Source of the DNA: Rhodospirillaceae bacterium
GTDB lineage: Bacteria; Pseudomonadota; Alphaproteobacteria; CACIAM-22H2
Length of the DNA stretch: 64,000 bases
Reading direction: 5' to 3'
Assembly (NCBI GenBank): GCA_022843945.1
Contig: JALHMR010000012.1
Coordinates: forward strand, 1 to 64,000
The notes under the pieces are model-generated. The model did not search any database. It worked only from the letters and a program-made list of their open reading frames with translations, and was not told where the DNA came from. The translations under genes and the position numbers were made by a program. Positions 1-64,000 of this stretch are shown here, piece after piece. Positions within the stretch are counted from its first letter, which is position 1. Each line of letters begins with the position of its first letter.

Positions 1-135
1 AGCGCGGGTCCTCCACTTCGTTCCGGCCCTTCGGGTGCGGGCCGCCTTGTACCGGCGGGCCTCTGCGGTCGCTGTCCGCCGCCCACCCCGCTCCCGGGGA
101 AAGGCGCGGCGGGTCTGAGCGAGCGGAGGCGAGAC

Positions 136-1056
136 ATGCGCCAGCACGACCACCAGCGGAGCCCCCGGCCGACCCTCTATCAGGAGGTGACGGACAGGAT
201 CGTCGCGGAACTCGAGGCGGGCCGCGTGCCTTGGGTGCAGCCTTGGGGCGGGGCCAAGGCCGGCCTCGGCCTGCCCCGGAACGCGGCCACCAGCCGGCGC
301 TATTCCGGGATCAACGTACTGATCCTGTGGGGCGCGGTCATCGAGAAGGGCTATGGCCGGCAAAGCTGGCTCACCTTCCGGCAGGCGCTGGCCTTGGGTG
401 GCAGCGTGCGCAAGGGCGAGCGCGGCACCACGGTTTGCTACGCTGACCGCTTCATTCCGAGGAAGGAGCAGGAGCGCGCCGCGCAAGAGGGCGATGCGCC
501 GGCGGCGATCCCGTTCCTCAAGCGCTTCACCGTGTTCAACGTCGAGCAGTGCGACGGCCTGCCCGGGACGGCGCTGGGGGTCGCACCGCCGCTCCCCGAG
601 TGCCAGATCATCCCGCGCGCCGAGGCGCTGATCGCCGCGACCAGAGCGGATTTCCGCATCGGCGGCGCCCGCGCCTATTACGACACGGTGGGCGACTTCA
701 TCCAGGTGCCGCCGCAGCCGGCCTTCTTCGAGCAGATCAACTACTACCGGACCTGCTTCCACGAACTCGGGCACTGGACCGGCCATCCGGCGCGCTGCGC
801 CCGCGACCTGTCGGGGGCACACGGCTCCAAGAGCTACGCCCGCGAGGAACTGGCGGCCGAGATTGCCAGCGCCTTCGTCTGCGCTTCTATCGGCATCGTC
901 CCGACGGTTCGCCATGCCGATTACATCGGCGAATGGCTCGCGGTCCTGCGCGAGGACAACCGCGCCATCTTCCGCGCCGCCAGCCTTGCCGCCAAGGCGG
1001 CGGATTTCCTGCTGGCCTTCGAGGCCCCGGCCACGGCGCAGGGAGCGGCGGCATGA
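136..1056 (+). CDS. ardC: ArdC-like antirestriction protein with zincin domain
   Basis: 306-residue protein with an N-terminal ArdC-type ssDNA-binding domain (about residues 10-140, including the LPRNAATSRRYSGIN stretch) and a C-terminal zinc metallopeptidase-like domain with HELGH at 209-213 and a downstream Glu in REELAAEIAS. Proteins of this class protect incoming single-stranded DNA from restriction in the recipient during conjugation. It is the first visible gene of the ICE leading module and overlaps the next gene by 4 bases, so the two are translationally coupled. The ATG at 136 follows a GGAGGCGAG-type ribosome site. Whether the peptidase is active is not known from sequence. Confidence 0.85.
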   Translation: MRQHDHQRSPRPTLYQEVTDRIVAELEAGRVPWVQPWGGAKAGLGLPRNAATSRRYSGINVLILWGAVIEKGYGRQSWLTFRQALALGGSVRKGERGTTVCYADRFIPRKEQERAAQEGDAPAAIPFLKRFTVFNVEQCDGLPGTALGVAPPLPECQIIPRAEALIAATRADFRIGGARAYYDTVGDFIQVPPQPAFFEQINYYRTCFHELGHWTGHPARCARDLSGAHGSKSYAREELAAEIASAFVCASIGIVPTVRHADYIGEWLAVLREDNRAIFRAASLAAKAADFLLAFEAPATAQGAAA

Positions 1057-1247
1057 GCCGGCGGCGCTGCTTGAGCGAGCCGACGCCGGAGGGCGAGCAA
1101 ACCTTGATCCCCGGTGTCGCGCCGATCACCACGCGCGACCGGCTCGCCGTGCTCGCCGCCGCGCCGCTCGCCCCGCGCGTCGCGCAGAAGCCGCCCAATG
1201 TCGACCTGTTCGACGACGACGCGCGCAACCAGCTCAGCCTGTTCTGA
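1053..1247 (+). CDS. Small conserved ICE protein of unknown function
   Basis: 64 residues, starting in an ATGA overlap with the ardC stop. It has no recognisable domain; the sequence is Pro/Ala-rich in the middle and ends in an acidic stretch and a NQLSLF tail. I accept it as a gene because of the overlap, the following ribosome-binding site for the next gene directly at its end, and because similar short proteins usually sit between ardC and the DUF2958 gene in this ICE type. The QLSLF-like tail resembles short clamp- or partner-binding peptides, but that is only an impression. Confidence 0.6.
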   Translation: MSRRRCLSEPTPEGEQTLIPGVAPITTRDRLAVLAAAPLAPRVAQKPPNVDLFDDDARNQLSLF

Positions 1248-1258
1248 CGGAGGCAACC

Positions 1259-1660
1259 ATGAGCCGCCTCATCCCCGACGAGCTACGCGCCTTGTTGCTG
1301 CGCAACGGCGACAATCCTGAGCAGGACCACGTGCCGGTGGTGAAGCTGTTCGATCCGAGCGGCGCCGCCACGTGGCTCCTCTCCGAAATGCTCCCGCACA
1401 ACCATGACGTCCTGTTCGGGCTGTGCGACCTCGGGATGGGTTTCCCGGAACTCGGCTACGTGAGCCTGCCCGAGCTGGAGGACGTCAAGGGCCAGCTCGG
1501 GCTTGCCATCGAGCGCGACCTGAATTTCGCCGCCCGCTTTCCGCTCTCGGTCTACGCCGAGGCGGCGCGCGTGGCCGGCTCGATCTGCGAGAGCGAGCCT
1601 CTGCTGCAGCACGCTGCCGCGTGGCTCGCCGCGCAGAAGCGCCGCGACGGCGGCGCCTGA
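1259..1660 (+). CDS. DUF2958 domain protein
   Basis: 133 residues covering the whole DUF2958 family (MSRLIPDELRALLLRNG at the N-terminus, then VVKLFDPSGAATWLLSEM and a DLGMGFPELGYVSLPEL core). The family is common on ICEs and plasmids of Proteobacteria next to ardC and parB genes; its biochemical role is unknown. The ATG at 1259 has an ACGGAGG ribosome site 5 bases upstream. It lies 11 bases after the small gene and 51 bases before the ParB-like gene, so all four probably share one transcript. Confidence 0.8.
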   Translation: MSRLIPDELRALLLRNGDNPEQDHVPVVKLFDPSGAATWLLSEMLPHNHDVLFGLCDLGMGFPELGYVSLPELEDVKGQLGLAIERDLNFAARFPLSVYAEAARVAGSICESEPLLQHAAAWLAAQKRRDGGA

Positions 1661-1711
1661 GATTGGCTGTCACCCCGCGCGCCCGAGGCGCGCTATCCAA
1701 GGAGCGTCCCC

Positions 1712-3439
1712 ATGGAACTGCGTCACATCCCCTTCAACCGCTTGAGTATCGCCGCCGTCAACATGCGGCACGGCCGCAAGCCCCCCGACGTGTCGGACAT
1801 CCTGCCGAGTATCAAGGCTCGCGGCATCCTCGTGCCGCTGCTGGTGCGTCCGGCCGGCCGGGCCTATGAGATCGTCGCCGGCCGGCGGCGCTACTACGCG
1901 GCGCAGAAGGTCAGGAAGGAGCGCGGCCGGGTGGCCCCGCTGCCCTGCGCCGTGATGGCGCCGGGCGACGACGCGGCGGCGCTTGAGGCCTCGCTGATCG
2001 AGAATATCCATCGCCTCGACCCCGACGCCATGGCGCAATACGAGACCTTCGCCAAGCTCACCGGCGAGGGCCGCAGCGTGGCGCAGATCGCCGCGACCTT
2101 CGGCTTGCGCGACAGCGTGGTCAGGCAGCGTCTGGCCTTGGGCAATCTCGTGCCGGCGATCCGCGACGCCTACCGCAACGACGAGATCGACGACGAGACG
2201 CTGCGCTATCTCACACTCGCCAGCCCCAGCCAGCAGAAGGACTGGCTGACCCTGTTCCAGGATTCCGGCAGCCACGCGCCGCGCGGCTATCAGTTGAAGC
2301 AGTGGCTGTTCGGCGGCCAGTCCATCTCGACCAAGGTGGCGATCTTCCCGCTGGAGCAGTACAGCGGCCAGATCGTCACCGACCTGTTCGAGGAGGAGGG
2401 GTATTTCGCGGACGCGGATTTGTTCTGGGAGTTGCAGAACAAGGCGATTGCCGCGACGCGCGATGGGTTCGCGGCCAACGGCTGGCCGGTCGAGGTGCTG
2501 GAGATCGGCAAGGGCTTTCATGCCTGGGAGCACGTCAAGACGCCGAAGAAGAAGGGCGGGCGCGTCTATATCGCCGTCTCCCACCACGGCGAGGTCGACC
2601 TCCACGAGGGCTATCTGCCGCTCAAGGAGGCGCGGCGCGCGGCGAAGACGGGCACCAAGGAAGGGAATGAGGGCGCGGGGTCCGAGCCGGCCGCGACCGG
2701 CCGGGCGGCGATGAGCAAGCCCTTGCAGAACTATCTCGACCTGCACCGCCACGCGGCGGTGCGGCTGGCGCTGATCGCCCAGCCGCGCGTGGCCTACCGG
2801 CTGCTGGTCGCTCATGCGCTGGCGGCCTCGGGTCATTGGCAGGTCAAGGCCGAGCCGCAGCAGGCGCGCACCGAGTCCATCGCCGCCAGCCTCACGGAGA
2901 GTCCGGCCCAGCAGGCCTTCGCCGCCGAGCGGGCGGCGGTCGTGGCCTTGCTGGCCCTGTCCGATGACCCGGAAGCCGGGGTGCGGTCCAACGGCGACGA
3001 CCACCGGACGGCCATGGTGTTCGCCCGGCTTCTGGCGCTGTCGGACAAGGAGGTGCAGCGGGTCGCCGCCTGCGCCATGGCCGAGACGCTGGCAGCCGGC
3101 AGTGCCGCCGTCGAGGCGGCCGGCGTGCAGTTGAAGGTCGATCCGCGCGCCCATTGGACACCCGACGCGGCGTTCTTCGACCTGATCCGCGACAAGGCGA
3201 CGGTCAACGCCATGCTCGCCGACACGGCCGGCAAGGCGGTCGCCGACGCCAACGTGGCGGAACGCGGCACGACGCAGAAGCAGATCATCCGCGATTGCCT
3301 CGCCGGCACCAACGGCCGGGCGAAGGTTGAGGGCTGGCTGCCGGGCCTGCTGGCGTTTCCGTTCCGCGACGGCGGCGGCGGGCCGAGCCCTCTGGCCGAG
3401 ACGGCGGGCCGGATTGCGGGCTTGTTCCCGGTCGGCTGA
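1712..3439 (+). CDS. Long ParB-like nuclease-domain protein
   Basis: 575 residues. The N-terminus is a ParB/Spo0J-type domain (about 1-110) with GILVPLLVRP, the YEIVAGRRRYYAA box and LIENIHRLDPDAMAQYETF, followed by a helix-turn-helix (about 120-170, VAQIAATFGLRDSVVRQRL). The remaining 400 residues are specific to the ICE-type proteins and lack a known domain. Chromosomal ParB is near 300 residues, so this is a long accessory form, probably for element stability, partition of the excised circle or gene control. No parA lies next to it. Start ATG at 1712 has AAGGAG upstream. A strong GC hairpin follows the stop. Confidence 0.85.
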   Translation: MELRHIPFNRLSIAAVNMRHGRKPPDVSDILPSIKARGILVPLLVRPAGRAYEIVAGRRRYYAAQKVRKERGRVAPLPCAVMAPGDDAAALEASLIENIHRLDPDAMAQYETFAKLTGEGRSVAQIAATFGLRDSVVRQRLALGNLVPAIRDAYRNDEIDDETLRYLTLASPSQQKDWLTLFQDSGSHAPRGYQLKQWLFGGQSISTKVAIFPLEQYSGQIVTDLFEEEGYFADADLFWELQNKAIAATRDGFAANGWPVEVLEIGKGFHAWEHVKTPKKKGGRVYIAVSHHGEVDLHEGYLPLKEARRAAKTGTKEGNEGAGSEPAATGRAAMSKPLQNYLDLHRHAAVRLALIAQPRVAYRLLVAHALAASGHWQVKAEPQQARTESIAASLTESPAQQAFAAERAAVVALLALSDDPEAGVRSNGDDHRTAMVFARLLALSDKEVQRVAACAMAETLAAGSAAVEAAGVQLKVDPRAHWTPDAAFFDLIRDKATVNAMLADTAGKAVADANVAERGTTQKQIIRDCLAGTNGRAKVEGWLPGLLAFPFRDGGGGPSPLAETAGRIAGLFPVG

Positions 3440-3448
3440 CGCGTTCGG

Positions 3449-3474
3449 GGGGCGGCGGCTCCGGCCGCCGCCCC
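3449..3474 (+). terminator. Strong GC hairpin after the ParB-like gene
   Basis: Perfect 11-base stem (3449-3459 with 3464-3474) and a TCCG loop, 10 bases after the parB-like stop. There is no T-run, so it is either a Rho-assisted stop or an mRNA 3' stabiliser. It also separates the converging HEPN-like gene. Confidence 0.45.
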
Positions 3475-3526
3475 GCCGCCGGTAAGCGTTCACGGACTCA
3501 ATAAGGCGAACTTGAGTTCGTCTCGA

Positions 3527-4528
3527 CTAGGCCTTGCCAAGATGCCCATCGTGCAAATACTTGGGGTCGAAATCCGCGAGTGGCGTCATTGGATCGATCG
3601 GGTTGCCCCAAACCCTTCTCCGTTCATCGGGCGATAACGCCCAAAACTTCTCCAGCGCTGCTGTGTTGCCGAAATGAGGCCAGAGCGCATCCTGCCCGAC
3701 TATCCGGGCCAACGCCGTCCGAGCGATATATTCGACAATCGCCTCCTTCTTCAACAGATCCAGCCGGATTTCTCGGTCGAACGTCTCCAAGTATTGGTTC
3801 TCATGCAGGTGTTCGACATGACTTCGGACGTCATAGAGGGCGCCCATAAGGTCGTGATGGCCAGGTCCGATGAACAGCTCGGACCGGCTCTTGAACTGCT
3901 GCTTGGTCTTTCCGATAGCGGGCAAGATCAGTCCGTCGATGCAGCGGCAATATTGATGAATCCGATCCAAAAGCTGCCCGATGGCGCGTGTCTCGACATA
4001 GATGTGCAGCGTCCGGAAAAACCTCCACAGCCCACCCGGTACAGTCGTCGGCAGCATTGCGTCGAGCTTCAGGCTGAGTTGGGCTGCGGACACGATGTCG
4101 GCTGCAACAATGGCTGGGTAGGGCCGGAACACCTGGGGCACGGGAAGATCGAGGTCTTTTTGTTGGCGAATATCGATCACGTCGTTTCGCCGTGCCCCCG
4201 TCAACAGGACTGGCTGGTGTGAGGGCGAGAACATCGCTGACAGGAGGAGGCCGACATAGAAATGCCAAACATGCTTTTGCAGCGCCTGGTTCTCGTCGTC
4301 GAGAATGTCGGGCGTTGTCGAAGCTTGCTTGCTCACGAGAAACAGATTGCTACCGGCGACTTGTGCCGCGCGGATGCTGCCCAACCATTCGCGCCAATCC
4401 GGCGGAACCTCGAACGTCGTAGTGGCGAGCGCCCAAAGGTTGGGCGCGATTCGCTCGGGTGGCGGTGGCCCTTCGAGCTTTACCTCAAGACCCACCAGCG
4501 CATATTTCTCTCCGTTTGCGATCCACAC
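3527..4528 (-). CDS. Hypothetical protein with HEPN-like RxxxxH motif
   Basis: 333 residues, no signal peptide. I do not recognise a named family over the full length. Near residues 225-240 the stretch MGALYDVRSHVEHLHE has the shape of an Apea-like HEPN motif (R-x4-H in a helix, after a variable helix with SRSELFIG). HEPN proteins are RNases in many toxin and phage-defence systems, which fits an ICE cargo position, but the assignment rests on one motif. It is transcribed against the backbone and its codon use and GC are lower than those of the flanking ICE genes, suggesting separate arrival. ATG at 4528. Confidence 0.6.
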   Translation of the reverse strand: MWIANGEKYALVGLEVKLEGPPPPERIAPNLWALATTTFEVPPDWREWLGSIRAAQVAGSNLFLVSKQASTTPDILDDENQALQKHVWHFYVGLLLSAMFSPSHQPVLLTGARRNDVIDIRQQKDLDLPVPQVFRPYPAIVAADIVSAAQLSLKLDAMLPTTVPGGLWRFFRTLHIYVETRAIGQLLDRIHQYCRCIDGLILPAIGKTKQQFKSRSELFIGPGHHDLMGALYDVRSHVEHLHENQYLETFDREIRLDLLKKEAIVEYIARTALARIVGQDALWPHFGNTAALEKFWALSPDERRRVWGNPIDPMTPLADFDPKYLHDGHLGKA

Positions 4529-5218
4529 GGCCCTACATCCTCGCTTGCACGCGACTTTCGGTCGCCATTCTACGGCATCGCGTTGTCGTAGCCGAGATAG
4601 CCGTGCGCCTGCCCGAGTGGCGGCGTACGGTCGCGGCTCATCGGCTGATGTTCAGATGACGGCGTCCTCGTCCGGGTTGTCGGTCCCGGCGGCCCGGCCG
4701 AGATAGGGCGCGTGCACGGCCCGCCTTGGCGCAGCGGTCGGCTGACTCCTTCTTGCGCGGCTCTCGCCAGTCCGGAGCCAACCCGCGCCGACCTCGTAAC
4801 CCCGCGCCACCGCGTCAGCCGCTGTTGCGTCGCCTCCCGGTCGGGATGGGCACGATGCCCACCTCGGCGCAAACTGACTAAGGTCTTGCCGGGCCCTTGA
4901 AGCCGCCATTGACCGCGGTGACAGCCGACGCTGCCGCAGCTATCTCCGCTGCCGCTCCGGGCCCATCCCCCTGCTCGTGGCGTGGACCTATGGGCGGCGC
5001 CGTCCCCTGGTGAAACCGTCGCGGGCCAAGTTTTTTCCCCGCCCGCTGACGCGGGCTCCTCGCGGCCGCTGACGCTCCAAAAAACTTGCCCGCTCGGGTC
5101 CTCCGCTGCGCTGCGGCCCCCTGCATTGTCATTTTGGGGGTTCACGGGTCCGGCCGCGCCCATGACCGGTCCGCCATCGCAGGGGGAATTGGCCCCCGCG
5201 ACATCATGGAGACAGACC
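4529..5218. other. 690-base stretch without an intact gene
   Basis: It lies between the HEPN-like gene (minus) and the intact DUF736 gene (plus). The left half holds a broken minus-strand DUF736 copy (about 4655-4935). The right half is GC-rich leader DNA of the intact DUF736 gene with short palindromic pieces, for example ggggg-aattgg-ccccc near 5193-5204. I see no further coding potential beyond shadows. Confidence 0.6.
4655..4935 (-). pseudogene. Degenerate second copy of the DUF736 gene, inverted
   Basis: On the minus strand the DNA from about 4910 downwards matches the intact gene at 5219-5542 at base level (same GGCGGCTTCAAGGGCC start of the similarity, then a matching GCGCCGAGGT...CATCGTGCCCA run). 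A frameshift lies soon after the Gly-Phe-Lys-Gly region. The later part still reads RGYEVGAGWLRTGES and LGRAAGTDNPDEDAVI, but the central residues are scrambled and a TGA replaces the Trp codon of the intact C-terminus. The two copies are head to head, about 290 bases apart. It is a remnant of duplication or of recombination between two related elements. Confidence 0.75.
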
Positions 5219-5542
5219 ATGCCAGCGATCGGTTACGTCACCAAGCAGTCCACCGGCGGCTTCAAGGGCCAGCTGCGGACCCTCAGCATCCGCGCCGAGG
5301 TCGACATCGTGCCCAACCCGGCCAAGAGCGCCGAGAACCAGCCGGACTTCCGCGTGCTGACACGGGGCTACGAAATCGGCGCGGGGTGGCTGCGCACCGG
5401 CGAGACCTCGGGCAAGGAGTACGTCAGCCTGAGCCTCGCCGCGCCCGAGTTCGGGCCGCGCAAGCTCTACGCCAATCTCGGCCGAGCCGCCGGGACGGAT
5501 AACCCGGACGAGTTCGCGGTCATCTGGAACCCGGCCGACTGA
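5219..5542 (+). CDS. DUF736 family protein (first intact copy)
   Basis: 107 residues, the full DUF736 length. Typical family features are an N-terminal IGYVTKQSTGGFKGQLRTLS strand pair, the YEIGAGWLRTGETSGKEY core and a C-terminal LYANLGRAAGTDNPDEFAVIW stretch split over short beta strands. The family is small, single-domain and found almost only on plasmids and ICEs; the function is unknown, although a single-stranded-DNA or RNA-binding role is sometimes proposed. ATG at 5219 has GGAGACAG upstream. A GC hairpin follows the stop. A different DUF736 protein sits at 22756-23079. Confidence 0.85.
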   Translation: MPAIGYVTKQSTGGFKGQLRTLSIRAEVDIVPNPAKSAENQPDFRVLTRGYEIGAGWLRTGETSGKEYVSLSLAAPEFGPRKLYANLGRAAGTDNPDEFAVIWNPAD

Positions 5543-5555
5543 GGCCACCGCCTTG

Positions 5556-5578
5556 CCCCCGCGCCCACAGCGCGGGGG
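5556..5578 (+). terminator. GC hairpin after DUF736 gene
   Basis: Perfect 9-base stem (CCCCCGCGC at 5556-5564, GCGCGGGGG at 5570-5578) with a 5-base loop, 14 bases after the stop; no T-run. The rest of 5579-5837 is GC-rich non-coding DNA in which I see nothing else except the ribosome site of the next gene. Confidence 0.4.
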
Positions 5579-5837
5579 CCTCCCGGCCCGCCTCCCATCG
5601 CGACGTGTGCGGAATTCGGCCGCCGCGGACAGCGGCCCCGCCGCGGGGAGCGTCTGGACAGCCCGCCGCCGGCGAATGCCGGTCGGTCCCACCGGTGCGG
5701 GCCGGGAGCTCGGGCGGGGGTACGAATCGCGGCTTGGTCCGATTCGCACGTCCCGGCCGCGCCGCGGCCCGCCTATGTTCGCTGGCGTGGGCGTCCGCTT
5801 GGCTGTCGGCGCCCCTTCGTTCGCCAAGGAGGTCTCG

Positions 5838-6083
5838 ATGGCCAATGACGCGCGCAACGCCGGCACCGGCGCCAACGGCAGCCCGTTTCTCAGCACGCTC
5901 CAGGCGGGGCGGCACGTCCGCCTGTCGCCGCGCACGCTCGAGAAGATGCGCGTGCGGGGCGGCGGGCCGAGGTTCCGCAAGCACGGACGCCTGGTCGTCT
6001 ATCACGTGGACGATCTGGCGGCGTGGTCGGCCGCGCGCGCCCACTCCTCCACCTCCGACAGCGTCGCGTCCCCCGGTGAGTGA
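5838..6083 (+). CDS. Small helix-turn-helix (excisionase/MerR-like) protein
   Basis: 81 residues. The central part (LSTLQAGRHVRLSPRTLEK, then a basic GGGPRFRKHGRLVVYHVDDLAAW wing) is the winged helix of AlpA/Xis-like DNA-binding proteins: a helix-turn-helix, an Arg/Lys-rich beta hairpin, and the YxxxDLxxW end. Such proteins serve as recombination directionality factors or as regulators of transfer genes. The ATG at 5838 has a clear AAGGAGG site 5 bases upstream, which decides the start. It sits just before traF and the relaxase, suggesting a role in their control. Confidence 0.75.
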   Translation: MANDARNAGTGANGSPFLSTLQAGRHVRLSPRTLEKMRVRGGGPRFRKHGRLVVYHVDDLAAWSAARAHSSTSDSVASPGE

Positions 6084-6089
6084 CCGGTC

Positions 6090-6656
6090 TTGCCGCGGGT
6101 CTCGGCCGCTTCGCGGGCGACGCTGGCTCTGGTGGCCGGGCTGGCGCTGGGCCTGCTCGGCGCCGGCGCCGTGATCGCGCCCGCGCCGCGCCTGATCTGG
6201 AACGCCAGCGCCAGCGCGCCGCTCGGGCTCTATTGGGTCGGCCGTTCGCGGCCCGAACACGGCCAGCTCGTGCTCGTGGAGACGCCGGAATCGGTACGCG
6301 CGCTGGCGGCGGCGCGCGGCTATCTGCCGGCCGGCGTGCGGCTGGTGAAGCGGGTCGTGGCCATGGCCGGCGCCGAGGTTTGTGGGCTGGACCGGATGAT
6401 TCTGATCGACGGCCGCGAGGTCGCGGAGCGGCTGGCGCGGGACGCGCAAGGCCGTCCGCTCCCGGCCTGGAACGGCTGCCGGGTGCTCGAATCGGATGAG
6501 ATTTTTCTGCTCCAGGTGGGCGTCGCGGGCTCCTTCGACGGCCGGTATTTCGGGCCGGTGAAGCGCTCGGAGGTGCTCGGAATCCTGGTGCCGCTCTGGA
6601 CGTATGAGCCGGAGGAGGGAGGTAGCGGGAGGGGAGGTGCGGGTGGGCAAGATTAA
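6090..6656 (+). CDS. traF: TraF-like S26 signal peptidase of conjugation
   Basis: 188 residues. An N-terminal membrane helix (about 9-32, LALVAGLALGLLGAGAVI) is followed by the S26 box SAPLGLYWV, whose Ser (about residue 43) is the expected nucleophile, and by LVKRVVAMAGAEV with the general-base Lys (about 86). TraF peptidases of IncP-type transfer systems process and cyclise the TrbC pilin, and trbC is present at 14508. No ATG is available; TTG at 6090 is the only start that keeps the membrane helix and it has a poor ribosome site, so coupling to the gene 6 bases upstream is likely. Confidence 0.8.
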   Translation: MPRVSAASRATLALVAGLALGLLGAGAVIAPAPRLIWNASASAPLGLYWVGRSRPEHGQLVLVETPESVRALAAARGYLPAGVRLVKRVVAMAGAEVCGLDRMILIDGREVAERLARDAQGRPLPAWNGCRVLESDEIFLLQVGVAGSFDGRYFGPVKRSEVLGILVPLWTYEPEEGGSGRGGAGGQD

Positions 6657-6658
6657 AG

Positions 6659-6679
6659 GAGCGGCCCCAAGTGCCGCTC
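6659..6679. repeat. Inverted repeat after traF
   Basis: GAGCGGC at 6659-6665 and GCCGCTC at 6673-6679, perfect 7-base arms with a 7-base loop, immediately after the traF stop. It is the first of two hairpins in the 159 bases between traF and the relaxase gene and may belong to the transfer-origin region. Confidence 0.5.
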
Positions 6680-6704
6680 AAGCCTTTGTCTGCACATCGT
6701 TTGA

Positions 6705-6736
6705 CGTGGGGCGGCGCGCGGTCGCGCCGCCCCACG
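6705..6736. other. 14-base perfect inverted repeat before the relaxase, oriT candidate
   Basis: Arms CGTGGGGCGGCGCG (6705-6718) and CGCGCCGCCCCACG (6723-6736) are perfect with a CGGT loop. Position between traF and the relaxase start is where transfer origins often lie, and relaxases bind an inverted repeat next to the nick. A nick consensus cannot be identified here, and a transcription terminator for traF is an alternative, although no T-run follows. Confidence 0.35.
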
Positions 6737-6815
6737 CGGACGCCAGCCCGTTGATATCGCGCATAGGCGTTGGGGCAGGCGCAGCCCGTCGCAGGTGCGA
6801 TGGCGAGGGGCGGCG

Positions 6816-8813
6816 ATGAGGCGCGACGACGAGTTCCGCCCGAAACTCGGCAAGATCCGCTCGCGCGGGAATCGGCAAGGAAAGCGCTATGCCCAGCGGG
6901 TCTTGCGCGCCATCGCTTTCGCAGGCGGCCACGGGCGCGGACATGCGGAGCCGGCGCGCCGATTCACCGGCAGCCGCATCGGCCGCGGCGCCGGCGTCGG
7001 CCGGGTGCTGAGCCGGCGCGATCGCTATCGCGGCCTCCGCGCGCGCCGGGTGATCGTCAAGACGCGTATCGTCAAGCTGGCGGGCAAGGGCATGAACGCC
7101 GCCCGTCTGCACCTGCGCTATCTCCAGCGCGACGGGGTGACGCGGGACGGCAGCCCCGGCGAGCTCTACGACGCGACCCAGGAGCGGGCCGACGGCAAGG
7201 CGTTCCAGGCGCGCGGCGAGGGCGACCGCCATCAGTTCCGCTTCATCGTCGCACCCGAGGACGCCGTCGACTACGACGACCTCAGAGGTTTCACGCGCCG
7301 CCTCATGCGCCAGATGGAAGCCGATCTCGGGACCAGGCTCGATTGGGTGGCCGTCGATCACTACAACACCGGCCATCCTCATACTCACGTTGTCCTGCGC
7401 GGCAAGGATGACCGCGGCAAGGACCTGGTCATCGCCCGTGACTACATCACGGACGGGATGCGCCAACGGGCGGTGGAGATCGCCACGCTCGATCTCGGGC
7501 CGCGCACGGATCGGGAGATCGACGCCCGCCTCCAGCAGGAGGTGGGGCAGGAGCGGTTCACGACCTTGGATCGTGACCTGATCCGCGGAGCGGGGGGCGA
7601 CGACGGCAGTCTCGATCTGCGCGGCTCGCCGGTCGGTGCGGCGGCGCGCGCCCGGCGGGCGCTGCAGGCCGGCCGTCTCCGCACCCTGCAGCGCCTGGGG
7701 CTTACGGCCGAGACTGCGCCTGGGCTTTGGCACCTGTCGCCGCAACTCGAGGCAACCCTGCGGCGCATGGGCGAGCGCGAGGACATCATCAAGACCCTGC
7801 ACCGGGCGATGACCCGCGCCGGCCAGGAGCGCGGCGCGGTCGACTATGCGATCTACGACCCGGCCGATCCCCGGGCGAAACCGCTCACGGGCCGGATGGT
7901 CGAGCGCGGTCTGGCGGACGAGCTCAACGACCGTCATTACCTGGTACTCGATGGGACCGATGGCCGGACGCACTACGTCGAGGTCGGCAGCGCCGATCCG
8001 AACGACCTCGTGCCCGAGGGCGCCATCGTCCGTGTCGTTCCAAGACGGCCGGCGCTGAAGGCCGCGGACCACACCATCGCGGCTGTCGCAGAGGCCCATA
8101 ATCGCCGGTACAGCGTCGAGATCCACCTCGCGGCCGACCCCACCAGCTCGGCGGAGTATGCGCAGACGCATGTGCGCCGGCTTGAGGCCTTGCGGCGGGC
8201 GGGTGTGGTTGACCGTGAGGCTGACGGCACTTGGCGCATCCCAGACGACTATCTCGAGCGCGCCCAGGCGGTCGAGGCGGCGCAGGTCGCGCGCCAGCCG
8301 GTGATGATCGAGACCCTGTCGCCGCTGCCGCTCGCCCGTCAGGTCCGGGCAGAGGCCGCCACCTGGCTGGATCGCGAGCTCACATCCAAGGAGCCTTCAG
8401 CGCTACGGGACGCGGGCTTCGGCCGCGAGGTTGGCGATGCCCTCGCCCAGCGCCGGCGCTGGCTCATCGAGCAAGGTTTTGCCGAGATGCGGGCTGACCG
8501 GGTGTGGTACCGCCGCAATCTGCTCGCCCAGCTCCAGCGTCGGGAGCTGGCCCGCGCCGCGACGCAGCTCAGCGGTGAGATGAACCTGCCCTATGCCGAA
8601 ACCCGCGATGGCGAACGGATCGAGGGCACCTACCGGCGCCGCCTCGATCTGGTCAGCGGCCGTTATGCGCTCGTCGAGAAGTCGCGCGAGTTCACGCTAG
8701 TCCCGTGGCGGCCGGTGCTCGACCGGCATGTCGGCAAGCCGGTGGGCGGGATCATGCGCGGCGACGATGTTTCATGGACGATCGGCCGGCAGCGTGGGAG
8801 AGCGATTTCATAG
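6816..8813 (+). CDS. Conjugative relaxase, VirD2-like, DUF3363 type
   Basis: About 665 residues. The N-terminal third is a VirD2-like nicking domain: LHLRYLQRDG (with a candidate catalytic Tyr), HQFRFIVAPED and the metal-binding VDHYNTGHPHTHVVLRG box (HPHTH near 187-191). The rest is the DUF3363 region. It would cut oriT and stay bound to the 5' end of the transferred strand, delivering it to TraG and the Trb channel. I chose ATG 6816 over GTG 6795 because it has GGGGCGG upstream and gives the usual MRRDDEFRPKLGKIRS start of this family. It is 8 kb from ardC and 2.2 kb from traG, the gap to traG being filled by cargo. Confidence 0.88.
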   Translation: MRRDDEFRPKLGKIRSRGNRQGKRYAQRVLRAIAFAGGHGRGHAEPARRFTGSRIGRGAGVGRVLSRRDRYRGLRARRVIVKTRIVKLAGKGMNAARLHLRYLQRDGVTRDGSPGELYDATQERADGKAFQARGEGDRHQFRFIVAPEDAVDYDDLRGFTRRLMRQMEADLGTRLDWVAVDHYNTGHPHTHVVLRGKDDRGKDLVIARDYITDGMRQRAVEIATLDLGPRTDREIDARLQQEVGQERFTTLDRDLIRGAGGDDGSLDLRGSPVGAAARARRALQAGRLRTLQRLGLTAETAPGLWHLSPQLEATLRRMGEREDIIKTLHRAMTRAGQERGAVDYAIYDPADPRAKPLTGRMVERGLADELNDRHYLVLDGTDGRTHYVEVGSADPNDLVPEGAIVRVVPRRPALKAADHTIAAVAEAHNRRYSVEIHLAADPTSSAEYAQTHVRRLEALRRAGVVDREADGTWRIPDDYLERAQAVEAAQVARQPVMIETLSPLPLARQVRAEAATWLDRELTSKEPSALRDAGFGREVGDALAQRRRWLIEQGFAEMRADRVWYRRNLLAQLQRRELARAATQLSGEMNLPYAETRDGERIEGTYRRRLDLVSGRYALVEKSREFTLVPWRPVLDRHVGKPVGGIMRGDDVSWTIGRQRGRAIS

Positions 8814-8903
8814 GTGGAGCGGTGCTAGGTTGTCGTTGAGCTCTCATGCTGCGTGTCCCAAAATTGAGAAAGCGAATCGCATACGGGCCAGCGCAGGTAA
8901 GAC

Positions 8904-10127
8904 ATGATTAAATTCTCGATAGGTGGTCGCACGGTAGACCCGCGCAATGTTGGTGATGCGCTGATGCAGGCGGCGTTGCAGCAGATCAAAGCGCAGATCA
9001 CTAGTAAGATCGGTTCGATTCGTGATCCCGAAACCGGTGAGTTCCCAACCATCATTGTGAGGGGGGATAGCCTCGATAAGCTGTCTCTGCACGTTGAAGG
9101 ATCGCCGCAGCTCGTCGCGCTGGTTAAGGAGCGACTCGGCATAACGTCCTCGGAGCAGGAGCAGCCGATGTCTATTACCACCAACCCGCCGAAGGTATTT
9201 CTCAGCTACACGTCTGACGATCTGGCGCTGGCCGAGCGCATTGCTAGAGCGCTACATGGCAATGGTATCGAAACCTGGTGGGACAGGTGGTGCATCTATC
9301 CCGGCGACAGTCTGCGCAGGAAAATCGACGAAGGTCTGGCAGGCTGCACGCATTTCGTCGTGCTACTGACGCCCCGCTCAATTTCCAAGCCTTGGGTCAA
9401 TCAGGAGATGGACGCTGCGCTGGTTGCCAAATTGAGAGACCAGTGCAAATTCATTCCGTTGCGCAGCGAACTGCCTGCCGCTGGCTTGCCACGCCTGCTG
9501 TCCGGCATGCATTCGCCGGAGATCTCTGGCGATGACGACATAACGCAGCTGGTCAACGATATTCATGGTATTAGCCGCAAGCCGCCGCTTGGCGCAGTGC
9601 CGAAGGCGGCTGCAAGTGCTGTGGCGAACACGGGGTATTCTCCCGCGGCCACAATGATTGCAAAGCTATTCGTCGAAAGCACCCGATACGGAATGTTTGC
9701 GGACCCGCAGTTTGAGATGGAAGAAATTGCCAGCGCTACCGGACTGACTGTAGATGACGTGAAAGACGGGCTCTACGAATTGAGCGGGTTTTTTCGACAA
9801 TCTAGTGCGAGCCGATCGATCGGGCACGTATTGGTCGAGAGCACCCTTTTTGCCAATTTCGACCAACACTGGAAGCCATGGAATCCTGCCGACGATGCGC
9901 TTCGGCTCGCAGCCGACATCGTCAACGACGCTAAGTTTCCCCATGATCCAAAAGAAATCGCCGCACTCTATGGATGGGAACCACGGCGCCTGAACCCAGC
10001 GATTGCTTATCTGGCTGAGCGCGGCTTGATCGTTGATTATCGAGTGCTCGCCTCAAATCCGTACATCACCAGTCGCGTCGTGGGTAACGAAAACATGCGA
10101 CGCTTTGTCAAAAGCCGATCATCATAG
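8904..10127 (+). CDS. TIR-domain protein with C-terminal winged helices
   Basis: 407 residues in three parts. Residues 1-80 are a small domain of unknown type. Residues 96-200 are a TIR domain: PKVFLSYTSDD, ETWWDRWCIYPGDSL, FVVLLTPRSISKPWVNQEM. The W164-V-N-Q-E168 pattern matches the catalytic Glu position of NAD-cleaving TIRs. Residues 240-400 look like two winged-helix units (EEIASATGLTVDDVKDGLY and KEIAALYGWEPRRLNPAIAYL). TIR enzymes deplete NAD or make signal nucleotides in phage defence; the winged helices could sense DNA. It is an insertion between the relaxase and traG with clearly lower GC than both, so cargo. The ATG has GCAGGTAAG upstream. Confidence 0.8.
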   Translation: MIKFSIGGRTVDPRNVGDALMQAALQQIKAQITSKIGSIRDPETGEFPTIIVRGDSLDKLSLHVEGSPQLVALVKERLGITSSEQEQPMSITTNPPKVFLSYTSDDLALAERIARALHGNGIETWWDRWCIYPGDSLRRKIDEGLAGCTHFVVLLTPRSISKPWVNQEMDAALVAKLRDQCKFIPLRSELPAAGLPRLLSGMHSPEISGDDDITQLVNDIHGISRKPPLGAVPKAAASAVANTGYSPAATMIAKLFVESTRYGMFADPQFEMEEIASATGLTVDDVKDGLYELSGFFRQSSASRSIGHVLVESTLFANFDQHWKPWNPADDALRLAADIVNDAKFPHDPKEIAALYGWEPRRLNPAIAYLAERGLIVDYRVLASNPYITSRVVGNENMRRFVKSRSS

Positions 10128-10193
10128 GGACAGAGGTCGCGATTTGTTTGCATCGAACAGGTGTTGCCCTTGGCTATCAGATAACTCAACGCT

Positions 10194-10793
10194 TCAGCTT
10201 GCGCGGTCAGCGGCAGCCTTAATCGCGTCGCCGGACTGCTTCTGAAGAGCCGGGTCACCAAGAATGAATCGGGCGATTGGCCTCGGTGCAGTCGGGCTGA
10301 AAGGCGACGGCTGAAACTCTAGGTACGGTTTCGCTCTTGCATAGAAGAACTCTTCCGTATCGCCCCACAGCCATTCACGATCCGCTCGCTTGTCGGGCTC
10401 GGCGAACTTCAAGAGCATTTGCTTCCGCAGTTCACCAGCGGATGGCAGAAGCTCCAACTCGATCTTGAACACGCGTGGCGCCTCTCGGGTCGGCGTGAAG
10501 AACAACTGTACCAAGGCATCCTTACGTTCGGCCTTTAGCAGGTTAACGCCCTTGTAGTCCTGTCCTCGAATCAACTCGCGGCGTTGCAGCGCCACGGCCT
10601 GATCGAAGGACGGCCCGACGGTCGTCCGGATGTTGGTGAACTGCGAAGCCCGGGCGACGCGCTCCGCTTCGTCGGCCGTCATCCCGAGCTTGAACCCGAG
10701 CAGGTCAAACTTCGCGGGATCGGCGGCGAGGGAAAGATTGGGGACAAGGATCAGAGTTAGGACTGCGAGCGTACGGGCCAAGTGTTGCCTCAT
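10194..10793 (-). CDS. Putative periplasmic protein of unknown function
   Basis: 199 residues from ATG 10793, chosen because a GGAGAACGCC site lies just upstream and the protein then starts with a good signal peptide (MRQHLARTLAVLTLILVPNLSLAA). A longer reading to 10904 would bury that signal. The mature part begins DLLGFKLGMTADEAERVA, the type of GM-x-x-x-E-A unit seen in many small secreted proteins that sense or bind envelope partners; the rest is not recognised. It faces the TIR gene and ends 66 bases from it. Role unknown; an immunity, exclusion or cargo gene are all possible. Confidence 0.65.
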   Translation of the reverse strand: MRQHLARTLAVLTLILVPNLSLAADPAKFDLLGFKLGMTADEAERVARASQFTNIRTTVGPSFDQAVALQRRELIRGQDYKGVNLLKAERKDALVQLFFTPTREAPRVFKIELELLPSAGELRKQMLLKFAEPDKRADREWLWGDTEEFFYARAKPYLEFQPSPFSPTAPRPIARFILGDPALQKQSGDAIKAAADRAS

Positions 10794-11071
10794 CGGCGTT
10801 CTCCGTGGATCGCCAACAAGAACATCCCCGGGAATCCGCGCCGGCTGCAGCCGTGACGCGCAATCTTCAGCCTGTTCTGAAGCGCCAATTATAACCCAAC
10901 GCATGTCATGCTGCTATCGTCCGCTAGCCTACGCTCTCGTCTGCTGGGCTTGGGTGCGCCTGCGTTCGGCGCCGTCCGGCGTAGAAAATCGCAATTGGGG
11001 TCGATTGCGGTTCTAGCGACTCCAGTGATTTCATCCGCCGCATGGCTGTTTGATTCGTGCGGAGCTGCCGC

Positions 11072-13084
11072 GTGACTCCGACCAAGGTTCTGATCGGCCA
11101 GGCTCTCGTCGTGTTCGCCATCGTCATCGGCGGACTGTGGATTGCGACGCAGTGGACCGCATCGGTCTTCGATCATCAGCCGCAGCTTGGGTCGGCGTGG
11201 TTCTCCCTCGGTCCGTGGCCGGTGTACTACCCGTGGCGGCTATTCGAATGGTGGTACGCATTCGAGCCCTACGCGCCTTCGGTCTTCAATCAGGCGGGGT
11301 CGATAGCTGCGGGCAGCAGCCTCCTCGCCGCGCTTGTTGCGGTTCTCGGGTCGGTGTGGCGGGCGCGGCAAAACCGACTGGTGACAACCTACGGCTCATC
11401 GCGCTGGGCGACACGTCGCGAGGTGGCTGTGGCAGGCCTATTCCGGCCGCAAGGGGTCTTCCTAGGGGCTCTTGGCAATCGCTATCTCCGCCACGATGGC
11501 CCTGAGCATGTCATGGCATTTGCGCCGACGCGATCCGGTAAGGGTGTCGGTCTCGTCATCCCCACTCTCCTGTCTTGGACTGGAAGTGCTGTCGTTCATG
11601 ACATCAAGGGTGAGAACTGGCAGCTCTCGTCCGGCTGGCGGTCGAAATTCTCGCACTGTCTGCTCTTCAACCCGACTGATCCGCGCAGCGCCCGCTACAA
11701 CCCTTTGCTCGAAGTCCGGAAGGGGCCGCACGAAGTCCGCGACGTCCAGAACATCGCGGACATTCTCGTCGACCCTGAAGGCGCGCTCGAACGGCGGAAC
11801 CACTGGGAAAAGACCAGCCATAGCCTGCTCGTTGGCGTGATCCTGCATGTGCTGTATGCCGAGCGCGAGAAGACTCTCGCTCGCGTCGCCAGTCTTCTCT
11901 CCGATCCGCAGCGGTCATTCCAGTACACGTTGCGCGCCATGATGGCGACCAACCATCTCGGCACGCCTCAGAAGCCAGTGGTTCACCCGGTCGTAGCGTC
12001 AGCGGCGCGCGAGGTACTGAATAAGTCTGAGAACGAGCGCTCAGGGGTTCTCTCGACGGCCATGAGCTTTCTTGGTCTCTACCGTGATCCAACGGTGGCG
12101 GATGCGACGGCGGCCTGCGACTGGCGGATCGCCGATCTGATGGATGCCGCTCGGCCGGTGTCGCTCTACCTCGTCATTCCACCCTCGGACATCAGCCGCA
12201 CCAAGCCGCTGGTCCGTTTGGTCCTCAACCAGATCGGCCGCCGGCTGACCGAAAAGCTGGAAGGCGATCCGGGGAAGGGGCGCCGGCACCAGCTGCTGAT
12301 GATGCTCGATGAATTTCCGGCACTTGGGCGTCTCGACTTCTTCGAGACCGCGCTGGCGTTTATGGCCGGCTATGGAATCCGCTCGTATCTGATCGCCCAA
12401 TCGCTCAACCAGATATCGAAGGCCTATGGCGAGAACAACGCCATCCTTGATAACTGCCATGTCCGGATCGCTTTTGCGTCGAACGACGAGCGCACCGCCA
12501 AGCGCATCTCGGACGCGCTGGGCACGGCCACCGAGCTGAGAGCCCAGCGCAACTACGCGGGCCATCGGCTGGCCCCCTGGCTGAGCCACGTCATGGTCTC
12601 TCGTGCGGAGACAGCGCGCCCGCTGCTCACACCGGGCGAGGTCATGCAGTTGGCGCCCGAAGACGAGCTTGTGCTGGTCTCCGGGTTGGCGCCAATCCGC
12701 GCCAAGAAGATCCGCTACTACGAGGACGGCAATTTTCTGCCGCGTGTCCTGCCGTCACCTGAGCTGACGCTGAACGCCTATCGCGACCGGCCGCCGTCCC
12801 GACCCGACGATTGGACCGGCCAAGTGCGCGGCACGCACGAAGAGCTGACGGCCCAGGCTGAGCAGGAGTTCGGCGATGAGGATGGGCAGCAGCATCAGCT
12901 TTCGCCTGGTTTGCCGGCAATGGAGCCTGCCCCGCAGCCCGAACCCGCACCGGATGACGCGGAGCACATCGATGATGAGATCCCGGTCGAGCACCCCGTG
13001 ACCAACAGCCAGGTGGCGCGACGAGCTTACGGCATCAATCTCGACCGAGGTCATGCCTTGCCTGGCCTGGGAGGTGACGCGTGA
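11072..13084 (+). CDS. traG: Conjugative coupling ATPase TraG (VirD4 family)
   Basis: About 670 residues. Two N-terminal membrane helices (about 5-27 and 80-100) precede a T4CP ATPase domain with Walker A APTRSGKGVGL (about 150-160) and Walker B LMMLDEFPALG (about 409-419). The protein links the relaxase-DNA complex to the Trb channel and powers DNA export at the inner membrane. I prefer GTG 11072 to GTG 11057: GGAG lies 7 bases before it and the protein then starts MTPTKVLIGQ, as usual in the family. Its stop overlaps the next gene by 4 bases. Confidence 0.9.
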   Translation: MTPTKVLIGQALVVFAIVIGGLWIATQWTASVFDHQPQLGSAWFSLGPWPVYYPWRLFEWWYAFEPYAPSVFNQAGSIAAGSSLLAALVAVLGSVWRARQNRLVTTYGSSRWATRREVAVAGLFRPQGVFLGALGNRYLRHDGPEHVMAFAPTRSGKGVGLVIPTLLSWTGSAVVHDIKGENWQLSSGWRSKFSHCLLFNPTDPRSARYNPLLEVRKGPHEVRDVQNIADILVDPEGALERRNHWEKTSHSLLVGVILHVLYAEREKTLARVASLLSDPQRSFQYTLRAMMATNHLGTPQKPVVHPVVASAAREVLNKSENERSGVLSTAMSFLGLYRDPTVADATAACDWRIADLMDAARPVSLYLVIPPSDISRTKPLVRLVLNQIGRRLTEKLEGDPGKGRRHQLLMMLDEFPALGRLDFFETALAFMAGYGIRSYLIAQSLNQISKAYGENNAILDNCHVRIAFASNDERTAKRISDALGTATELRAQRNYAGHRLAPWLSHVMVSRAETARPLLTPGEVMQLAPEDELVLVSGLAPIRAKKIRYYEDGNFLPRVLPSPELTLNAYRDRPPSRPDDWTGQVRGTHEELTAQAEQEFGDEDGQQHQLSPGLPAMEPAPQPEPAPDDAEHIDDEIPVEHPVTNSQVARRAYGINLDRGHALPGLGGDA

Positions 13085-13524
13085 GAGAAGGCGACTTCCA
13101 CGTCCGGCTCGATGACGAGTTAAACGCCCGGCTCGATCTGCTGGCCAAAGGAGGCGGTTCGAAGTCCTCCATCGTTCGGGACGCGGTGCGGACGTATCTC
13201 GACCGGGGTGCTGCAATCGATGCCAACCCCATGATCGTCGCCCGGCTGGACAAACTCTCGCAGCAGATCGGCCGGCTGGATCGGGACAGTCAGGTGCTGA
13301 TCGAGACGCTAGGGCTGTTCGTTCGGTACCAGCTCAATGTCACGCCGCCATTGCCCGTGAAGGATCAAGCCGCGGCCCGCGCACAAGGCCAGGCGCGTTT
13401 CGACAACTTTATCGAACAGGTTGGTCAGCGGCTGAAACAACGGCGTGGTTTTGCCGCCGCGGTCCACCGACAGGCGGGAGACACGACTGGAGCCGAGGTT
13501 CCAATACCGGAGGCGGCCGAATGA
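13081..13524 (+). CDS. CopG-like ribbon-helix-helix protein of the trb operon
   Basis: 147 residues with a ribbon-helix-helix at the N-terminus (FHVRLDDELNARLDLLAKGG, SKSSIVRDAVRTYLDRG) followed by a helical, Gln/Arg-rich tail. Genes of this type sit between traG and trbB in many alphaproteobacterial ICEs; a role as transfer regulator or relaxosome accessory is likely. The GTG at 13081 overlaps the traG stop, and the stop overlaps the trbB start, so it is firmly inside the operon. Confidence 0.8.
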   Translation: MREGDFHVRLDDELNARLDLLAKGGGSKSSIVRDAVRTYLDRGAAIDANPMIVARLDKLSQQIGRLDRDSQVLIETLGLFVRYQLNVTPPLPVKDQAAARAQGQARFDNFIEQVGQRLKQRRGFAAAVHRQAGDTTGAEVPIPEAAE

Positions 13525-14492
13525 TCTCGGGTCATAGCGAAAGCCGCGACCGCCGCCGCGCCATGCTGCGCACGGCCATGGGGCCCGTGATCGGCGCTGC
13601 CCTGGCTGACCCTGCGGTGATCGAGGTGATGGTAAACCCAGACGGCTGCCTGCGGCTGGACCGCCTAGGCGAAGGGCGCACCGACACGACAACCCGGCTG
13701 GGTGCGGCCGAGGTTGAGCGGATCATCCGTCTGGTCGCGAGTCACGTCCGGACTGAGGCTCATGCCGAAAACCCGATCATCAGTGCCGAGTTGCCGGAAT
13801 CGGGTGAACGGTTCGAGGGAATCCTGCCGCCCGTATCGCCTGCGCCCTGCTTTGCGATCCGTAAGCCGGCGGGCCAGGTCTACACGCTCGACGACTATGT
13901 GCGTGACCGGATCATGGGTCCCGCGCAGGCGGAATTCCTGCGCAAAGCGATGGTCGAGCGTCGCAATGTGCTGATCGCCGGCGGCACGAGCTCCGGCAAG
14001 ACAACCCTCGCCAATGCGCTCCTGGCGGAAATCGCCAAAGCCGATGAGCGGGTGATCCTCATCGAGGATACGCGCGAGCTGCAATGCGCGGCACCGGATT
14101 GCGTGGCGTTGCGGACCAAGCCGGGCGTGGTGACTCTCGCCGACCTGGTGCGTTCGACGCTGCGGCTTCGTCCTGACCGCATCATCGTCGGCGAGGTGAG
14201 GGGTCCGGAAGCCCTCGCCATGCTGAAGGCCTGGAATACCGGACACCCCGGCGGGATCGCGACGGTGCATGCCAATTCCGCGAAGGCTGCCCTCTACCGC
14301 ATCGAGCAACTGATCCAGGAAGCCGTGGTCACCGTGCCGCGGCAACTGATCGCCGGCGCCATCGATCTCGTCGTGTTCATCCGCGGCCGCGGGGAATCGC
14401 GCCGGGTAGAAAGCATCATCGAGGTCGCCGGACTGGCGGACGGCGATTACCGGGTAGTCGACGCCACACCCGTGCGGCTTCAGCTCTTGTGA
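13521..14492 (+). CDS. trbB: TrbB, secretion ATPase of the conjugation channel
   Basis: 323 residues, VirB11/PulE-type hexameric ATPase. Walker A GGTSSGKTT (about 154-162), Asp box VILIEDTRELQ, the Walker B-like RPDRIIVGEVRGPEAL and the His box GHPGGIATVHAN are all present. It drives pilus assembly and substrate transfer from the cytoplasmic side. First gene of a nine-gene trb run with mostly 1-4 base overlaps. Confidence 0.93.
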   Translation: MISGHSESRDRRRAMLRTAMGPVIGAALADPAVIEVMVNPDGCLRLDRLGEGRTDTTTRLGAAEVERIIRLVASHVRTEAHAENPIISAELPESGERFEGILPPVSPAPCFAIRKPAGQVYTLDDYVRDRIMGPAQAEFLRKAMVERRNVLIAGGTSSGKTTLANALLAEIAKADERVILIEDTRELQCAAPDCVALRTKPGVVTLADLVRSTLRLRPDRIIVGEVRGPEALAMLKAWNTGHPGGIATVHANSAKAALYRIEQLIQEAVVTVPRQLIAGAIDLVVFIRGRGESRRVESIIEVAGLADGDYRVVDATPVRLQLL

Positions 14493-14507
14493 TCGAAGGA
14501 GATGCCG

Positions 14508-14819
14508 ATGCGTAAGCGTCTGACCGCCGCCGCAGCCCTAGCGACAACACTGTTCTGGACGAGCGCGGCTTACGCGGCCGGCTCGAACATGCCCTGGGAG
14601 CGGCCGCTGCAGCAGATCCTGGATTCCGTGCAGGGTCCGGTCGCGCGCATCATGGCCGTCATCATCATCACCATAACCGGCCTGTCGCTCGCCTTTGGCG
14701 ATACCTCCGGTGGCTTTCGGCATCTCCTCCAGATCGTCTTCGGTCTCACAGTCGCTTTCGCCGCGACGAGCTTCTTTCTGGCGTTCTTCAACTTCGGCGG
14801 CGGGGCGCTGGTTTTATGA
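14508..14819 (+). CDS. trbC: TrbC, conjugative pilin precursor
   Basis: About 103 residues, two hydrophobic helices (MAVIIITITGLSLAFG and IVFGLTVAFAATSFFLAF) after a Sec signal that ends around SAAYAAGS. VirB2-like pilins of this kind are cleaved and, in IncP systems, cyclised by TraF. The start at 14508 leaves six bases to the AAGGAG at 14496-14501; an in-frame ATG at 14502 lies too close to that site. The stop overlaps the trbD start. Confidence 0.88.
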   Translation: MRKRLTAAAALATTLFWTSAAYAAGSNMPWERPLQQILDSVQGPVARIMAVIIITITGLSLAFGDTSGGFRHLLQIVFGLTVAFAATSFFLAFFNFGGGALVL

Positions 14820-15073
14820 GCGTCCCCGGCTTTGAAGTGCCGCTCCACCGGTCCCTGACCGAGCCGATCCTGCTTGCCGGGGCACCGCGAGGTGTTGCCA
14901 TCGTCAATGGGACGATCGCGGCCGCCCTTGGTCTTGGTCTGCGGCTGTGGCTCGCGGGGCTTCTCGTTTGGATCATCGGACACTCGGTCGCCGTGTTCGC
15001 GGCGAAGCGTGATCCGCAATTCATGGACGTGCTTGGGCGCCATTTACGGCACCGGGGATGGCTCTCGTGCTGA
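14816..15073 (+). CDS. trbD: TrbD, inner-membrane component
   Basis: 85 residues with the VirB3-like layout: short cytoplasmic start with EVPLHRSLTEPILLAGAP, then two close membrane helices (about 27-65), then a short basic end. It assists pilus assembly together with TrbE, whose start it overlaps by 16 bases. Confidence 0.88.
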   Translation: MSVPGFEVPLHRSLTEPILLAGAPRGVAIVNGTIAAALGLGLRLWLAGLLVWIIGHSVAVFAAKRDPQFMDVLGRHLRHRGWLSC

Positions 15074-17541
15074 ACCTAGCGGAGTATCGCCAGCGTCCCA
15101 CCTTGCTCGCCGACTATCTCCCGTGGGCGGTGCTTGCGGCACCTGGCGTGGTGCTCAACAAGGATGGCAGCTTCCAGCGCACCTTGCGGTTTCGCGGGCC
15201 CGACCTTGAGAGCGCGACCGAGGCCGAGCTGGTCGCGACCTGCGCCCGGCTCAACAATGTTCTGCGTCGCTTTGGTTCGGGATGGGCGCTGTTTTTCGAG
15301 GCCGACCGCTTTCCAGCGCCCGGTTATCCCGAGTCCAAGTTCCCTGATGCCGCGTCCTGGCTTGTCGACCAGGAGAGGCGCGCGGCTTTTGAAGGTGGAG
15401 CCGGAGCGATCGCTGAGGGCGGCGACCCGCAGCGCGAGCACTTTGAGAGCGCCTACTACCTGACCTTCGTCTATCTCCCGCCGGCGGACCAGGTCAGCCG
15501 GGCAGAACGGTGGCTATTGGAGAAGATGCCTGACGAGCGCGGTGTGGACTATCGAGATCACCTTGATGGCTTTCTGACCGAAACGGACCGCGCGCTCGAC
15601 CTCTTGGCCGATCTGATGCCGGAGGTGTCGGCGCTCGATGACGGCGAGACGCTGAGCTATCTCCACCAGACCATCTCGACCCGGCGCCACATCGTGCGGC
15701 CGCCCGAAATCCCGATCCACCTGGACGCGCTCCTGGTGGACGAGCCGTTGGTCGGCGGCCTCGAGCCCATGCTGGGCGACCAGCATCTCCGCACCCTAAC
15801 GGTCTTGGGCTTCCCGAACCTGACGACGCCGGGGATCTTCGACGATCTCAACCACTTGGGCCTGTCGTACCGGTGGGTAACCCGCTTCCTGCCGCTCGAC
15901 AAGACCACCGCCACGCGGGCTCTCACGCGTCTGCGCCGCCAGTGGTTTGCCAAACGCAAGTCGATCGCTGCACTCCTGCGGGAGATCATGTTCAACGAGC
16001 CGACGCCGCTTCTTGATTCGGACGCCGATAACAAGGCGTTCGACGCCGACGCGGCTCTCCAGGAGCTTGGCGGCGATCACGTCAGCTTCGGATATCTCAC
16101 CACCGCCGTCGTGGTATGGGACAGCACGCGCCAGTCTGCGACCGAGAAGCTGCGTTCCGTCGAGAGAGTCATTCAGGGTCGCGGCTTCACCACGATCCGC
16201 GAGACGGTCAACGCCGTTGAAGCGTGGCTCGGTAGCCTCCCCGGTCACGTCTACGCTAACGTGCGCCAGCCGTTGATCCACACGCTCAATCTGGGTCATC
16301 TCGTACCCCTATCGGCGGTATGGGCAGGGCCTTCCCGCAATCCCCATCTCGTCGGTCCGCCGCTCTTGCACGCGGAGACCAGCGGCGCTACGCCGTTTCG
16401 GCTGTCCACGCACGTGGGCGATGTCGGCCATATGCTCATCGTCGGTCCCACGGGTGCCGGGAAGTCGGTGCTGCTGGCCCTGATGGCGCTCCAGTTCCGC
16501 CGCTATGCGGACGCCCAGATCTATGTCTTCGACAAGGGCTTCTCGGCTCGCGCCGCCGTCCTCGGCATGGGTGGCACGCATCATATGCTGGGTGCCGCCG
16601 GATCGATGGCGTTCCAGCCTCTGGCCGCTATAGACCAGGCCGCCGTGTGTAGCTGGGCGGCCGAATGGCTCGCGGGCCTTCTTGCCCATGAGAAGGTTCA
16701 GGTAACCCCGGAGCACAAAGAAGTGCTCTGGTCGGCGCTGACTAGCCTCGCGACGGCGCCCCGCGAGGAGCGGACGCTGACCGGCCTGTCCGTACTGCTG
16801 CAGTCCAATGCGCTGAAGGCCGCACTCCAACCCTATACGCTGGAAGGCCCGTTCGGACGGCTGCTCGATTCCGATGAGGATCGCTTGGCACTGAGCGGTG
16901 TTCAGTGTTTCGAGACCGAGGAGTTGATGCATGAAGCGGGTGTTGTCCTGCCCGTCCTCACCTATCTCTTCCATCGTCTCGAAGAACGGTTCGATGGCCG
17001 GCCTACCCTGCTCATTCTCGACGAGGCCTGGGTCTTCCTCGACAACCCCGCATTCGCGGCCCGTATCCGAGAGTGGCTGAAGACTCTGCGCAAGAAGAAC
17101 GTCGCGGTGATCTTCGCGACACAGTCGCTGGCCGACATCGCGGACAGCACCATCGCGCCCGCCATCATCGAGTCCTGCCCACAGCGGATATTCCTGCCGA
17201 ACGACCGCGCGATCGAGCCACAGGCACGGCAAGCCTACGAGCGCTTTGGTCTCAACGAGCGACAGATCCAGCTCATCGCCGCCTCGACGCCCAAGCGCCA
17301 TTACTACCTACAGTCTCGGCAGGGCAATCGGTTGTTCGAGCTCGGGCTTGGGCCGATTGCGCTCGCATTCTGTGGTGCGTCGAGCCCCGCGGACCAAAGC
17401 CTGATTGAGCGCCTGCTGAACGCACAAGCCGCCAACCGCTTTGGCGAGGAATGGCTGCGCGCCAAAGGGTTGGAGTGGGCCGTCCCGATCCTCGCGTCGA
17501 TCCCCGTCGAAACCGAAGAGTCGTTGGAGGTGTCCCAATGA
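15058..17541 (+). CDS. trbE: TrbE, VirB4-type ATPase
   Basis: 827 residues, full length. The N-terminal CagE/TrbE/VirB domain is followed by a RecA-like ATPase with Walker A VGPTGAGKSVLL (about 462-473) and Walker B PTLLILDEAWVFLD. It is the largest energiser of the type IV secretion system and works in pilin extraction and substrate export. ATG 15058 lies inside the end of trbD; its stop overlaps the trbJ start (ATGA). Confidence 0.93.
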   Translation: MALVLNLAEYRQRPTLLADYLPWAVLAAPGVVLNKDGSFQRTLRFRGPDLESATEAELVATCARLNNVLRRFGSGWALFFEADRFPAPGYPESKFPDAASWLVDQERRAAFEGGAGAIAEGGDPQREHFESAYYLTFVYLPPADQVSRAERWLLEKMPDERGVDYRDHLDGFLTETDRALDLLADLMPEVSALDDGETLSYLHQTISTRRHIVRPPEIPIHLDALLVDEPLVGGLEPMLGDQHLRTLTVLGFPNLTTPGIFDDLNHLGLSYRWVTRFLPLDKTTATRALTRLRRQWFAKRKSIAALLREIMFNEPTPLLDSDADNKAFDADAALQELGGDHVSFGYLTTAVVVWDSTRQSATEKLRSVERVIQGRGFTTIRETVNAVEAWLGSLPGHVYANVRQPLIHTLNLGHLVPLSAVWAGPSRNPHLVGPPLLHAETSGATPFRLSTHVGDVGHMLIVGPTGAGKSVLLALMALQFRRYADAQIYVFDKGFSARAAVLGMGGTHHMLGAAGSMAFQPLAAIDQAAVCSWAAEWLAGLLAHEKVQVTPEHKEVLWSALTSLATAPREERTLTGLSVLLQSNALKAALQPYTLEGPFGRLLDSDEDRLALSGVQCFETEELMHEAGVVLPVLTYLFHRLEERFDGRPTLLILDEAWVFLDNPAFAARIREWLKTLRKKNVAVIFATQSLADIADSTIAPAIIESCPQRIFLPNDRAIEPQARQAYERFGLNERQIQLIAASTPKRHYYLQSRQGNRLFELGLGPIALAFCGASSPADQSLIERLLNAQAANRFGEEWLRAKGLEWAVPILASIPVETEESLEVSQ

Positions 17542-18248
17542 AAGGCCTGCGCAAACTTCTGTTGATCTCGGCGACAGTTGCGATCATTGCGGCGCCCGCA
17601 CGCGCGATGACGGTGTTCGATCCAACGAACTACGTGGAAAACATGATGCAAGCGGCGCGGGCCCTGGAGCAGGTCAACAACCAGATCCGATCCCTCCAGA
17701 ACGAAGCGTTGATGATCGAGTATCAGCTCAGGCACCTGCAGAAGCTCGACTACTCCTCGCAATACGCGATCCAGAACGCCCTCAATCAGGTCAACGGCCT
17801 GATGGGTCGGGCCAGGGGGATGACCTACGACGTCAACCGCGCCCAGGCGGACTTCACCAGGCTATATCCCACCGAATACGCGACCCGGATCACCACAGAC
17901 CGCCTGGCCATCGACGCGCGGGAACGGTGGCGGAACTCCATGGAAGCATTTCAGCACGCGACGGTCGTTCAGTCGCAGATCGTCAGCAACGTGACAGCGG
18001 ACGGCGACACCCTCAACGAGCTTGTTGTCCGTTCGCAGGGCGCCGTTGGCAGTCTCCAGGCGCAGCAGGCGGCCAACGAACTTCTGGCCTTGTCGGCCAA
18101 ACAGCAGATGCAGTCGCAGATGCTCTTGGCGGCTCAGTACCGCAGCCGGTCGCTCGAAGACGCGCGAGCTGCATCCGCTGAAGAAGAGGCACGTCGCGTC
18201 TTTGATCAATTCTTGGGCGAGCGAGACGCCTACACCCCTTCGCGATGA
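17538..18248 (+). CDS. trbJ: TrbJ, VirB5-like periplasmic protein
   Basis: 236 residues. Signal peptide (about 1-23, ending APARAM) then an extended helical coiled region (NYVENMMQAARALEQVNNQI and Gln-rich repeats), as in VirB5-type minor pilus components. It acts at the pilus tip or channel. Start ATG 17538 overlaps the trbE stop. The usual small trbK entry-exclusion gene does not follow: trbL starts only 15 bases after this stop. Confidence 0.88.
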   Translation: MKGLRKLLLISATVAIIAAPARAMTVFDPTNYVENMMQAARALEQVNNQIRSLQNEALMIEYQLRHLQKLDYSSQYAIQNALNQVNGLMGRARGMTYDVNRAQADFTRLYPTEYATRITTDRLAIDARERWRNSMEAFQHATVVQSQIVSNVTADGDTLNELVVRSQGAVGSLQAQQAANELLALSAKQQMQSQMLLAAQYRSRSLEDARAASAEEEARRVFDQFLGERDAYTPSR

Positions 18249-18263
18249 GGGAAAGCCAGCGCC

Positions 18264-19505
18264 GTGGGCAACATAAACGTCATTGACCGCTTCACCGACA
18301 CGTTCGTCCGCTACATCGACAGCGGATTCGGGCTCCTGCTCGGTGAGGTGGCTTTTCTTACCTCCGTGCTTGTTGCCATCGACATCGCGCTCGCGGGGCT
18401 CTACTGGGCGCTCGATGAGGGATCCAATGTCATCGCGCGCCTCATCAGGAAAGTGCTCTACGTCGGCGCATTTGCGCTGCTTCTCAATAACTGGCCGACG
18501 CTATCGACAATCATCTTCCAATCGTTCTCAGGCTTGGGCCTAAGTGCGGCGCAAACGAGCCTTACGCCTCAAAGCCTCTTTCAGCCGGGTTTCATCGCTG
18601 GGATTGGGTTCCAGGCTGCGTATCCCTTGCTGCGGCAGGCTGGATCGATGATGGGGTTCACGACGTTCTTCAACAACGCTGTGACCATCGCTGTCTTGGT
18701 CTTTGCCTGGCTGGTCGTCGTCCTGGCGTTCTTCATCCTCGCGGTCCAGCTCTTCATCACGATCATCGAATTCAAGCTGACGACCCTTGCGGGCTTTGTT
18801 CTCGTGCCGTTTGCCCTATGGAACAAGACCTCATTCTTGTCCGAGCGCGTACTGGGCAATGTCGTCGCCTCGGGTGTGAAAGTGATGGTCCTCGCCGTCA
18901 TCGTCGGCATCGGCACCACCATGTTCGGTGAATTCTCGAATGCGCTTGGGCCGGAGCCGAGCCTGCGCGAGGCGATGTCCCTGGTTCTTGGGTCGCTGGC
19001 CCTGTTCGGCCTTGGGATCTTCGGGCCAGGGATCGCGGCGGGGCTCGTGTCGGGAGCGCCGCAGCTGGGGGCGGGGGCGGTGGTCGGCACAGCCGGCGCT
19101 ATTGCCGCCGGCACGCTTGCCGGTGCAGGGGCTGCCCTTGGCCTATCCCGAATGTCCTCCAGCGGCGCGCTATCCGCGGTTCGCGCCGGCGCCAGCCTGA
19201 GTTCCGGTGCGTCTCAAGCCTACACTCTGGCGCGGGCTGCCTCGGGCAGTACGGGCGCCGCTGGTGTTCTCGCCGGTCTGGGAGGCGTCACCCGGGCCGG
19301 TGGCGGTGCGGCGATGCAGAGTGTGCGCGGCGTCGCCGAGCGGATGAGAGCAGGCTCTGAAGCCTCTGACCCGATGCCGAACTGGGCGAGGCGGCTCCAG
19401 GCCGAGCAGCGTCGGCGGACCCGCATGCATGCCACCACCCAGGCCATCCGGGAGGGAGACCGCCCGGGTGGCAGCGTCAACCCTGACCTTCACGAGCGCG
19501 ACTGA
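18264..19505 (+). CDS. trbL: TrbL, polytopic inner-membrane channel protein
   Basis: 413 residues, VirB6-like. About six to seven membrane helices between residues 20 and 270, then a Gly/Ala/Ser-rich and finally basic cytoplasmic tail. It forms part of the inner-membrane translocation path. Starts with GTG at 18264, 15 bases after trbJ; its last base pair of codons overlaps the trbF ATG. Confidence 0.88.
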   Translation: MGNINVIDRFTDTFVRYIDSGFGLLLGEVAFLTSVLVAIDIALAGLYWALDEGSNVIARLIRKVLYVGAFALLLNNWPTLSTIIFQSFSGLGLSAAQTSLTPQSLFQPGFIAGIGFQAAYPLLRQAGSMMGFTTFFNNAVTIAVLVFAWLVVVLAFFILAVQLFITIIEFKLTTLAGFVLVPFALWNKTSFLSERVLGNVVASGVKVMVLAVIVGIGTTMFGEFSNALGPEPSLREAMSLVLGSLALFGLGIFGPGIAAGLVSGAPQLGAGAVVGTAGAIAAGTLAGAGAALGLSRMSSSGALSAVRAGASLSSGASQAYTLARAASGSTGAAGVLAGLGGVTRAGGGAAMQSVRGVAERMRAGSEASDPMPNWARRLQAEQRRRTRMHATTQAIREGDRPGGSVNPDLHERD

Positions 19506-20197
19506 TGTTCAAGCGACCCACGCAGCGATACGGCGACACGCCGGCTCCTGTCACCCCGTACCAGAAGGCGGCGCAAGTCTGGGACGAGCGTCTCGGCTCA
19601 GCTCGTGTTCAGGCCAAGAACTGGCGCCTGATGGCCTTTGGTTGCCTCATGCTGTCGATCGGCCTCAGCGCGGCACTCGTGTGGCAGAGCACGCGGAGTC
19701 TGATCACGCCCTATGTCGTCGAGGTGGACAAGTTGGGCGGCGTGCAGGCCGTGGCGCCGGCCGTACAACCCTATAAGCCGACGGATGCTCAGATCGCCTA
19801 CCACCTGGCGCGCTTCGTCACCAACATCCGCGGGTTGCCGATCGATCCCGTGCTCGTACGGCGGAACTGGCTAGAGGCGTACGATTTCGCCACCGACCGG
19901 GCGGCAAGCGTGCTGAACGAATACGCCCGCCAAAACGACCCATTCAAGGCGGTGGGCGAGCGCAGTGTGGCGGTCGACGTGACCAGTGTCGTCCGTGCCT
20001 CCGACGATTCCTTCCAGATCAAATGGATCGAGCAGCAGTTCCAGAACGGCAGCCTCGCGCGCACCGAGCGCTACACGGCCATCCTGTCGGTCGTCCTGCA
20101 GCAGCCGCGCGAGCCGGAAACGCTGCGCAAGAATCCCCTCGGTATCTATGTGCACGGCCTCAATTGGTCGCGCGAACTTTCGGGAGCCGCCCCATGA
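19505..20197 (+). CDS. trbF: TrbF, VirB8-like assembly protein
   Basis: 230 residues: short cytoplasmic N-terminus, one membrane helix (about 42-62, LMAFGCLMLSIGLSAALVW) and a periplasmic NTF2-like domain with the ITPYVVEVDKLGG start common to the family. It nucleates the channel core by binding TrbG and TrbI. The stop overlaps the trbG start by 4 bases. Confidence 0.9.
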   Translation: MFKRPTQRYGDTPAPVTPYQKAAQVWDERLGSARVQAKNWRLMAFGCLMLSIGLSAALVWQSTRSLITPYVVEVDKLGGVQAVAPAVQPYKPTDAQIAYHLARFVTNIRGLPIDPVLVRRNWLEAYDFATDRAASVLNEYARQNDPFKAVGERSVAVDVTSVVRASDDSFQIKWIEQQFQNGSLARTERYTAILSVVLQQPREPETLRKNPLGIYVHGLNWSRELSGAAP

Positions 20198-21195
20198 ACC
20201 TACGCCGACACTTCATTGCGTCTGTTTCTCTGATCGCCCTGGCGAGCTGCGTTCAGACGGCTCCGCCACCGGCGATCAGGTACGACGAAGAAGAAATGAG
20301 GCCAGCCGTGCTCGAGACCGCACCAAGCCGGCCGGTCGAAATCGTCACCGTGCCCGAGCCCTTGCCTCTGCCAGGCCAACTCAAGCCTGAACCCGCGACC
20401 TTGGCATCGCCGTCGCCCGCAACCGACAAGCAGCCGCCGACCGTGCGGGTGGACGCTGCGAACCGCGCAGCTCGTCTCGAGCCCAAAGCGGGCGGCTACG
20501 TGAACGCGGTTCAGGTCTATCCCTTCACACCGGGCGCGCTCTATCGGTTGTATGCCGCGCCCGATCAGGTGAGCGATGTCGCTCTTCAGCCCGGCGAGCA
20601 GCTGGTCGCCGTCTCTGCCGGCGACACCGTCCGGTGGGTCGTCGGCGACACCAAGAGCGGATCGGGTGTTGCCGAACAGATGCATATCCTGGTGAAGCCG
20701 ATCGCCGCCGGGCTCAAAACCAACCTCGTCATCACCACCGACCGGCGGGCCTATCACCTGGAGTTGGAAAGCACGGACCGCACCTACATGGCGGCCGTGT
20801 CGTGGACCTATCCGCATGACCAGCTTATCGCGTTACGGCAGCGCAACGAGCGCAGTCACGTGGCAGAGGCATCAACGGTCGAGCGTGGGCTCAATATCGA
20901 CAAGCTGCGATTCCGCTATGAGATCACCGGCGACAATCCGCCGTGGCGGCCGACACGGGCGTTCGACGATAGCTCGAAGGTCTACATCCAGTTTCCCAAC
21001 AGGATCGATCAGGGCGAGGCGCCACCACTCTTCGTTCTCGGACCCAGCGGGGGCGCAGAACTGGTGAACTATCGTGTCCGCGGCAACTACTACATGGTCG
21101 ATAGGCTGTTCGCCGCGGCGGAGCTGAGACTGGGCACTGACCCGCAGCAGGTGGTTCGCATCAGCCGCACGGACGGCCAGCAGGCGGCCAAATGA
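20194..21195 (+). CDS. trbG: TrbG, VirB9-like outer-membrane channel protein
   Basis: 333 residues. A lipoprotein-like signal (LIALASC, Cys about 19) precedes a Pro-rich linker and the VirB9 domain (YPFTPGALYRLYAAP, then a C-terminal NYRVRGNYYMVDRLF beta region). With TrbI it builds the outer part of the type IV secretion core complex. The fused lipobox may make it do the VirB7 job as well, as no separate virB7/trbH gene is seen. Confidence 0.9.
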   Translation: MNLRRHFIASVSLIALASCVQTAPPPAIRYDEEEMRPAVLETAPSRPVEIVTVPEPLPLPGQLKPEPATLASPSPATDKQPPTVRVDAANRAARLEPKAGGYVNAVQVYPFTPGALYRLYAAPDQVSDVALQPGEQLVAVSAGDTVRWVVGDTKSGSGVAEQMHILVKPIAAGLKTNLVITTDRRAYHLELESTDRTYMAAVSWTYPHDQLIALRQRNERSHVAEASTVERGLNIDKLRFRYEITGDNPPWRPTRAFDDSSKVYIQFPNRIDQGEAPPLFVLGPSGGAELVNYRVRGNYYMVDRLFAAAELRLGTDPQQVVRISRTDGQQAAK

Positions 21196-22439
21196 CCGAC
21201 AGCAGTCATTCTGGTGCGCCGCCGGCGGACCTGACTCTCCATACCCGACCGCGTCCGGTGCGGCGCTTCAATCGCAAGGTTCTCATAGGTCTTGCGGCGC
21301 TCGGCTGCGCTCTCTTGTTCGGAGCGACTCTGGCGGCTCTCAGCCCGCCGAAGATCAACGGTACCAACGGCCAGGAACTCTATAACACCGACCGGAAAGC
21401 GAGGGCGGACGGGCTCGCCGATCTGCCGAAGAGCTACGCCGACCTTACTAAGCCAGTTCCGCCGCTGGGACCGCCGGTTCACGGCGATCTCGGGCGACCG
21501 TTGGTGAACATGGAGCGCGAATACGGCATCGCGCAGGCACAGTCGCCGCCCTCCGGGCTTGGGTTTCGGCCGGATGCGGAAGCGGATGCGGCACGCGCCG
21601 AACGGTTGCGCATGGCCCAGAAAGCGCAGCAGGCCCGGGAAGCGGGCGTCTTCTTCCAGGTAAATGCCCGGCGAGAGGCTGCACAAGCGAGTGCTGCGGC
21701 ACAGCCAACTCAGAACGGGAGTGTGCGCCCATCCCCGGCTGCGGCCCCTGCCGACCCATCTCGCGTGCAGTTCGATCTTGAGAACGATCAGAACATGCAG
21801 CAGCGCAAGCTCGATTTTCTTAAGCAGGACGTTGACCGCAATATTTATAACCCGCACTCGCTGCAAGAACCTGTCTCGCCGTTCCAGGTGATGGCAGGGA
21901 CGGTGATCGCAGCGAGTTTGATCACGGGACTGAAGTCCGATCTTCCCGGCATCATCGTGGCGCAGGTGACGGAGAATGCCTATGACACGGTCACCGGGCG
22001 TCATCTACTCATTCCGCAAGGTGCGAGGCTGGTTGGCCGCTATGACAGTGTGGTGGCGTTCGGCCAATCGCGCGCGCTCGTGGTCTGGCAGCGCATTATC
22101 ATGCCAAATGGCTCGTCGATCGTGATCGACAATCTGCCGGCGACCGACACGGCCGGCTATGCGGGCCTGGAGGACGAGGTCGATTACCACACTTGGAGAC
22201 TGCTCACGGGCATCGGCCTCTCAACCCTGCTCGGTGTTGGAACGGAAGTCGGTTATCGCCAGGGCGAAAGCAATCTCGTCCGGGCCATCCGAGATGCGAC
22301 CCAGCAATCCACGAACCGCGCCGGCCAGCGAATCACCGAGCGCAACCTGAACATCCAGCCGACACTCACCGTACGGCCCGGGTGGCCGCTACGTGTGATC
22401 GTCCATAAGGATCTGGTGCTTCGGGAGTACCGAGGATAA
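21192..22439 (+). CDS. trbI: TrbI, VirB10-like core protein
   Basis: 415 residues. One membrane helix near residues 36-54, a Pro/Ala/Gln-rich periplasmic linker, and a C-terminal VirB10 beta-barrel domain (VTENAYDTVTGRHLLIPQGA, then the GYAGLEDEVDYHTWRLL antenna region and RPGWPLRVIVHKDLVL end). It spans both membranes and senses ATP use by TraG and TrbB-type ATPases. Last trb gene of the operon. Confidence 0.92.
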   Translation: MTDSSHSGAPPADLTLHTRPRPVRRFNRKVLIGLAALGCALLFGATLAALSPPKINGTNGQELYNTDRKARADGLADLPKSYADLTKPVPPLGPPVHGDLGRPLVNMEREYGIAQAQSPPSGLGFRPDAEADAARAERLRMAQKAQQAREAGVFFQVNARREAAQASAAAQPTQNGSVRPSPAAAPADPSRVQFDLENDQNMQQRKLDFLKQDVDRNIYNPHSLQEPVSPFQVMAGTVIAASLITGLKSDLPGIIVAQVTENAYDTVTGRHLLIPQGARLVGRYDSVVAFGQSRALVVWQRIIMPNGSSIVIDNLPATDTAGYAGLEDEVDYHTWRLLTGIGLSTLLGVGTEVGYRQGESNLVRAIRDATQQSTNRAGQRITERNLNIQPTLTVRPGWPLRVIVHKDLVLREYRG

Positions 22440-22450
22440 CGGAGGCCATC

Positions 22451-22744
22451 ATGCCGGAACTCAAGTTAGCGAAGCTGCCAGACCGCACACCGGTCAAGAT
22501 TTCGTTCAAGGCCGGACCGGAGCTCAACCAATTGCTCGGCGAATACGCCGAATTCTATCGGGAACGATACGGCCAAGAAGAGCCGGTCCCGGAGCTCATC
22601 CCCTACATGCTCGAGACATTTTTGCGGGGCGATACGGCTTTCATCAAAGCTCGGCGCGAGAAGCTTGGGGGGCTCGCGCAACCGCGACCGCGGGCGGCTC
22701 GGGCACGGTCGGGGAACGGCAGTGCAGCGTCACCCTCACATTGA
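22451..22744 (+). CDS. DUF2274 domain protein
   Basis: 97 residues. The first 70 match the DUF2274 family (MPELKLAKLPDRTPVKISFKA, then a helical AEFYRERYGQ and a PELIPYMLETFLRGD end). Genes of this family almost always follow trbI in alphaproteobacterial ICEs; function unknown. It starts 11 bases after trbI with a GGAGG site, so it is the last gene of the trb transcript or very close to it. Confidence 0.85.
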   Translation: MPELKLAKLPDRTPVKISFKAGPELNQLLGEYAEFYRERYGQEEPVPELIPYMLETFLRGDTAFIKARREKLGGLAQPRPRAARARSGNGSAASPSH

Positions 22745-22755
22745 TGGAGACGATC

Positions 22756-23079
22756 ATGTCTGTGATCGGCACGTTCGAGGCGACAAAGGATGGCGGCTGG
22801 GTTGGCAATATCCGCACGCTCACCGTCGACATCAAGGCACGCTTCGTCCCCAACGATAACCGCAGCAGCGACAATGCTCCGGCGTTTCGCGTGCTTGCCG
22901 GCCGGTCTGAGATTGGCGCCGCTTGGCAGGCCCAGGCCAATGGGGATGAAGGCAAGCCTTATCTCAGTGTCAGCCTCGACGATCCATGCCTGCCGCGCGC
23001 GATACACGCAGCATTGTTCGAGGATACGAAAAACAAATCCGCCCAGCTCATATGGACCCGCCGCCGCGGCGATGGGTAA
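22756..23079 (+). CDS. DUF736 family protein (second copy, divergent)
   Basis: 107 residues: IGTFEATKDGGWVGNIRTLT, the FRVLAGRSEIGAAWQA core, and a Leu/Pro-rich C-terminus. It is a different subfamily from the copy at 5219-5542 and not a recent duplicate of it. ATG 22756 is preferred over a TTG/ATG a few codons upstream because GGAGA lies 6 bases before it. It directly follows the DUF2274 gene. Confidence 0.85.
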   Translation: MSVIGTFEATKDGGWVGNIRTLTVDIKARFVPNDNRSSDNAPAFRVLAGRSEIGAAWQAQANGDEGKPYLSVSLDDPCLPRAIHAALFEDTKNKSAQLIWTRRRGDG

Positions 23080-23108
23080 ACCCTGGCATCAGCGTAAGCG
23101 AGGATCAA

Positions 23109-23351
23109 ATGCTCAAAGCTCAGACCGATTCTCACGGGGTAAGCTTGCGAATGTCTCCTTCGGACGTTGCAGCCATTGATAGGACTCGGTTGGCCGTGTC
23201 CGTTCGTGAAGCCGTTGCCATGTCCGGACTTTCTCGATCGTTCCTCTATGAGGCAATGAATCGAGGGGAGCTGCCCTTTATAAAGAAGGGGCGCCGGCGG
23301 CTCATAGCGGCGTCGTCGCTATCCGAGTATGTATTGCGAAGCGACCAGTAG
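23109..23351 (+). CDS. Excisionase-like helix-turn-helix protein
   Basis: 80 residues. VSVREAVAMSGLSRSFLYEA is a MerR/Xis-type helix-turn-helix and LPFIKKGRRRLIAASSLSEY the basic wing and following helix. It lies at the end of the conserved backbone, immediately before cargo, and is a candidate recombination directionality factor for the missing integrase or a local repressor. The ATG at 23109 gives the usual length for the family. Confidence 0.75.
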   Translation: MLKAQTDSHGVSLRMSPSDVAAIDRTRLAVSVREAVAMSGLSRSFLYEAMNRGELPFIKKGRRRLIAASSLSEYVLRSDQ

Positions 23352-23415
23352 GCGCCTAACCTCCTGAAATTCAACTCATATATATCATTGATCCAGCATT
23401 GAAAATTAAGGATTG

Positions 23416-23874
23416 ATGTCGTATTTTGACAGAGAGCAAATGGTGCCAACCATGCAAACCAAGCCCTTGCCGCTGGAAACCAAGATTTCGGAGCGCGTTA
23501 CCCTCAAGAAGAGGAGTGATGTGTTTCTGCGCGACGATTTTCTGGATCTTGCCGGCTACGACCAGGTTGGTCGGGCGTTGCGAGGCCTCGTTAGCAAAGG
23601 CCAGATGCTGAAGCTGGGCTATGGCCTCTATACACGCGCGGCACCGTCTCCGTTCGACGGTCAGCCTGCACCGATCAAGGGTCTGCGCACTCTTGCCGAG
23701 GAAGCGCTTGGGCGTCTTGGCGTTAAGACCGCGGAGACCGAGCTTGAGCGCGCCTATAGTGCGGGCGAGACGACCCAGGTCCCTTCGGGTCGCGTGATCG
23801 CGGTGGCCAAGCGCGTCCGTCGCAAGATCGGCTTCGCCGGCAACTATATGAGCTTCGAGAGTGCCGCCACCTGA
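23416..23874 (+). CDS. AbiEi-type antitoxin (DUF6088-like)
   Basis: 152 residues from ATG 23416 (AAGG 4 bases upstream; ATG 23452 is the alternative). The N-terminal half is a winged helix (VFLRDDFLDLAGYDQVGRALRGL and the KLGYGLYTR wing) and the C-terminal half the antitoxin domain. Type IV AbiEi antitoxins repress their own operon and counter the AbiEii toxin without binding it tightly. Its last 14 bases overlap the toxin gene, the usual arrangement. Confidence 0.8.
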   Translation: MSYFDREQMVPTMQTKPLPLETKISERVTLKKRSDVFLRDDFLDLAGYDQVGRALRGLVSKGQMLKLGYGLYTRAAPSPFDGQPAPIKGLRTLAEEALGRLGVKTAETELERAYSAGETTQVPSGRVIAVAKRVRRKIGFAGNYMSFESAAT

Positions 23875-24766
23875 CCGAGTTCTCATCGAGAGGGTTGCGG
23901 GTGCGCTGGCTACGAGCGAAGGACTTGTCGAGAAGGACTGGCACGTCGTCCGGGCGCTCGCCGTAATCGCCGCTGTCGATCACGGCGAGATGATCCCGGT
24001 CTTTTCCGGCGGGACCTCGCTGTCAAAGGGCCATCAGCTCATCAAGCGCTTCTCGGAAGATATCGACTTCAAGGTCAAAGCTCCCGCTCGCGCCACCAAG
24101 GGCCAAGCCAGCCGCGACAGAAGTGCTTACCGCAAAAAGATCCTGGATGCGTTGGTCGCCGCCGGCTTCGCTCTTGAGCGCCAGCAGGCCGGCAACGAGA
24201 GCATGTATTTCTCTGCCGATCTGAAATACGGCGGCGCCTTCAAGGTCGGCGCAGGGTTGCGACCGCACATCAAGCTCGAGATGAGCTTCTGGGAACCGTC
24301 CTGCGCTCCGGTTGAAAAGCCGATCCAGTCGCTTGTCGGCTTGGCTGATAAGGCGGCTCCCGAAGTGCCAAAATTGCTCTGCATCGCCTTGGTCGAAACT
24401 GCGGCGGACAAGCTCAGCGCGCTCGCCTGGCGCGCTCATGTGCGAGATCGCAAAGCTGCGGGCGATGATCCTAGTATCGTCCGGCATCTTCACGACCTTG
24501 CGGCCCTTGAGCCTCACGTTCTCGCTAATGCCGATTTGCCACGGCTCGTGCGTGAAACCATGGCGCGCGACGCCACTCGTGCAGACGGTCTGCCGGAGGG
24601 ACCTGCCTTGCTCGGGTCAATGCTCGATAAGCTGGTCGCTGACAAGCTTTGGGGCGAGGAATACACGAACTTCGTCACACAGGTGTCCTATGCACCTGCC
24701 GCGGAACGGATCAGCTTCGAGGCCGCTCTTAAGGCTTGCCGTCGCCTCGTCACGCGCGTCGGCTAG
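23861..24766 (+). CDS. AbiEii/AbiGii-family nucleotidyltransferase toxin
   Basis: 301 residues. The nucleotidyltransferase core has GGTSLSKGHQLIKRFSEDID (the G-G-T-S...D-x-D motif, about 50-69), and later ALVETAADKLSALAWR, a motif of the COG2253/AbiEii family. Such toxins stop growth by modifying tRNA or other targets and act in abortive infection and in ICE or plasmid maintenance. GTG 23861 overlaps the antitoxin stop. The pair is probably the stability module of this ICE. Confidence 0.85.
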   Translation: MPPPDRVLIERVAGALATSEGLVEKDWHVVRALAVIAAVDHGEMIPVFSGGTSLSKGHQLIKRFSEDIDFKVKAPARATKGQASRDRSAYRKKILDALVAAGFALERQQAGNESMYFSADLKYGGAFKVGAGLRPHIKLEMSFWEPSCAPVEKPIQSLVGLADKAAPEVPKLLCIALVETAADKLSALAWRAHVRDRKAAGDDPSIVRHLHDLAALEPHVLANADLPRLVRETMARDATRADGLPEGPALLGSMLDKLVADKLWGEEYTNFVTQVSYAPAAERISFEAALKACRRLVTRVG

Positions 24767-24861
24767 CTGCCACTCTCGCCGCGGTGAGGAGTTGCCAGCC
24801 GCGCCTCCGACGCCTGGGGTAGCTTTTAAAGCTAATGGTCTAGCGGAATGAGCTGTCACCG

Positions 24862-24880
24862 CCGCAGGACGTTCCTGCGG
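24862..24880. terminator. Hairpin between converging AbiEii and AcpS-like genes
   Basis: Perfect 8-base stem CCGCAGGA (24862-24869) and TCCTGCGG (24873-24880) with a CGT loop, no T-run. A second 7-base hairpin (24891-24897 with 24901-24907) lies within the 3' end of the AcpS-like gene. Together they may stop transcription from both sides. Confidence 0.4.
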
Positions 24881-24881
24881 A

Positions 24882-25292
24882 CTAGGAGCGTTCCTCAGCT
24901 TGAGGAATGGCTTGGAGAATTGCAGTAGATGAGACAAAAACGGCGTTGTTCGATGACGTGATGAGGAAAACCGGTTTGTGACCTCTTGGTGTTAATGCCC
25001 GCAGGCGTTTGCGTGCGTCTCCTTGAAGAGTAACGACAATAGCCAAGTGGTCTGATGATAGCTCGATATCGCGAGCACGGACCTGATCTGCGAAGCCAGT
25101 GCCAAGCGCCTTGGCGCATGCTTCCTTGCAGGCAAAGCCACACGCGAAAGACAGACCAGGGTCAGGCATTTCTAGGCACTGGTTGCGTTCCTTTGACGTG
25201 AACACTTCCTCGATCCACGCATCGCCGAACCGGTTCACGGAACGTCGGATCCTTTCAATCCGGCACAGGTCAGTGCCAATACCGAGGATCAC
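24882..25292 (-). CDS. AcpS-like 4'-phosphopantetheinyl transferase
   Basis: 136 residues, full AcpS fold. MILGIGTDLCRIERI gives the metal-binding Asp (D8), FTSKERNQC the middle motif, and CGFACKEACAKALGTGF the second metal ligand (E57) and the substrate-binding helix. AcpS moves phosphopantetheine from CoA to a Ser of a carrier protein. A second, ICE-borne copy in a defence-like operon with no carrier protein or synthase gene nearby is odd. GTG start at 25292, 48 bases after the upstream gene, so it is the last gene of the minus-strand cargo operon. Confidence 0.8.
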   Translation of the reverse strand: MILGIGTDLCRIERIRRSVNRFGDAWIEEVFTSKERNQCLEMPDPGLSFACGFACKEACAKALGTGFADQVRARDIELSSDHLAIVVTLQGDARKRLRALTPRGHKPVFLITSSNNAVFVSSTAILQAIPQAEERS

Positions 25293-25340
25293 GAGCTTTC
25301 ACCGGGCGCTCATAGACGACACGTTGGGGGCCAATCTCGT

Positions 25341-26345
25341 TCATACAAGCAGGCCTGCCTCGTGGCCAGTCACTGCGGTGTACTTTTCGAAGGCGGTCGT
25401 ATCGACCTTGACCTTCCACCGCGGCGGGAACATCGGGTGCGGTAGCGGGTTTGTATTCTTCCGATAGACTTGTTTTATACGCAGGCGCCCTGATAGCCCC
25501 GGGACGTCGGGATGAGCTACTCGCGCATACTTGGAGATCTCGCAGAATAGATTCTGGCAGTCGATTGGTTGAAGTCGGCGGCCAAAGAGTGTTCGGAAGG
25601 TCACGCCGGCCTTTGCAAATGCTGCGTCCTGCTGCTCGCAGACCCAGAAAATCACCTCTTCGGGGGAAAGGCGCCCGGTGGAGGCGAAGCACTTCGCTAT
25701 TCCATCGAGCGCGCCGGGGCCAGCAATTACGAATGACTTTTCCTCGTGGTCCAGCAAATTAGAATAGTTCAAATCGATCGCGTATTGGAACGCGAGAAAT
25801 GGCCCGAGCCCGGGATAGCGTAGGAGGGTATCGTAGACTGCACGTAAGCTACGTGCCTGATGCAAGCGATCAGGGATTTTGTCATCCATCATGCGCACGA
25901 GTAGTGCGAGGTGATTAGCGTGTTTGCGGGCGTGGCCGAGTGCGGGCGCGGGCATGATGTAGGCTGCGGAGTAGAGGCGCTCTCCCCGCGCCATAAGCCC
26001 ATCAAGGACCTCTACGATTGCATCTAGGTCGGTGTTGTCGTAGCTGATCGGACCAAGGCTACGTTCAATTGCCTTCCAGGTCTCAATCCGATTGAAGAGT
26101 TTGAAGAGTAGCGTCCGAAAAAAAAGTTCACGAGGAGACGTTGGTCGATCATCGCGATACTGGACCTCCCGAATCAGAAACTGGCTAACCCGGTCGGCTG
26201 CTCGGTAGGCATTGGTGAAGCGGTAGCTGGCGAGAATGTGATCGCTGGTCCAAGGCCCCGGATGACCCGCCAGCCGTCGAAAGTAGATCGCTTGGCGCTC
26301 TGCCGCGAATCGCCAGTAGGTATCGAAAACCGATGTCGGATCCAT
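25341..26345 (-). CDS. 5-hmdU DNA kinase helical-domain family protein
   Basis: 334 residues from ATG 26345, chosen because AAAAGGG lies just upstream and the family motif begins at once: VFDTYWRFAAERQAIYFRRL, then GPWTSDHILASYRFTNAYRA and DRVSQFLIREVQY. Near the end ARVAHPDVPGLSGRLRIKQ is also typical. The family was described in phage and bacterial pathways that place complex groups on thymine in DNA (5-hydroxymethyl-dU kinases and related pyrophosphorylases). Membership is clear to me from the pattern; the exact activity is not. It lies 137 bases after the dCTP-deaminase-like gene and may have its own promoter. Confidence 0.72.
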   Translation of the reverse strand: MDPTSVFDTYWRFAAERQAIYFRRLAGHPGPWTSDHILASYRFTNAYRAADRVSQFLIREVQYRDDRPTSPRELFFRTLLFKLFNRIETWKAIERSLGPISYDNTDLDAIVEVLDGLMARGERLYSAAYIMPAPALGHARKHANHLALLVRMMDDKIPDRLHQARSLRAVYDTLLRYPGLGPFLAFQYAIDLNYSNLLDHEEKSFVIAGPGALDGIAKCFASTGRLSPEEVIFWVCEQQDAAFAKAGVTFRTLFGRRLQPIDCQNLFCEISKYARVAHPDVPGLSGRLRIKQVYRKNTNPLPHPMFPPRWKVKVDTTAFEKYTAVTGHEAGLLV

Positions 26346-26482
26346 GAACCCTTTTCTTCTGGGACACCAAGCAGAGGCAGGCGAACGCAGGCGTCGCCTA
26401 GTCCGCCACGCGCCAAACTTAGAGTCGTGAGTAAATCTTAGCCGAAAACTAAGCTGCCGATAACCGCGATTGCAGCTCTGCA

Positions 26483-27304
26483 CTAAGGTGTGCGCGGTGC
26501 AGAAGGAGGTGCTGCCGGGTTGGTGACAGGAGGAGGGGCAGGCGGGGCGGTTACAGAAGGAGGTGTTGCCGGTGGAGTGACGGCAGGAGCCGTCGCCGGG
26601 GCGGTGATCGCAGTGTTCGGGCGATCAACGGGGCGGCTGGACGAACACTCTTTAACACCGAAGGCAATCAATAGGCCTACAATGAGTCCCCCGGCCCATT
26701 TAACTACCGCTTGCTCCCGCTCGACCGCGTTGACCCGCTCCTTGATGGCCTCATCGTTCTCCTTGATCTTCGATAGTAGGTTCGCAAAGGACTCGAGGCC
26801 CCCCGCTATGGGACCGGTGAGGTCAGATGGAATGCTGTCATAACCCTTCTTTTTTTCGAGTTGTGACGGCCTATCGAGATCGGCGTACCAAATCAGGAAG
26901 CACGGCTCACCACGCGACAAGTGGACAGGGCCAGGACCTGCATTGAACACCGCGAAAATTAATCGGCCTTCGTAATTGGGGTCCACATGGAACCCCGATA
27001 CGTTGACGAGCCCTCTGAATTTGTAGCCGGCGCGGATGGAAATGAAAGCAACGGCTTCTATGGGGACGCGTACGGTTTCTTCGGTGAGAATGAAACCAAA
27101 TTGGCCGGCTGGAATGGTAAATCCTTGGCCCTCGGATAGCTGCGTCTTAGGTTTATTGCGTGGGTCGCTGGGCTCACCGGTGGGAGAGACATAGACTTCA
27201 GGACCCACCCTGAGACGATAAGACGCGCGGTCGAGCCGCAACGGATCGTACCCAGTGATGAGCGCTCCGAGCTCGTCGTGAAGCCTATCATTTCCCCAAA
27301 ACAT
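26483..27304 (-). CDS. Membrane-anchored dCTP-deaminase-fold protein, catalytic residues replaced
   Basis: 273 residues. Residues 20-150 follow dCTP deaminase/dUTPase (ASYRLRVGPE, IPAGQFGFILTEETVRVP, VDPNYEGRLIFAVFNAG). At the position of the enzyme's GRSSLAR loop it has IRAGYKF, and the catalytic Glu of the LEFYN motif is replaced (FAVFN), so deamination is unlikely. After the domain come a charged helical part (about 170-200), a membrane helix (VKWAGGLIVGLLIAFGV, about 202-218) and a Pro/Ala/Thr-rich tail. It could bind a pyrimidine nucleotide at the membrane as a sensor or effector. The start overlaps the upstream stop (TAATG). Confidence 0.75.
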   Translation of the reverse strand: MFWGNDRLHDELGALITGYDPLRLDRASYRLRVGPEVYVSPTGEPSDPRNKPKTQLSEGQGFTIPAGQFGFILTEETVRVPIEAVAFISIRAGYKFRGLVNVSGFHVDPNYEGRLIFAVFNAGPGPVHLSRGEPCFLIWYADLDRPSQLEKKKGYDSIPSDLTGPIAGGLESFANLLSKIKENDEAIKERVNAVEREQAVVKWAGGLIVGLLIAFGVKECSSSRPVDRPNTAITAPATAPAVTPPATPPSVTAPPAPPPVTNPAAPPSAPRTP

Positions 27305-27894
27305 TAGGCCTCGCCTCCTGCACCTTCGCGAAAATGTTTGTCAAAAATTGAGCGCGTTTCGACAAGGCGGATGCGGCTTTTATAGGCCTCGGCGATGTCC
27401 AGACCTTTAACGCTCGCTTGAACGAGTACGGTCTTCAACAGGGCGAGGTTGCAGTTCTGCATACCTTCTCGGAAGGGGACTGGCTCGAGATGGTCCCAAG
27501 ACTCGCATAGCTTAGCGAGTTTGCCGTTGTGACGAGCAAACTGCCGGACAAGCCACAGAGGATCATCAGGGTTACGCCCCAATTCCTGTCCCAATCGCGC
27601 GCCGACCTCCTGGAAGGAGCCGCTGGCGACGCTTCCAAGTTCTTGTCCAAGATCTTGGTTGAGGGTGTTTGCAGTAGCGAGGGCGATGATGAAAGCATCG
27701 ACTAGCGTTTTTACGAACTGCGCGTTGTCGCCTTGTTCGATCGCCTCGAAAAAATATGCCGTGTACTTGGTGTTATGTAGCGCCATGTGCTTGATGCGTT
27801 GCGCGAGCGGCATGATCACGACATCTTTGTGATAGGCCTCGTCGTGCTTCAGTTGAGCCCACTGAAGAGCAAGGAGCTGATCGCGAACAGTCAT
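27304..27894 (-). CDS. Helical protein, possibly MazG-like
   Basis: 196 residues, all-helical by eye. QRIKHMALHNTKYTAYFFEA followed by VDAFIIALATANTLNQDL resembles the all-alpha NTP pyrophosphatase (MazG) fold, in which a helix with acidic residues precedes a D-x-x-x-x-x-L-A-x-A-N helix. The EExxE metal motif of true MazG is not there, so it may be inactive or a different family. ATG 27894 has GGAAC upstream; GTG 27900 is possible. It sits 12 bases after the ThyA-like gene and 1 base over the deaminase-like gene, so it belongs to the same nucleotide-linked operon. Confidence 0.6.
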   Translation of the reverse strand: MTVRDQLLALQWAQLKHDEAYHKDVVIMPLAQRIKHMALHNTKYTAYFFEAIEQGDNAQFVKTLVDAFIIALATANTLNQDLGQELGSVASGSFQEVGARLGQELGRNPDDPLWLVRQFARHNGKLAKLCESWDHLEPVPFREGMQNCNLALLKTVLVQASVKGLDIAEAYKSRIRLVETRSIFDKHFREGAGGEA

Positions 27895-27906
27895 TGGCAC
27901 GTTCCG

Positions 27907-28719
27907 TCAGGCCGCCGCAGCGGTCGAAGCATTGTAGATATCCCTGCAGCGCGCGATCAGGGCTTCCACTTCGCGTTTCGTCCAGCTTCCACCTGAGCCC
28001 TCCCCTGAGCCCGTATCAAGCCGCGCGAAAGTGGAATTGATGGTCAGAGTACCAACTTTAAGCTTGGTTTCGCGGGCTAAGAAATACTGGAGCCTCCCCA
28101 AACCAACCAAGTTTCCGAGCAGGCGGCGCACATAGTAGTGGGAGCGATACGTCGCGTTGAACCGAATTTTTCCGTCATGCACCTTAATGCTGAGATGGCT
28201 TAAGCATGGGCCACCGTACAGGCGCTTACGGTCAGTTGCGGCGTCGTAGATCAGTATTTCGTCCTCGAAGTGGCGGCCCTGCCCAAGTTCGAAGGAAGCG
28301 CGGTATTTCCCATGTTTCGCGATCTTGTTGACCAGGTCCTCTAGCGGATTGAATGTGTTCCCCTCAAAGTCCTTCTGCCGGAGGATCCGGTAAGAGTATG
28401 AACCCCAATTCCCGTCGGTGCGACCCTTCTGGATTGCACGGAGCTTGGATGGATAGTCCTCGAACAGACCGCGTGCGCCCTTGCGCATGTACTCGTCGAG
28501 CGGAAAAATTGTCTCGGCAACTGTATGCACGCTGAAGGCGCCGTGATTGGTGAGAAAGCTGTCCATCTCCTTGTAGACCACGGCGTCAGCAGCTGAGAGC
28601 ACGGTTGGTTCCGCGATGTGCAAGATGACGTCAAAATCTTCGGTATCATCACACTTGGTAAGGTGCTCGACCGCTGCGAGCCACACTGCGGGGGCCGTCT
28701 GGCGTTGGATGAGTTCCAT
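27907..28719 (-). CDS. Divergent thymidylate-synthase-like protein
   Basis: 270 residues. The C-terminal two thirds follow ThyA: NWGSYSYRIL for the GPxYGxQWR region, GGPCLSHLSIKV with the catalytic Cys (C172), and NATYRSHYYVRRLLGNLVGL with the Arg-Ser of the nucleotide-binding motif and the conserved Asn (N203). The N-terminal 100 residues are unlike normal ThyA. Relatives include pyrimidine hydroxymethylases used by phages to make 5-hydroxymethyl bases; which substrate this one uses is not readable. It follows the protease gene by 8 bases and precedes the helical gene by 12. The housekeeping thyA is not in the window. Confidence 0.75.
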   Translation of the reverse strand: MELIQRQTAPAVWLAAVEHLTKCDDTEDFDVILHIAEPTVLSAADAVVYKEMDSFLTNHGAFSVHTVAETIFPLDEYMRKGARGLFEDYPSKLRAIQKGRTDGNWGSYSYRILRQKDFEGNTFNPLEDLVNKIAKHGKYRASFELGQGRHFEDEILIYDAATDRKRLYGGPCLSHLSIKVHDGKIRFNATYRSHYYVRRLLGNLVGLGRLQYFLARETKLKVGTLTINSTFARLDTGSGEGSGGSWTKREVEALIARCRDIYNASTAAAA

Positions 28720-28727
28720 TGTGTCCT

Positions 28728-29363
28728 CTAGGTCAGTAGGGCTGTTTCGTGGAGCTGACGATCAACGTAACCGCGCGGTAGCCAAGCGTAACCGCCGAGT
28801 CCCCATCCTTCGCCCCAGCTATTGCGAATAAGCAGCGCCGGAGCACTCCCGCTGTCGACGCCGTGACCTACCGCGAGGACGGCATGACCGCCTCGCTCAA
28901 TATCGGGCGCGCGATCTGCAACGTGTCCAGCGGCGTCATGTCGATAGAAGGCGTCAGTTATGACCAAGCCCAGAACAACCGGAGTTCCGCCATCAAGCAC
29001 AGCGACTACACCGTCGAAATCGAGCTTGCTGGGTGTCAGGGAAGCTTTGAGAAGCGTCGACGTGATTCCCGGTGGGACCCAGGGCGTCAACTGGTCCGAG
29101 GTATAGGGCCAAGCCGCCTCGATTGGTTGGCCCTCATCCGCCAATGCAGCGGCAGCGGCTGCCATCGTTGTGCCGGCATTCGGGTTTTTGCCCGGCGTGC
29201 GGGCCACGGCATGGAAGTAGAGGTACTCGACACAAAGGTGTTCGCCGGGCGCGGCATGATGCTCATGTGCGGTCGAGCTAGCGAATGCAAGGCACGAATT
29301 TCGACGGCCCTGATTACGAACGGGCAGGAGGGCGGGACGGAGGTCTACGCTCGGAGTGATCAC
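28728..29363 (-). CDS. Papain-like C1-family cysteine protease
   Basis: 211 residues, compact. VDLRPALLPVRNQGRRNSC gives the oxyanion Gln (Q18) and catalytic Cys (C24), GGHAVLAVGHG the His (H160), and LIRNSWGEGWGLGGYAWLP the Asn (N181). No pro-peptide or signal peptide is seen, so it is a cytosolic enzyme made ready to act unless held by an inhibitor. The gene starts 2 bases after the ImmA-chagasin gene, whose second domain belongs to the inhibitor class of exactly this protease family. I infer a regulated, possibly toxic protease; its target is unknown. Confidence 0.82.
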   Translation of the reverse strand: MITPSVDLRPALLPVRNQGRRNSCLAFASSTAHEHHAAPGEHLCVEYLYFHAVARTPGKNPNAGTTMAAAAAALADEGQPIEAAWPYTSDQLTPWVPPGITSTLLKASLTPSKLDFDGVVAVLDGGTPVVLGLVITDAFYRHDAAGHVADRAPDIERGGHAVLAVGHGVDSGSAPALLIRNSWGEGWGLGGYAWLPRGYVDRQLHETALLT

Positions 29364-29365
29364 GG

Positions 29366-30421
29366 CTACATACCGAAGCGACGTCGATTGGCGCGCGACA
29401 AGCCCCCGGATTCCGGGCCTTGGAGCGAGAGGGCGAGCGCGAAGGTTGGGTCAGCAGGGTTCTCTCCTGCCCACGGCTGAGACTCCCTCAAGGTCACCTC
29501 GCCGGTGCCTTGCTCGGGTGGACGTGCGATCAAAGTACGAACCGCAGGTGCACCGTAGTGAAGTGGGTCGCGGGAGAACGCAGACTCATCAGAGAGCACG
29601 AGGTAGCCGGCTTGGCGTAGCGCGTCGATCTGCCACTGATAACCGCCGCCGGCTACTTCTTCGAGTTCGATTCGGAGCAAGTCATCAGGGTTGCCGATCA
29701 GGCAGGCGCCGTTGTCCTTCGCCGTAAGACGCCACACATCTGACCAAGAGCTACCCGGCCGGAATTCTCCGCCCAAGCGAGACTTGAGCTTGGCGACCTT
29801 TACCTTGAGCAGTTCATCGACTTCGCTTTCAGGCAGGATCTGGTGGCCAACTAAACCCCAGCAAACTGCCTCATAGCTCGCACCCATCCGTAACGAGAGC
29901 TGATAAACGACGTCGGGATTGCGCAAATGGCCAGCGACTGTCCACTCCTGTGCGCGAATATGGTGTCGATATAACCAGCGGGGCAGCAAGAACTCTGCAG
30001 CGAACGCGTCGGCGGCAACCTCTTGCAGATCACGCCCTGCAGTCGGTGTGAGCGACCCGCGATAGAGCATCTCCCGGTCGACGCTGCCGCGATGCTCTAG
30101 CACCGCGTGCCCTAGCTCATGTGCCCCAGTAAAGCGCTGAATGTGAAGCCCGCGTTTTGTTGTAATCATGATGCCGCGAAGCGGTGCGGGCAGACATAAG
30201 CCGAGCGCAGAGGTCAAGGGCTTGAAGACAAGCGGGATATCGAGTTCGCTGATGACTTCGAAGACATCAACGAAGCCACTGCCCTCGGTGACGCGCCGCT
30301 GCAAATCTAAGTCGCGATGCAGCTGCTTCGCAGCAGCGACGGCATCGAGACGGGCGGCGGCGGCAGGGGACCTAGCCACGGCTTGTGTCCCGTGGCTGGC
30401 GTAGCTGGAGGAATTCAGCAA
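29366..30421 (-). CDS. ImmA/IrrE metallopeptidase fused to a chagasin-like inhibitor domain
   Basis: 351 residues in two domains. Residues 40-200 are an ImmA/IrrE (M78) zinc peptidase: FTGAHELGHAVLEH (HELGH at 101-105) and the EVAADAFAAEFLLP ligand helix. ImmA peptidases cleave partner XRE repressors. Residues about 246-334 match the I42 chagasin fold: VAGGGYQW for the NPTTGYxW loop, GTGEVTLRESQPW for the RPW loop, and a closing TFALALSL strand. Chagasins block papain-type enzymes, and the next gene, 2 bases away, encodes one. The start lies inside the XRE gene, overlapping it by 50 bases. Confidence 0.82.
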   Translation of the reverse strand: MLNSSSYASHGTQAVARSPAAAARLDAVAAAKQLHRDLDLQRRVTEGSGFVDVFEVISELDIPLVFKPLTSALGLCLPAPLRGIMITTKRGLHIQRFTGAHELGHAVLEHRGSVDREMLYRGSLTPTAGRDLQEVAADAFAAEFLLPRWLYRHHIRAQEWTVAGHLRNPDVVYQLSLRMGASYEAVCWGLVGHQILPESEVDELLKVKVAKLKSRLGGEFRPGSSWSDVWRLTAKDNGACLIGNPDDLLRIELEEVAGGGYQWQIDALRQAGYLVLSDESAFSRDPLHYGAPAVRTLIARPPEQGTGEVTLRESQPWAGENPADPTFALALSLQGPESGGLSRANRRRFGM

Positions 30422-30728
30422 ATCGTAGAAGCTCGGCGCGGTCCCCTGGGGACAGCTCGGTAGCGGCGCGCGCGAGGGCTTGCACGTTTTCGGGCAGCGG
30501 CTTCGTTTCGGCGACCCCGGTCAAGGCCTCAATCGACTGGCCATAGACTTTTGCGAACTTGGCCAGTTCCACGGCATCAACTTTTCGCTTTCCATTTTCG
30601 ACCAGCGACAGCGCCGAACGTGAAAGACCTACTGCAACCGCGGCATCCTCCTGCTTCAGTTCGAGATACTCTCGCGCCTGTTGAAGGCGCTCACCGATTT
30701 GCCGCCATTTCTCCGTGTCGTCGCTCAT
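30372..30728 (-). CDS. XRE-family repressor
   Basis: 118 residues. A lambda-Cro/XRE helix-turn-helix (about 10-66: RLQQAREYLELKQEDAAVAV, GLSRSALSLVENGKRKV) is followed by a short helical tail. Paired with the ImmA gene it overlaps, it forms the classic repressor-peptidase switch: damage or infection activates ImmA, which cuts the repressor. The inverted repeat over the operon promoter at 31122-31140 is its likely operator. ATG at 30728. Confidence 0.85.
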   Translation of the reverse strand: MSDDTEKWRQIGERLQQAREYLELKQEDAAVAVGLSRSALSLVENGKRKVDAVELAKFAKVYGQSIEALTGVAETKPLPENVQALARAATELSPGDRAELLRFAEFLQLRQPRDTSRG

Positions 30729-30738
30729 GATCGTGTCC

Positions 30739-31110
30739 TCATACCGTACTCAGTTCCTTAGCGGGCTTGGGCTTCCTCACCTTGATGTCGCCAATAAAGA
30801 CCTTCTCCAGTTTCGGTACGATGTCGGCGATCATCTCGTCACAACTGCCATAGCCTCCCGCCTTTATGATTTGAGGAGGCAGATCAATATCGAGAACCTT
30901 CTTCGTCACGACGGTCGCATCTACGACCCTTTTCGAGTCAATCGCGGGCCGCATACCCATGATCGAGCCGCCAGCCCCTGAAGGAGCGCCGGCTTCGACG
31001 GAGCCGTCGATTGATTCCGTTTCTTCCTTAAACCAAGCCTCAAGCTCAGCTTTGAGCTTGGAAACCTTGGCCGCGAATGCCTTCTTCAGTTCGTCCTTGG
31101 TCGTGGCCAT
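30739..31110 (-). CDS. Small charged helical protein, first gene of the cargo operon
   Basis: 123 residues from ATG 31110, chosen since GGAG lies 7 bases upstream and the extra ten residues from 31140 would run through the operator. The first 45 residues form a Lys/Glu-rich amphipathic helix or coiled coil (KKAFAAKVSKLKAELEAWFK). The rest has a Gly/Ser linker and a VVDATVVTKKVLDIDLPPQI stretch, then a basic tail. No family is recognised. It leads the transcript of the XRE, ImmA-chagasin and protease genes, 10 bases ahead of the XRE gene, and could be an antitoxin, adaptor or protease target. Confidence 0.6.
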   Translation of the reverse strand: MATTKDELKKAFAAKVSKLKAELEAWFKEETESIDGSVEAGAPSGAGGSIMGMRPAIDSKRVVDATVVTKKVLDIDLPPQIIKAGGYGSCDEMIADIVPKLEKVFIGDIKVRKPKPAKELSTV

Positions 31111-31121
31111 GTGTCCACTCC

Positions 31122-31168
31122 ATGTTCGATTTCCGAACATAATAAAGGAGCGCTGCGCGGAAAGTCAA
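31122..31168 (-). promoter_or_regulatory. Sigma70 promoter with overlapping inverted-repeat operator
   Basis: On the minus strand TTGACT (31168-31163) is followed after 17 or 18 bases by TTATTA/TATTAT (31145-31139). The likely start of transcription near 31132 lies inside a perfect inverted repeat, ATGTTCG-n5-CGAACAT (31122-31140). Binding there would block RNA polymerase. The first ATG is 12 bases beyond the repeat. The XRE protein encoded second in the operon is the natural candidate to bind it. Confidence 0.75.
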
Positions 31169-31235
31169 CATATGGTCGGGCGATCTTCCATACCGTTGGA
31201 CATGGATCTTACATCCTATTGATTAGTAACGATAA

Positions 31236-32573
31236 TTATTCATCCTCCGACGCAGGTGGCTCTGAAGTGTCCGGCGCCTCAATTGGGAGGTATGAGATGT
31301 TCGGGGCTGGAAGCGGTGCCCCGATCGCGTCCGCATAGTCGGCATCGGATAGAGACACCAAGAACGGCGCAGCGTCCGACGGGTCGATTGGGTATCGCGG
31401 CGCAGGATTTGGAACTGCGAAGGCCGGAGTTCCAACTTCACCGTTGCGAGCGAAGACTGCGCCAAAGCCGGTGACGTAGGTGGCATTCACGTGCGCTGCA
31501 CCGTAATGGCCGAAGAGTGCATACGACAAAATTCCGGCTCTACGCCGGAGGTGCGGCAGCATCAGATCTGCAGCCTCAATCCCGTGGTCCTGAATGGCGA
31601 TAAAGGCCGGCCGATTACCCGAGAACTGACTGGCTGCTTTGCGCATCGCCTCGAGCATAGGTTTCGATGTGTCGTCCTCTCGCTGGCTGCGCATGACGAC
31701 CAGACACCCTTCGGTCTCCGTGAAACCTCCGGCGATATGGGGGTTAGGCCCGAAGGCTAAGCCGCAGGCCTTGTAAAGCGCCTTCTGGTCGTGAATTGGC
31801 GTATTAGCCAAGACCTCGGTACGGAGACGCCGTTCGAGCTTGAAGTGCGACCCCTCGATGATTGCAGGCACATTATTTCGGAGGGTTGAAAGAGCCGCTT
31901 CTAATAGCTCGGCCTGACTTGACGTATTGGGTGATAGACGACCTTCGAGCGTGATGACCAGTATTTCCTGACGTTTCAGATTCGTATGCGCCATCAACTC
32001 TGGTGCGATCGCTTCCATGAAACGATAGAAGTCCTTTCGGTGAATTTGCCGTCCTGCATCTGCTGATAGGCTTTTGCACTCAACTTCACCAACGAAAGAG
32101 GCGCGACTGAAGCGAAGGTCAAATTGGGCTGTGCCTTCCATATCCGAGAATTCGACGTCATAGCCCCAATCCATGAGTCTTTGGGCTAGATCCAGTTCCA
32201 GATAGATGGGCGCGAACCCTGTTTCCGCTTTGAGTGCATCGCGCAATCGCCCCTCTAGCACCTGCCGCGCTTTTGGAGAGAGAAGGGAATGGACGCCGAC
32301 AGTAGTTGCGGCGAAGTTCAACGCTGCGAGGATGAGCTCGTCAGTCAGTTCAGGAAGTAGGCGTCCCTCTTTGGCTAGAACGTCCACCTGGAAGCTGATA
32401 GCCATCTCCAACCAGTGATAGTCGGCGACGATCTTCCAGCGAAAAGGCGATTTTCGCTGCTCTTGATCAAGCTGCTCGGCCCGCTTGAACCAGCGGTCGC
32501 TTCCGACCAATGCGATGAACCGATCAATGTAACTGGCAAGGAGGTTAAGATTGGTCGGCCCGCTCACACGCAT
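31236..32573 (-). CDS. Putative PD-(D/E)xK nuclease-like protein
   Basis: 445 residues, no named family recognised. Around residues 125-180 the order Glu (YLELDLAQRL, E126), Asp (TAQFDLRF, D152) and VGEVECKSLS (E165-x-K167) fits a PD-(D/E)xK nuclease core: helix with Glu, beta strand with Asp, beta strand with ExK. The last 60 residues are Pro/Asp-rich and disordered. It lies upstream of the promoter at 31122-31168 on the same strand, 95 bases away, so it is transcribed separately or reads into the operon. Its GC is low for the window. It may be a second defence gene or the nuclease arm of the same system. Confidence 0.65.
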   Translation of the reverse strand: MRVSGPTNLNLLASYIDRFIALVGSDRWFKRAEQLDQEQRKSPFRWKIVADYHWLEMAISFQVDVLAKEGRLLPELTDELILAALNFAATTVGVHSLLSPKARQVLEGRLRDALKAETGFAPIYLELDLAQRLMDWGYDVEFSDMEGTAQFDLRFSRASFVGEVECKSLSADAGRQIHRKDFYRFMEAIAPELMAHTNLKRQEILVITLEGRLSPNTSSQAELLEAALSTLRNNVPAIIEGSHFKLERRLRTEVLANTPIHDQKALYKACGLAFGPNPHIAGGFTETEGCLVVMRSQREDDTSKPMLEAMRKAASQFSGNRPAFIAIQDHGIEAADLMLPHLRRRAGILSYALFGHYGAAHVNATYVTGFGAVFARNGEVGTPAFAVPNPAPRYPIDPSDAAPFLVSLSDADYADAIGAPLPAPNISYLPIEAPDTSEPPASEDE

Positions 32574-33070
32574 GCACGCCCCCGAGCGAATCTGTGGAAA
32601 CCCTGAGACCCCTAACTCTTACAACGAAGCGCCGGGCATCACCGTTACACAAGCTAGGCCCGCGGTCCGCTGTGAGACTTCAAAGGCGTCACGGCAAATC
32701 CTGGCCATGTCATCGCCGTCCGCGGACAGTTGCGGACGCGTTTGCGCGTCCGTGGTCGGAAGAAAAGAAGGAGAACATCGAGGCGCGTTGCCATTAGTCC
32801 CCGGTTAGTCCCCAGCGCCTCTGCCGAAAAAAAACGCCGCCTAACCGGTTGATTAGGCGGCGAGTTGAACAGGGAGGCTTCACGTCTGGGAGACGTAGGA
32901 TCCGAAGACCCTGCACCCTGACCCTCAGGTCGGGGTGGCGTCACGGCCAGGGAAGGCCGGAGACGCTACGGTGCTGCAAGCAGCACCCCACGGATTAATA
33001 ATTGAGCGGACGGCTCAAGATTGGTACCGCAGATATCTCACGGTAGGTATACGCCCGGCGCATACCTTTT
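32574..33070. other. Non-coding boundary stretch between ICE cargo and chromosome, rich in hairpins
   Basis: No gene in 497 bases. The ICE side has a hairpin CGGACGCG-TTTG-CGCGTCCG (32733-32752) and a tandem TTAGTCCCC repeat near 32794-32812. From 32835 to 33067 there are at least seven stems: 32835-32862, 32882-32896, 32915-32936 (9 bp with one G-U pair when read on the + strand), 32938-32966, 32970-32987, 33002-33018, 33045-33067. This density suggests a structured RNA or a recombination site. I compared it by eye with 6S, SRP, tmRNA and RNase P RNA and found no convincing match. Confidence 0.55.
32827..32862 (-). terminator. Intrinsic terminator read on the minus strand
   Basis: Perfect 10-base stem CGCCGCCTAA (32835-32844) with TTAGGCGGCG (32853-32862), 8-base loop, and a run of eight T on the minus strand (A8 at 32827-32834). 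It would stop transcripts coming from lysR or from a minus-strand non-coding RNA before they enter the ICE. Confidence 0.8.
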
Positions 33071-33071
33071 T
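33045..33071 (+). terminator. Terminator-like hairpin read on the plus strand, next to lysR stop
   Basis: Arms 33045-33054 and 33058-33067 (one mismatch) with a 3-base loop, followed by TTTTT on the + strand at 33067-33071. It would stop plus-strand transcripts leaving the boundary stretch before they run into lysR from behind. Confidence 0.55.
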
Positions 33072-33967
33072 CAGAACTGGGTCTCGGCCACCTTGCGCAC
33101 CAGGAAGTCGCGAAAAACCGCGATTCTCTTGGAGTTACGCATCTCTTCCGCATAGACGAAATAGGCCTCGTAGGTCGGTCCTTCGAGGTTCGGCAGGATC
33201 TGGACGATCTTGCTGCTCTCCTGAGCCATGTAATCCGGGAAGGCCGCGATGCCGACTCCGTTCTCCACGGCCCTCAGGATTGCATAGACGTTGTTCACCT
33301 GGAGTACGGGTGTACGCCGCTGCCCGGGCGGGCAGCCGACCTCCAGGAGCCAGTTGATGCCCGGGAAGGGCGGGCGGGGGTCCTCGCCGTAGACCACGAT
33401 CTTGTGGCGGTCGAGATCGGCGGCGGTCTGCGGCGTGCCGTATTTCTTGAGGTAGGCCGGCGCGGCGAAGACGTGGATATGCACCGAGATCAGGTGGCGC
33501 TGGATGAGATCGGGCTGGCGCGGCGGCTGCATGCGGATGGCGCAGTCGGCCTCGCGCATGCCGAGATCGAGCTCCGAATCCTCGACCAGCAGGTTGACGT
33601 TGATCTCGGGATAGAGCTCGAGGAACTCGCGGATGCGCGGCACCAGCCAGACCGAGCCGAAGGCGACCGAGGAGGTGACGCGCAGCAGGCCCGAGGGCCG
33701 CTCGCGCGTCTCGGTGATCTGGGTCTCGACGGCGGCGAGCTTGCCGAAGACGTCGCGCACCGTGCCGTAGAGCATCTCGCCCGCTTCGGTGAGGATCAGG
33801 CCGCGGGCGTGGCGGTGGAAGAGCGGCGTCTTGAGCGATTCCTCGAGCGCGCTGATCTGCCGGCTGACCGCCGACTGCGAGAGGTTCAGCGCTTCGCCGG
33901 CATGGGTGAAGCTGCCGGCCTCGGCGACGGCGTGGAAGATGCGGAGCCGGTCCCAATCCATCGACAT
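33071..33967 (-). CDS. LysR-family transcriptional regulator
   Basis: 298 residues. N-terminal winged helix (MDWDRLRIFHAVAEAGSFTH, SQSAVSRQISALEE) and a full-length periplasmic-binding-like effector domain. First chromosomal gene right of the ICE. It starts 19 bases after the trxB stop, so it is probably co-transcribed with trxB rather than divergent from its target, which is unusual for LysR genes; the target cannot be deduced. Confidence 0.88.
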   Translation of the reverse strand: MSMDWDRLRIFHAVAEAGSFTHAGEALNLSQSAVSRQISALEESLKTPLFHRHARGLILTEAGEMLYGTVRDVFGKLAAVETQITETRERPSGLLRVTSSVAFGSVWLVPRIREFLELYPEINVNLLVEDSELDLGMREADCAIRMQPPRQPDLIQRHLISVHIHVFAAPAYLKKYGTPQTAADLDRHKIVVYGEDPRPPFPGINWLLEVGCPPGQRRTPVLQVNNVYAILRAVENGVGIAAFPDYMAQESSKIVQILPNLEGPTYEAYFVYAEEMRNSKRIAVFRDFLVRKVAETQF

Positions 33968-33986
33968 GGGCGCCCCCCGGCCGCCC

Positions 33987-34955
33987 TTACTGGGCCGCCA
34001 GGGGCGTCGCGACTTCCTCGTGCGCCAGGAAGCGCTCGGCTTCCAGCGCCGCCATGCAGCCCATGCCGGCCGCGGTCACCGCCTGGCGGAAGACCTTGTC
34101 CTTCACGTCGCCGGCGGCGAACACGCCGGGGATGTTGGTGGCGCAAGAATCCGGCTTGGTGACGATGTAGCCGTCCTCGTCGGTGGTGACGATTCCCTTG
34201 AACAGCTCGGTCGCCGGCACATGGCCGATGGCGACGAACAGCCCGTCGACCTTCAGGTCCTGGTGCTGGCCGGTAACCAGGTCCTTGACCTTGAGCCCGG
34301 TGACGCCGGCGGGGCTGCCGCCGCCGATCACTTCCTCGACCGCCGAGTTCCAGACCACGTCGACCTTCGGGTTCTTGAACAGGCGGCCCTGGTTGGTCTT
34401 GTCGGCGCGCAGCTTGTCGCGGCGGTGGATCAGCGTGACCTTCTTGGCGTGGTTGGTGAGGTAGAGCGCCTCCTCGACCGCCGTGTTGCCGCCGCCGACC
34501 ACGGCGACGTCCTTGCCGCGGAAGAAGAAGCCGTCGCAGGTGGCGCAGGCCGACACACCCGCGCCGCGATACTTGTCCTCCGAGGGCAGGCCCAGCCACT
34601 TGGCCTGGGCGCCGGTGGCGATGATCAGTGTTTCGCAGAGATAGGTGTCGCCCGAATCGCCGAACAGGGTGAACGGGCGCTTCGACAGGTCGACCCGGAC
34701 GATGATGTCCTCGATCATGCGCGTGCCGACATGCTCGGCCTGCGCCTGCATCTGGTCCATCAGCCAGGGGCCCTGAATCACCTCGGCGAAACCAGGGTAG
34801 TTCTCGACATCGGTGGTGATCGACATCTGGCCGCCCGGCTGCATGCCGCGCAGCAGGATCGGCTGCAGGTTGGCGCGCGCGGCGTAGATCGCCGCGGTAT
34901 AGCCGGCCGGTCCGGAGCCGAGAATAAGGACCTTGCTGTGGATAGTTTGGGCCAT
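33987..34955 (-). CDS. trxB: Thioredoxin reductase
   Basis: 322 residues, normal length. FAD-binding GSGPAGYTAAIYAARAN, redox-active CATC in VSACATCDGFFF (about 140), and NADPH-binding VGGGNTAVEEAL are all present. The enzyme reduces thioredoxin with NADPH in the cytoplasm. Upstream of lysR and reading the same way. Confidence 0.95.
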   Translation of the reverse strand: MAQTIHSKVLILGSGPAGYTAAIYAARANLQPILLRGMQPGGQMSITTDVENYPGFAEVIQGPWLMDQMQAQAEHVGTRMIEDIIVRVDLSKRPFTLFGDSGDTYLCETLIIATGAQAKWLGLPSEDKYRGAGVSACATCDGFFFRGKDVAVVGGGNTAVEEALYLTNHAKKVTLIHRRDKLRADKTNQGRLFKNPKVDVVWNSAVEEVIGGGSPAGVTGLKVKDLVTGQHQDLKVDGLFVAIGHVPATELFKGIVTTDEDGYIVTKPDSCATNIPGVFAAGDVKDKVFRQAVTAAGMGCMAALEAERFLAHEEVATPLAAQ

Positions 34956-35045
34956 GGCAATGAATCTGAGACTCCGCCGCGGAAGTGCGGGGGACCGTTT
35001 AACCTAAGTGCCCGGTTAGGGTGACGCAAGCCCGGCCGGACCGGC

Positions 35046-35996
35046 CTAGAGCAGCGCTTTGAGCCGCGCCAGATCGATGTTTCCGCCGCTGATCACCGCC
35101 ACCACCGGGGCGCCTTTGGGCAGGCTGGATACCGCCGCGATCAGGCCGGCCAGCGCCGTGGCGCCCGACGGCTCGGCCATCAGCTTGCAGCGCTCCATCA
35201 GCAGCGTCATCGCCTCGATGATCTGCCGGTCCTCGACCAGGTCGATGCGCTCGGCGCGGTCGCGGATCAGCGGGAACGTGTGCTGGCCGGCAAAGGGATT
35301 GGCCAGGCCGTCGGCGACCGTGTCGACGCGATCGAGGGTGATCGGCTTGCCGGCTTCGAGGCTGCGATAGAGTGTCGCCGCGCCCACCGGCTCGACGCCG
35401 ACCAGCCGGGCCTTGGCGTCGGCGGCAATCAGCCCGGTGGCGATCCCCGCCGCCAGCCCGCCACCGCCAATCGGCGCGAAGATGGTCTGGACCTCGGGCA
35501 GGTCCTCCAGGATCTCCAGCGCCAGCGAGGCGTGACCGGCGATCACGTCCGGGTGGTCGGTTGGTGGGATGTAGGTGAGGCTCTGGTCGCGGGCGATGGC
35601 CTGGCAGCGGGCGAAGGCCTCGGCCGCGGTGCCGTGCATGACCACCTCGCCGCCGTAGCCGCGGATCGCCGCGGCCTTCACCGCGCTGGCGCCGGCCGGC
35701 ATCACCACGGTGCAGCGCAGGCCGAAGATTCGCGCGGCATAGGCCACCGCCTGGCCGGCATTGCCGGCCGAGAAGGTGATCACGCCGTCCCGCCGCGCGC
35801 CCTCATCAAGGGCGACCGCGTTGACGATACCGCGCGGCTTGTAGGAGCCCGTGCGCTGGAAAAGCTCCGCCTTGAGGTGCAGCTCGACGCCGAGCTGGCG
35901 GCTCAGGCTCGCTGAATAAAGCAGCGGGGTCCGGTGTATATGCGGCGCGATACGGTCGCGGATCGCCTGGAGTTGCGTCAGAGTGGGAATGCCCAT
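35046..35996 (-). CDS. Threonine dehydratase-like PLP enzyme
   Basis: 316 residues, fold-type II PLP enzyme. SYKPRG holds the Schiff-base Lys (about 55), SAGNAGQAVAYAA and GGGGLAAGIATG bind cofactor, and SGGNIDLARL ends the domain. Without the C-terminal ACT domain it is of the short catabolic type (threonine/serine dehydratase or racemase). Start ATG 35996; the divergent VOC gene begins 10-64 bases away. Confidence 0.85.
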   Translation of the reverse strand: MGIPTLTQLQAIRDRIAPHIHRTPLLYSASLSRQLGVELHLKAELFQRTGSYKPRGIVNAVALDEGARRDGVITFSAGNAGQAVAYAARIFGLRCTVVMPAGASAVKAAAIRGYGGEVVMHGTAAEAFARCQAIARDQSLTYIPPTDHPDVIAGHASLALEILEDLPEVQTIFAPIGGGGLAAGIATGLIAADAKARLVGVEPVGAATLYRSLEAGKPITLDRVDTVADGLANPFAGQHTFPLIRDRAERIDLVEDRQIIEAMTLLMERCKLMAEPSGATALAGLIAAVSSLPKGAPVVAVISGGNIDLARLKALL

Positions 35997-36059
35997 AGAG
36001 GAGTCATGGCACGGCGATTCGCGCAAAAGCAAATCGCCGGCCAAGCACCCAGGGGACAG

Positions 36060-36965
36060 ATGACGGCGGCACTGCGGTTTCCCAACGGCGACGAGATCTT
36101 CCTCGACCATGCCGGTATTTTCGTGCCGGAGTTCGAGGCGTCGGCGGCGGCGCTGGAGCGCTTGGGTTTCCGGCTGACGCCGCTGGCGATCCACGAAAGC
36201 GCGCTCACGCCCGGCGCGCCGCTCACCCGCCTGGGCACGGCCAACCGCTGCGCCATGCTGCGGGAAGGCTATCTCGAGATGCTCGGGCCGCTGGGCGACA
36301 CGCCGATGGCCCGGCACGTGCGCCGCCGCCTGGCACGTTACGCCGGGCTGCATCTCATCGCCTTCTCGGCCTGCGATCCCGAACGCTGGCACGCCCTCCT
36401 GACGGCGCGCGGCCTGCGACCGGACCCCGTGGCCCGCATCCAGAGGCCGACACCCACACCGGCGGGGCCGCAGGTCGTGCGCGGCTCGATCGTTCGCCCG
36501 CCGGTGGATTCCTGGCCCGAGGCCCGGGTGCAGACCGTGTTCCACGAAACGCCGGAGATCATGTGGCCGGCCGCCTATCTCGGCCATGCCAACGGCGCCG
36601 AGGCCCTGACGTCCATGCTCATCGTGGTCGAGGATGTTGCGTCGGCGGCCGATCGTTTCGCCGCCCTCACGGATCGGAAGGCGGTTGTCGAGGGCCGCCG
36701 CCGGAGGATCGCCCTTGATCGCGGCTCGCTGCTCCTCGTCGAGGCCAGCGAGGCCTCGACCCTGCTGCCCGGTCTCCTCGTGCCGGCCCTGCCGTTCTGC
36801 GCCGCGATCGCCATTCGCAGCGACACGGGCGCCAGCGCCGCGCATTTCGAGCGCAGCAACGTGCCTTATGCGAAAACGCCGGACGGATTACGGATCGAGG
36901 CCAGCCACGGCCTCGGCGCCACGTTCGTCTTCCACGACGGCGCGTCGGTCTGGGGCGCCGGTTAG
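36060..36965 (+). CDS. VOC-superfamily (glyoxalase-like) protein
   Basis: 301 residues; LDHAGIFVPEFEASAAALERLG is the opening beta-alpha-beta unit of a glyoxalase-like domain, followed by RLGTANRCAMLREGYLEMLGP and a second half with a weaker repeat. The family binds a divalent metal and covers dioxygenases, lyases and isomerases; the substrate is unknown. Start ATG 36060 (AGGGGACAG upstream) gives the family start, while ATG 36006 with AGAGGAG is also possible. The stop overlaps the end of the converging next gene by 4 bases. Confidence 0.75.
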   Translation: MTAALRFPNGDEIFLDHAGIFVPEFEASAAALERLGFRLTPLAIHESALTPGAPLTRLGTANRCAMLREGYLEMLGPLGDTPMARHVRRRLARYAGLHLIAFSACDPERWHALLTARGLRPDPVARIQRPTPTPAGPQVVRGSIVRPPVDSWPEARVQTVFHETPEIMWPAAYLGHANGAEALTSMLIVVEDVASAADRFAALTDRKAVVEGRRRRIALDRGSLLLVEASEASTLLPGLLVPALPFCAAIAIRSDTGASAAHFERSNVPYAKTPDGLRIEASHGLGATFVFHDGASVWGAG

Positions 36966-38869
36966 AACCCGAACATGTGATCGAGGCTGAAAGCCTCGTC
37001 GCCCGCGACCAGGCCGTGATAGCCGAACAGGCGGCAGGTCGTGTCGCGCACCAGGACGTAGCCGCCGTCTCCCGCCTTGGCGAGGGCGTCGCGCCCGAAG
37101 ACCTCGGACGCGCGCCAGAGCAGAGAGCCCGAGCAGGGGATCTGCACATCGACCTTGGTGATCTCGCTGCCGTCGCGGCCGTGGAGGATCAGCGCGGTGG
37201 CGGATTGCACCGCCCAGGGCGTCGAGGCCGGATAGATCAGGTGGCAGAGCGTATCCAGGCCTTCGGTTCCGAGGCGCAGGAACAGCCGGGTCGACAGTCC
37301 CGGCGGCCGCCCGGCGTAGGATTGCGGCTCGCTCTTGTAAGTCAGGACGGTGTTGAAGATGTGCGCGCCGAAGCTCGTCTCGGCGGCATGACCGGAGCGC
37401 TTGTCTTCGTAGCGGAATAGCGCGTGCAGCCAGCCGTCGGCCTGGCCGCCGTCGCGGAAATCGTAGAGCAGCTCGAGATGGCCGTAGCCCGACGGCAGTG
37501 TCGTGCCGTTGAGCAGGGCGCCGATCTCGGCGGAGGTCGTGTGGTCGCGGCGCAGGTTGCCGAGGAACGTGGTGGCCGCCTCGCGCCCCGAGGCATCATA
37601 GAGCTTCAAGGCAACCGGCAGCGTGTCCTGCGTCGTCGCCATGGGCGTCGGCAGGACAATCGAGCGATAGCGGTCGACCGGCAGGATAGGAGCCGGAAGG
37701 ATGAAGCCCTTGCCCATCAGGTTGGCGAGGTCGGGGATGCGCGGATCCGGCTTAAGATCGACGCGCTCGACATTGGGGTGGGCGATCCGCCGATGGCCGG
37801 TCGCTGAGACGATCTCGTAGCGCGGCCGGACCATGTGCTTGCCGGCCTGGACCTCGATCTGCTGCGGCCAGCGCGCCGCCGGCAGCAGGGCCGCGACATC
37901 CAGCGCAAACGAGCCGAAGGGCGGCACGGCGCGGTTGAGCCGGGCGATCTCGCTGCTGCCCATCAGGTTGACGCCGATGGCTCCCGCGGGGATCGCGCAA
38001 GGATGCGAGTTCTGCACCCAGAGCAGGACCTTTTCATCGGCCTTGGGCGCCGGCAGTCCGGCGTAGTGATCGGCCGGCCAGGCATTGGCATCGTGCGTGC
38101 ACGACAGCTCCTCCGGCTTCTCGCCGAAGAGATCGAGCGCGTACTTGACCACGTCGTGGCCGGTGACGCCGATGGCGTGGATGAAGAGCTGGCCGCAGAA
38201 TTCCGGGAGCTTGAATCGGCGCCGCACATCGCGGCTGTCGATCGTCACCCCGGCGACACCCGGCGCCACGCTCTCGCGCCATTCGGCGAGGCACTGGCCG
38301 TCGGCGCCGAACAGGCAGAGCCAGAGCGTGACGCTCTTGGCGCCGTAGCCGGCCCAGTAGTTCGCCGTCACGATGCGCGTGTGGCGCGCCGCTTCGTCGC
38401 GGAAGAAGGCGAAGTTGGTGGCGAAATTGTTGGGATCGAGATAGTTGCGCGGGTTCGTCAGCATCTCGCCGGCGAGGCGAATCTCGTCGAGCGTGACGAT
38501 CACGACGCCGGCCGGTGCCAGATGGCGGATGTGATCGACGAAACGCTGGGCGTCGAAGGCGAGCACGAGCACAGTCCGCGCCTTCGACACGGGAAGATCG
38601 GACACCGGTTGCGCGGCGCGGCCGAGAGCCTGGCGGCCGATAGCGTCCACGTCCTGCACGAAGAGACCGGCCAGCGGCAGCGCGGAAAACGAATGGATGG
38701 CGTCAAACGGCTCGGCCAGGCCGAGCGGATCGTAGACCGCCACCGGGCCCTGGCCGGCGAGCCGCTGCAGCAGGGCGCGCGCCGGCTCGGCCACCAGCGG
38801 GTGGCCGATCGCCTTGAAGAAGGCGTTGCCGCCTTTGACGTTGCTAAAGGTCTCGATACGCAGTGCCAT
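36962..38869 (-). CDS. Large protein of unknown function
   Basis: 635 residues, no signal peptide or membrane helix. I do not recognise a family. There are patches that look like beta-rich, carbohydrate-binding-like or surface structure (WLCLFGADGQCLAEWRESV, NLMGSSEIARLNRAVPPFGSF), and the C-terminal third reads as further beta sandwich. Codon use is normal for the chromosome, so it is a resident gene. It lies head-to-tail after the ELM1-like gene, 27 bases away, so the two may form an operon and share an envelope-related role. Confidence 0.6.
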   Translation of the reverse strand: MALRIETFSNVKGGNAFFKAIGHPLVAEPARALLQRLAGQGPVAVYDPLGLAEPFDAIHSFSALPLAGLFVQDVDAIGRQALGRAAQPVSDLPVSKARTVLVLAFDAQRFVDHIRHLAPAGVVIVTLDEIRLAGEMLTNPRNYLDPNNFATNFAFFRDEAARHTRIVTANYWAGYGAKSVTLWLCLFGADGQCLAEWRESVAPGVAGVTIDSRDVRRRFKLPEFCGQLFIHAIGVTGHDVVKYALDLFGEKPEELSCTHDANAWPADHYAGLPAPKADEKVLLWVQNSHPCAIPAGAIGVNLMGSSEIARLNRAVPPFGSFALDVAALLPAARWPQQIEVQAGKHMVRPRYEIVSATGHRRIAHPNVERVDLKPDPRIPDLANLMGKGFILPAPILPVDRYRSIVLPTPMATTQDTLPVALKLYDASGREAATTFLGNLRRDHTTSAEIGALLNGTTLPSGYGHLELLYDFRDGGQADGWLHALFRYEDKRSGHAAETSFGAHIFNTVLTYKSEPQSYAGRPPGLSTRLFLRLGTEGLDTLCHLIYPASTPWAVQSATALILHGRDGSEITKVDVQIPCSGSLLWRASEVFGRDALAKAGDGGYVLVRDTTCRLFGYHGLVAGDEAFSLDHMFGF

Positions 38870-38896
38870 GGCCGCCTTATAGCCCGTGGGGCGGGT

Positions 38897-39850
38897 TCAC
38901 GACCAGCCAAAGCGCCGGCGGCATTCGGCTGCCGCGCGGGCCGTGTCGTCGATGGCGGGATATGTCCAGCGGGCGAGCTCCCCGGTGAAGGGCCGTGTGT
39001 AGCCTTCGCCGATCAGCTCGTCCTGGAACCGGCGCAGCCGCGCCGAATCCCCGGGCAGGCGCACGACATTGACGGGCTTGCCGGTGGCCAGCGCCTCCGA
39101 GGTCATCGACACCGAGTCTTCGGTGACGACCAGGACATCCGCCAGGGCGAGAATGCCGAGATAAGGGTTCTCGCCCTTGCCGTCCCAGATATAGGCCGGC
39201 ACCCCGGCGAGCGTGGCGCGCAGCACGGCTTCATTGTCGGCGCCGGTGCGGCGCGACGGGGTGATCGCCAGGCCGGCCGAATGCGACGCCGTCAGATGGG
39301 CCAGACGCATCGCGAGATCAGCCATCACGGAACCGTCGAGCACGAACCGCCCGTTGCTGCCGCCGATCAGCACGCCGACCAGCGGCCGTGGCAGGTCAGC
39401 AAAGGTTTGCCGCCAGCGGTCGGCTGCCGCCTGGAGTTTTGCCGGCGTGACCGGATGTACCGCGCCGATGGTGGAGACGAGATTTTCGCCCTTCAGCCCA
39501 TCATGGCGGGGGGCCACCACCACGTCGAACCGCTCCAGGGGCATCAGCGGGTTCTGAATGTGGGCGGCCCGGACCCGGCCGCCGCTCTGGCGCCGCATCG
39601 CGGCGGCCAGCGGGGCGGCGATCTTGCCGCAGCTGATCACCACCTCCGGCCAGGGCGGATCGAGACGATCGCTGTCGTCCGCCAGGGCGGAAAGGGGATT
39701 GAGCCACAGCCAGCCGGGCAGGCGACGCCACAGGAGTTTGGCCTTAACCCGTTTGAAGACCGGTTCGAGGTCGAGCGCTTCGGCGAGGCCGCGGCCCTGG
39801 GATTCGAAGCCCGCTTCGCCCGGCGTAATGATCCAGCCCGTCCGTGACAT
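38897..39850 (-). CDS. ELM1/GtrOC1-like putative glycosyltransferase
   Basis: 317 residues. The ELM1 (DUF1022) family is recognised from WPEVVISCGKIAAPLAAAMRR, IQNPLMPLERFDVVVAPRHDG, VLIGGSNGRFVLD and VLVVTEDSVSMTSEALATGKPV. Bacterial members resemble GT-B glycosyltransferases and lie near lipopolysaccharide genes; the eukaryotic relative acts in mitochondrial fission. Substrate unknown. Confidence 0.8.
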   Translation of the reverse strand: MSRTGWIITPGEAGFESQGRGLAEALDLEPVFKRVKAKLLWRRLPGWLWLNPLSALADDSDRLDPPWPEVVISCGKIAAPLAAAMRRQSGGRVRAAHIQNPLMPLERFDVVVAPRHDGLKGENLVSTIGAVHPVTPAKLQAAADRWRQTFADLPRPLVGVLIGGSNGRFVLDGSVMADLAMRLAHLTASHSAGLAITPSRRTGADNEAVLRATLAGVPAYIWDGKGENPYLGILALADVLVVTEDSVSMTSEALATGKPVNVVRLPGDSARLRRFQDELIGEGYTRPFTGELARWTYPAIDDTARAAAECRRRFGWS

Positions 39851-39975
39851 CGGCCGGGACTATGGGGGCCGGCGGGGCCCTGCGCAACTCACGGGTAACA
39901 AAATTCCAAAGCCGGTTGCAGCCCGGCCCTCGGCGTGGAATATTATTTCAACACGGCAGAGGGTGGAGAAACGAA

Positions 39976-40452
39976 ATGCGGGGGGTCAAGCTCGACCGGA
40001 TCGACCGCCGTATCCTGCGGGACCTGCAGGATAGCGGCCGGATGACCAACGTCGAACTCGCCCGCCGGGCGCAGATTTCGGCCCCGCCCTGCCTGCGCCG
40101 GGTGCGCGCCCTCGAGGAAGGCGGCGTCATCAAGGGCTATCATGCCGATCTCAACTCGGCGGCCCTCGGCTTCAACGTCACGGTGTTCGCCCATGTCGGG
40201 CTGTCGAGCCAGGCGGAGCACGATCTCAAGGCATTCGAGGAACTGGTCAACTCCTGGCCGCAGGTCCGCGAGTGCCACATGCTGGCCGGCGAGACCGACT
40301 TCCTACTTAAGATTGTCTCGGAGGACTGGGACTCCTATCAGAAGTTCCTGACCACCAAGCTGACCACCGCGCCGAATGTCAGCCACGTCAAATCCGCGCT
40401 GGCCATCCGCAGCGCCAAGCATCTGCCGGGCGTTCCAGTCGAAGTTGAGTAA
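39976..40452 (+). CDS. Lrp/AsnC-family regulator
   Basis: 158 residues: N-terminal helix-turn-helix (LDRIDRRILRDLQDSGRMTN, ISAPPCLRRVRALEE) and a C-terminal RAM effector domain. It senses amino acids or related metabolites in most cases. ATG 39976 follows a weak GGAGAAACG site. Single gene, 123 bases after the divergent ELM1-like start. Confidence 0.9.
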   Translation: MRGVKLDRIDRRILRDLQDSGRMTNVELARRAQISAPPCLRRVRALEEGGVIKGYHADLNSAALGFNVTVFAHVGLSSQAEHDLKAFEELVNSWPQVRECHMLAGETDFLLKIVSEDWDSYQKFLTTKLTTAPNVSHVKSALAIRSAKHLPGVPVEVE

Positions 40453-40505
40453 AAGCCGACTCAAGCGCCGTCCGTCGCAGGTGCACCGCTAAAACTTTCT
40501 CAACC

Positions 40506-41834
40506 TCAGGCGATGACGAAGCGGTGCAGCAGCCCGGCCGCGGCGCCGCCGGCGACCAGCCAGTGGATGTCGGGCTTCCAGCGCATCATCACGACGAACG
40601 CCGCGAGGGCGACGGCGATTGCGTAATAATCGAGCCGGCCCGACACGACCACCACGCCCTCGGCGAGGAAGACGCCGAGATTGAGGATCACGCCCACCAC
40701 CGCGGCGGTGATCGCCCCGAGCGCCGAGCTAAGCTTCGGATTCTCGTGGATGGCGTGGATCCAGGGGGCGGCGGCCAGCACGAACCAGAAACTCGGCAGG
40801 AAGGTGCAGTAGGTGGCGAGCAGCGAGCCGACCGTGGCGGCGGCTTCCGGCGACAGCGTGCCCGGCTGGTTCCAGCCGGCGAAGAAGCCGACATACTGCA
40901 GCACCAGGATCAGCGGCCCGGGCGTGGTCTCGGCCAGCGCCAGGCCGTTGAGCATGTCGTGCGGCGTCAGCCAGCCGTAGACGTTGACTGCCTCCTCTGC
41001 GACATAGGGCAGCACGGCATAGGCACCGCCGAAGGTGACGAAAGCCGCCTTGGTGAACAGGTTGGCGATATCGAGATAGGGATGGAGGCCGAAGGCGATC
41101 AGGGTCAGCCCCACGGGCACGGCCAGGAGCGCCACGAAGATCAGTGACAGCAGCAGCAGCCAGCGCATCGGCTGGGCGATGGGTGCCACGACGACGCCGT
41201 TAACGGCGCTGTCGTCGGCCGCGCCGGCCTTGCCATGGCCACCGGCGGTGAAGACGGTGGCGCCGTTGAGCCCGGCGGCCCAGCCGATGATTCCAGCGGC
41301 GAGCACGACCCAGGGGAAATCGATCTTCAGCAGGTAGACGGCGATGAAGGCAGCGACAGCCAGTGCCACGGGTGGCCAGCCCTTGAGCGCCCGGCTGCCG
41401 ATACGCCACACGGCCCCGGCGATGATGGCGATGACCACCGGCTTGAGGCCGTAGAACAGCGCCTCGACCACCGGCACGTCGCCCCAGGCCGCGGCCAGCC
41501 AGGACAGGACCAGCAGAACGAAGGCGCCAGGCAGGACGAAGAGCACGCCGGCCATCACCCCGCCGATCATCCCGTGCAGGCGCCAGCCGATGTAGATGGC
41601 AAGCTGCGTCGCCTCCGGCCCGGGCAGCAGGGTGCAGAAGTTCAGCGCCGAGAGGAACAGCCGCTGGTCGATCCAGCGCCGGCGATCCACCAGCTCGGTC
41701 TGCATGATGGCGATCTGCCCCGCCGGCCCGCCGAAGCTGATCCAGCCGAGCTTGAACCAGAAACGCAGCGCCTCGGCCAGGCTCGGGGTGGGGACGAAGC
41801 CGGCGGAGGCGTCGGGCATGCGGGGGACATCCAT
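40506..41834 (-). CDS. chrA: ChrA chromate transporter
   Basis: 442 residues from ATG 41834, 2 bases after the chrB stop. Two homologous halves, each opening with an FGGPAGQIAIM or FGGAYAVLPYVAEEAV motif, with about 10-12 membrane helices. ChrA exports chromate with the proton motive force. Last gene of a four-gene chromate operon. Confidence 0.92.
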   Translation of the reverse strand: MDVPRMPDASAGFVPTPSLAEALRFWFKLGWISFGGPAGQIAIMQTELVDRRRWIDQRLFLSALNFCTLLPGPEATQLAIYIGWRLHGMIGGVMAGVLFVLPGAFVLLVLSWLAAAWGDVPVVEALFYGLKPVVIAIIAGAVWRIGSRALKGWPPVALAVAAFIAVYLLKIDFPWVVLAAGIIGWAAGLNGATVFTAGGHGKAGAADDSAVNGVVVAPIAQPMRWLLLLSLIFVALLAVPVGLTLIAFGLHPYLDIANLFTKAAFVTFGGAYAVLPYVAEEAVNVYGWLTPHDMLNGLALAETTPGPLILVLQYVGFFAGWNQPGTLSPEAAATVGSLLATYCTFLPSFWFVLAAAPWIHAIHENPKLSSALGAITAAVVGVILNLGVFLAEGVVVVSGRLDYYAIAVALAAFVVMMRWKPDIHWLVAGGAAAGLLHRFVIA

Positions 41835-41836
41835 GG

Positions 41837-42289
41837 TCAGCTCTTCGGCGGCCAGCCGTGGGTTTCCCCCTGCAGCGACCGGCACCAGGCGTAGAGCGCG
41901 TCATAGACCACGAATCCATGCTTCAGCATCTCGTGATCGTCCTGGAAATTCTGGGACAGGCCGAGCGAGATAGCAAGCAGCCCCGCCGATTGCGGGCTGA
42001 GCTCGGGGTGGCCGGTATCGGCGCCGCGCACGATGCTCGCCAGCTGGTCGAGCGACCAGCTCTTGATCTCATACTTGGTGAGAAAGGCATCAAAGCTGCA
42101 CAGGGGGCCGACATGCGTGAGCTCGACCCCCGGGATATCGTAGGGGATGGCGCCGGTGCGCTCGGCCTCGCTCAGCACCTTGTCGGAGGGGACGAAGAGG
42201 AACTCGGGCGCCTCGTCGATGAAGCGCATGATCAGCCAGGGGCAGGCGACGCGGTCGATCTTCGGCCGCTCGCGGGTAATCCATTTCAT
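41837..42289 (-). CDS. chrB: ChrB-like chromate resistance protein
   Basis: 150 residues covering the ChrB C-terminal domain (KWITRERPKIDRVACPWLIMRF, then DDHEMLKHGFVVYDALYAW). It is a regulator or accessory protein for chromate export. Coupled to chrA and 4 bases after the SOD-rhodanese stop. Confidence 0.88.
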   Translation of the reverse strand: MKWITRERPKIDRVACPWLIMRFIDEAPEFLFVPSDKVLSEAERTGAIPYDIPGVELTHVGPLCSFDAFLTKYEIKSWSLDQLASIVRGADTGHPELSPQSAGLLAISLGLSQNFQDDHEMLKHGFVVYDALYAWCRSLQGETHGWPPKS

Positions 42290-42293
42290 GGGC

Positions 42294-43265
42294 TCAGCCT
42301 TTCTTGGGTTCGGTGGGGCCGGCGATGGCCCGCCAGGCGGCGATGCCTCCGGCCAGCGCCCTGGCCTTGAGGCCGCGCGCCTTCAGAGCGGCAGCCGTGT
42401 CCTCGCTGACATTGTGGCCGTAGACGCAGTAGACGACGATCTCGCGCCCGGCGGGCAGGGAGCCCGCCCAGTCCTCGACCGTCTCGGGCTCGCGCCACTC
42501 CGCCCCGGCGATCATGTCGGGGCTGGCCTCGAAAGCCTTGCGCCGCCGCACGTCGAGCAGCAGCGGCTTGGCGCCCGCGTTGAGCTCGCCGCGGAAGGCC
42601 TCGGGCGCGAGCGCCCCGTTGCCGTAATGCGGCTGGGGCGCCGGCGCGTTGGCCGTGACATGGCGGAAGCGCGCTTCCGCCCATTCCCAGTTGAGATTGA
42701 CCATGTAGGCATCGACATAGGCCGCCGGCTTGGCTCCGAAATCGATGTGATAGGAATGCTCGTACATGTCGAGCGCCAGCACCACGCGCCCGTCGGCAAG
42801 CGCGTGGGTGTGATCGGCCGCCCACTGGTTGACCAGCCGCTCCTGGCGCGGCGACCAGACCAGCAGCACCCAGCCCGAGCCGCCGCCCAGCGCCTTGCCC
42901 ATGCCGCTGAACTCGGCGCGCCAGCTTGCGACGCTGCCGAAGTCGCGGATCAGGGCCCCCGCCAGCTCGGGCAGGGGCTCGCTGGCCGGCTTGCCCTGCC
43001 GTTTCGGCCCGCCGAGGCCGGCGAAGTAGATCTCGTGCAGGATCATCGAATTGGTGGCGATCAGCTCCTCGCGCTTCAGGCCGTTGAGCACGAAGATCGG
43101 CGCCTTCGCCGGATCGAGCTTGGTCAGTTCGGCGCTGATGGCGTTGAGCCGGCGCACCGCGCCGCCGTAGTTGTTCTCGTAGTGGCTGGCGATCAGCCGT
43201 TCCGACAGTCCCTCGAGCTCCATCGGCGTCAGCTCGAGCGGGGTGATGCGGTAGGTCATCGGCAT
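42294..43265 (-). CDS. Fe/Mn superoxide dismutase fused to a rhodanese domain
   Basis: 323 residues. Residues 1-205 are an Fe/Mn SOD: SHYENNYGGAVRRLN, MILHEIYFAGLGG, GSGWVLLVWSPRQERL and LALDMYEHSYHIDFGAKPA with metal His/Asp ligands. Residues 220-315 are a rhodanese with active Cys in VYCVYGHNVSEDTA. The fusion is known from chromate loci; chromate reduction makes superoxide, so removal of it is the likely job. Between the two chrB-type genes with 4-5 base spacing. Confidence 0.88.
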   Translation of the reverse strand: MPMTYRITPLELTPMELEGLSERLIASHYENNYGGAVRRLNAISAELTKLDPAKAPIFVLNGLKREELIATNSMILHEIYFAGLGGPKRQGKPASEPLPELAGALIRDFGSVASWRAEFSGMGKALGGGSGWVLLVWSPRQERLVNQWAADHTHALADGRVVLALDMYEHSYHIDFGAKPAAYVDAYMVNLNWEWAEARFRHVTANAPAPQPHYGNGALAPEAFRGELNAGAKPLLLDVRRRKAFEASPDMIAGAEWREPETVEDWAGSLPAGREIVVYCVYGHNVSEDTAAALKARGLKARALAGGIAAWRAIAGPTEPKKG

Positions 43266-43270
43266 TCTCC

Positions 43271-43891
43271 TCAGGCCTGCCAGAACGGCTTCGCCGCTTC
43301 GCGCTCGGCCTGGTCGCGGGTGATGCCGACGTCACGCAGCAGATGGTCGTTGAGGTCGGCCAGCGCCCGCCGCTCGCGCGAATTCGCCAGCCAGCCGCCC
43401 AGCACACACAGGCCTCGATACATCGCCGGGGCCTGGGCGAAGACGTCTTCCTCGCTCGCCCCGCGCAAGAGCGAGCGATAGAGCGAATCGTACATCACCA
43501 TCGCGTGGGCCAACCGCTCGTTGTCGTCGCGCACCGTGCTGGCCAGGCCCAGCGAGATGGCCCGCAGGCCGGCGGCTTCGGGCGAGCGACCCAGCCGGTT
43601 GTCGTTGTCGGCGTCGCGTACGATGGCAGCCAAGCGCTCGAGCGCCGGGTCGGCGAGCGCGAACTTGGCGCGGATGCAGTCGAAGCAGGTGCCGCCCGGC
43701 GGATGCACGAGCTCGGCGTCCGGCGTGCCACGCGGCACGTCGAAGGGGATCGCGCCGGTGGACGCGGCGGCGTTGGCCACGTCAGCGGCGGGCACGAACA
43801 GGAACTGGGCCTGGGGATCGACGAAGCGGCTGATCAGCCAGGGCGAAGCCAGGCGATCGATCTTCGGGCGGGCTTGGGTCACCCAACGCAT
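43271..43891 (-). CDS. ChrB C-terminal domain fused to a DUF1127 tail
   Basis: 206 residues from ATG 43891 (GGAAAG upstream). Residues 1-150 are a second ChrB C-terminal domain (MRWVTQARPKIDRLASPWLI, HAMVMYDSLYRSLL), with a CFDC motif that the other copy lacks. The tail LADLNDHLLRDVGITRDQAEREA is a complete DUF1127 module, normally a 45-residue RNA-binding-like protein on its own. First gene of the operon; the Cys pair and the tail suggest it senses metal or redox state. Confidence 0.8.
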   Translation of the reverse strand: MRWVTQARPKIDRLASPWLISRFVDPQAQFLFVPAADVANAAASTGAIPFDVPRGTPDAELVHPPGGTCFDCIRAKFALADPALERLAAIVRDADNDNRLGRSPEAAGLRAISLGLASTVRDDNERLAHAMVMYDSLYRSLLRGASEEDVFAQAPAMYRGLCVLGGWLANSRERRALADLNDHLLRDVGITRDQAEREAAKPFWQA

Positions 43892-44151
43892 CACACTTTC
43901 CTTCACAGCCGTAGCGGAAAGAGGCGCGCCATTAACCAAGACGCCCTCTTCCCGCTGGGCGGGAAAAGGCAGCGCTTGGACGATGATCGTCTTGGGAATG
44001 CCGGGCGTCTGCCGTAGCCCGACCGCGGCTGTGTACGCCTTGTCCCCGAAACTGTCAAGCCGATGCCTCGGTACCAGGGAACGGAAGGCAGCGCGGCAGG
44101 TTTATACCTTGGAGGTAGGGAGCGCTCCCCGCCGACAGGGAGGACCGCCTT

Positions 44152-44997
44152 TTGTTGCGTCAGCTGGACTTTGCCCGTGCGGCGCTCTCGCGCCGTCTGC
44201 CGTCGCAGGCTTCACTGCGGCACTCGCTCGGCCGCGTGCGCGAGCAGGTGCGCGACGACGTTCAGCGCCTGTCGCCCTTCCTGCGTCGCTCGCTCGGCCA
44301 TGTGCGCGAACGCGTCCGCGACGACGTGCATCGGCTGGCCCTGTCGCCGGTCGCCCGCGAGGTCCTGCGGCTGCGACTGACCTACCTTTCGGCGCGCAAG
44401 CTGCACAACCTGGAGCGCTGCGTGCAGGAGCTCGACCACCGCGGCGTCGCAGGTGATTTCATCGAATGCGGCGTGGCCCTGGGCGGATCGGCCATCGTGC
44501 TGGCCTCGCACCTGACGCCGGGTCGCCGTTTTCACGGCTACGACGTCTTCGCCATGATCCCGCCGCCCTCGGAGCGGGACGACGAGTGGGCACATCGCCG
44601 CTACGACACGATCCGCAGCGGCCGCTCCGCCGGCATCGGCGATGATCCGTATTACGGCAATATCGAGAACCTGTTCTCCGTGGTCCTCGATAGTTTCCGC
44701 GCCTTCGGCTTCGAGCCCGATGGCCGGACCGTCGCCCTGCATCGCGGGTTGTTCGAGGATACGCTGCGCCCGCAGCGGCCGGTGGCCTTGGCGCATATCG
44801 ATTGCGACTGGTACGACCCGGTGACCTACTGCCTTGCCGCGATCTATGAGCGGCTGTCGCCGGGCGGCGTCATCGTCCTCGACGACTACAACGACTACGG
44901 CGGCTGCCGCATGGCCACCGACGCCTTCCTCGCGCGGCACCCCGATCTGGAGCTGCGCTCGGCGGCGAGCAACGCCATTCTCCGGCGCCGCGGCTGA
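44152..44997 (+). CDS. TylF/MycF-like methyltransferase
   Basis: About 281 residues; TTG 44152 or TTG 44155 start, GGAGG upstream. VAGDFIECGVALGGSAIVLA and HGYDVFAMIPPP are the SAM-binding motifs of the macrocin O-methyltransferase family, and HIDCDWYDPVTYCL plus VIVLDDYNDYGG supply the metal and active-site region. Residues 20-65 hold a tandem repeat, RHSLGRVREQVRDDVQRL and RRSLGHVRERVRDDVHRL, outside the methyltransferase fold. Substrate probably a sugar or lipid; unknown. Confidence 0.82.
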   Translation: MLRQLDFARAALSRRLPSQASLRHSLGRVREQVRDDVQRLSPFLRRSLGHVRERVRDDVHRLALSPVAREVLRLRLTYLSARKLHNLERCVQELDHRGVAGDFIECGVALGGSAIVLASHLTPGRRFHGYDVFAMIPPPSERDDEWAHRRYDTIRSGRSAGIGDDPYYGNIENLFSVVLDSFRAFGFEPDGRTVALHRGLFEDTLRPQRPVALAHIDCDWYDPVTYCLAAIYERLSPGGVIVLDDYNDYGGCRMATDAFLARHPDLELRSAASNAILRRRG

Positions 44998-45000
44998 ACG

Positions 45001-45351
45001 TCAGAACTTCTCTTCGCCGCGATGGCGGTGGGCGTCCGGGAAATCGCGGTAGAGCGCGAAGGTCACGTTCTCCGCCAGCGAATTGACGCCGTGATGGAAG
45101 CCTTCGATCGGCTCGCGTCGGCCGCTGACCCGCACGAACGCCTCCTCGAGCTGCGCCATGTCGCGCGTCTCGATGATCACGTGGAACTCGCCGAAAGTCC
45201 TGGGCCCCAGTCCCAGCTTGCGTCGGGTAAAGCGCCAGCTCTCGATCAGCCCGTCGTCCTTGAGCCGGCCGAGATAGGCCGCGACCTTCTCGCTGAAAGT
45301 GATGTCGCTCACCCCCGGCTTGAGATCGCACCAGATGTGATAGAGGTCCAT
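45001..45351 (-). CDS. DUF6614 family protein
   Basis: 116 residues; MDLYHIWCDLKPGVSDITFSEK, AAYLGRLKDDGLIESWRFTR and FHVIIETRDMAQLEEAF fit a small conserved alphaproteobacterial family with a dimeric ferredoxin-like fold (my inference). No known function. It converges on the TylF gene, 3 bases apart, and ends 68 bases after greA. Confidence 0.75.
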   Translation of the reverse strand: MDLYHIWCDLKPGVSDITFSEKVAAYLGRLKDDGLIESWRFTRRKLGLGPRTFGEFHVIIETRDMAQLEEAFVRVSGRREPIEGFHHGVNSLAENVTFALYRDFPDAHRHRGEEKF

Positions 45352-45419
45352 CGGCCCCCCGGGATTTTGGTTTGGCCTTCGCCAAACCAGGACAAGGGCG
45401 CGGCGCTTGGCGCCGTCGG

Positions 45420-45893
45420 TTAGCGATAGCGGACTTTGGTGATCTCGTAGGCCTTCGAGCCGCGCGGCGTCGTGACCTCGACCGAATCGCCGGTCTGCTT
45501 GCCGATCAGCGCGCGGGCCAGTGGCGAGGTGACCGACAGGCGGCCCTGGTCGATATCGGCCTCTTCCGCGCCGACAATCTGGTAGGTCGACTCCTCGTCG
45601 GTATCCTCGTCCGCCAGCGTCACCTTGGCGCCGAACTTGATCACCTTGCCCGACAGCTTGCTGACGTCGATGACCTCGGCGCGCGAGATCTTGTCCTCGA
45701 GCTCGGCGATGCGGCCCTCGATGAAGCTCTGGCGCTCGCGCGCGGCGTGATACTCGGCGTTCTCCGACAGGTCGCCGTGATCGCGCGCCTCGGCGATGGC
45801 GCGGATAATAGTCGGCCGCTCCACCGTTTTCAGGTGCTTGAGCTCCGTCTCGAGGCGAACCTGGCCCTCGGCGGTCATCGGAATCTTGTCCAT
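45420..45893 (-). CDS. greA: Transcription elongation factor GreA
   Basis: 157 residues, exact GreA length. N-terminal coiled coil with the basic patch and the acidic tip [15 protein letters not shown], then the C-terminal FKBP-like domain ([20 protein letters not shown]). It restarts stalled RNA polymerase by cleaving the transcript end. It lies downstream of carB, as often in alphaproteobacteria. Confidence 0.95.
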
Positions 45894-45970
45894 GGCAACA
45901 ACCTTTACCCTCGGTCACCGCCGCTTCAGGCGACTGACCGATACCTCATCCTTGTGTCGAAGTGGGGCGA

Positions 45971-49219
<3,249 letters not shown>

Positions 49220-49241
49220 GCGAGCCACCGAGAGCGACATA

Positions 49242-49280
49242 CTCCCTCCCCCCTTGCGGGGGAGGGTTGGGGAGGGGGGA
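49242..49280. repeat. Left REP-like palindrome flanking the DUF559 gene
   Basis: CCCTCCCCCCTTGCGGGGGAGGG-type hairpin followed by a second G-rich block. The 21-base core is repeated, inverted, on the other side of the DUF559 gene (49662-49687), which suggests the gene came with these ends. Confidence 0.75.
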
Positions 49281-49301
49281 CTCGCGCGATAAGATCAACG
49301 C

Positions 49302-49655
49302 ATGTCGGTTCGCACGGCCCGCAAGCTGCGAAGCAACCTGACCGACGCGGAGACGCGTCTGTGGTCTCGTCTGCGCCGGAAGCAGATCGACGGCTGGCGT
49401 TTTCGCCGACAGGCACCTATCGGGAGTTACGTCGTCGACTTCGTTTGCTTCGACGCAAAGCTCGTCATTGAAGTTGATGGCGGGCAGCATGCCGACAGCC
49501 GTACCGATGCGTCGCGAACGACCTTTTTGGAGGGTCGCGGATACGCGGTGCTCCGTTTCTGGAATAACGATGTTCTCGGCAATACCGACGCTGTCGTTGA
49601 GACCATCCAGTCCGCTCTGCGCAAAGCCGGCGGCTACCCCCCTCCCGCTCGCTAG
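49302..49655 (+). CDS. DUF559 endonuclease-like protein
   Basis: 117 residues, PD-(D/E)xK fold as in very-short-patch-repair enzymes. SYVVDFVCFDAKLVIEVDG has the Asp and the E-V-D motif, and QHADSRTDASRTTFLEGRG and AVLRFWNNDVLGN follow. It reads against carA and carB, and GC-rich inverted repeats flank it closely. Similar genes are scattered in alphaproteobacterial genomes next to REP-like palindromes, so it may be the enzyme or passenger of such a unit. Confidence 0.8.
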   Translation: MSVRTARKLRSNLTDAETRLWSRLRRKQIDGWRFRRQAPIGSYVVDFVCFDAKLVIEVDGGQHADSRTDASRTTFLEGRGYAVLRFWNNDVLGNTDAVVETIQSALRKAGGYPPPAR

Positions 49656-49690
49656 CGCTCGCGACCTCCCCCGCAAGGGGGGAGGTAAAT
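49636..49690. repeat. Right REP-like palindrome flanking the DUF559 gene
   Basis: Contains CCTCCCCCGCAAGGGGGGAGG, a hairpin with a GCAA loop, plus a Cys-rich block and a CGCTCGCTAGCGCTCGCG stem. Its reverse complement matches the left palindrome at 49242-49280 over 21 bases. Both together bound a unit of about 450 bases between carB and carA. Confidence 0.75.
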
Positions 49691-49708
49691 TAAGAGCCCT
49701 CGTCCGCC

Positions 49709-50971
<1,263 letters not shown>

Positions 50972-51092
50972 CGAGAGCTGTTTTCCTTCGCAGCGGGCGC
51001 GGCTCTACGTTGAGTCGCGGCGGTGTTGCGTTGGGCGGGCTGTGTAGGCCATGCGCGGGTTAGCGTCAAGCGATTCAGATGCCAGAAAAGCG

Positions 51093-51114
51093 TGCACAAA
51101 CAATAGCTTGTGCA
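51093..51114. promoter_or_regulatory. 7-base inverted repeat upstream of yqeY
   Basis: TGCACAA (51093-51099) and TTGTGCA (51108-51114) with 8 bases between, in a relatively AT-rich stretch between divergent carA and yqeY. Size and spacing fit an operator for one or both genes. No regulator can be named. Confidence 0.35.
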
Positions 51115-51175
51115 TAATTTGGAGATTGCCAAGGCAGGCGTTCTGCGTTAGGTTGCGTACTTTCCCGCAGCCCAA

Positions 51176-51652
51176 ATGGATTCGTCACGCATGCTCCGCG
51201 AAGAGCTCAACGACGCGTTGAAAACCGCCATGAAGGCGCGCGACGAGCGCACCACGCAGACCCTGCGCATGGTGCTCGCCGGCCTCAAGGACAAGGACAT
51301 CGCCGCGCGCACCAAGGGTGTGACCACCGGCATCCCCGACGACGAGGCGCGCACCGTGATGCAGAACATGGTGCGCCAGCGCCGCGACAGCATCGTGATG
51401 TACGAGAAGGGCGGACGCGCCGACCTTGCCCAGAAGGAAAACGAGGAGATCGCGATCATCGAGCGCTTCCTGCCCAAGCAGATGAGCCCCGCCGAGGCCG
51501 AAAGCGCGATCAAGCAGGCGATCGCCGAGACCGGCGCCGCCAGCATGAAGGACATGGGCAAGGTGATGGCCGTGCTGAAGCAGAAATACGCCGGCCAGAT
51601 GGACATGAGCCAGGTCGGCCCGCTGGTGAAGGCCCAGTTCGGCGGCGGCTGA
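51176..51652 (+). CDS. yqeY: GatB/YqeY domain protein
   Basis: 158 residues (153 from the alternative ATG 51191, which gives the usual MLREELNDALK start). It is the tRNA-amidotransferase-tail-like domain with a C-terminal helical bundle; the free protein is thought to relate to tRNA amidation, but this is not proven. It lies just before dnaG, a common order in alphaproteobacteria. Confidence 0.85.
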   Translation: MDSSRMLREELNDALKTAMKARDERTTQTLRMVLAGLKDKDIAARTKGVTTGIPDDEARTVMQNMVRQRRDSIVMYEKGGRADLAQKENEEIAIIERFLPKQMSPAEAESAIKQAIAETGAASMKDMGKVMAVLKQKYAGQMDMSQVGPLVKAQFGGG

Positions 51653-51654
51653 GC

Positions 51655-51688
51655 AGTTATTCAGCCTATTAGAGGCTGTGAATAACTA
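51655..51688. terminator. Hairpin between yqeY and dnaG
   Basis: AGTTATTC-AGCCT ... AGGCT-GT-GAATAACT, a 13-base stem with a 2-base bulge and ATTAG loop, directly after the yqeY stop and 70 bases before dnaG. It may be a terminator, attenuator or processing site; there is no clear T-run. Confidence 0.4.
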
Positions 51689-51760
51689 AAGCGGGCGGCA
51701 GGGACCCCCGGGGCCGCTAAGATCACAGGTCCTGCGACCCACAATGCGACTCGGGCGCCT

Positions 51761-53587
51761 ATGACCTTCACCCCGCAATTCCTCGATGAGATCCGCACGC
51801 GCCTGCCGTGCTCGGAGGTCATCGGGCGGCGCGTGAAGCTCACCCGCAAGGGTCGCGAGCAGGCCGGGCTCTGCCCCTTTCACAACGAGAAGACCCCGTC
51901 GTTCTGGGTGAATGACGAGAAGGGCTTCTTCCACTGCTTCGGTTGCGGAGCGCACGGCGATGTCATCGGTTTCACGATGCGCATCGACAACCTGTCCTTT
52001 CCCGAGACGGTCGAGAAGCTGGCCGGCGAGGCGGGGCTGGAGCTGCCGCGCTTCACGCCTCAGGAGCGCGAGCGCGCCAAGCGTCAGCAGACCCTCCACG
52101 AGGTCGTCGAGGCGGCCTGCCAGTGGTTCGAGAAGCAGCTTGAGGCCCCCGGCGGCAAGGCCGGGCTCGACTACCTGCTCGGCCGCGGCCTGACCCGCGA
52201 GACCATCGCCCGCTTCCGCCTGGGCTATGCGCCCGACGGGCGCGAGAACCTCAAGTCAGCCCTCAAGGCCGCCGGCGTGCCCGAGGCCCTGATGCTCGAG
52301 GGCGGGCTGGTGGTGAAGCCCGACGACGGCCGCGAGAGCTTCGATTTCTTCCGCGGCCGGGTGATGTTCCCGATCATGGACCGGCGTGGCCGGGTGGTCG
52401 CCTTCGGCGGCCGCATCATGGGCGACGGCCAGCCCAAGTATCTCAACTCGCGCGACACACCGCTCTTCGACAAGGGCCGCACCCTCTACGCCCTCGACAA
52501 GGCGCGGGTCGGGGTGGCCGGCGGGCAGGGGCGGGCGCCGGCCGAGCTCATCGTCGCCGAGGGCTACATGGACGTGATCGCCCTGCACGAGGCCGGGTTC
52601 GCCGGTGCCGTGGCGCCGCTCGGTACCGCCATTACCGAAAGCCAGATCGACATCCTGTGGAAGTTGGCGCCTGAGCCGGTGCTCTGTCTCGACGGCGACA
52701 GCGCCGGCCAGCGGGCGGCCCTGCGGGCGGCCGAGCGGGCCCTGCCGCTGCTCAAGCCTGGGCACAGCCTGCGCTTTGCCCGCCTGCCGGCTGGAGACGA
52801 CCCCGATACACTGATCCGCCGCCAGGGCGCCTCCGCCATGGCCGAGCTGATCGCCCGGGCCCGGCCCCTGGTCGACGTGGTCTGGGACGCCGAGGCGGCC
52901 GGCAAGCCCCTGGACACGCCAGAACGCCAGGCCGGGCTGGAGAAGCGCCTCAAGGAGCGGATCGCCGTCATTGCCGACCGTTCCGTGCAGCAACAATATT
53001 TCAATACGATCCGGGAGCGCCTGTGGACGACCTTCCGTCCGGCCCGGGGCGGACGCCGGCGGGCGGCCGCCACCCCCCCCATGCGCTCATCCGGGTTGGT
53101 CAGCAGCGCCCGGCCGGCCGAGGTGCTTCTGGCCACGCTGGTTAACCATCCAAGCTTGGCCCATGACCACTGCGAGGCGCTTGCCGGCCTGGCTCTGGGA
53201 AGTCTCGAATTCGACCGGATTCTCAAGGAAATCCTGTATTTTACCGCACGCGACGAACTTGACTCCGCCGGCCTGAAAAGCCATTTAATGCACACGGGAT
53301 TGGCCGCGCCCCTGGCGGAAATTACGCGGCCAGACCTTTATCAACTCTGGGCTTTCGCAGGACCTCAGGCGGAGATCGCAGCGGCCGAGATCGGGCTCAG
53401 GCATCTCCTCGACGGATTTCAGGAACGCGGACTGGAAGCCGAGGTGGGCGCGGCGGAGCGGGATTTGGCGACGGCAGACTCCGAGGAGAGCGAGGCCCGG
53501 TTGAACAGCCTGCAAAAGCAGCTTCACCATACCGGGCTACGGGGAACCCTTCCCGATGATGACGATTTAGGGCAGGCGCACGGCTAA
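51761..53587 (+). CDS. dnaG: DNA primase DnaG
   Basis: 608 residues. Zinc finger in CPFHNEKTPSFWVNDEKGFF plus the HCFGC box, the Toprim core with EGYMDVIALHEAGFAGAV, and a C-terminal DnaB-binding region. It makes the RNA primers for replication. There is a C8 run near 53073 in a linker; the reading frame is intact. rpoD follows, 81 bases on, as in the macromolecular-synthesis operon. Confidence 0.96.
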   Translation: MTFTPQFLDEIRTRLPCSEVIGRRVKLTRKGREQAGLCPFHNEKTPSFWVNDEKGFFHCFGCGAHGDVIGFTMRIDNLSFPETVEKLAGEAGLELPRFTPQERERAKRQQTLHEVVEAACQWFEKQLEAPGGKAGLDYLLGRGLTRETIARFRLGYAPDGRENLKSALKAAGVPEALMLEGGLVVKPDDGRESFDFFRGRVMFPIMDRRGRVVAFGGRIMGDGQPKYLNSRDTPLFDKGRTLYALDKARVGVAGGQGRAPAELIVAEGYMDVIALHEAGFAGAVAPLGTAITESQIDILWKLAPEPVLCLDGDSAGQRAALRAAERALPLLKPGHSLRFARLPAGDDPDTLIRRQGASAMAELIARARPLVDVVWDAEAAGKPLDTPERQAGLEKRLKERIAVIADRSVQQQYFNTIRERLWTTFRPARGGRRRAAATPPMRSSGLVSSARPAEVLLATLVNHPSLAHDHCEALAGLALGSLEFDRILKEILYFTARDELDSAGLKSHLMHTGLAAPLAEITRPDLYQLWAFAGPQAEIAAAEIGLRHLLDGFQERGLEAEVGAAERDLATADSEESEARLNSLQKQLHHTGLRGTLPDDDDLGQAHG

Positions 53588-53668
53588 AAGAGCTTTTTTG
53601 CAGTTTCGAGACATAGGGTAGGGGCGCGAGAATCGCCGGCCCCGAGCGGATAGGACGACGAACGACGC

Positions 53669-55672
<2,004 letters not shown>

Positions 55673-55698
55673 GACCGCGAGCCATCGCGTCAGTCAGC

Positions 55699-55726
55699 CG
55701 GCCGGGCCCCCCCGCGCCGGCCGTTT
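55699..55726 (+). terminator. Putative rpoD terminator
   Basis: Stem CGGCCGG (55699-55705) with CCGGCCG (55717-55723), 11-base loop and a short TTT end, 27 bases after the rpoD stop. The rest up to 55927 is non-coding; I see only a weak AT-rich stretch (near 55811-55832) that could hold the promoter of the next gene. Confidence 0.45.
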
Positions 55727-55927
55727 GCATTTCGGCGCCCGTCTATTTGGGGACAACTCCCCCGCGACTCGGGCGGGACCGCCGCAGCCCCCTTGTCGAC
55801 TGGAAAGATTGAGATAACATAGCCGCCATATTTGGGGGGCGACTCGAAAAGGCGGACCCGGGGCCGCTGACCGGCAGTGAGGCCATCACACCGGTCTGAT
55901 GTCACTTGGCCTTTGCTCAAGGACCCC

Positions 55928-56689
55928 GTGCCCAACGAACCGATTCCAATATCCATGCCCGGAGTGGCAGACGCCTACCTCCGGGCCGTTCGCGAAAAAT
56001 ACAACGCCATCGAGATCTGGCCAGAGTCGGACCGCTGGCTGGCCCATGTGAAGACATGGATCGCCGGCGCCATCGCCGAGTGGCAGCCGCGTCTCGGGCT
56101 CACCCCGAACTCCCGCATCCTCAATGCCGGTTCCGGCGACGAGTCCTACTCGATCGCCCCCGGCATGGTGATCAACAGCGACATCGCCGACCGCAAGCTG
56201 GTCGGCATGCCCTGCGGGGTGGCCGGCGACCTTGCCCGGCTGCCCTTGCAGACCGGCGCGGTCGATGTCTGCGTGTGCGTCGGCTCGGTGGTCAACTACG
56301 TGCCGGAGGTGCCGCGGGCGATCGACGAGATCGGCCGCGTGGTCAAGCCGGGCGGCAGCCTGATCCTCGAATTCGAGAACAGCGCCAGCCTCGAATACGT
56401 CGGCACGCCGCATTTCGGCCGCGACGTCTCCCAGGTCAGCACGTTCTTCATCTACGAGAACGAGAACATCTGGGTCTACAACGAGCGGCACATGCGCCGG
56501 CTCTTGAGCAATGCGGGGTTCGAGGTCGAGGCGGTGAGCCGGGCGCATTTCATCGCGCCCCTGGTCCACGGCTACGCCCAGAACATCCACTACGCCGCCC
56601 GCTTCCTGTGGCTGGACCGCTTCATCCGCCACATCCCGTTCCTCAACCGCCACTCGGCCAACGTCATCTATCTCTGCCGGCGGCGCTAG
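55928..56689 (+). CDS. SAM-dependent methyltransferase
   Basis: 253 residues from GTG 55928 (AAGGA 5 bases upstream). The class I methyltransferase motif I is ILNAGSGDESYSI, then GDLARLPLQTGAVDVCVCVGSVVNYV and VVKPGGSLILEF. The tail turns hydrophobic (FLWLDRFIRHIPFLNRH). Substrate unknown, perhaps a lipid or quinone-like molecule. Confidence 0.78.
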   Translation: MPNEPIPISMPGVADAYLRAVREKYNAIEIWPESDRWLAHVKTWIAGAIAEWQPRLGLTPNSRILNAGSGDESYSIAPGMVINSDIADRKLVGMPCGVAGDLARLPLQTGAVDVCVCVGSVVNYVPEVPRAIDEIGRVVKPGGSLILEFENSASLEYVGTPHFGRDVSQVSTFFIYENENIWVYNERHMRRLLSNAGFEVEAVSRAHFIAPLVHGYAQNIHYAARFLWLDRFIRHIPFLNRHSANVIYLCRRR

Positions 56690-56725
56690 CGAGGCTCGGG
56701 CGGATCGGGCCGCAAGCATGGAGGT

Positions 56726-56802
56726 TGGTGGGCCCGGCAGGACTCGAACCTGCGACAACACCGTTATGAGCGGCGCGTTCTAACCACCTGAACTACGGGC
56801 CC
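56726..56802 (-). tRNA. tRNA with CAU anticodon, probably tRNA-Ile2
   Basis: 77 bases, complete cloverleaf including CCA (56726-56728). Acceptor stem GGGCCCG/CGGGCCC, D loop with GGUGG-like turn, anticodon loop CUCAUAA, T arm GCAGG-UUCGAGU-CCUGC. CAU is read by elongator Met, initiator Met or Ile2; the GGGCCC acceptor stem and the CUCAUAA loop fit alphaproteobacterial tRNA-Ile2 (whose C34 is modified to lysidine), but tRNA-Met cannot be ruled out by eye. Chromosomal, unrelated to the ICE. Confidence 0.88.
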
Positions 56803-56905
56803 CCGCCTGCGGCGCGGGCACTCTTGCGCGCCCGGACGGCCGGTGTCTATAGGAGGCTTGCCGGACGCTTTCGGCCGCCTTGCAGGCCTGGAGGAGGGGC
56901 CATCC

Positions 56906-57442
56906 ATGCCCACCGCCCTGATCGTCATCGACATGCAGCAGGGCTCGTTCGCCGGCGGGACGCCGCGGTACGACGCCGAGGGCCTGGTGGGGCGCCTCAA
57001 CCGGCTCGCCGGGCGCGTGCGGGCCTCGGGCGGGATCGTCATCTATGTCCAGCATGACGGCCCCCCGGGCGACCCCCATCACCCGAGCCAGCCCGGGTGG
57101 CGGCTGCTGCCCGGGCTTGAGGCCCGGGAAGACGACATTTACGTCCGGAAGACATCCTGCGACGCCTTCCTGGAGACGGAACTGGACCCGGTCCTCAGGA
57201 ATGCCGGCATCGACCGGGTCGTCATCGGCGGCTGCGCGACGGACTATTGCGTCGACACGACGGTGCGCAGCGCGTTGGGCCGGCGTTACAGAACGGTCGT
57301 GCCGACGGACGGCCACACCACGGCCGACCGTCCCCACCTGCCGGCCGTCAAGATCATCGAGCACCACAACGCCGTCTGGGCGGATTTCCTGTCGCCCGTC
57401 GGCCCGGCGTCGCTGGCGCCCTGCGCGGTCATCGAGATCTAG
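56906..57442 (+). CDS. Isochorismatase-family cysteine hydrolase
   Basis: 178 residues: ALIVIDMQQGSF with catalytic Asp, YVRKTSCDAFLETELD with Lys, and GGCATDYCVDTTVRSAL with the active Cys region. Members hydrolyse amides such as nicotinamide or ureidoacrylate; the substrate here is open. ATG 56906 follows a strong GGAGGAGGGG site. Confidence 0.88.
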   Translation: MPTALIVIDMQQGSFAGGTPRYDAEGLVGRLNRLAGRVRASGGIVIYVQHDGPPGDPHHPSQPGWRLLPGLEAREDDIYVRKTSCDAFLETELDPVLRNAGIDRVVIGGCATDYCVDTTVRSALGRRYRTVVPTDGHTTADRPHLPAVKIIEHHNAVWADFLSPVGPASLAPCAVIEI

Positions 57443-57542
57443 GCGAACCTGGGAAAACCCTATATTTGCCAGGGAATTCGGTTGACCGGGCTCGGCCCGG
57501 GCCGCTATCTCATGGCGCGGGGAGAACCGCCGTGAAGGACGG

Positions 57543-57857
57543 ATGGAAACGATGACTTTTGTGACGAAAAAGGCGGCCCTTGCTTCCGCCATCGTGGCTC
57601 TGTTCACCCTGGCAGCCTGCGGGCAAAGCGAGAAGTTCAACCGCGCGGCCTACGACGTCTGCCTGACCGATGCCAAGAAGGCGGGCTCCAAGCTGGCCGG
57701 CGCCACCTTCGCCAAGTTTGAGGACGCGAAGATCGCGAGCTCGACCGGCGACGATCTGTTCCGGGTCAATATTCCCTACGAGATGAACGGGCAGAAGGCC
57801 CTGTTCCAGTGCATCGCGGAAAAGAACCGCGACGGCAGCTTCAAGATCGCCGACTGA
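57543..57857 (+). CDS. Small putative lipoprotein
   Basis: 104 residues (101 from ATG 57552). Signal helix with lipobox (ALFTLAACGQ), so lipidated at Cys; the mature part is about 80 residues with a cysteine pair (YDVCLTDAKK, LFQCIAEKN). No known family or function. Confidence 0.7.
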   Translation: METMTFVTKKAALASAIVALFTLAACGQSEKFNRAAYDVCLTDAKKAGSKLAGATFAKFEDAKIASSTGDDLFRVNIPYEMNGQKALFQCIAEKNRDGSFKIAD

Positions 57858-57873
57858 AACCGGCGGCCGGCGC

Positions 57874-58254
57874 CTAGAGCGTCGGCCCTTTTCCGATCAA
57901 CTGGAGCACGAAGGTCATCGCCCACATGGCGACGGCGGCGATCGATGTCACGGTCGCGTGCCAGAGATAGCGTTCGCGCAGGATGTTGCCAAAGACCTGC
58001 TGCGCCCGCTCCTCGGGGAGGTCGTGGCGCTTGTCCATCAGAAGGTAAACTTCGGTGTGCTGGTAGCGCCGGCTGCCGGCGTCATACGCCTTCCACAGCA
58101 GCACGCCGACCATGAAGGTGATACTGGTGGCCCCCAGCTTGAACGACACCGCCATGTCCCAGTAGAGCGCCACCATCCCGGTAGCAATGGCGAGGAAACC
58201 GAAGCCGCAGGCCCGGCGGATCGATTGGTCGGCAAAGTAGCGGATGCGATCCAT
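57874..58254 (-). CDS. Small membrane protein, two pairs of helices
   Basis: 126 residues from ATG 58254 (GAGAG site). Helices at about 15-32, 36-53 and 95-117, with a charged loop. No recognised family. It stands alone between the lipoprotein gene and the next pair. Confidence 0.65.
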   Translation of the reverse strand: MDRIRYFADQSIRRACGFGFLAIATGMVALYWDMAVSFKLGATSITFMVGVLLWKAYDAGSRRYQHTEVYLLMDKRHDLPEERAQQVFGNILRERYLWHATVTSIAAVAMWAMTFVLQLIGKGPTL

Positions 58255-58399
58255 GGCTCTCTCACCACAAACGCCGGCTCGGCCCGAAAATTCCCCTACC
58301 CGGATAATGCCTGAAAGCGCTGGACAATTCCCGGTAAGGCCTTGGGGGAAATCGCGCAAAAACGGGTAGGTCGTGCCGCCGCCGGCAGCGCAACCTTCG

Positions 58400-58744
58400 T
58401 CAGGAGGCGATGCCGCTCAGATTCTGCAGGGCCGGCACGGTCATCAGGATGGCCGCGGCGAACCAGATCCACATCGAGGCCGGGCTTCGCTCATCCGTCT
58501 CCACGAAGCGCTCGTAGAGAGCGGCGGGAATGCCGCTGACCAAAAGGGTCGCGGTCGAGACAATGATCGAGCTGAAAAACAGCGACCAGCCGACCGTGCG
58601 GGGGAACATCTCCGGCATCAGGATCGGGGCGATCTGCAGGGCGATCGCCAGGTAGGGCGAAAAGATGCCATTCACCACGCAGACGCTGACCACGAGGTTG
58701 AGCAGGCCGCGGCGGTCGAGGACGGAGGGACGCTGCTCGCTCAT
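58400..58744 (-). CDS. Small membrane protein (second of a coupled pair)
   Basis: 114 residues with about three membrane helices. Its ATG overlaps the upstream stop by 4 bases. No recognised family; the pair may be subunits of one complex. Confidence 0.65.
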   Translation of the reverse strand: MSEQRPSVLDRRGLLNLVVSVCVVNGIFSPYLAIALQIAPILMPEMFPRTVGWSLFFSSIIVSTATLLVSGIPAALYERFVETDERSPASMWIWFAAAILMTVPALQNLSGIAS

Positions 58745-59067
58745 GGCGTGGCTCCCGTGGCAGCCATGCGCGGCGTCAGTTCGGCCGCGTACATGAAGGC
58801 GAAGAACAGGACGCGGAAAACCACGACCCAGAAGGCCGCGATCGGCAGCAGTACATGGCCGTGGAGCTGGCGCGGGGTGATGAAGGCGACCGGCGGCAGC
58901 AGCCAGTCGGTCAGCCGGCAGAACCAGCGATAAATGTAGTTGGGCGAATCAGGCGGCAGGAAGAAGGCGAGGCCGAAGCGCCCGAACAGCGTATAGAACA
59001 GGACCGACAGGGCGTAGTTGGGGAAGTGAAAGTACCAGTACCCCCACCAGATATCCGGGCTGCTCAT
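58741..59067 (-). CDS. YggT-like small membrane protein (first of a coupled pair)
   Basis: 108 residues; a hydrophobic protein with FCRLTDWLLPPVAFITPR and a second helix pair, resembling YggT-type membrane proteins, though the match is weak. Overlaps the next gene by 4 bases. Upstream lies the symporter operon end. Confidence 0.55.
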   Translation of the reverse strand: MSSPDIWWGYWYFHFPNYALSVLFYTLFGRFGLAFFLPPDSPNYIYRWFCRLTDWLLPPVAFITPRQLHGHVLLPIAAFWVVVFRVLFFAFMYAAELTPRMAATGATP

Positions 59068-59176
59068 GAAGTCCTTCTAGCCTAGTGCCCCGGGCAGGGA
59101 AACAGCTCGATTGATGACGCTCAAAAAAATGGGGCCCGCTTGCGCGGGCCCCAGGTCCTTCCGATCGCTCGGAAGC

Positions 59177-60964
59177 TTAGTGCAGCGCTTCGGCGTTCCG
59201 GACCGCGCCCGAGGGGGTGCGGATCGAGTCGACGAAGTCCTGCATTTCCTTCGAGGGCGGCGTCGTCACCAGGCTGACCGCCCAGGTCACGATGAACGCC
59301 ACCGGCAGGCCGAACAGCGCGCTCGAGATATTGCGGATCCCGAACCACAGCGGCATGTCGAAGTAGCGTGTCATCACCAGGTAGTAGAGGCACACGCCGA
59401 AGCCAGCCATCATACCGACGATGGCGCCGGTCGAGGTGGTCCGCTTCCACCAGATGCCGAGCACCAGCGGGGCGAAGAGCCCGGCTGCCGCCAGCGAGAA
59501 CGCCCAGGCCACCATCTGGATGATGCCCGAGGGACGCGTGCCGGCAACCGCCGCACCGAGGATGGCCACGATGACCAGCAGGGCGCGGGAGACCATGAGA
59601 CGCCTCAGCGTCGACGCCTTCGGATCGATCATCTTGTAGTAGATGTCGTGACTGAGGGCGTTGGCGATGGCGAGCAGCAGGCCGTCGGCGGTGGAGAGCG
59701 CGGCGGCGAGACCGCCGGCGGCCACCAGGCCCGAGATGACATACGGCAGACCGGCGATTTCCGGCATCGCCAAGACGATGATGTCCTGGTTGATGACGAA
59801 TTCCGCCAGCTGCAGGATGCCGTCGCTGTTCGCGTCCCGGATGGTCAGCAGACCACCGACCTGCGACCAGTTCTGCACCCAGGCCGGCAGGCTCGCGATC
59901 GGCTGACCGATCACGTTCTGGTAGACCTCGAGCTTGCAGAACGCGGCGTAGGCGGGCGCGGTGAAGTAGAGCAGGAAGATGAAGAAAATGCTCCAGCCCA
60001 CCGATTCACGAGCTTCCTTGACGCTGGGGGTCGTGAAGTAGCGCATCAGGACGTGCGGCAGCGACGCGGTGCCGACCATCAGGCAGAGGATGAGAGCCCA
60101 GAAGTTGTGGAACTCATTCCAGCTGAACTTGCCGGCGTTGTCGACGAAGGCCGCGGCGTGCGGACGAACCACACCCAGGGTCTTCTCGAGCTCCGCGATC
60201 GAGGCCAGCGCCTGACCGTAGGTCAGCTCGGGGATGGGAACCCCGTACTTCTTGGTCGACAGCCAGATCACCGGCACCAGATAGGCGATGATCAGGATGA
60301 TGTACTGCGCCACCTGCGTCCAGGTGACGGCACGCATACCACCGAGCATCGAGCACACCAGGATCCCGAGGAGACCGACGAAGATCGCCGCCTCGAAGGG
60401 AATGCCGATGAAGCGCGAGGTGATGATGCCGATGCCGAAGCACTGGGCGACGATGTAGGTGAACGAGGCCGAGAACAGCACGATCACGCCGCAGACGCGG
60501 GCAGTGTTGCCCTCGTAGCGGGTGCCCAGGAAGTCCGGCACCGTGAACTGGCCGAACTTGCGCAGGTACGGTGCCAGCAGGATGGCGACGAGCACGTAGC
60601 CGCCGGTCCAGCCGAGCACGTAGCCCAGGTTGGCATAACCGGCGAGGTAGAGACCGCCGGCCATGGAGATGAACGACGCGGCGCTCATCCAGTCGGCGCC
60701 GGTCGCCATGCCGTTGTAGAACGCCGGAACCGCACGTCCCGCGACGTAGTATTCCGAGAGTTCCGCGGTGCGCGACAGGATGCCGATATAGGCGTAGACG
60801 CCGATCGTCAGGAAGACGAAGGCGTAGCCGATGACCTGGTTGGAGACGCCCATCTGCTCGAGAATCGCGAGCAGGATGGTGAACCCGATAAAGCCGCCGG
60901 TGTAGCCACCGTAGACCTTGCCGAGATTGGCGAGAAACCCGCCTTTTCCGACTTCGTATGCCAT
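59177..60964 (-). CDS. Sodium:solute symporter, acetate-permease-like
   Basis: 595 residues with about 13 membrane helices and SSS-family motifs (SAASFISMAGGLYLAGYANLG, VLLAPYLRKFGQFTVPDFLG, the DGLLLAIANAL helix). With the DUF4212 protein it is a two-gene unit like the small-subunit-aided symporters of carboxylates. It starts 10 bases after that gene. Confidence 0.9.
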   Translation of the reverse strand: MAYEVGKGGFLANLGKVYGGYTGGFIGFTILLAILEQMGVSNQVIGYAFVFLTIGVYAYIGILSRTAELSEYYVAGRAVPAFYNGMATGADWMSAASFISMAGGLYLAGYANLGYVLGWTGGYVLVAILLAPYLRKFGQFTVPDFLGTRYEGNTARVCGVIVLFSASFTYIVAQCFGIGIITSRFIGIPFEAAIFVGLLGILVCSMLGGMRAVTWTQVAQYIILIIAYLVPVIWLSTKKYGVPIPELTYGQALASIAELEKTLGVVRPHAAAFVDNAGKFSWNEFHNFWALILCLMVGTASLPHVLMRYFTTPSVKEARESVGWSIFFIFLLYFTAPAYAAFCKLEVYQNVIGQPIASLPAWVQNWSQVGGLLTIRDANSDGILQLAEFVINQDIIVLAMPEIAGLPYVISGLVAAGGLAAALSTADGLLLAIANALSHDIYYKMIDPKASTLRRLMVSRALLVIVAILGAAVAGTRPSGIIQMVAWAFSLAAAGLFAPLVLGIWWKRTTSTGAIVGMMAGFGVCLYYLVMTRYFDMPLWFGIRNISSALFGLPVAFIVTWAVSLVTTPPSKEMQDFVDSIRTPSGAVRNAEALH

Positions 60965-60974
60965 GGTTTCCCCC

Positions 60975-61241
60975 TCAATCCTCGGCGACGCCGAATTCTT
61001 CGTCGATCCGGTTCTGGGCCGAAGCGTTCCAGAAGCAGAGCACGACGAAGGCGATCAGCGAGCCCTGCGCGGCCATGTAGAAGCCCAGCGGGAACCCGAG
61101 GATCACGATTTGATTCAATTGAACGGCGAAGAAATGGACACCGAAGCTGAAGACGAACCACCAGAACATGATGGTCCACATGAGCTTCGAGGTCTTTTTC
61201 CAGTGCTCTTCCCGTTTTTCGGGAGACAAATTATCTGCCAT
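60975..61241 (-). CDS. DUF4212 small subunit of the symporter
   Basis: 88 residues from ATG 61241. Two membrane helices (about 20-40, 50-70) as in the family that always precedes this type of symporter. Short ribosome site GGGGAT upstream. Confidence 0.88.
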   Translation of the reverse strand: MADNLSPEKREEHWKKTSKLMWTIMFWWFVFSFGVHFFAVQLNQIVILGFPLGFYMAAQGSLIAFVVLCFWNASAQNRIDEEFGVAED

Positions 61242-61418
61242 GTCCCGTATCCCCTTTTTCGTTTTACGATTTGATGCATCCCCCGCTGTCTTCACTGGAA
61301 GACCGCGCGACCCACTCGACGCCCCTGGCGCGAGCGTATTCCGACAAACTGCGTTGAGGTGTCCCGTGCCCCTTTCGGGGGCGTAACCCCCTAATTTTTA
61401 TATTTTTCTCCGACTCCA

Positions 61419-61447
61419 AGTATATCATCCGCCCAATTCGCGGACAA
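61419..61447 (-). promoter_or_regulatory. Sigma70 promoter for the DUF4212-symporter operon
   Basis: On the minus strand TTGTCC (61447-61442) lies 17 bases before TATACT (61424-61419), a near-consensus pair. The 5' leader to ATG 61241 is about 170 bases and contains a small hairpin GGGGG-TTACG-CCCCC (about 61379-61394 on the + strand). Nothing else is seen in 61242-61500 apart from the ribosome site of the plus-strand gene at 61501. Confidence 0.65.
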
Positions 61448-61500
61448 CGGCGGCGCTTGACGATGCCGCACTGCACAAACAGGATTGAAGGCGAGTCGCT

Positions 61501-62121
61501 ATGTTCAGACAACTGCTCCAGCGCTGGCGCCGGCCGGCAATCGTCACGGCCGATGCGCTGGGGACCTTCCTCGACCAGAACGCCTCGCTGATCGCCCAGA
61601 AAACGATCATCGGCTACTGCACGGTGAAGACGATGCTGCCGCTGGCGGAGCTGATGAAGGAGCAGCGCTTCGCCGACGCGATGGAACTCTCGCGCTGGGA
61701 AGCCTACGCGGCCGCCCTGTCCGACATGTTCGTGGTCGCCGAAGGCCGGCTTCGCGAAGCGGCGGCCGGCAGGCCCTACGACCTCGTCGAGCGCCTGGCG
61801 GCGCTGTTTGAAACGATCCTGAATCGCCATCCCGCGCCGGCCCACAAGACGGGCGGCTGGGCTGCCGATGCGGCAGCCATGCGCCAACGCCTGACGACGG
61901 CGCAGCTCGCCCCGCCGATGGCCATGGCCGATATTGTGCTGACCTGCGCCGAGAAGATCTACGTCACGCTGCCGATCCACGAACGGCTGCGCGAGCCCGA
62001 CAAGCCGGCGATCGTGGCCAACGTGCAGTTCATGATGGTCGGCATGGCGCATCGTTTCGACACGGAAATCGACAGCGCCGCGATCGTGGCCGACCTCATG
62101 GGGGCCACGCGCGTTCCTTGA
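61501..62121 (+). CDS. Conserved hypothetical helical protein
   Basis: 206 residues, all-helical, Ala/Arg-rich, no signal or membrane helix. Motif ALGTFLDQNASLIAQKTIIG at the start and VANVQFMMVGMAHRF near the end. Not recognised; it lies between the symporter operon and the response regulator and may act with them. Confidence 0.6.
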   Translation: MFRQLLQRWRRPAIVTADALGTFLDQNASLIAQKTIIGYCTVKTMLPLAELMKEQRFADAMELSRWEAYAAALSDMFVVAEGRLREAAAGRPYDLVERLAALFETILNRHPAPAHKTGGWAADAAAMRQRLTTAQLAPPMAMADIVLTCAEKIYVTLPIHERLREPDKPAIVANVQFMMVGMAHRFDTEIDSAAIVADLMGATRVP

Positions 62122-62182
62122 TCTGCTGCGGGTGAGCCTGCCGGTCCCGCCGGCCAGGCGCGCTGCGTTCCTCAAAACCCCT

Positions 62183-62215
62183 CTCCCTGCCGAGGGTTGT
62201 GTCGTTGGCAGGGAG
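62183..62215. terminator. Hairpin between two converging genes
   Basis: CTCCCTGCC (62183-62191) with GGCAGGGAG (62207-62215), 15-base loop, no T-run. It separates the ends of the helical protein and the response regulator genes. Confidence 0.4.
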
Positions 62216-62216
62216 T

Positions 62217-62864
62217 CTAAGGAACCCCGTAAGGGCCTACAATTAGGGTAAACCCTAAGCGGGCGGTGGTGGTCATCGACAACCGGACCAGCTCGGCCAC
62301 CGAATGGACGTGCAACTTTTCCATGATGCGGGCGCGATGGGCTTCGACCGTCTTGATGCTGACCGCGAGTTCGTCCGCGATCATGCGATTGAGCTTGCCG
62401 GCCACGACCCGCTCCATGACCTCGCGCTCGCGCGGGGTGAGGGAGGCGATGGTAGCCTGCGAGGCCTCGGCCTCGCGGCGCCGCTCGTAGCCCTCGGTGT
62501 CGCGGCGCAGGCAGCCGCAGACCACTTCGACGACCTTCTTGTAGTCGAACGGCTTGACGATGAAGTCGACCGCGCCGTCCTTGACCGCCTGGACGGCCTG
62601 GGCCACTTGCGCGGTGCCGGAGATGAAGATGATCGGCAGGTCAATGCCGCGTTCCTTGAGGCGCTGCTGCAGCCCCAGACCGTCCATGCCCCGCAGCTTG
62701 AGGTCGAGCACCAGGCAGCCGGGACCGCGCTCGCGATAGGTTTCGAGGAAGGTCTCGGCGTTGGCGAAGGCCTCGACGCGCACACCTTCTTTTTCCATCA
62801 GCCAGACCAGCAGGCGACGGATCGAAGCGTCGTCATCGACGACGTAGACGGTTGCTGTCGGCAT
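62217..62864 (-). CDS. FixJ/NarL-type response regulator
   Basis: About 215 residues from ATG 62864 (ATG 62903 with a better GGGGGAA site adds 13 residues). The receiver domain starts VYVVDDDASIRRLLVWL, with the phosphoacceptor Asp in VLDLKLRGMDG and the KPFD end; a LuxR-type HTH (LTPREREVMERVVAGKLNRM) follows. No partner kinase is in the window. Neighbours suggest control of the symporter. Confidence 0.88.
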   Translation of the reverse strand: MPTATVYVVDDDASIRRLLVWLMEKEGVRVEAFANAETFLETYRERGPGCLVLDLKLRGMDGLGLQQRLKERGIDLPIIFISGTAQVAQAVQAVKDGAVDFIVKPFDYKKVVEVVCGCLRRDTEGYERRREAEASQATIASLTPREREVMERVVAGKLNRMIADELAVSIKTVEAHRARIMEKLHVHSVAELVRLSMTTTARLGFTLIVGPYGVP

Positions 62865-62997
62865 CGCCGGGTCGCCCGGCGGGCCATTGGTGCCCAAGGC
62901 CATGCAGCGCTTCCCCCGTATTCCGGCCATTGTGAAGACTGGAGCGCCGGGTTGGCAATAGCTTAAAGTGGGCCAGCCATTCCCGGGGGTGGCGCCC

Positions 62998-64000
62998 ATG
63001 CCGCGTGGTCCAAGCGCAGAGAAACAGCCCGCTTCAGCCGCCTCGCCCAGGACGGCGGGCGGCCGCTCGCAAACCGCGATTTTCGGCAAGCGGGTCCGCG
63101 ATTTCATGCGCCCGACGGTGATGACCGCTTCGGCGGAGACGCCAGTCGGGCAGGTGATCGCCGACATGGCGGCCGAGGGCCGCTCAAGCGTGGTGGTCGT
63201 GGACGGCGGCGGCCGGGTCTTCGGCATCCTCACCGAGCGCGACGTGACGAGGCGGGTGGCCGTACGGGCGGCAAGCGATGCGCCGGCCGGCAGCTTCGTC
63301 AGCCGCCCGGTGCACAGCGTTACCGCCGATGACTATCTCTACCGCGCGGTCGCGCGCATGCGTCGCCTCAACCTCCGGCATATGCCGGTGGTCGATGGCG
63401 GCGGTCGGCCGGTCGGCATGGTCAACCTGATCGACGCCATCGGCGTCGCCGCCGACCAGATGCTCCGCCAGCTCGATCACCTGACGCGCGACAGCACCAT
63501 CGACGGCATGGCGGAGGTCAAGCACGCCCAGGTCGAGGTGGCCAGCGATCTCCTGGCCGACAACCTGCCGGCGCCCGAGATCCAGTCGCTGATCACCGAC
63601 GTCAACCACGACATCCATCGCCAGGTGCTGCAGGCCGCGGAGCGTTCCCTGGTCGAGGCCGGCTGGGGCGAGCCGCCGGTCCCCTACACGCTGCTGATCA
63701 TGGGCTCGGGCGGGCGCGGGGAGAACTTCCTCTATCCCGACCAGGACAACGGCTTCATCCTCGCCGACTACCCGGACGACGAGCACACGCGGATCGATGC
63801 GTATTTCGTGGCCCTGGCCGAGCGCTTCAACATCGATCTCGACCGCGTCGGCTTCCCGCTGTGCAAGGGCCATGTCATGGCGCGCAATCCGGTGTGGCGG
63901 AAGACCGCCTCGCAGTGGCGCGAGCAGGTCGAGCTCTGGGCGCGGCGGCGCAGCCCCGTCGCCATCCTGTTCGCCGACATCTTTTTCGATTTCAAGGCGG
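62998..64000 (+). CDS. CBS-pair and DUF294 nucleotidyltransferase-like protein, cut by window end
   Basis: At least 334 residues, open at 64000. Two CBS domains at about 30-155 (VRDFMRPTVMTA, VVDGGGRVFGILTERDV, RHMPVVDGGGRPVGMVNLID), then a DUF294-type nucleotidyltransferase core at about 225-255: LLIMGSGGRGENFLYPDQDN with G-S-x-G-R and D-x-D. In many alphaproteobacteria such proteins are linked to sodium:solute symporters and signal their state, as the neighbours here suggest. ATG 62998. Confidence 0.85.
   Translation, partial: MPRGPSAEKQPASAASPRTAGGRSQTAIFGKRVRDFMRPTVMTASAETPVGQVIADMAAEGRSSVVVVDGGGRVFGILTERDVTRRVAVRAASDAPAGSFVSRPVHSVTADDYLYRAVARMRRLNLRHMPVVDGGGRPVGMVNLIDAIGVAADQMLRQLDHLTRDSTIDGMAEVKHAQVEVASDLLADNLPAPEIQSLITDVNHDIHRQVLQAAERSLVEAGWGEPPVPYTLLIMGSGGRGENFLYPDQDNGFILADYPDDEHTRIDAYFVALAERFNIDLDRVGFPLCKGHVMARNPVWRKTASQWREQVELWARRRSPVAILFADIFFDFKA

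Follow-up and report, generated by a model that had tools for sequence, protein, structure and literature searches.

A chagasin-bearing M78 peptidase and a papain-like protease form a conserved module in an operon of the nucleotide-modification type

The window analyzed here, a stretch of 64,000 nucleotides from a Rhodospirillaceae bacterium, carries within positions 28728–30728 a minus-strand run of three genes encoding an XRE-family regulator, a fusion of an M78 peptidase with a chagasin (I42) domain, and a papain-like (C1) cysteine protease. This I42–C1 module is part of an eight-gene operon of the nucleotide/DNA-modification type that is probably borne by an integrative conjugative element. 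The features of the locus are given below by ascending coordinate.

24882–25292, minus strand: AcpS, a holo-ACP synthase (PF01648 and TIGR00516, above cut-off)
25341–26483, minus strand: HMUDK_hel, a 5-hmdU DNA kinase helical-domain protein (PF18723, 352 bits)
26483–27304, minus strand: dCTP deaminase/dUTPase-like protein (PF22769 above cut-off; TIGR02274 at E 9e-15, below cut-off)
27304–27900, minus strand: H198, an accessory protein with no assigned function (five loci of the set; phrog_19333, E 7e-16)
27907–28719, minus strand: thymidylate synthase (TS)-like protein with invariant Cys172 (TIGR03283 at E 5.5e-9, under the curated cut-off)
28728–29363, minus strand: papain-like C1 protease without propeptide (Q18, C24, H160, N181; Peptidase_C1 match)
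29366–30379, minus strand: M78 (CapP-like)–I42 fusion, probable GTG start at 30379 (the ORF opens with TTG at 30421)
about 29861–30181 and about 29435–29683, minus strand: M78 and I42 stretches of the fusion, respectively (Pfam, PADLOC, profiles)
30372–30728, minus strand: XRE repressor, 118 aa, CapH-like over its whole length (Pfam and PADLOC)
30739–31110, minus strand: carrier-protein-like protein, 123 aa (ATG at 31110; Ser59 of the DS(L) motif invariant)
31123–31139, minus strand: putative operator TGTTCGGAAATCGAACA, core of the palindrome ATGTTCG-N5-CGAACAT (31122–31140)
31139–31144, minus strand: -10 box TATTAT, touching the operator, with an 18-bp spacer (consensus match only)
31163–31168, minus strand: -35 box TTGACT (consensus match only, read from the sequence)
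31236–32573, minus strand: U445, upstream of the promoter (associated in four loci of the set)

The three genes lie where the initial annotation placed them, with domains scoring above the Pfam curated cut-offs, and the 2-base gap that it described between the fusion and the C1 gene is real, the latter beginning three bases below the fusion stop codon. The 50-base overlap that it gave for the XRE and fusion genes holds for the TTG start at 30421, but relatives in the alignment start at the position of the window's GTG at 30379, and the overlap is therefore corrected to what are probably 8 bases, with a fusion of 337 aa. Elsewhere in the operon, the dCTP deaminase-like protein (26483–27304) has, by eye, a probable C-terminal membrane helix, which is odd for a nucleotide enzyme. 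The U445 protein has no match in Pfam, NCBIfam, PADLOC or PHROGs; its gene also accompanies the system in L002, L010, and L030 and stands beside a TS fragment in L089.

One side of the operon is directly adjoined by an AbiE toxin–antitoxin pair (DUF6088 and AbiEii, 23413–24766), which is preceded by a conjugation module at 15058–23351 comprising TrbE/TraG-like, TrbL, VirB8, CagX, TrbI, and DUF2274 genes, while the genes on the other flank look chromosomal (LysR and, by eye, thioredoxin reductase). This arrangement suggests that the operon is cargo of an integrative element, probably a conjugative one, at whose edge it would lie. The window genome holds one copy of the system, 1 of 60 relatives holds another, and about ten of its plasmid carriers are conjugative. 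The system is not a phage staple: no match was found in 50,697 phage records, and IMG/VR yielded one full system (L040, close to the end of a contig of 48 kb) and one that lacks the C1 gene (L080). Caspase-like, alpha/beta-hydrolase, pYEATS, and CHAT genes adjoin several relatives of the system (L029, L030, L031, L035, L084), which suggests protease-rich defense islands.

Homologues of the fusion were collected by scanning genomes and plasmids, the open frames of their neighborhoods were compared, and further genomes and a viral contig were added. Full-length fusion homologues occur in Alpha-, Beta-, and Gammaproteobacteria, Acidobacteria, Verrucomicrobia, and, on a haloarchaeal plasmid, in the archaeon Haloarcula marina; loci L017–L028, which match the M78 part only, were left out as homologues of the system. 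The initial annotation had staked its proposal on conservation of this neighborhood, and the conservation is strong: the C1 gene directly follows the M78–I42 gene in each of the 34 loci whose length allows a judgement, the window included, and the order XRE, M78–I42, C1 is kept wherever the contig reaches the XRE gene. No locus of sufficient length departs from this order, which puts the arrangement far beyond chance, and it is a real conserved module shared by many bacterial lineages and one archaeon. Around this core, a small carrier-protein-like gene precedes the XRE gene in nearly all loci, and the TS-like gene follows the C1 gene in all except L088, where it lies upstream. Other components vary, the first 27 loci including MazG-like genes in 20, uracil-DNA glycosylase (UDG) in 17, HMUDK in 9, a dCTP deaminase-like gene in 7, H198 in 5, and U445 and AcpS in 4 each. 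The closest relative, L029, resides on a Rhizobium ruizarguesonis plasmid, encodes a fusion 64% identical to that of the window, and repeats nearly the whole window operon.

Loci L119–L122, recovered as TS-profile matches, proved to be ordinary thymidylate synthases in long frames with no M78, XRE or C1 gene nearby and were set aside. HMUDK homologues stand without the core in L124, L126, and L129, so that HMUDK by itself does not mark the system. Two of these, on Erythrobacter and Sphingosinicella plasmids, place HMUDK beside genes for DNA polymerase III epsilon/exonuclease and alpha (L124:6297–11667 and L129:6381–12293), a context that differs from that of the system. Separately, an interruption of about 1.4 kb, probably an insertion, divides the UDG gene of L116 (7971–10292).

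The I42 domain of the fusion spans residues 247–329 and scores 36.3 bits against Inhibitor_I42 (Pfam cut-off 27.2), and its profile retrieves amoebiasin-2 (E 3.5e-11) and chagasin (E 0.0035) among solved structures. The inhibitory loops of chagasin are NPTTG (L2) and RPW (L6). In the fusion alignment, G260, W263, and G290 are invariant and Y261, R295, P316, and W317 nearly so; a GYxW motif is found in 34 of 34 C1-bearing loci and an R/QPW motif in 31 of 34, with the window copy reading GGGYQW and QPW. The closest relative, L029, has lost RPW and kept C1. At the position of chagasin T31-T32 in L2, most loci have small residues instead, mostly G or S followed by A, G or S. A chagasin T31A/T32A mutant still inhibits cathepsin L, while its affinity for cruzipain is about 140-fold lower (PMC2607524), and because chagasin mutants thus differ by protease, the replacement of TT may be tolerable for one protease and not for another. 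Taken with its neighbor, the I42 domain would quite probably bind the C1 protease at its active site, the predicted inhibition being well supported by sequence.

The C1 protein scores 46.5 bits against Pfam Peptidase_C1 (cut-off 20.7), and its profile lies closest to ordinary cathepsins. The early description of it as a protease with an intact Cys-His-Asn site and no propeptide is borne out: all 26 sequences compared share Q18, C24, H160, and N181, and the active cysteine falls close to the N-terminus, at residue 23–30, in almost every homologue. An enzyme of this kind, if active, would need an inhibitor in trans. By eye, both the I42 fusion and the C1 protein lack signal peptides. A structural view of the pair comes from L006, in which the I42 and C1 genes abut in frame, and for which a joined protein of 341 residues was predicted by reading the single stop between the genes as Gly. 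As whole-model scores, this I42–C1 model has a mean pLDDT of 89.5 and a pTM of 0.78. We estimate that two rigid domains oriented at random would score a pTM of about 0.6, and packing of I42 against C1 is thus predicted with some confidence. A Foldseek search with the joined model gave papain-family structures among the matches listed and was uninformative on docking.

Sister operons that lack the C1 gene provide a natural comparison. Ten such loci were found, on Streptomyces plasmids (L081, L082, L127), a cyanobacterial plasmid (L125), in Rhizobium (L128), on a viral contig (L080), and in further genomes (L085, L087, L117, L118); L086, which ends inside the M78 gene, and L016, which ends before C1, are outside the presence/absence count. 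These operons encode XRE, M78, TS-like, HMUDK, and MazG-like proteins, and the carrier-like gene stands first where the upstream region was inspected. The six-gene form (carrier, XRE, M78, TS-like, HMUDK, MazG-like) is seen in L081, L082, L085, L087, L125, L127, and L128, among which are plasmids as well as genomes, from several phyla. The existence of C1-less systems means that the C1 protease is not essential to the core. The two C1-less M78 proteins tested gave no I42 match, and GYxW and RPW occur together in none of the ten, a lone P-W string in the L081 protein lying away from the L6 position. The inhibitor–protease pairing proposed at the outset is thus upheld, I42 and C1 being jointly present in 34 loci and jointly absent in 10 sister loci. 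The M78 C-terminus of L080, L081, and L082 is still distantly related to I42, over its first half only (hhalign probability 81%), as if the chagasin loops had decayed in this group after loss of the protease. In a tree of M78, XRE, and TS, the C1-less loci form one clade (support 70) next to the C1-bearing L088; the 34-versus-10 count therefore stands for one or two events of joint gain or loss of the I42 loops and C1, in either direction.

The regulatory genes resemble a known pair. The XRE protein exceeds the cut-offs of Pfam HTH_31 and HTH_3 and matches PADLOC capH at E 2e-12 over model positions 7–99 of 103, and the fusion scores 34.9 bits against Pfam M78 (cut-off 22) and matches PADLOC capP at E 2e-15, capH and capP being the best PADLOC models for the XRE and M78 parts. 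The HExxH motif and E134 of M78 are invariant in the alignment of fusion homologues, and a profile of the M78 part finds CapP best among solved structures (E 5e-7), with IrrE also found. CapP binds ssDNA and cleaves CapH upstream of immune operons (PMC13373217), and the M78 peptidase described here would likely cleave the XRE protein. A candidate site of action for the repressor is the palindrome TGTYNGAWWWTCNRACA, which in 30 of 32 loci precedes the first gene with no more than two mismatches; none of 100 shuffles matched as well in those loci, and the pattern, having been written after about ten sites had been seen, is partly fitted. In the window, the palindrome at 31123–31139 touches the TATTAT -10 box, with the TTGACT -35 box 18 bases upstream, and an alternative start of the carrier-like ORF at 31140 falls inside the operator. 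Other palindromes occupy the same place in the C1-less loci. This conserved palindrome is a putative operator that marks the operon promoter.

The remaining genes point toward nucleotide chemistry. The first gene of the operon probably encodes a carrier protein, a reading that draws on several weak signals: the serine of the DS(L) motif is invariant in the family alignment, the family profile retrieves mostly acyl carrier proteins from the PDB (best E 0.0013), and PF00550 gives weak matches in 8 of 24 members, with the Streptomyces orthologue (L081) above cut-off and no match for the window copy. An AlphaFold2 model of moderate confidence (pLDDT 71.5) has helices as in ACPs, carriers lead its list of non-significant Foldseek matches, and NCBI names the first gene a carrier protein in L081, L082, L125, and L127. 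For the TS-like protein, Cys172 is invariant and the C1-less (type-B) orthologues are named thymidylate synthase by NCBI; its profile found no match among solved structures. Judged by their domains, the carrier-like, TS-like, AcpS, dCTP deaminase-like, and HMUDK proteins make up a pyrimidine/base-modification toolkit, to which MazG/MazG_C and UDG are added within the operon elsewhere in the set. Anti-phage systems that have been validated by experiment include TS and 5-hmdU kinase domains, and predicted ones include MazG, MazG_C, and UDG (PMC13092281). We judge a defense role for the operon to be likely.

The initial annotation had predicted that the regulator, fusion, and protease form a two-input switch. 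This prediction is supported in part, by the conserved neighborhood and pairing, the conserved chagasin contact loops, the CapP/CapH likeness, and the palindrome, but the proposed switch would not be self-contained, since the three genes are added to a larger operon of the nucleotide-modification type. We give about even credence to a modified reading, namely a damage-inducible mobile defense operon in which a CapP-like activator also cages a cytosolic protease. According to this model, the XRE repressor would sit on the promoter palindrome and keep expression of the operon low, and the M78 peptidase would act as a CapP/ImmA-type activator that cuts the repressor when triggered, probably by single-stranded DNA arising from infection or damage. 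The C-terminal chagasin domain would plug the active site of the C1 protease, the next product of the same message, so that the protease would be born caged in the cytosol. Upon triggering, the operon would be derepressed and the cage lifted, whether through a conformational change, clipping of the activator or altered stoichiometry, and the freed protease may cut cell or phage proteins or mature another part of the system. The carrier-like, AcpS, TS-like, dCTP deaminase-like, and 5-hmdU kinase-like proteins, with MazG/MazG_C and UDG elsewhere, would supply a defense based on nucleotide or base modification. Trigger-dependent release of the protease is the step that we propose most tentatively, leaning slightly against it.

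The step of release is where the first alternative departs. The fusion and the protease may instead behave like a toxin–antitoxin pair, in which I42 always neutralizes a potentially toxic C1, M78 regulates transcription only, and the protease is freed solely upon loss or degradation of the fusion, as in host shut-off. The tight translational order, the fixed pairing, the mobile setting with conjugation genes and AbiE, and the economy of fusing an antitoxin to its regulator are all consistent with this arrangement; we nevertheless hold it to be unlikely, as the inhibitor sits in the trigger-sensing protein itself, suggesting active release. A second, rather improbable alternative directs the protease toward its own operon, where cleavage of the XRE, M78–I42, carrier-like or TS-like protein would switch the response on or off, with I42 setting the threshold. 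The constant position of C1 directly after the regulators agrees with such feedback, as does the C1-less variant, which presumably works with the regulators alone. The chagasin-like domain could also be a mere beta-sandwich docking module that stands beside C1 through shared inheritance of the operon, an idea helped by the small number of gain/loss events and by the absence of RPW from L029; retention of GYxW, the DE-loop glycine, and PW, across bacteria and the archaeon, only where C1 is present makes it very improbable. Least credible is a C1 site that transfers or hydrolyzes an acyl or aminoacyl group on the carrier-like protein under regulation by I42, for although the operon starts with a carrier-like gene and several loci include AcpS, the C1 profile is nearest to proteases of the ordinary cathepsin type, and C1-less systems keep the carrier-like, TS, and kinase genes, which makes C1 dispensable to the chemistry.

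Should the caged-protease model be correct, damage sensing, derepression, and protease uncaging would be coupled in a single protein. Bacterial immunity would then include a proteolytic relay made of a cytosolic papain and its inhibitor, and the model would give a testable prediction for a conserved unnamed operon distributed from Rhizobium plasmids to a haloarchaeon. Beyond this, it is conceivable, though doubtful, that the loci constitute an undescribed mobile immune family whose carrier, phosphopantetheinyl transferase, and TS-like proteins produce a pyrimidine nucleotide or base that is acylated or hypermodified, one branch of the family having welded a chagasin-caged papain protease to a damage-sensing metallopeptidase; the sensor would in that case combine protease, transcriptional activator, and protease inhibitor in one polypeptide. 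Carrier-protein chemistry would then be tied to nucleotide-based defense, of which no description was found in the literature searched. Searches for chagasin–ImmA, M78–I42, and carrier protein–TS combinations in defense returned nothing relevant, and a mention in the 2013 and 2015 base-modification and nucleotide-centric work is possible.

Several known systems share parts of this architecture. Nucleotide/DNA-modification conflict systems contain the same domain types (PF18723, PF18722, MazG, UDG, and TS-like), although the part of that account available to us does not mention the carrier-like protein, AcpS, the CapHP-like pair or the I42–C1 module (PMC13092281). The CapH and CapP proteins of CBASS and other immune operons show the same order of XRE repressor followed by M78 peptidase on the promoter side; here, by contrast, a chagasin domain is fused to the M78 protein, a C1 protease comes next, a carrier-like gene stands first, and the controlled genes encode nucleotide and base enzymes rather than CBASS. 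IrrE/PprI–DdrO and ImmA–ImmR likewise consist of an M78 peptidase that cuts an XRE repressor, and to our knowledge neither has a chagasin domain or a papain partner. Finally, the chagasin/ICP (I42) inhibitors of papain proteases share the GYxW and RPW motifs and the target family, whereas the inhibitor described here is fused to a regulatory metallopeptidase, acts, if the model holds, on a partner that like itself carries no signal peptide, and mostly has GA, GG or GS in L2 instead of TT.
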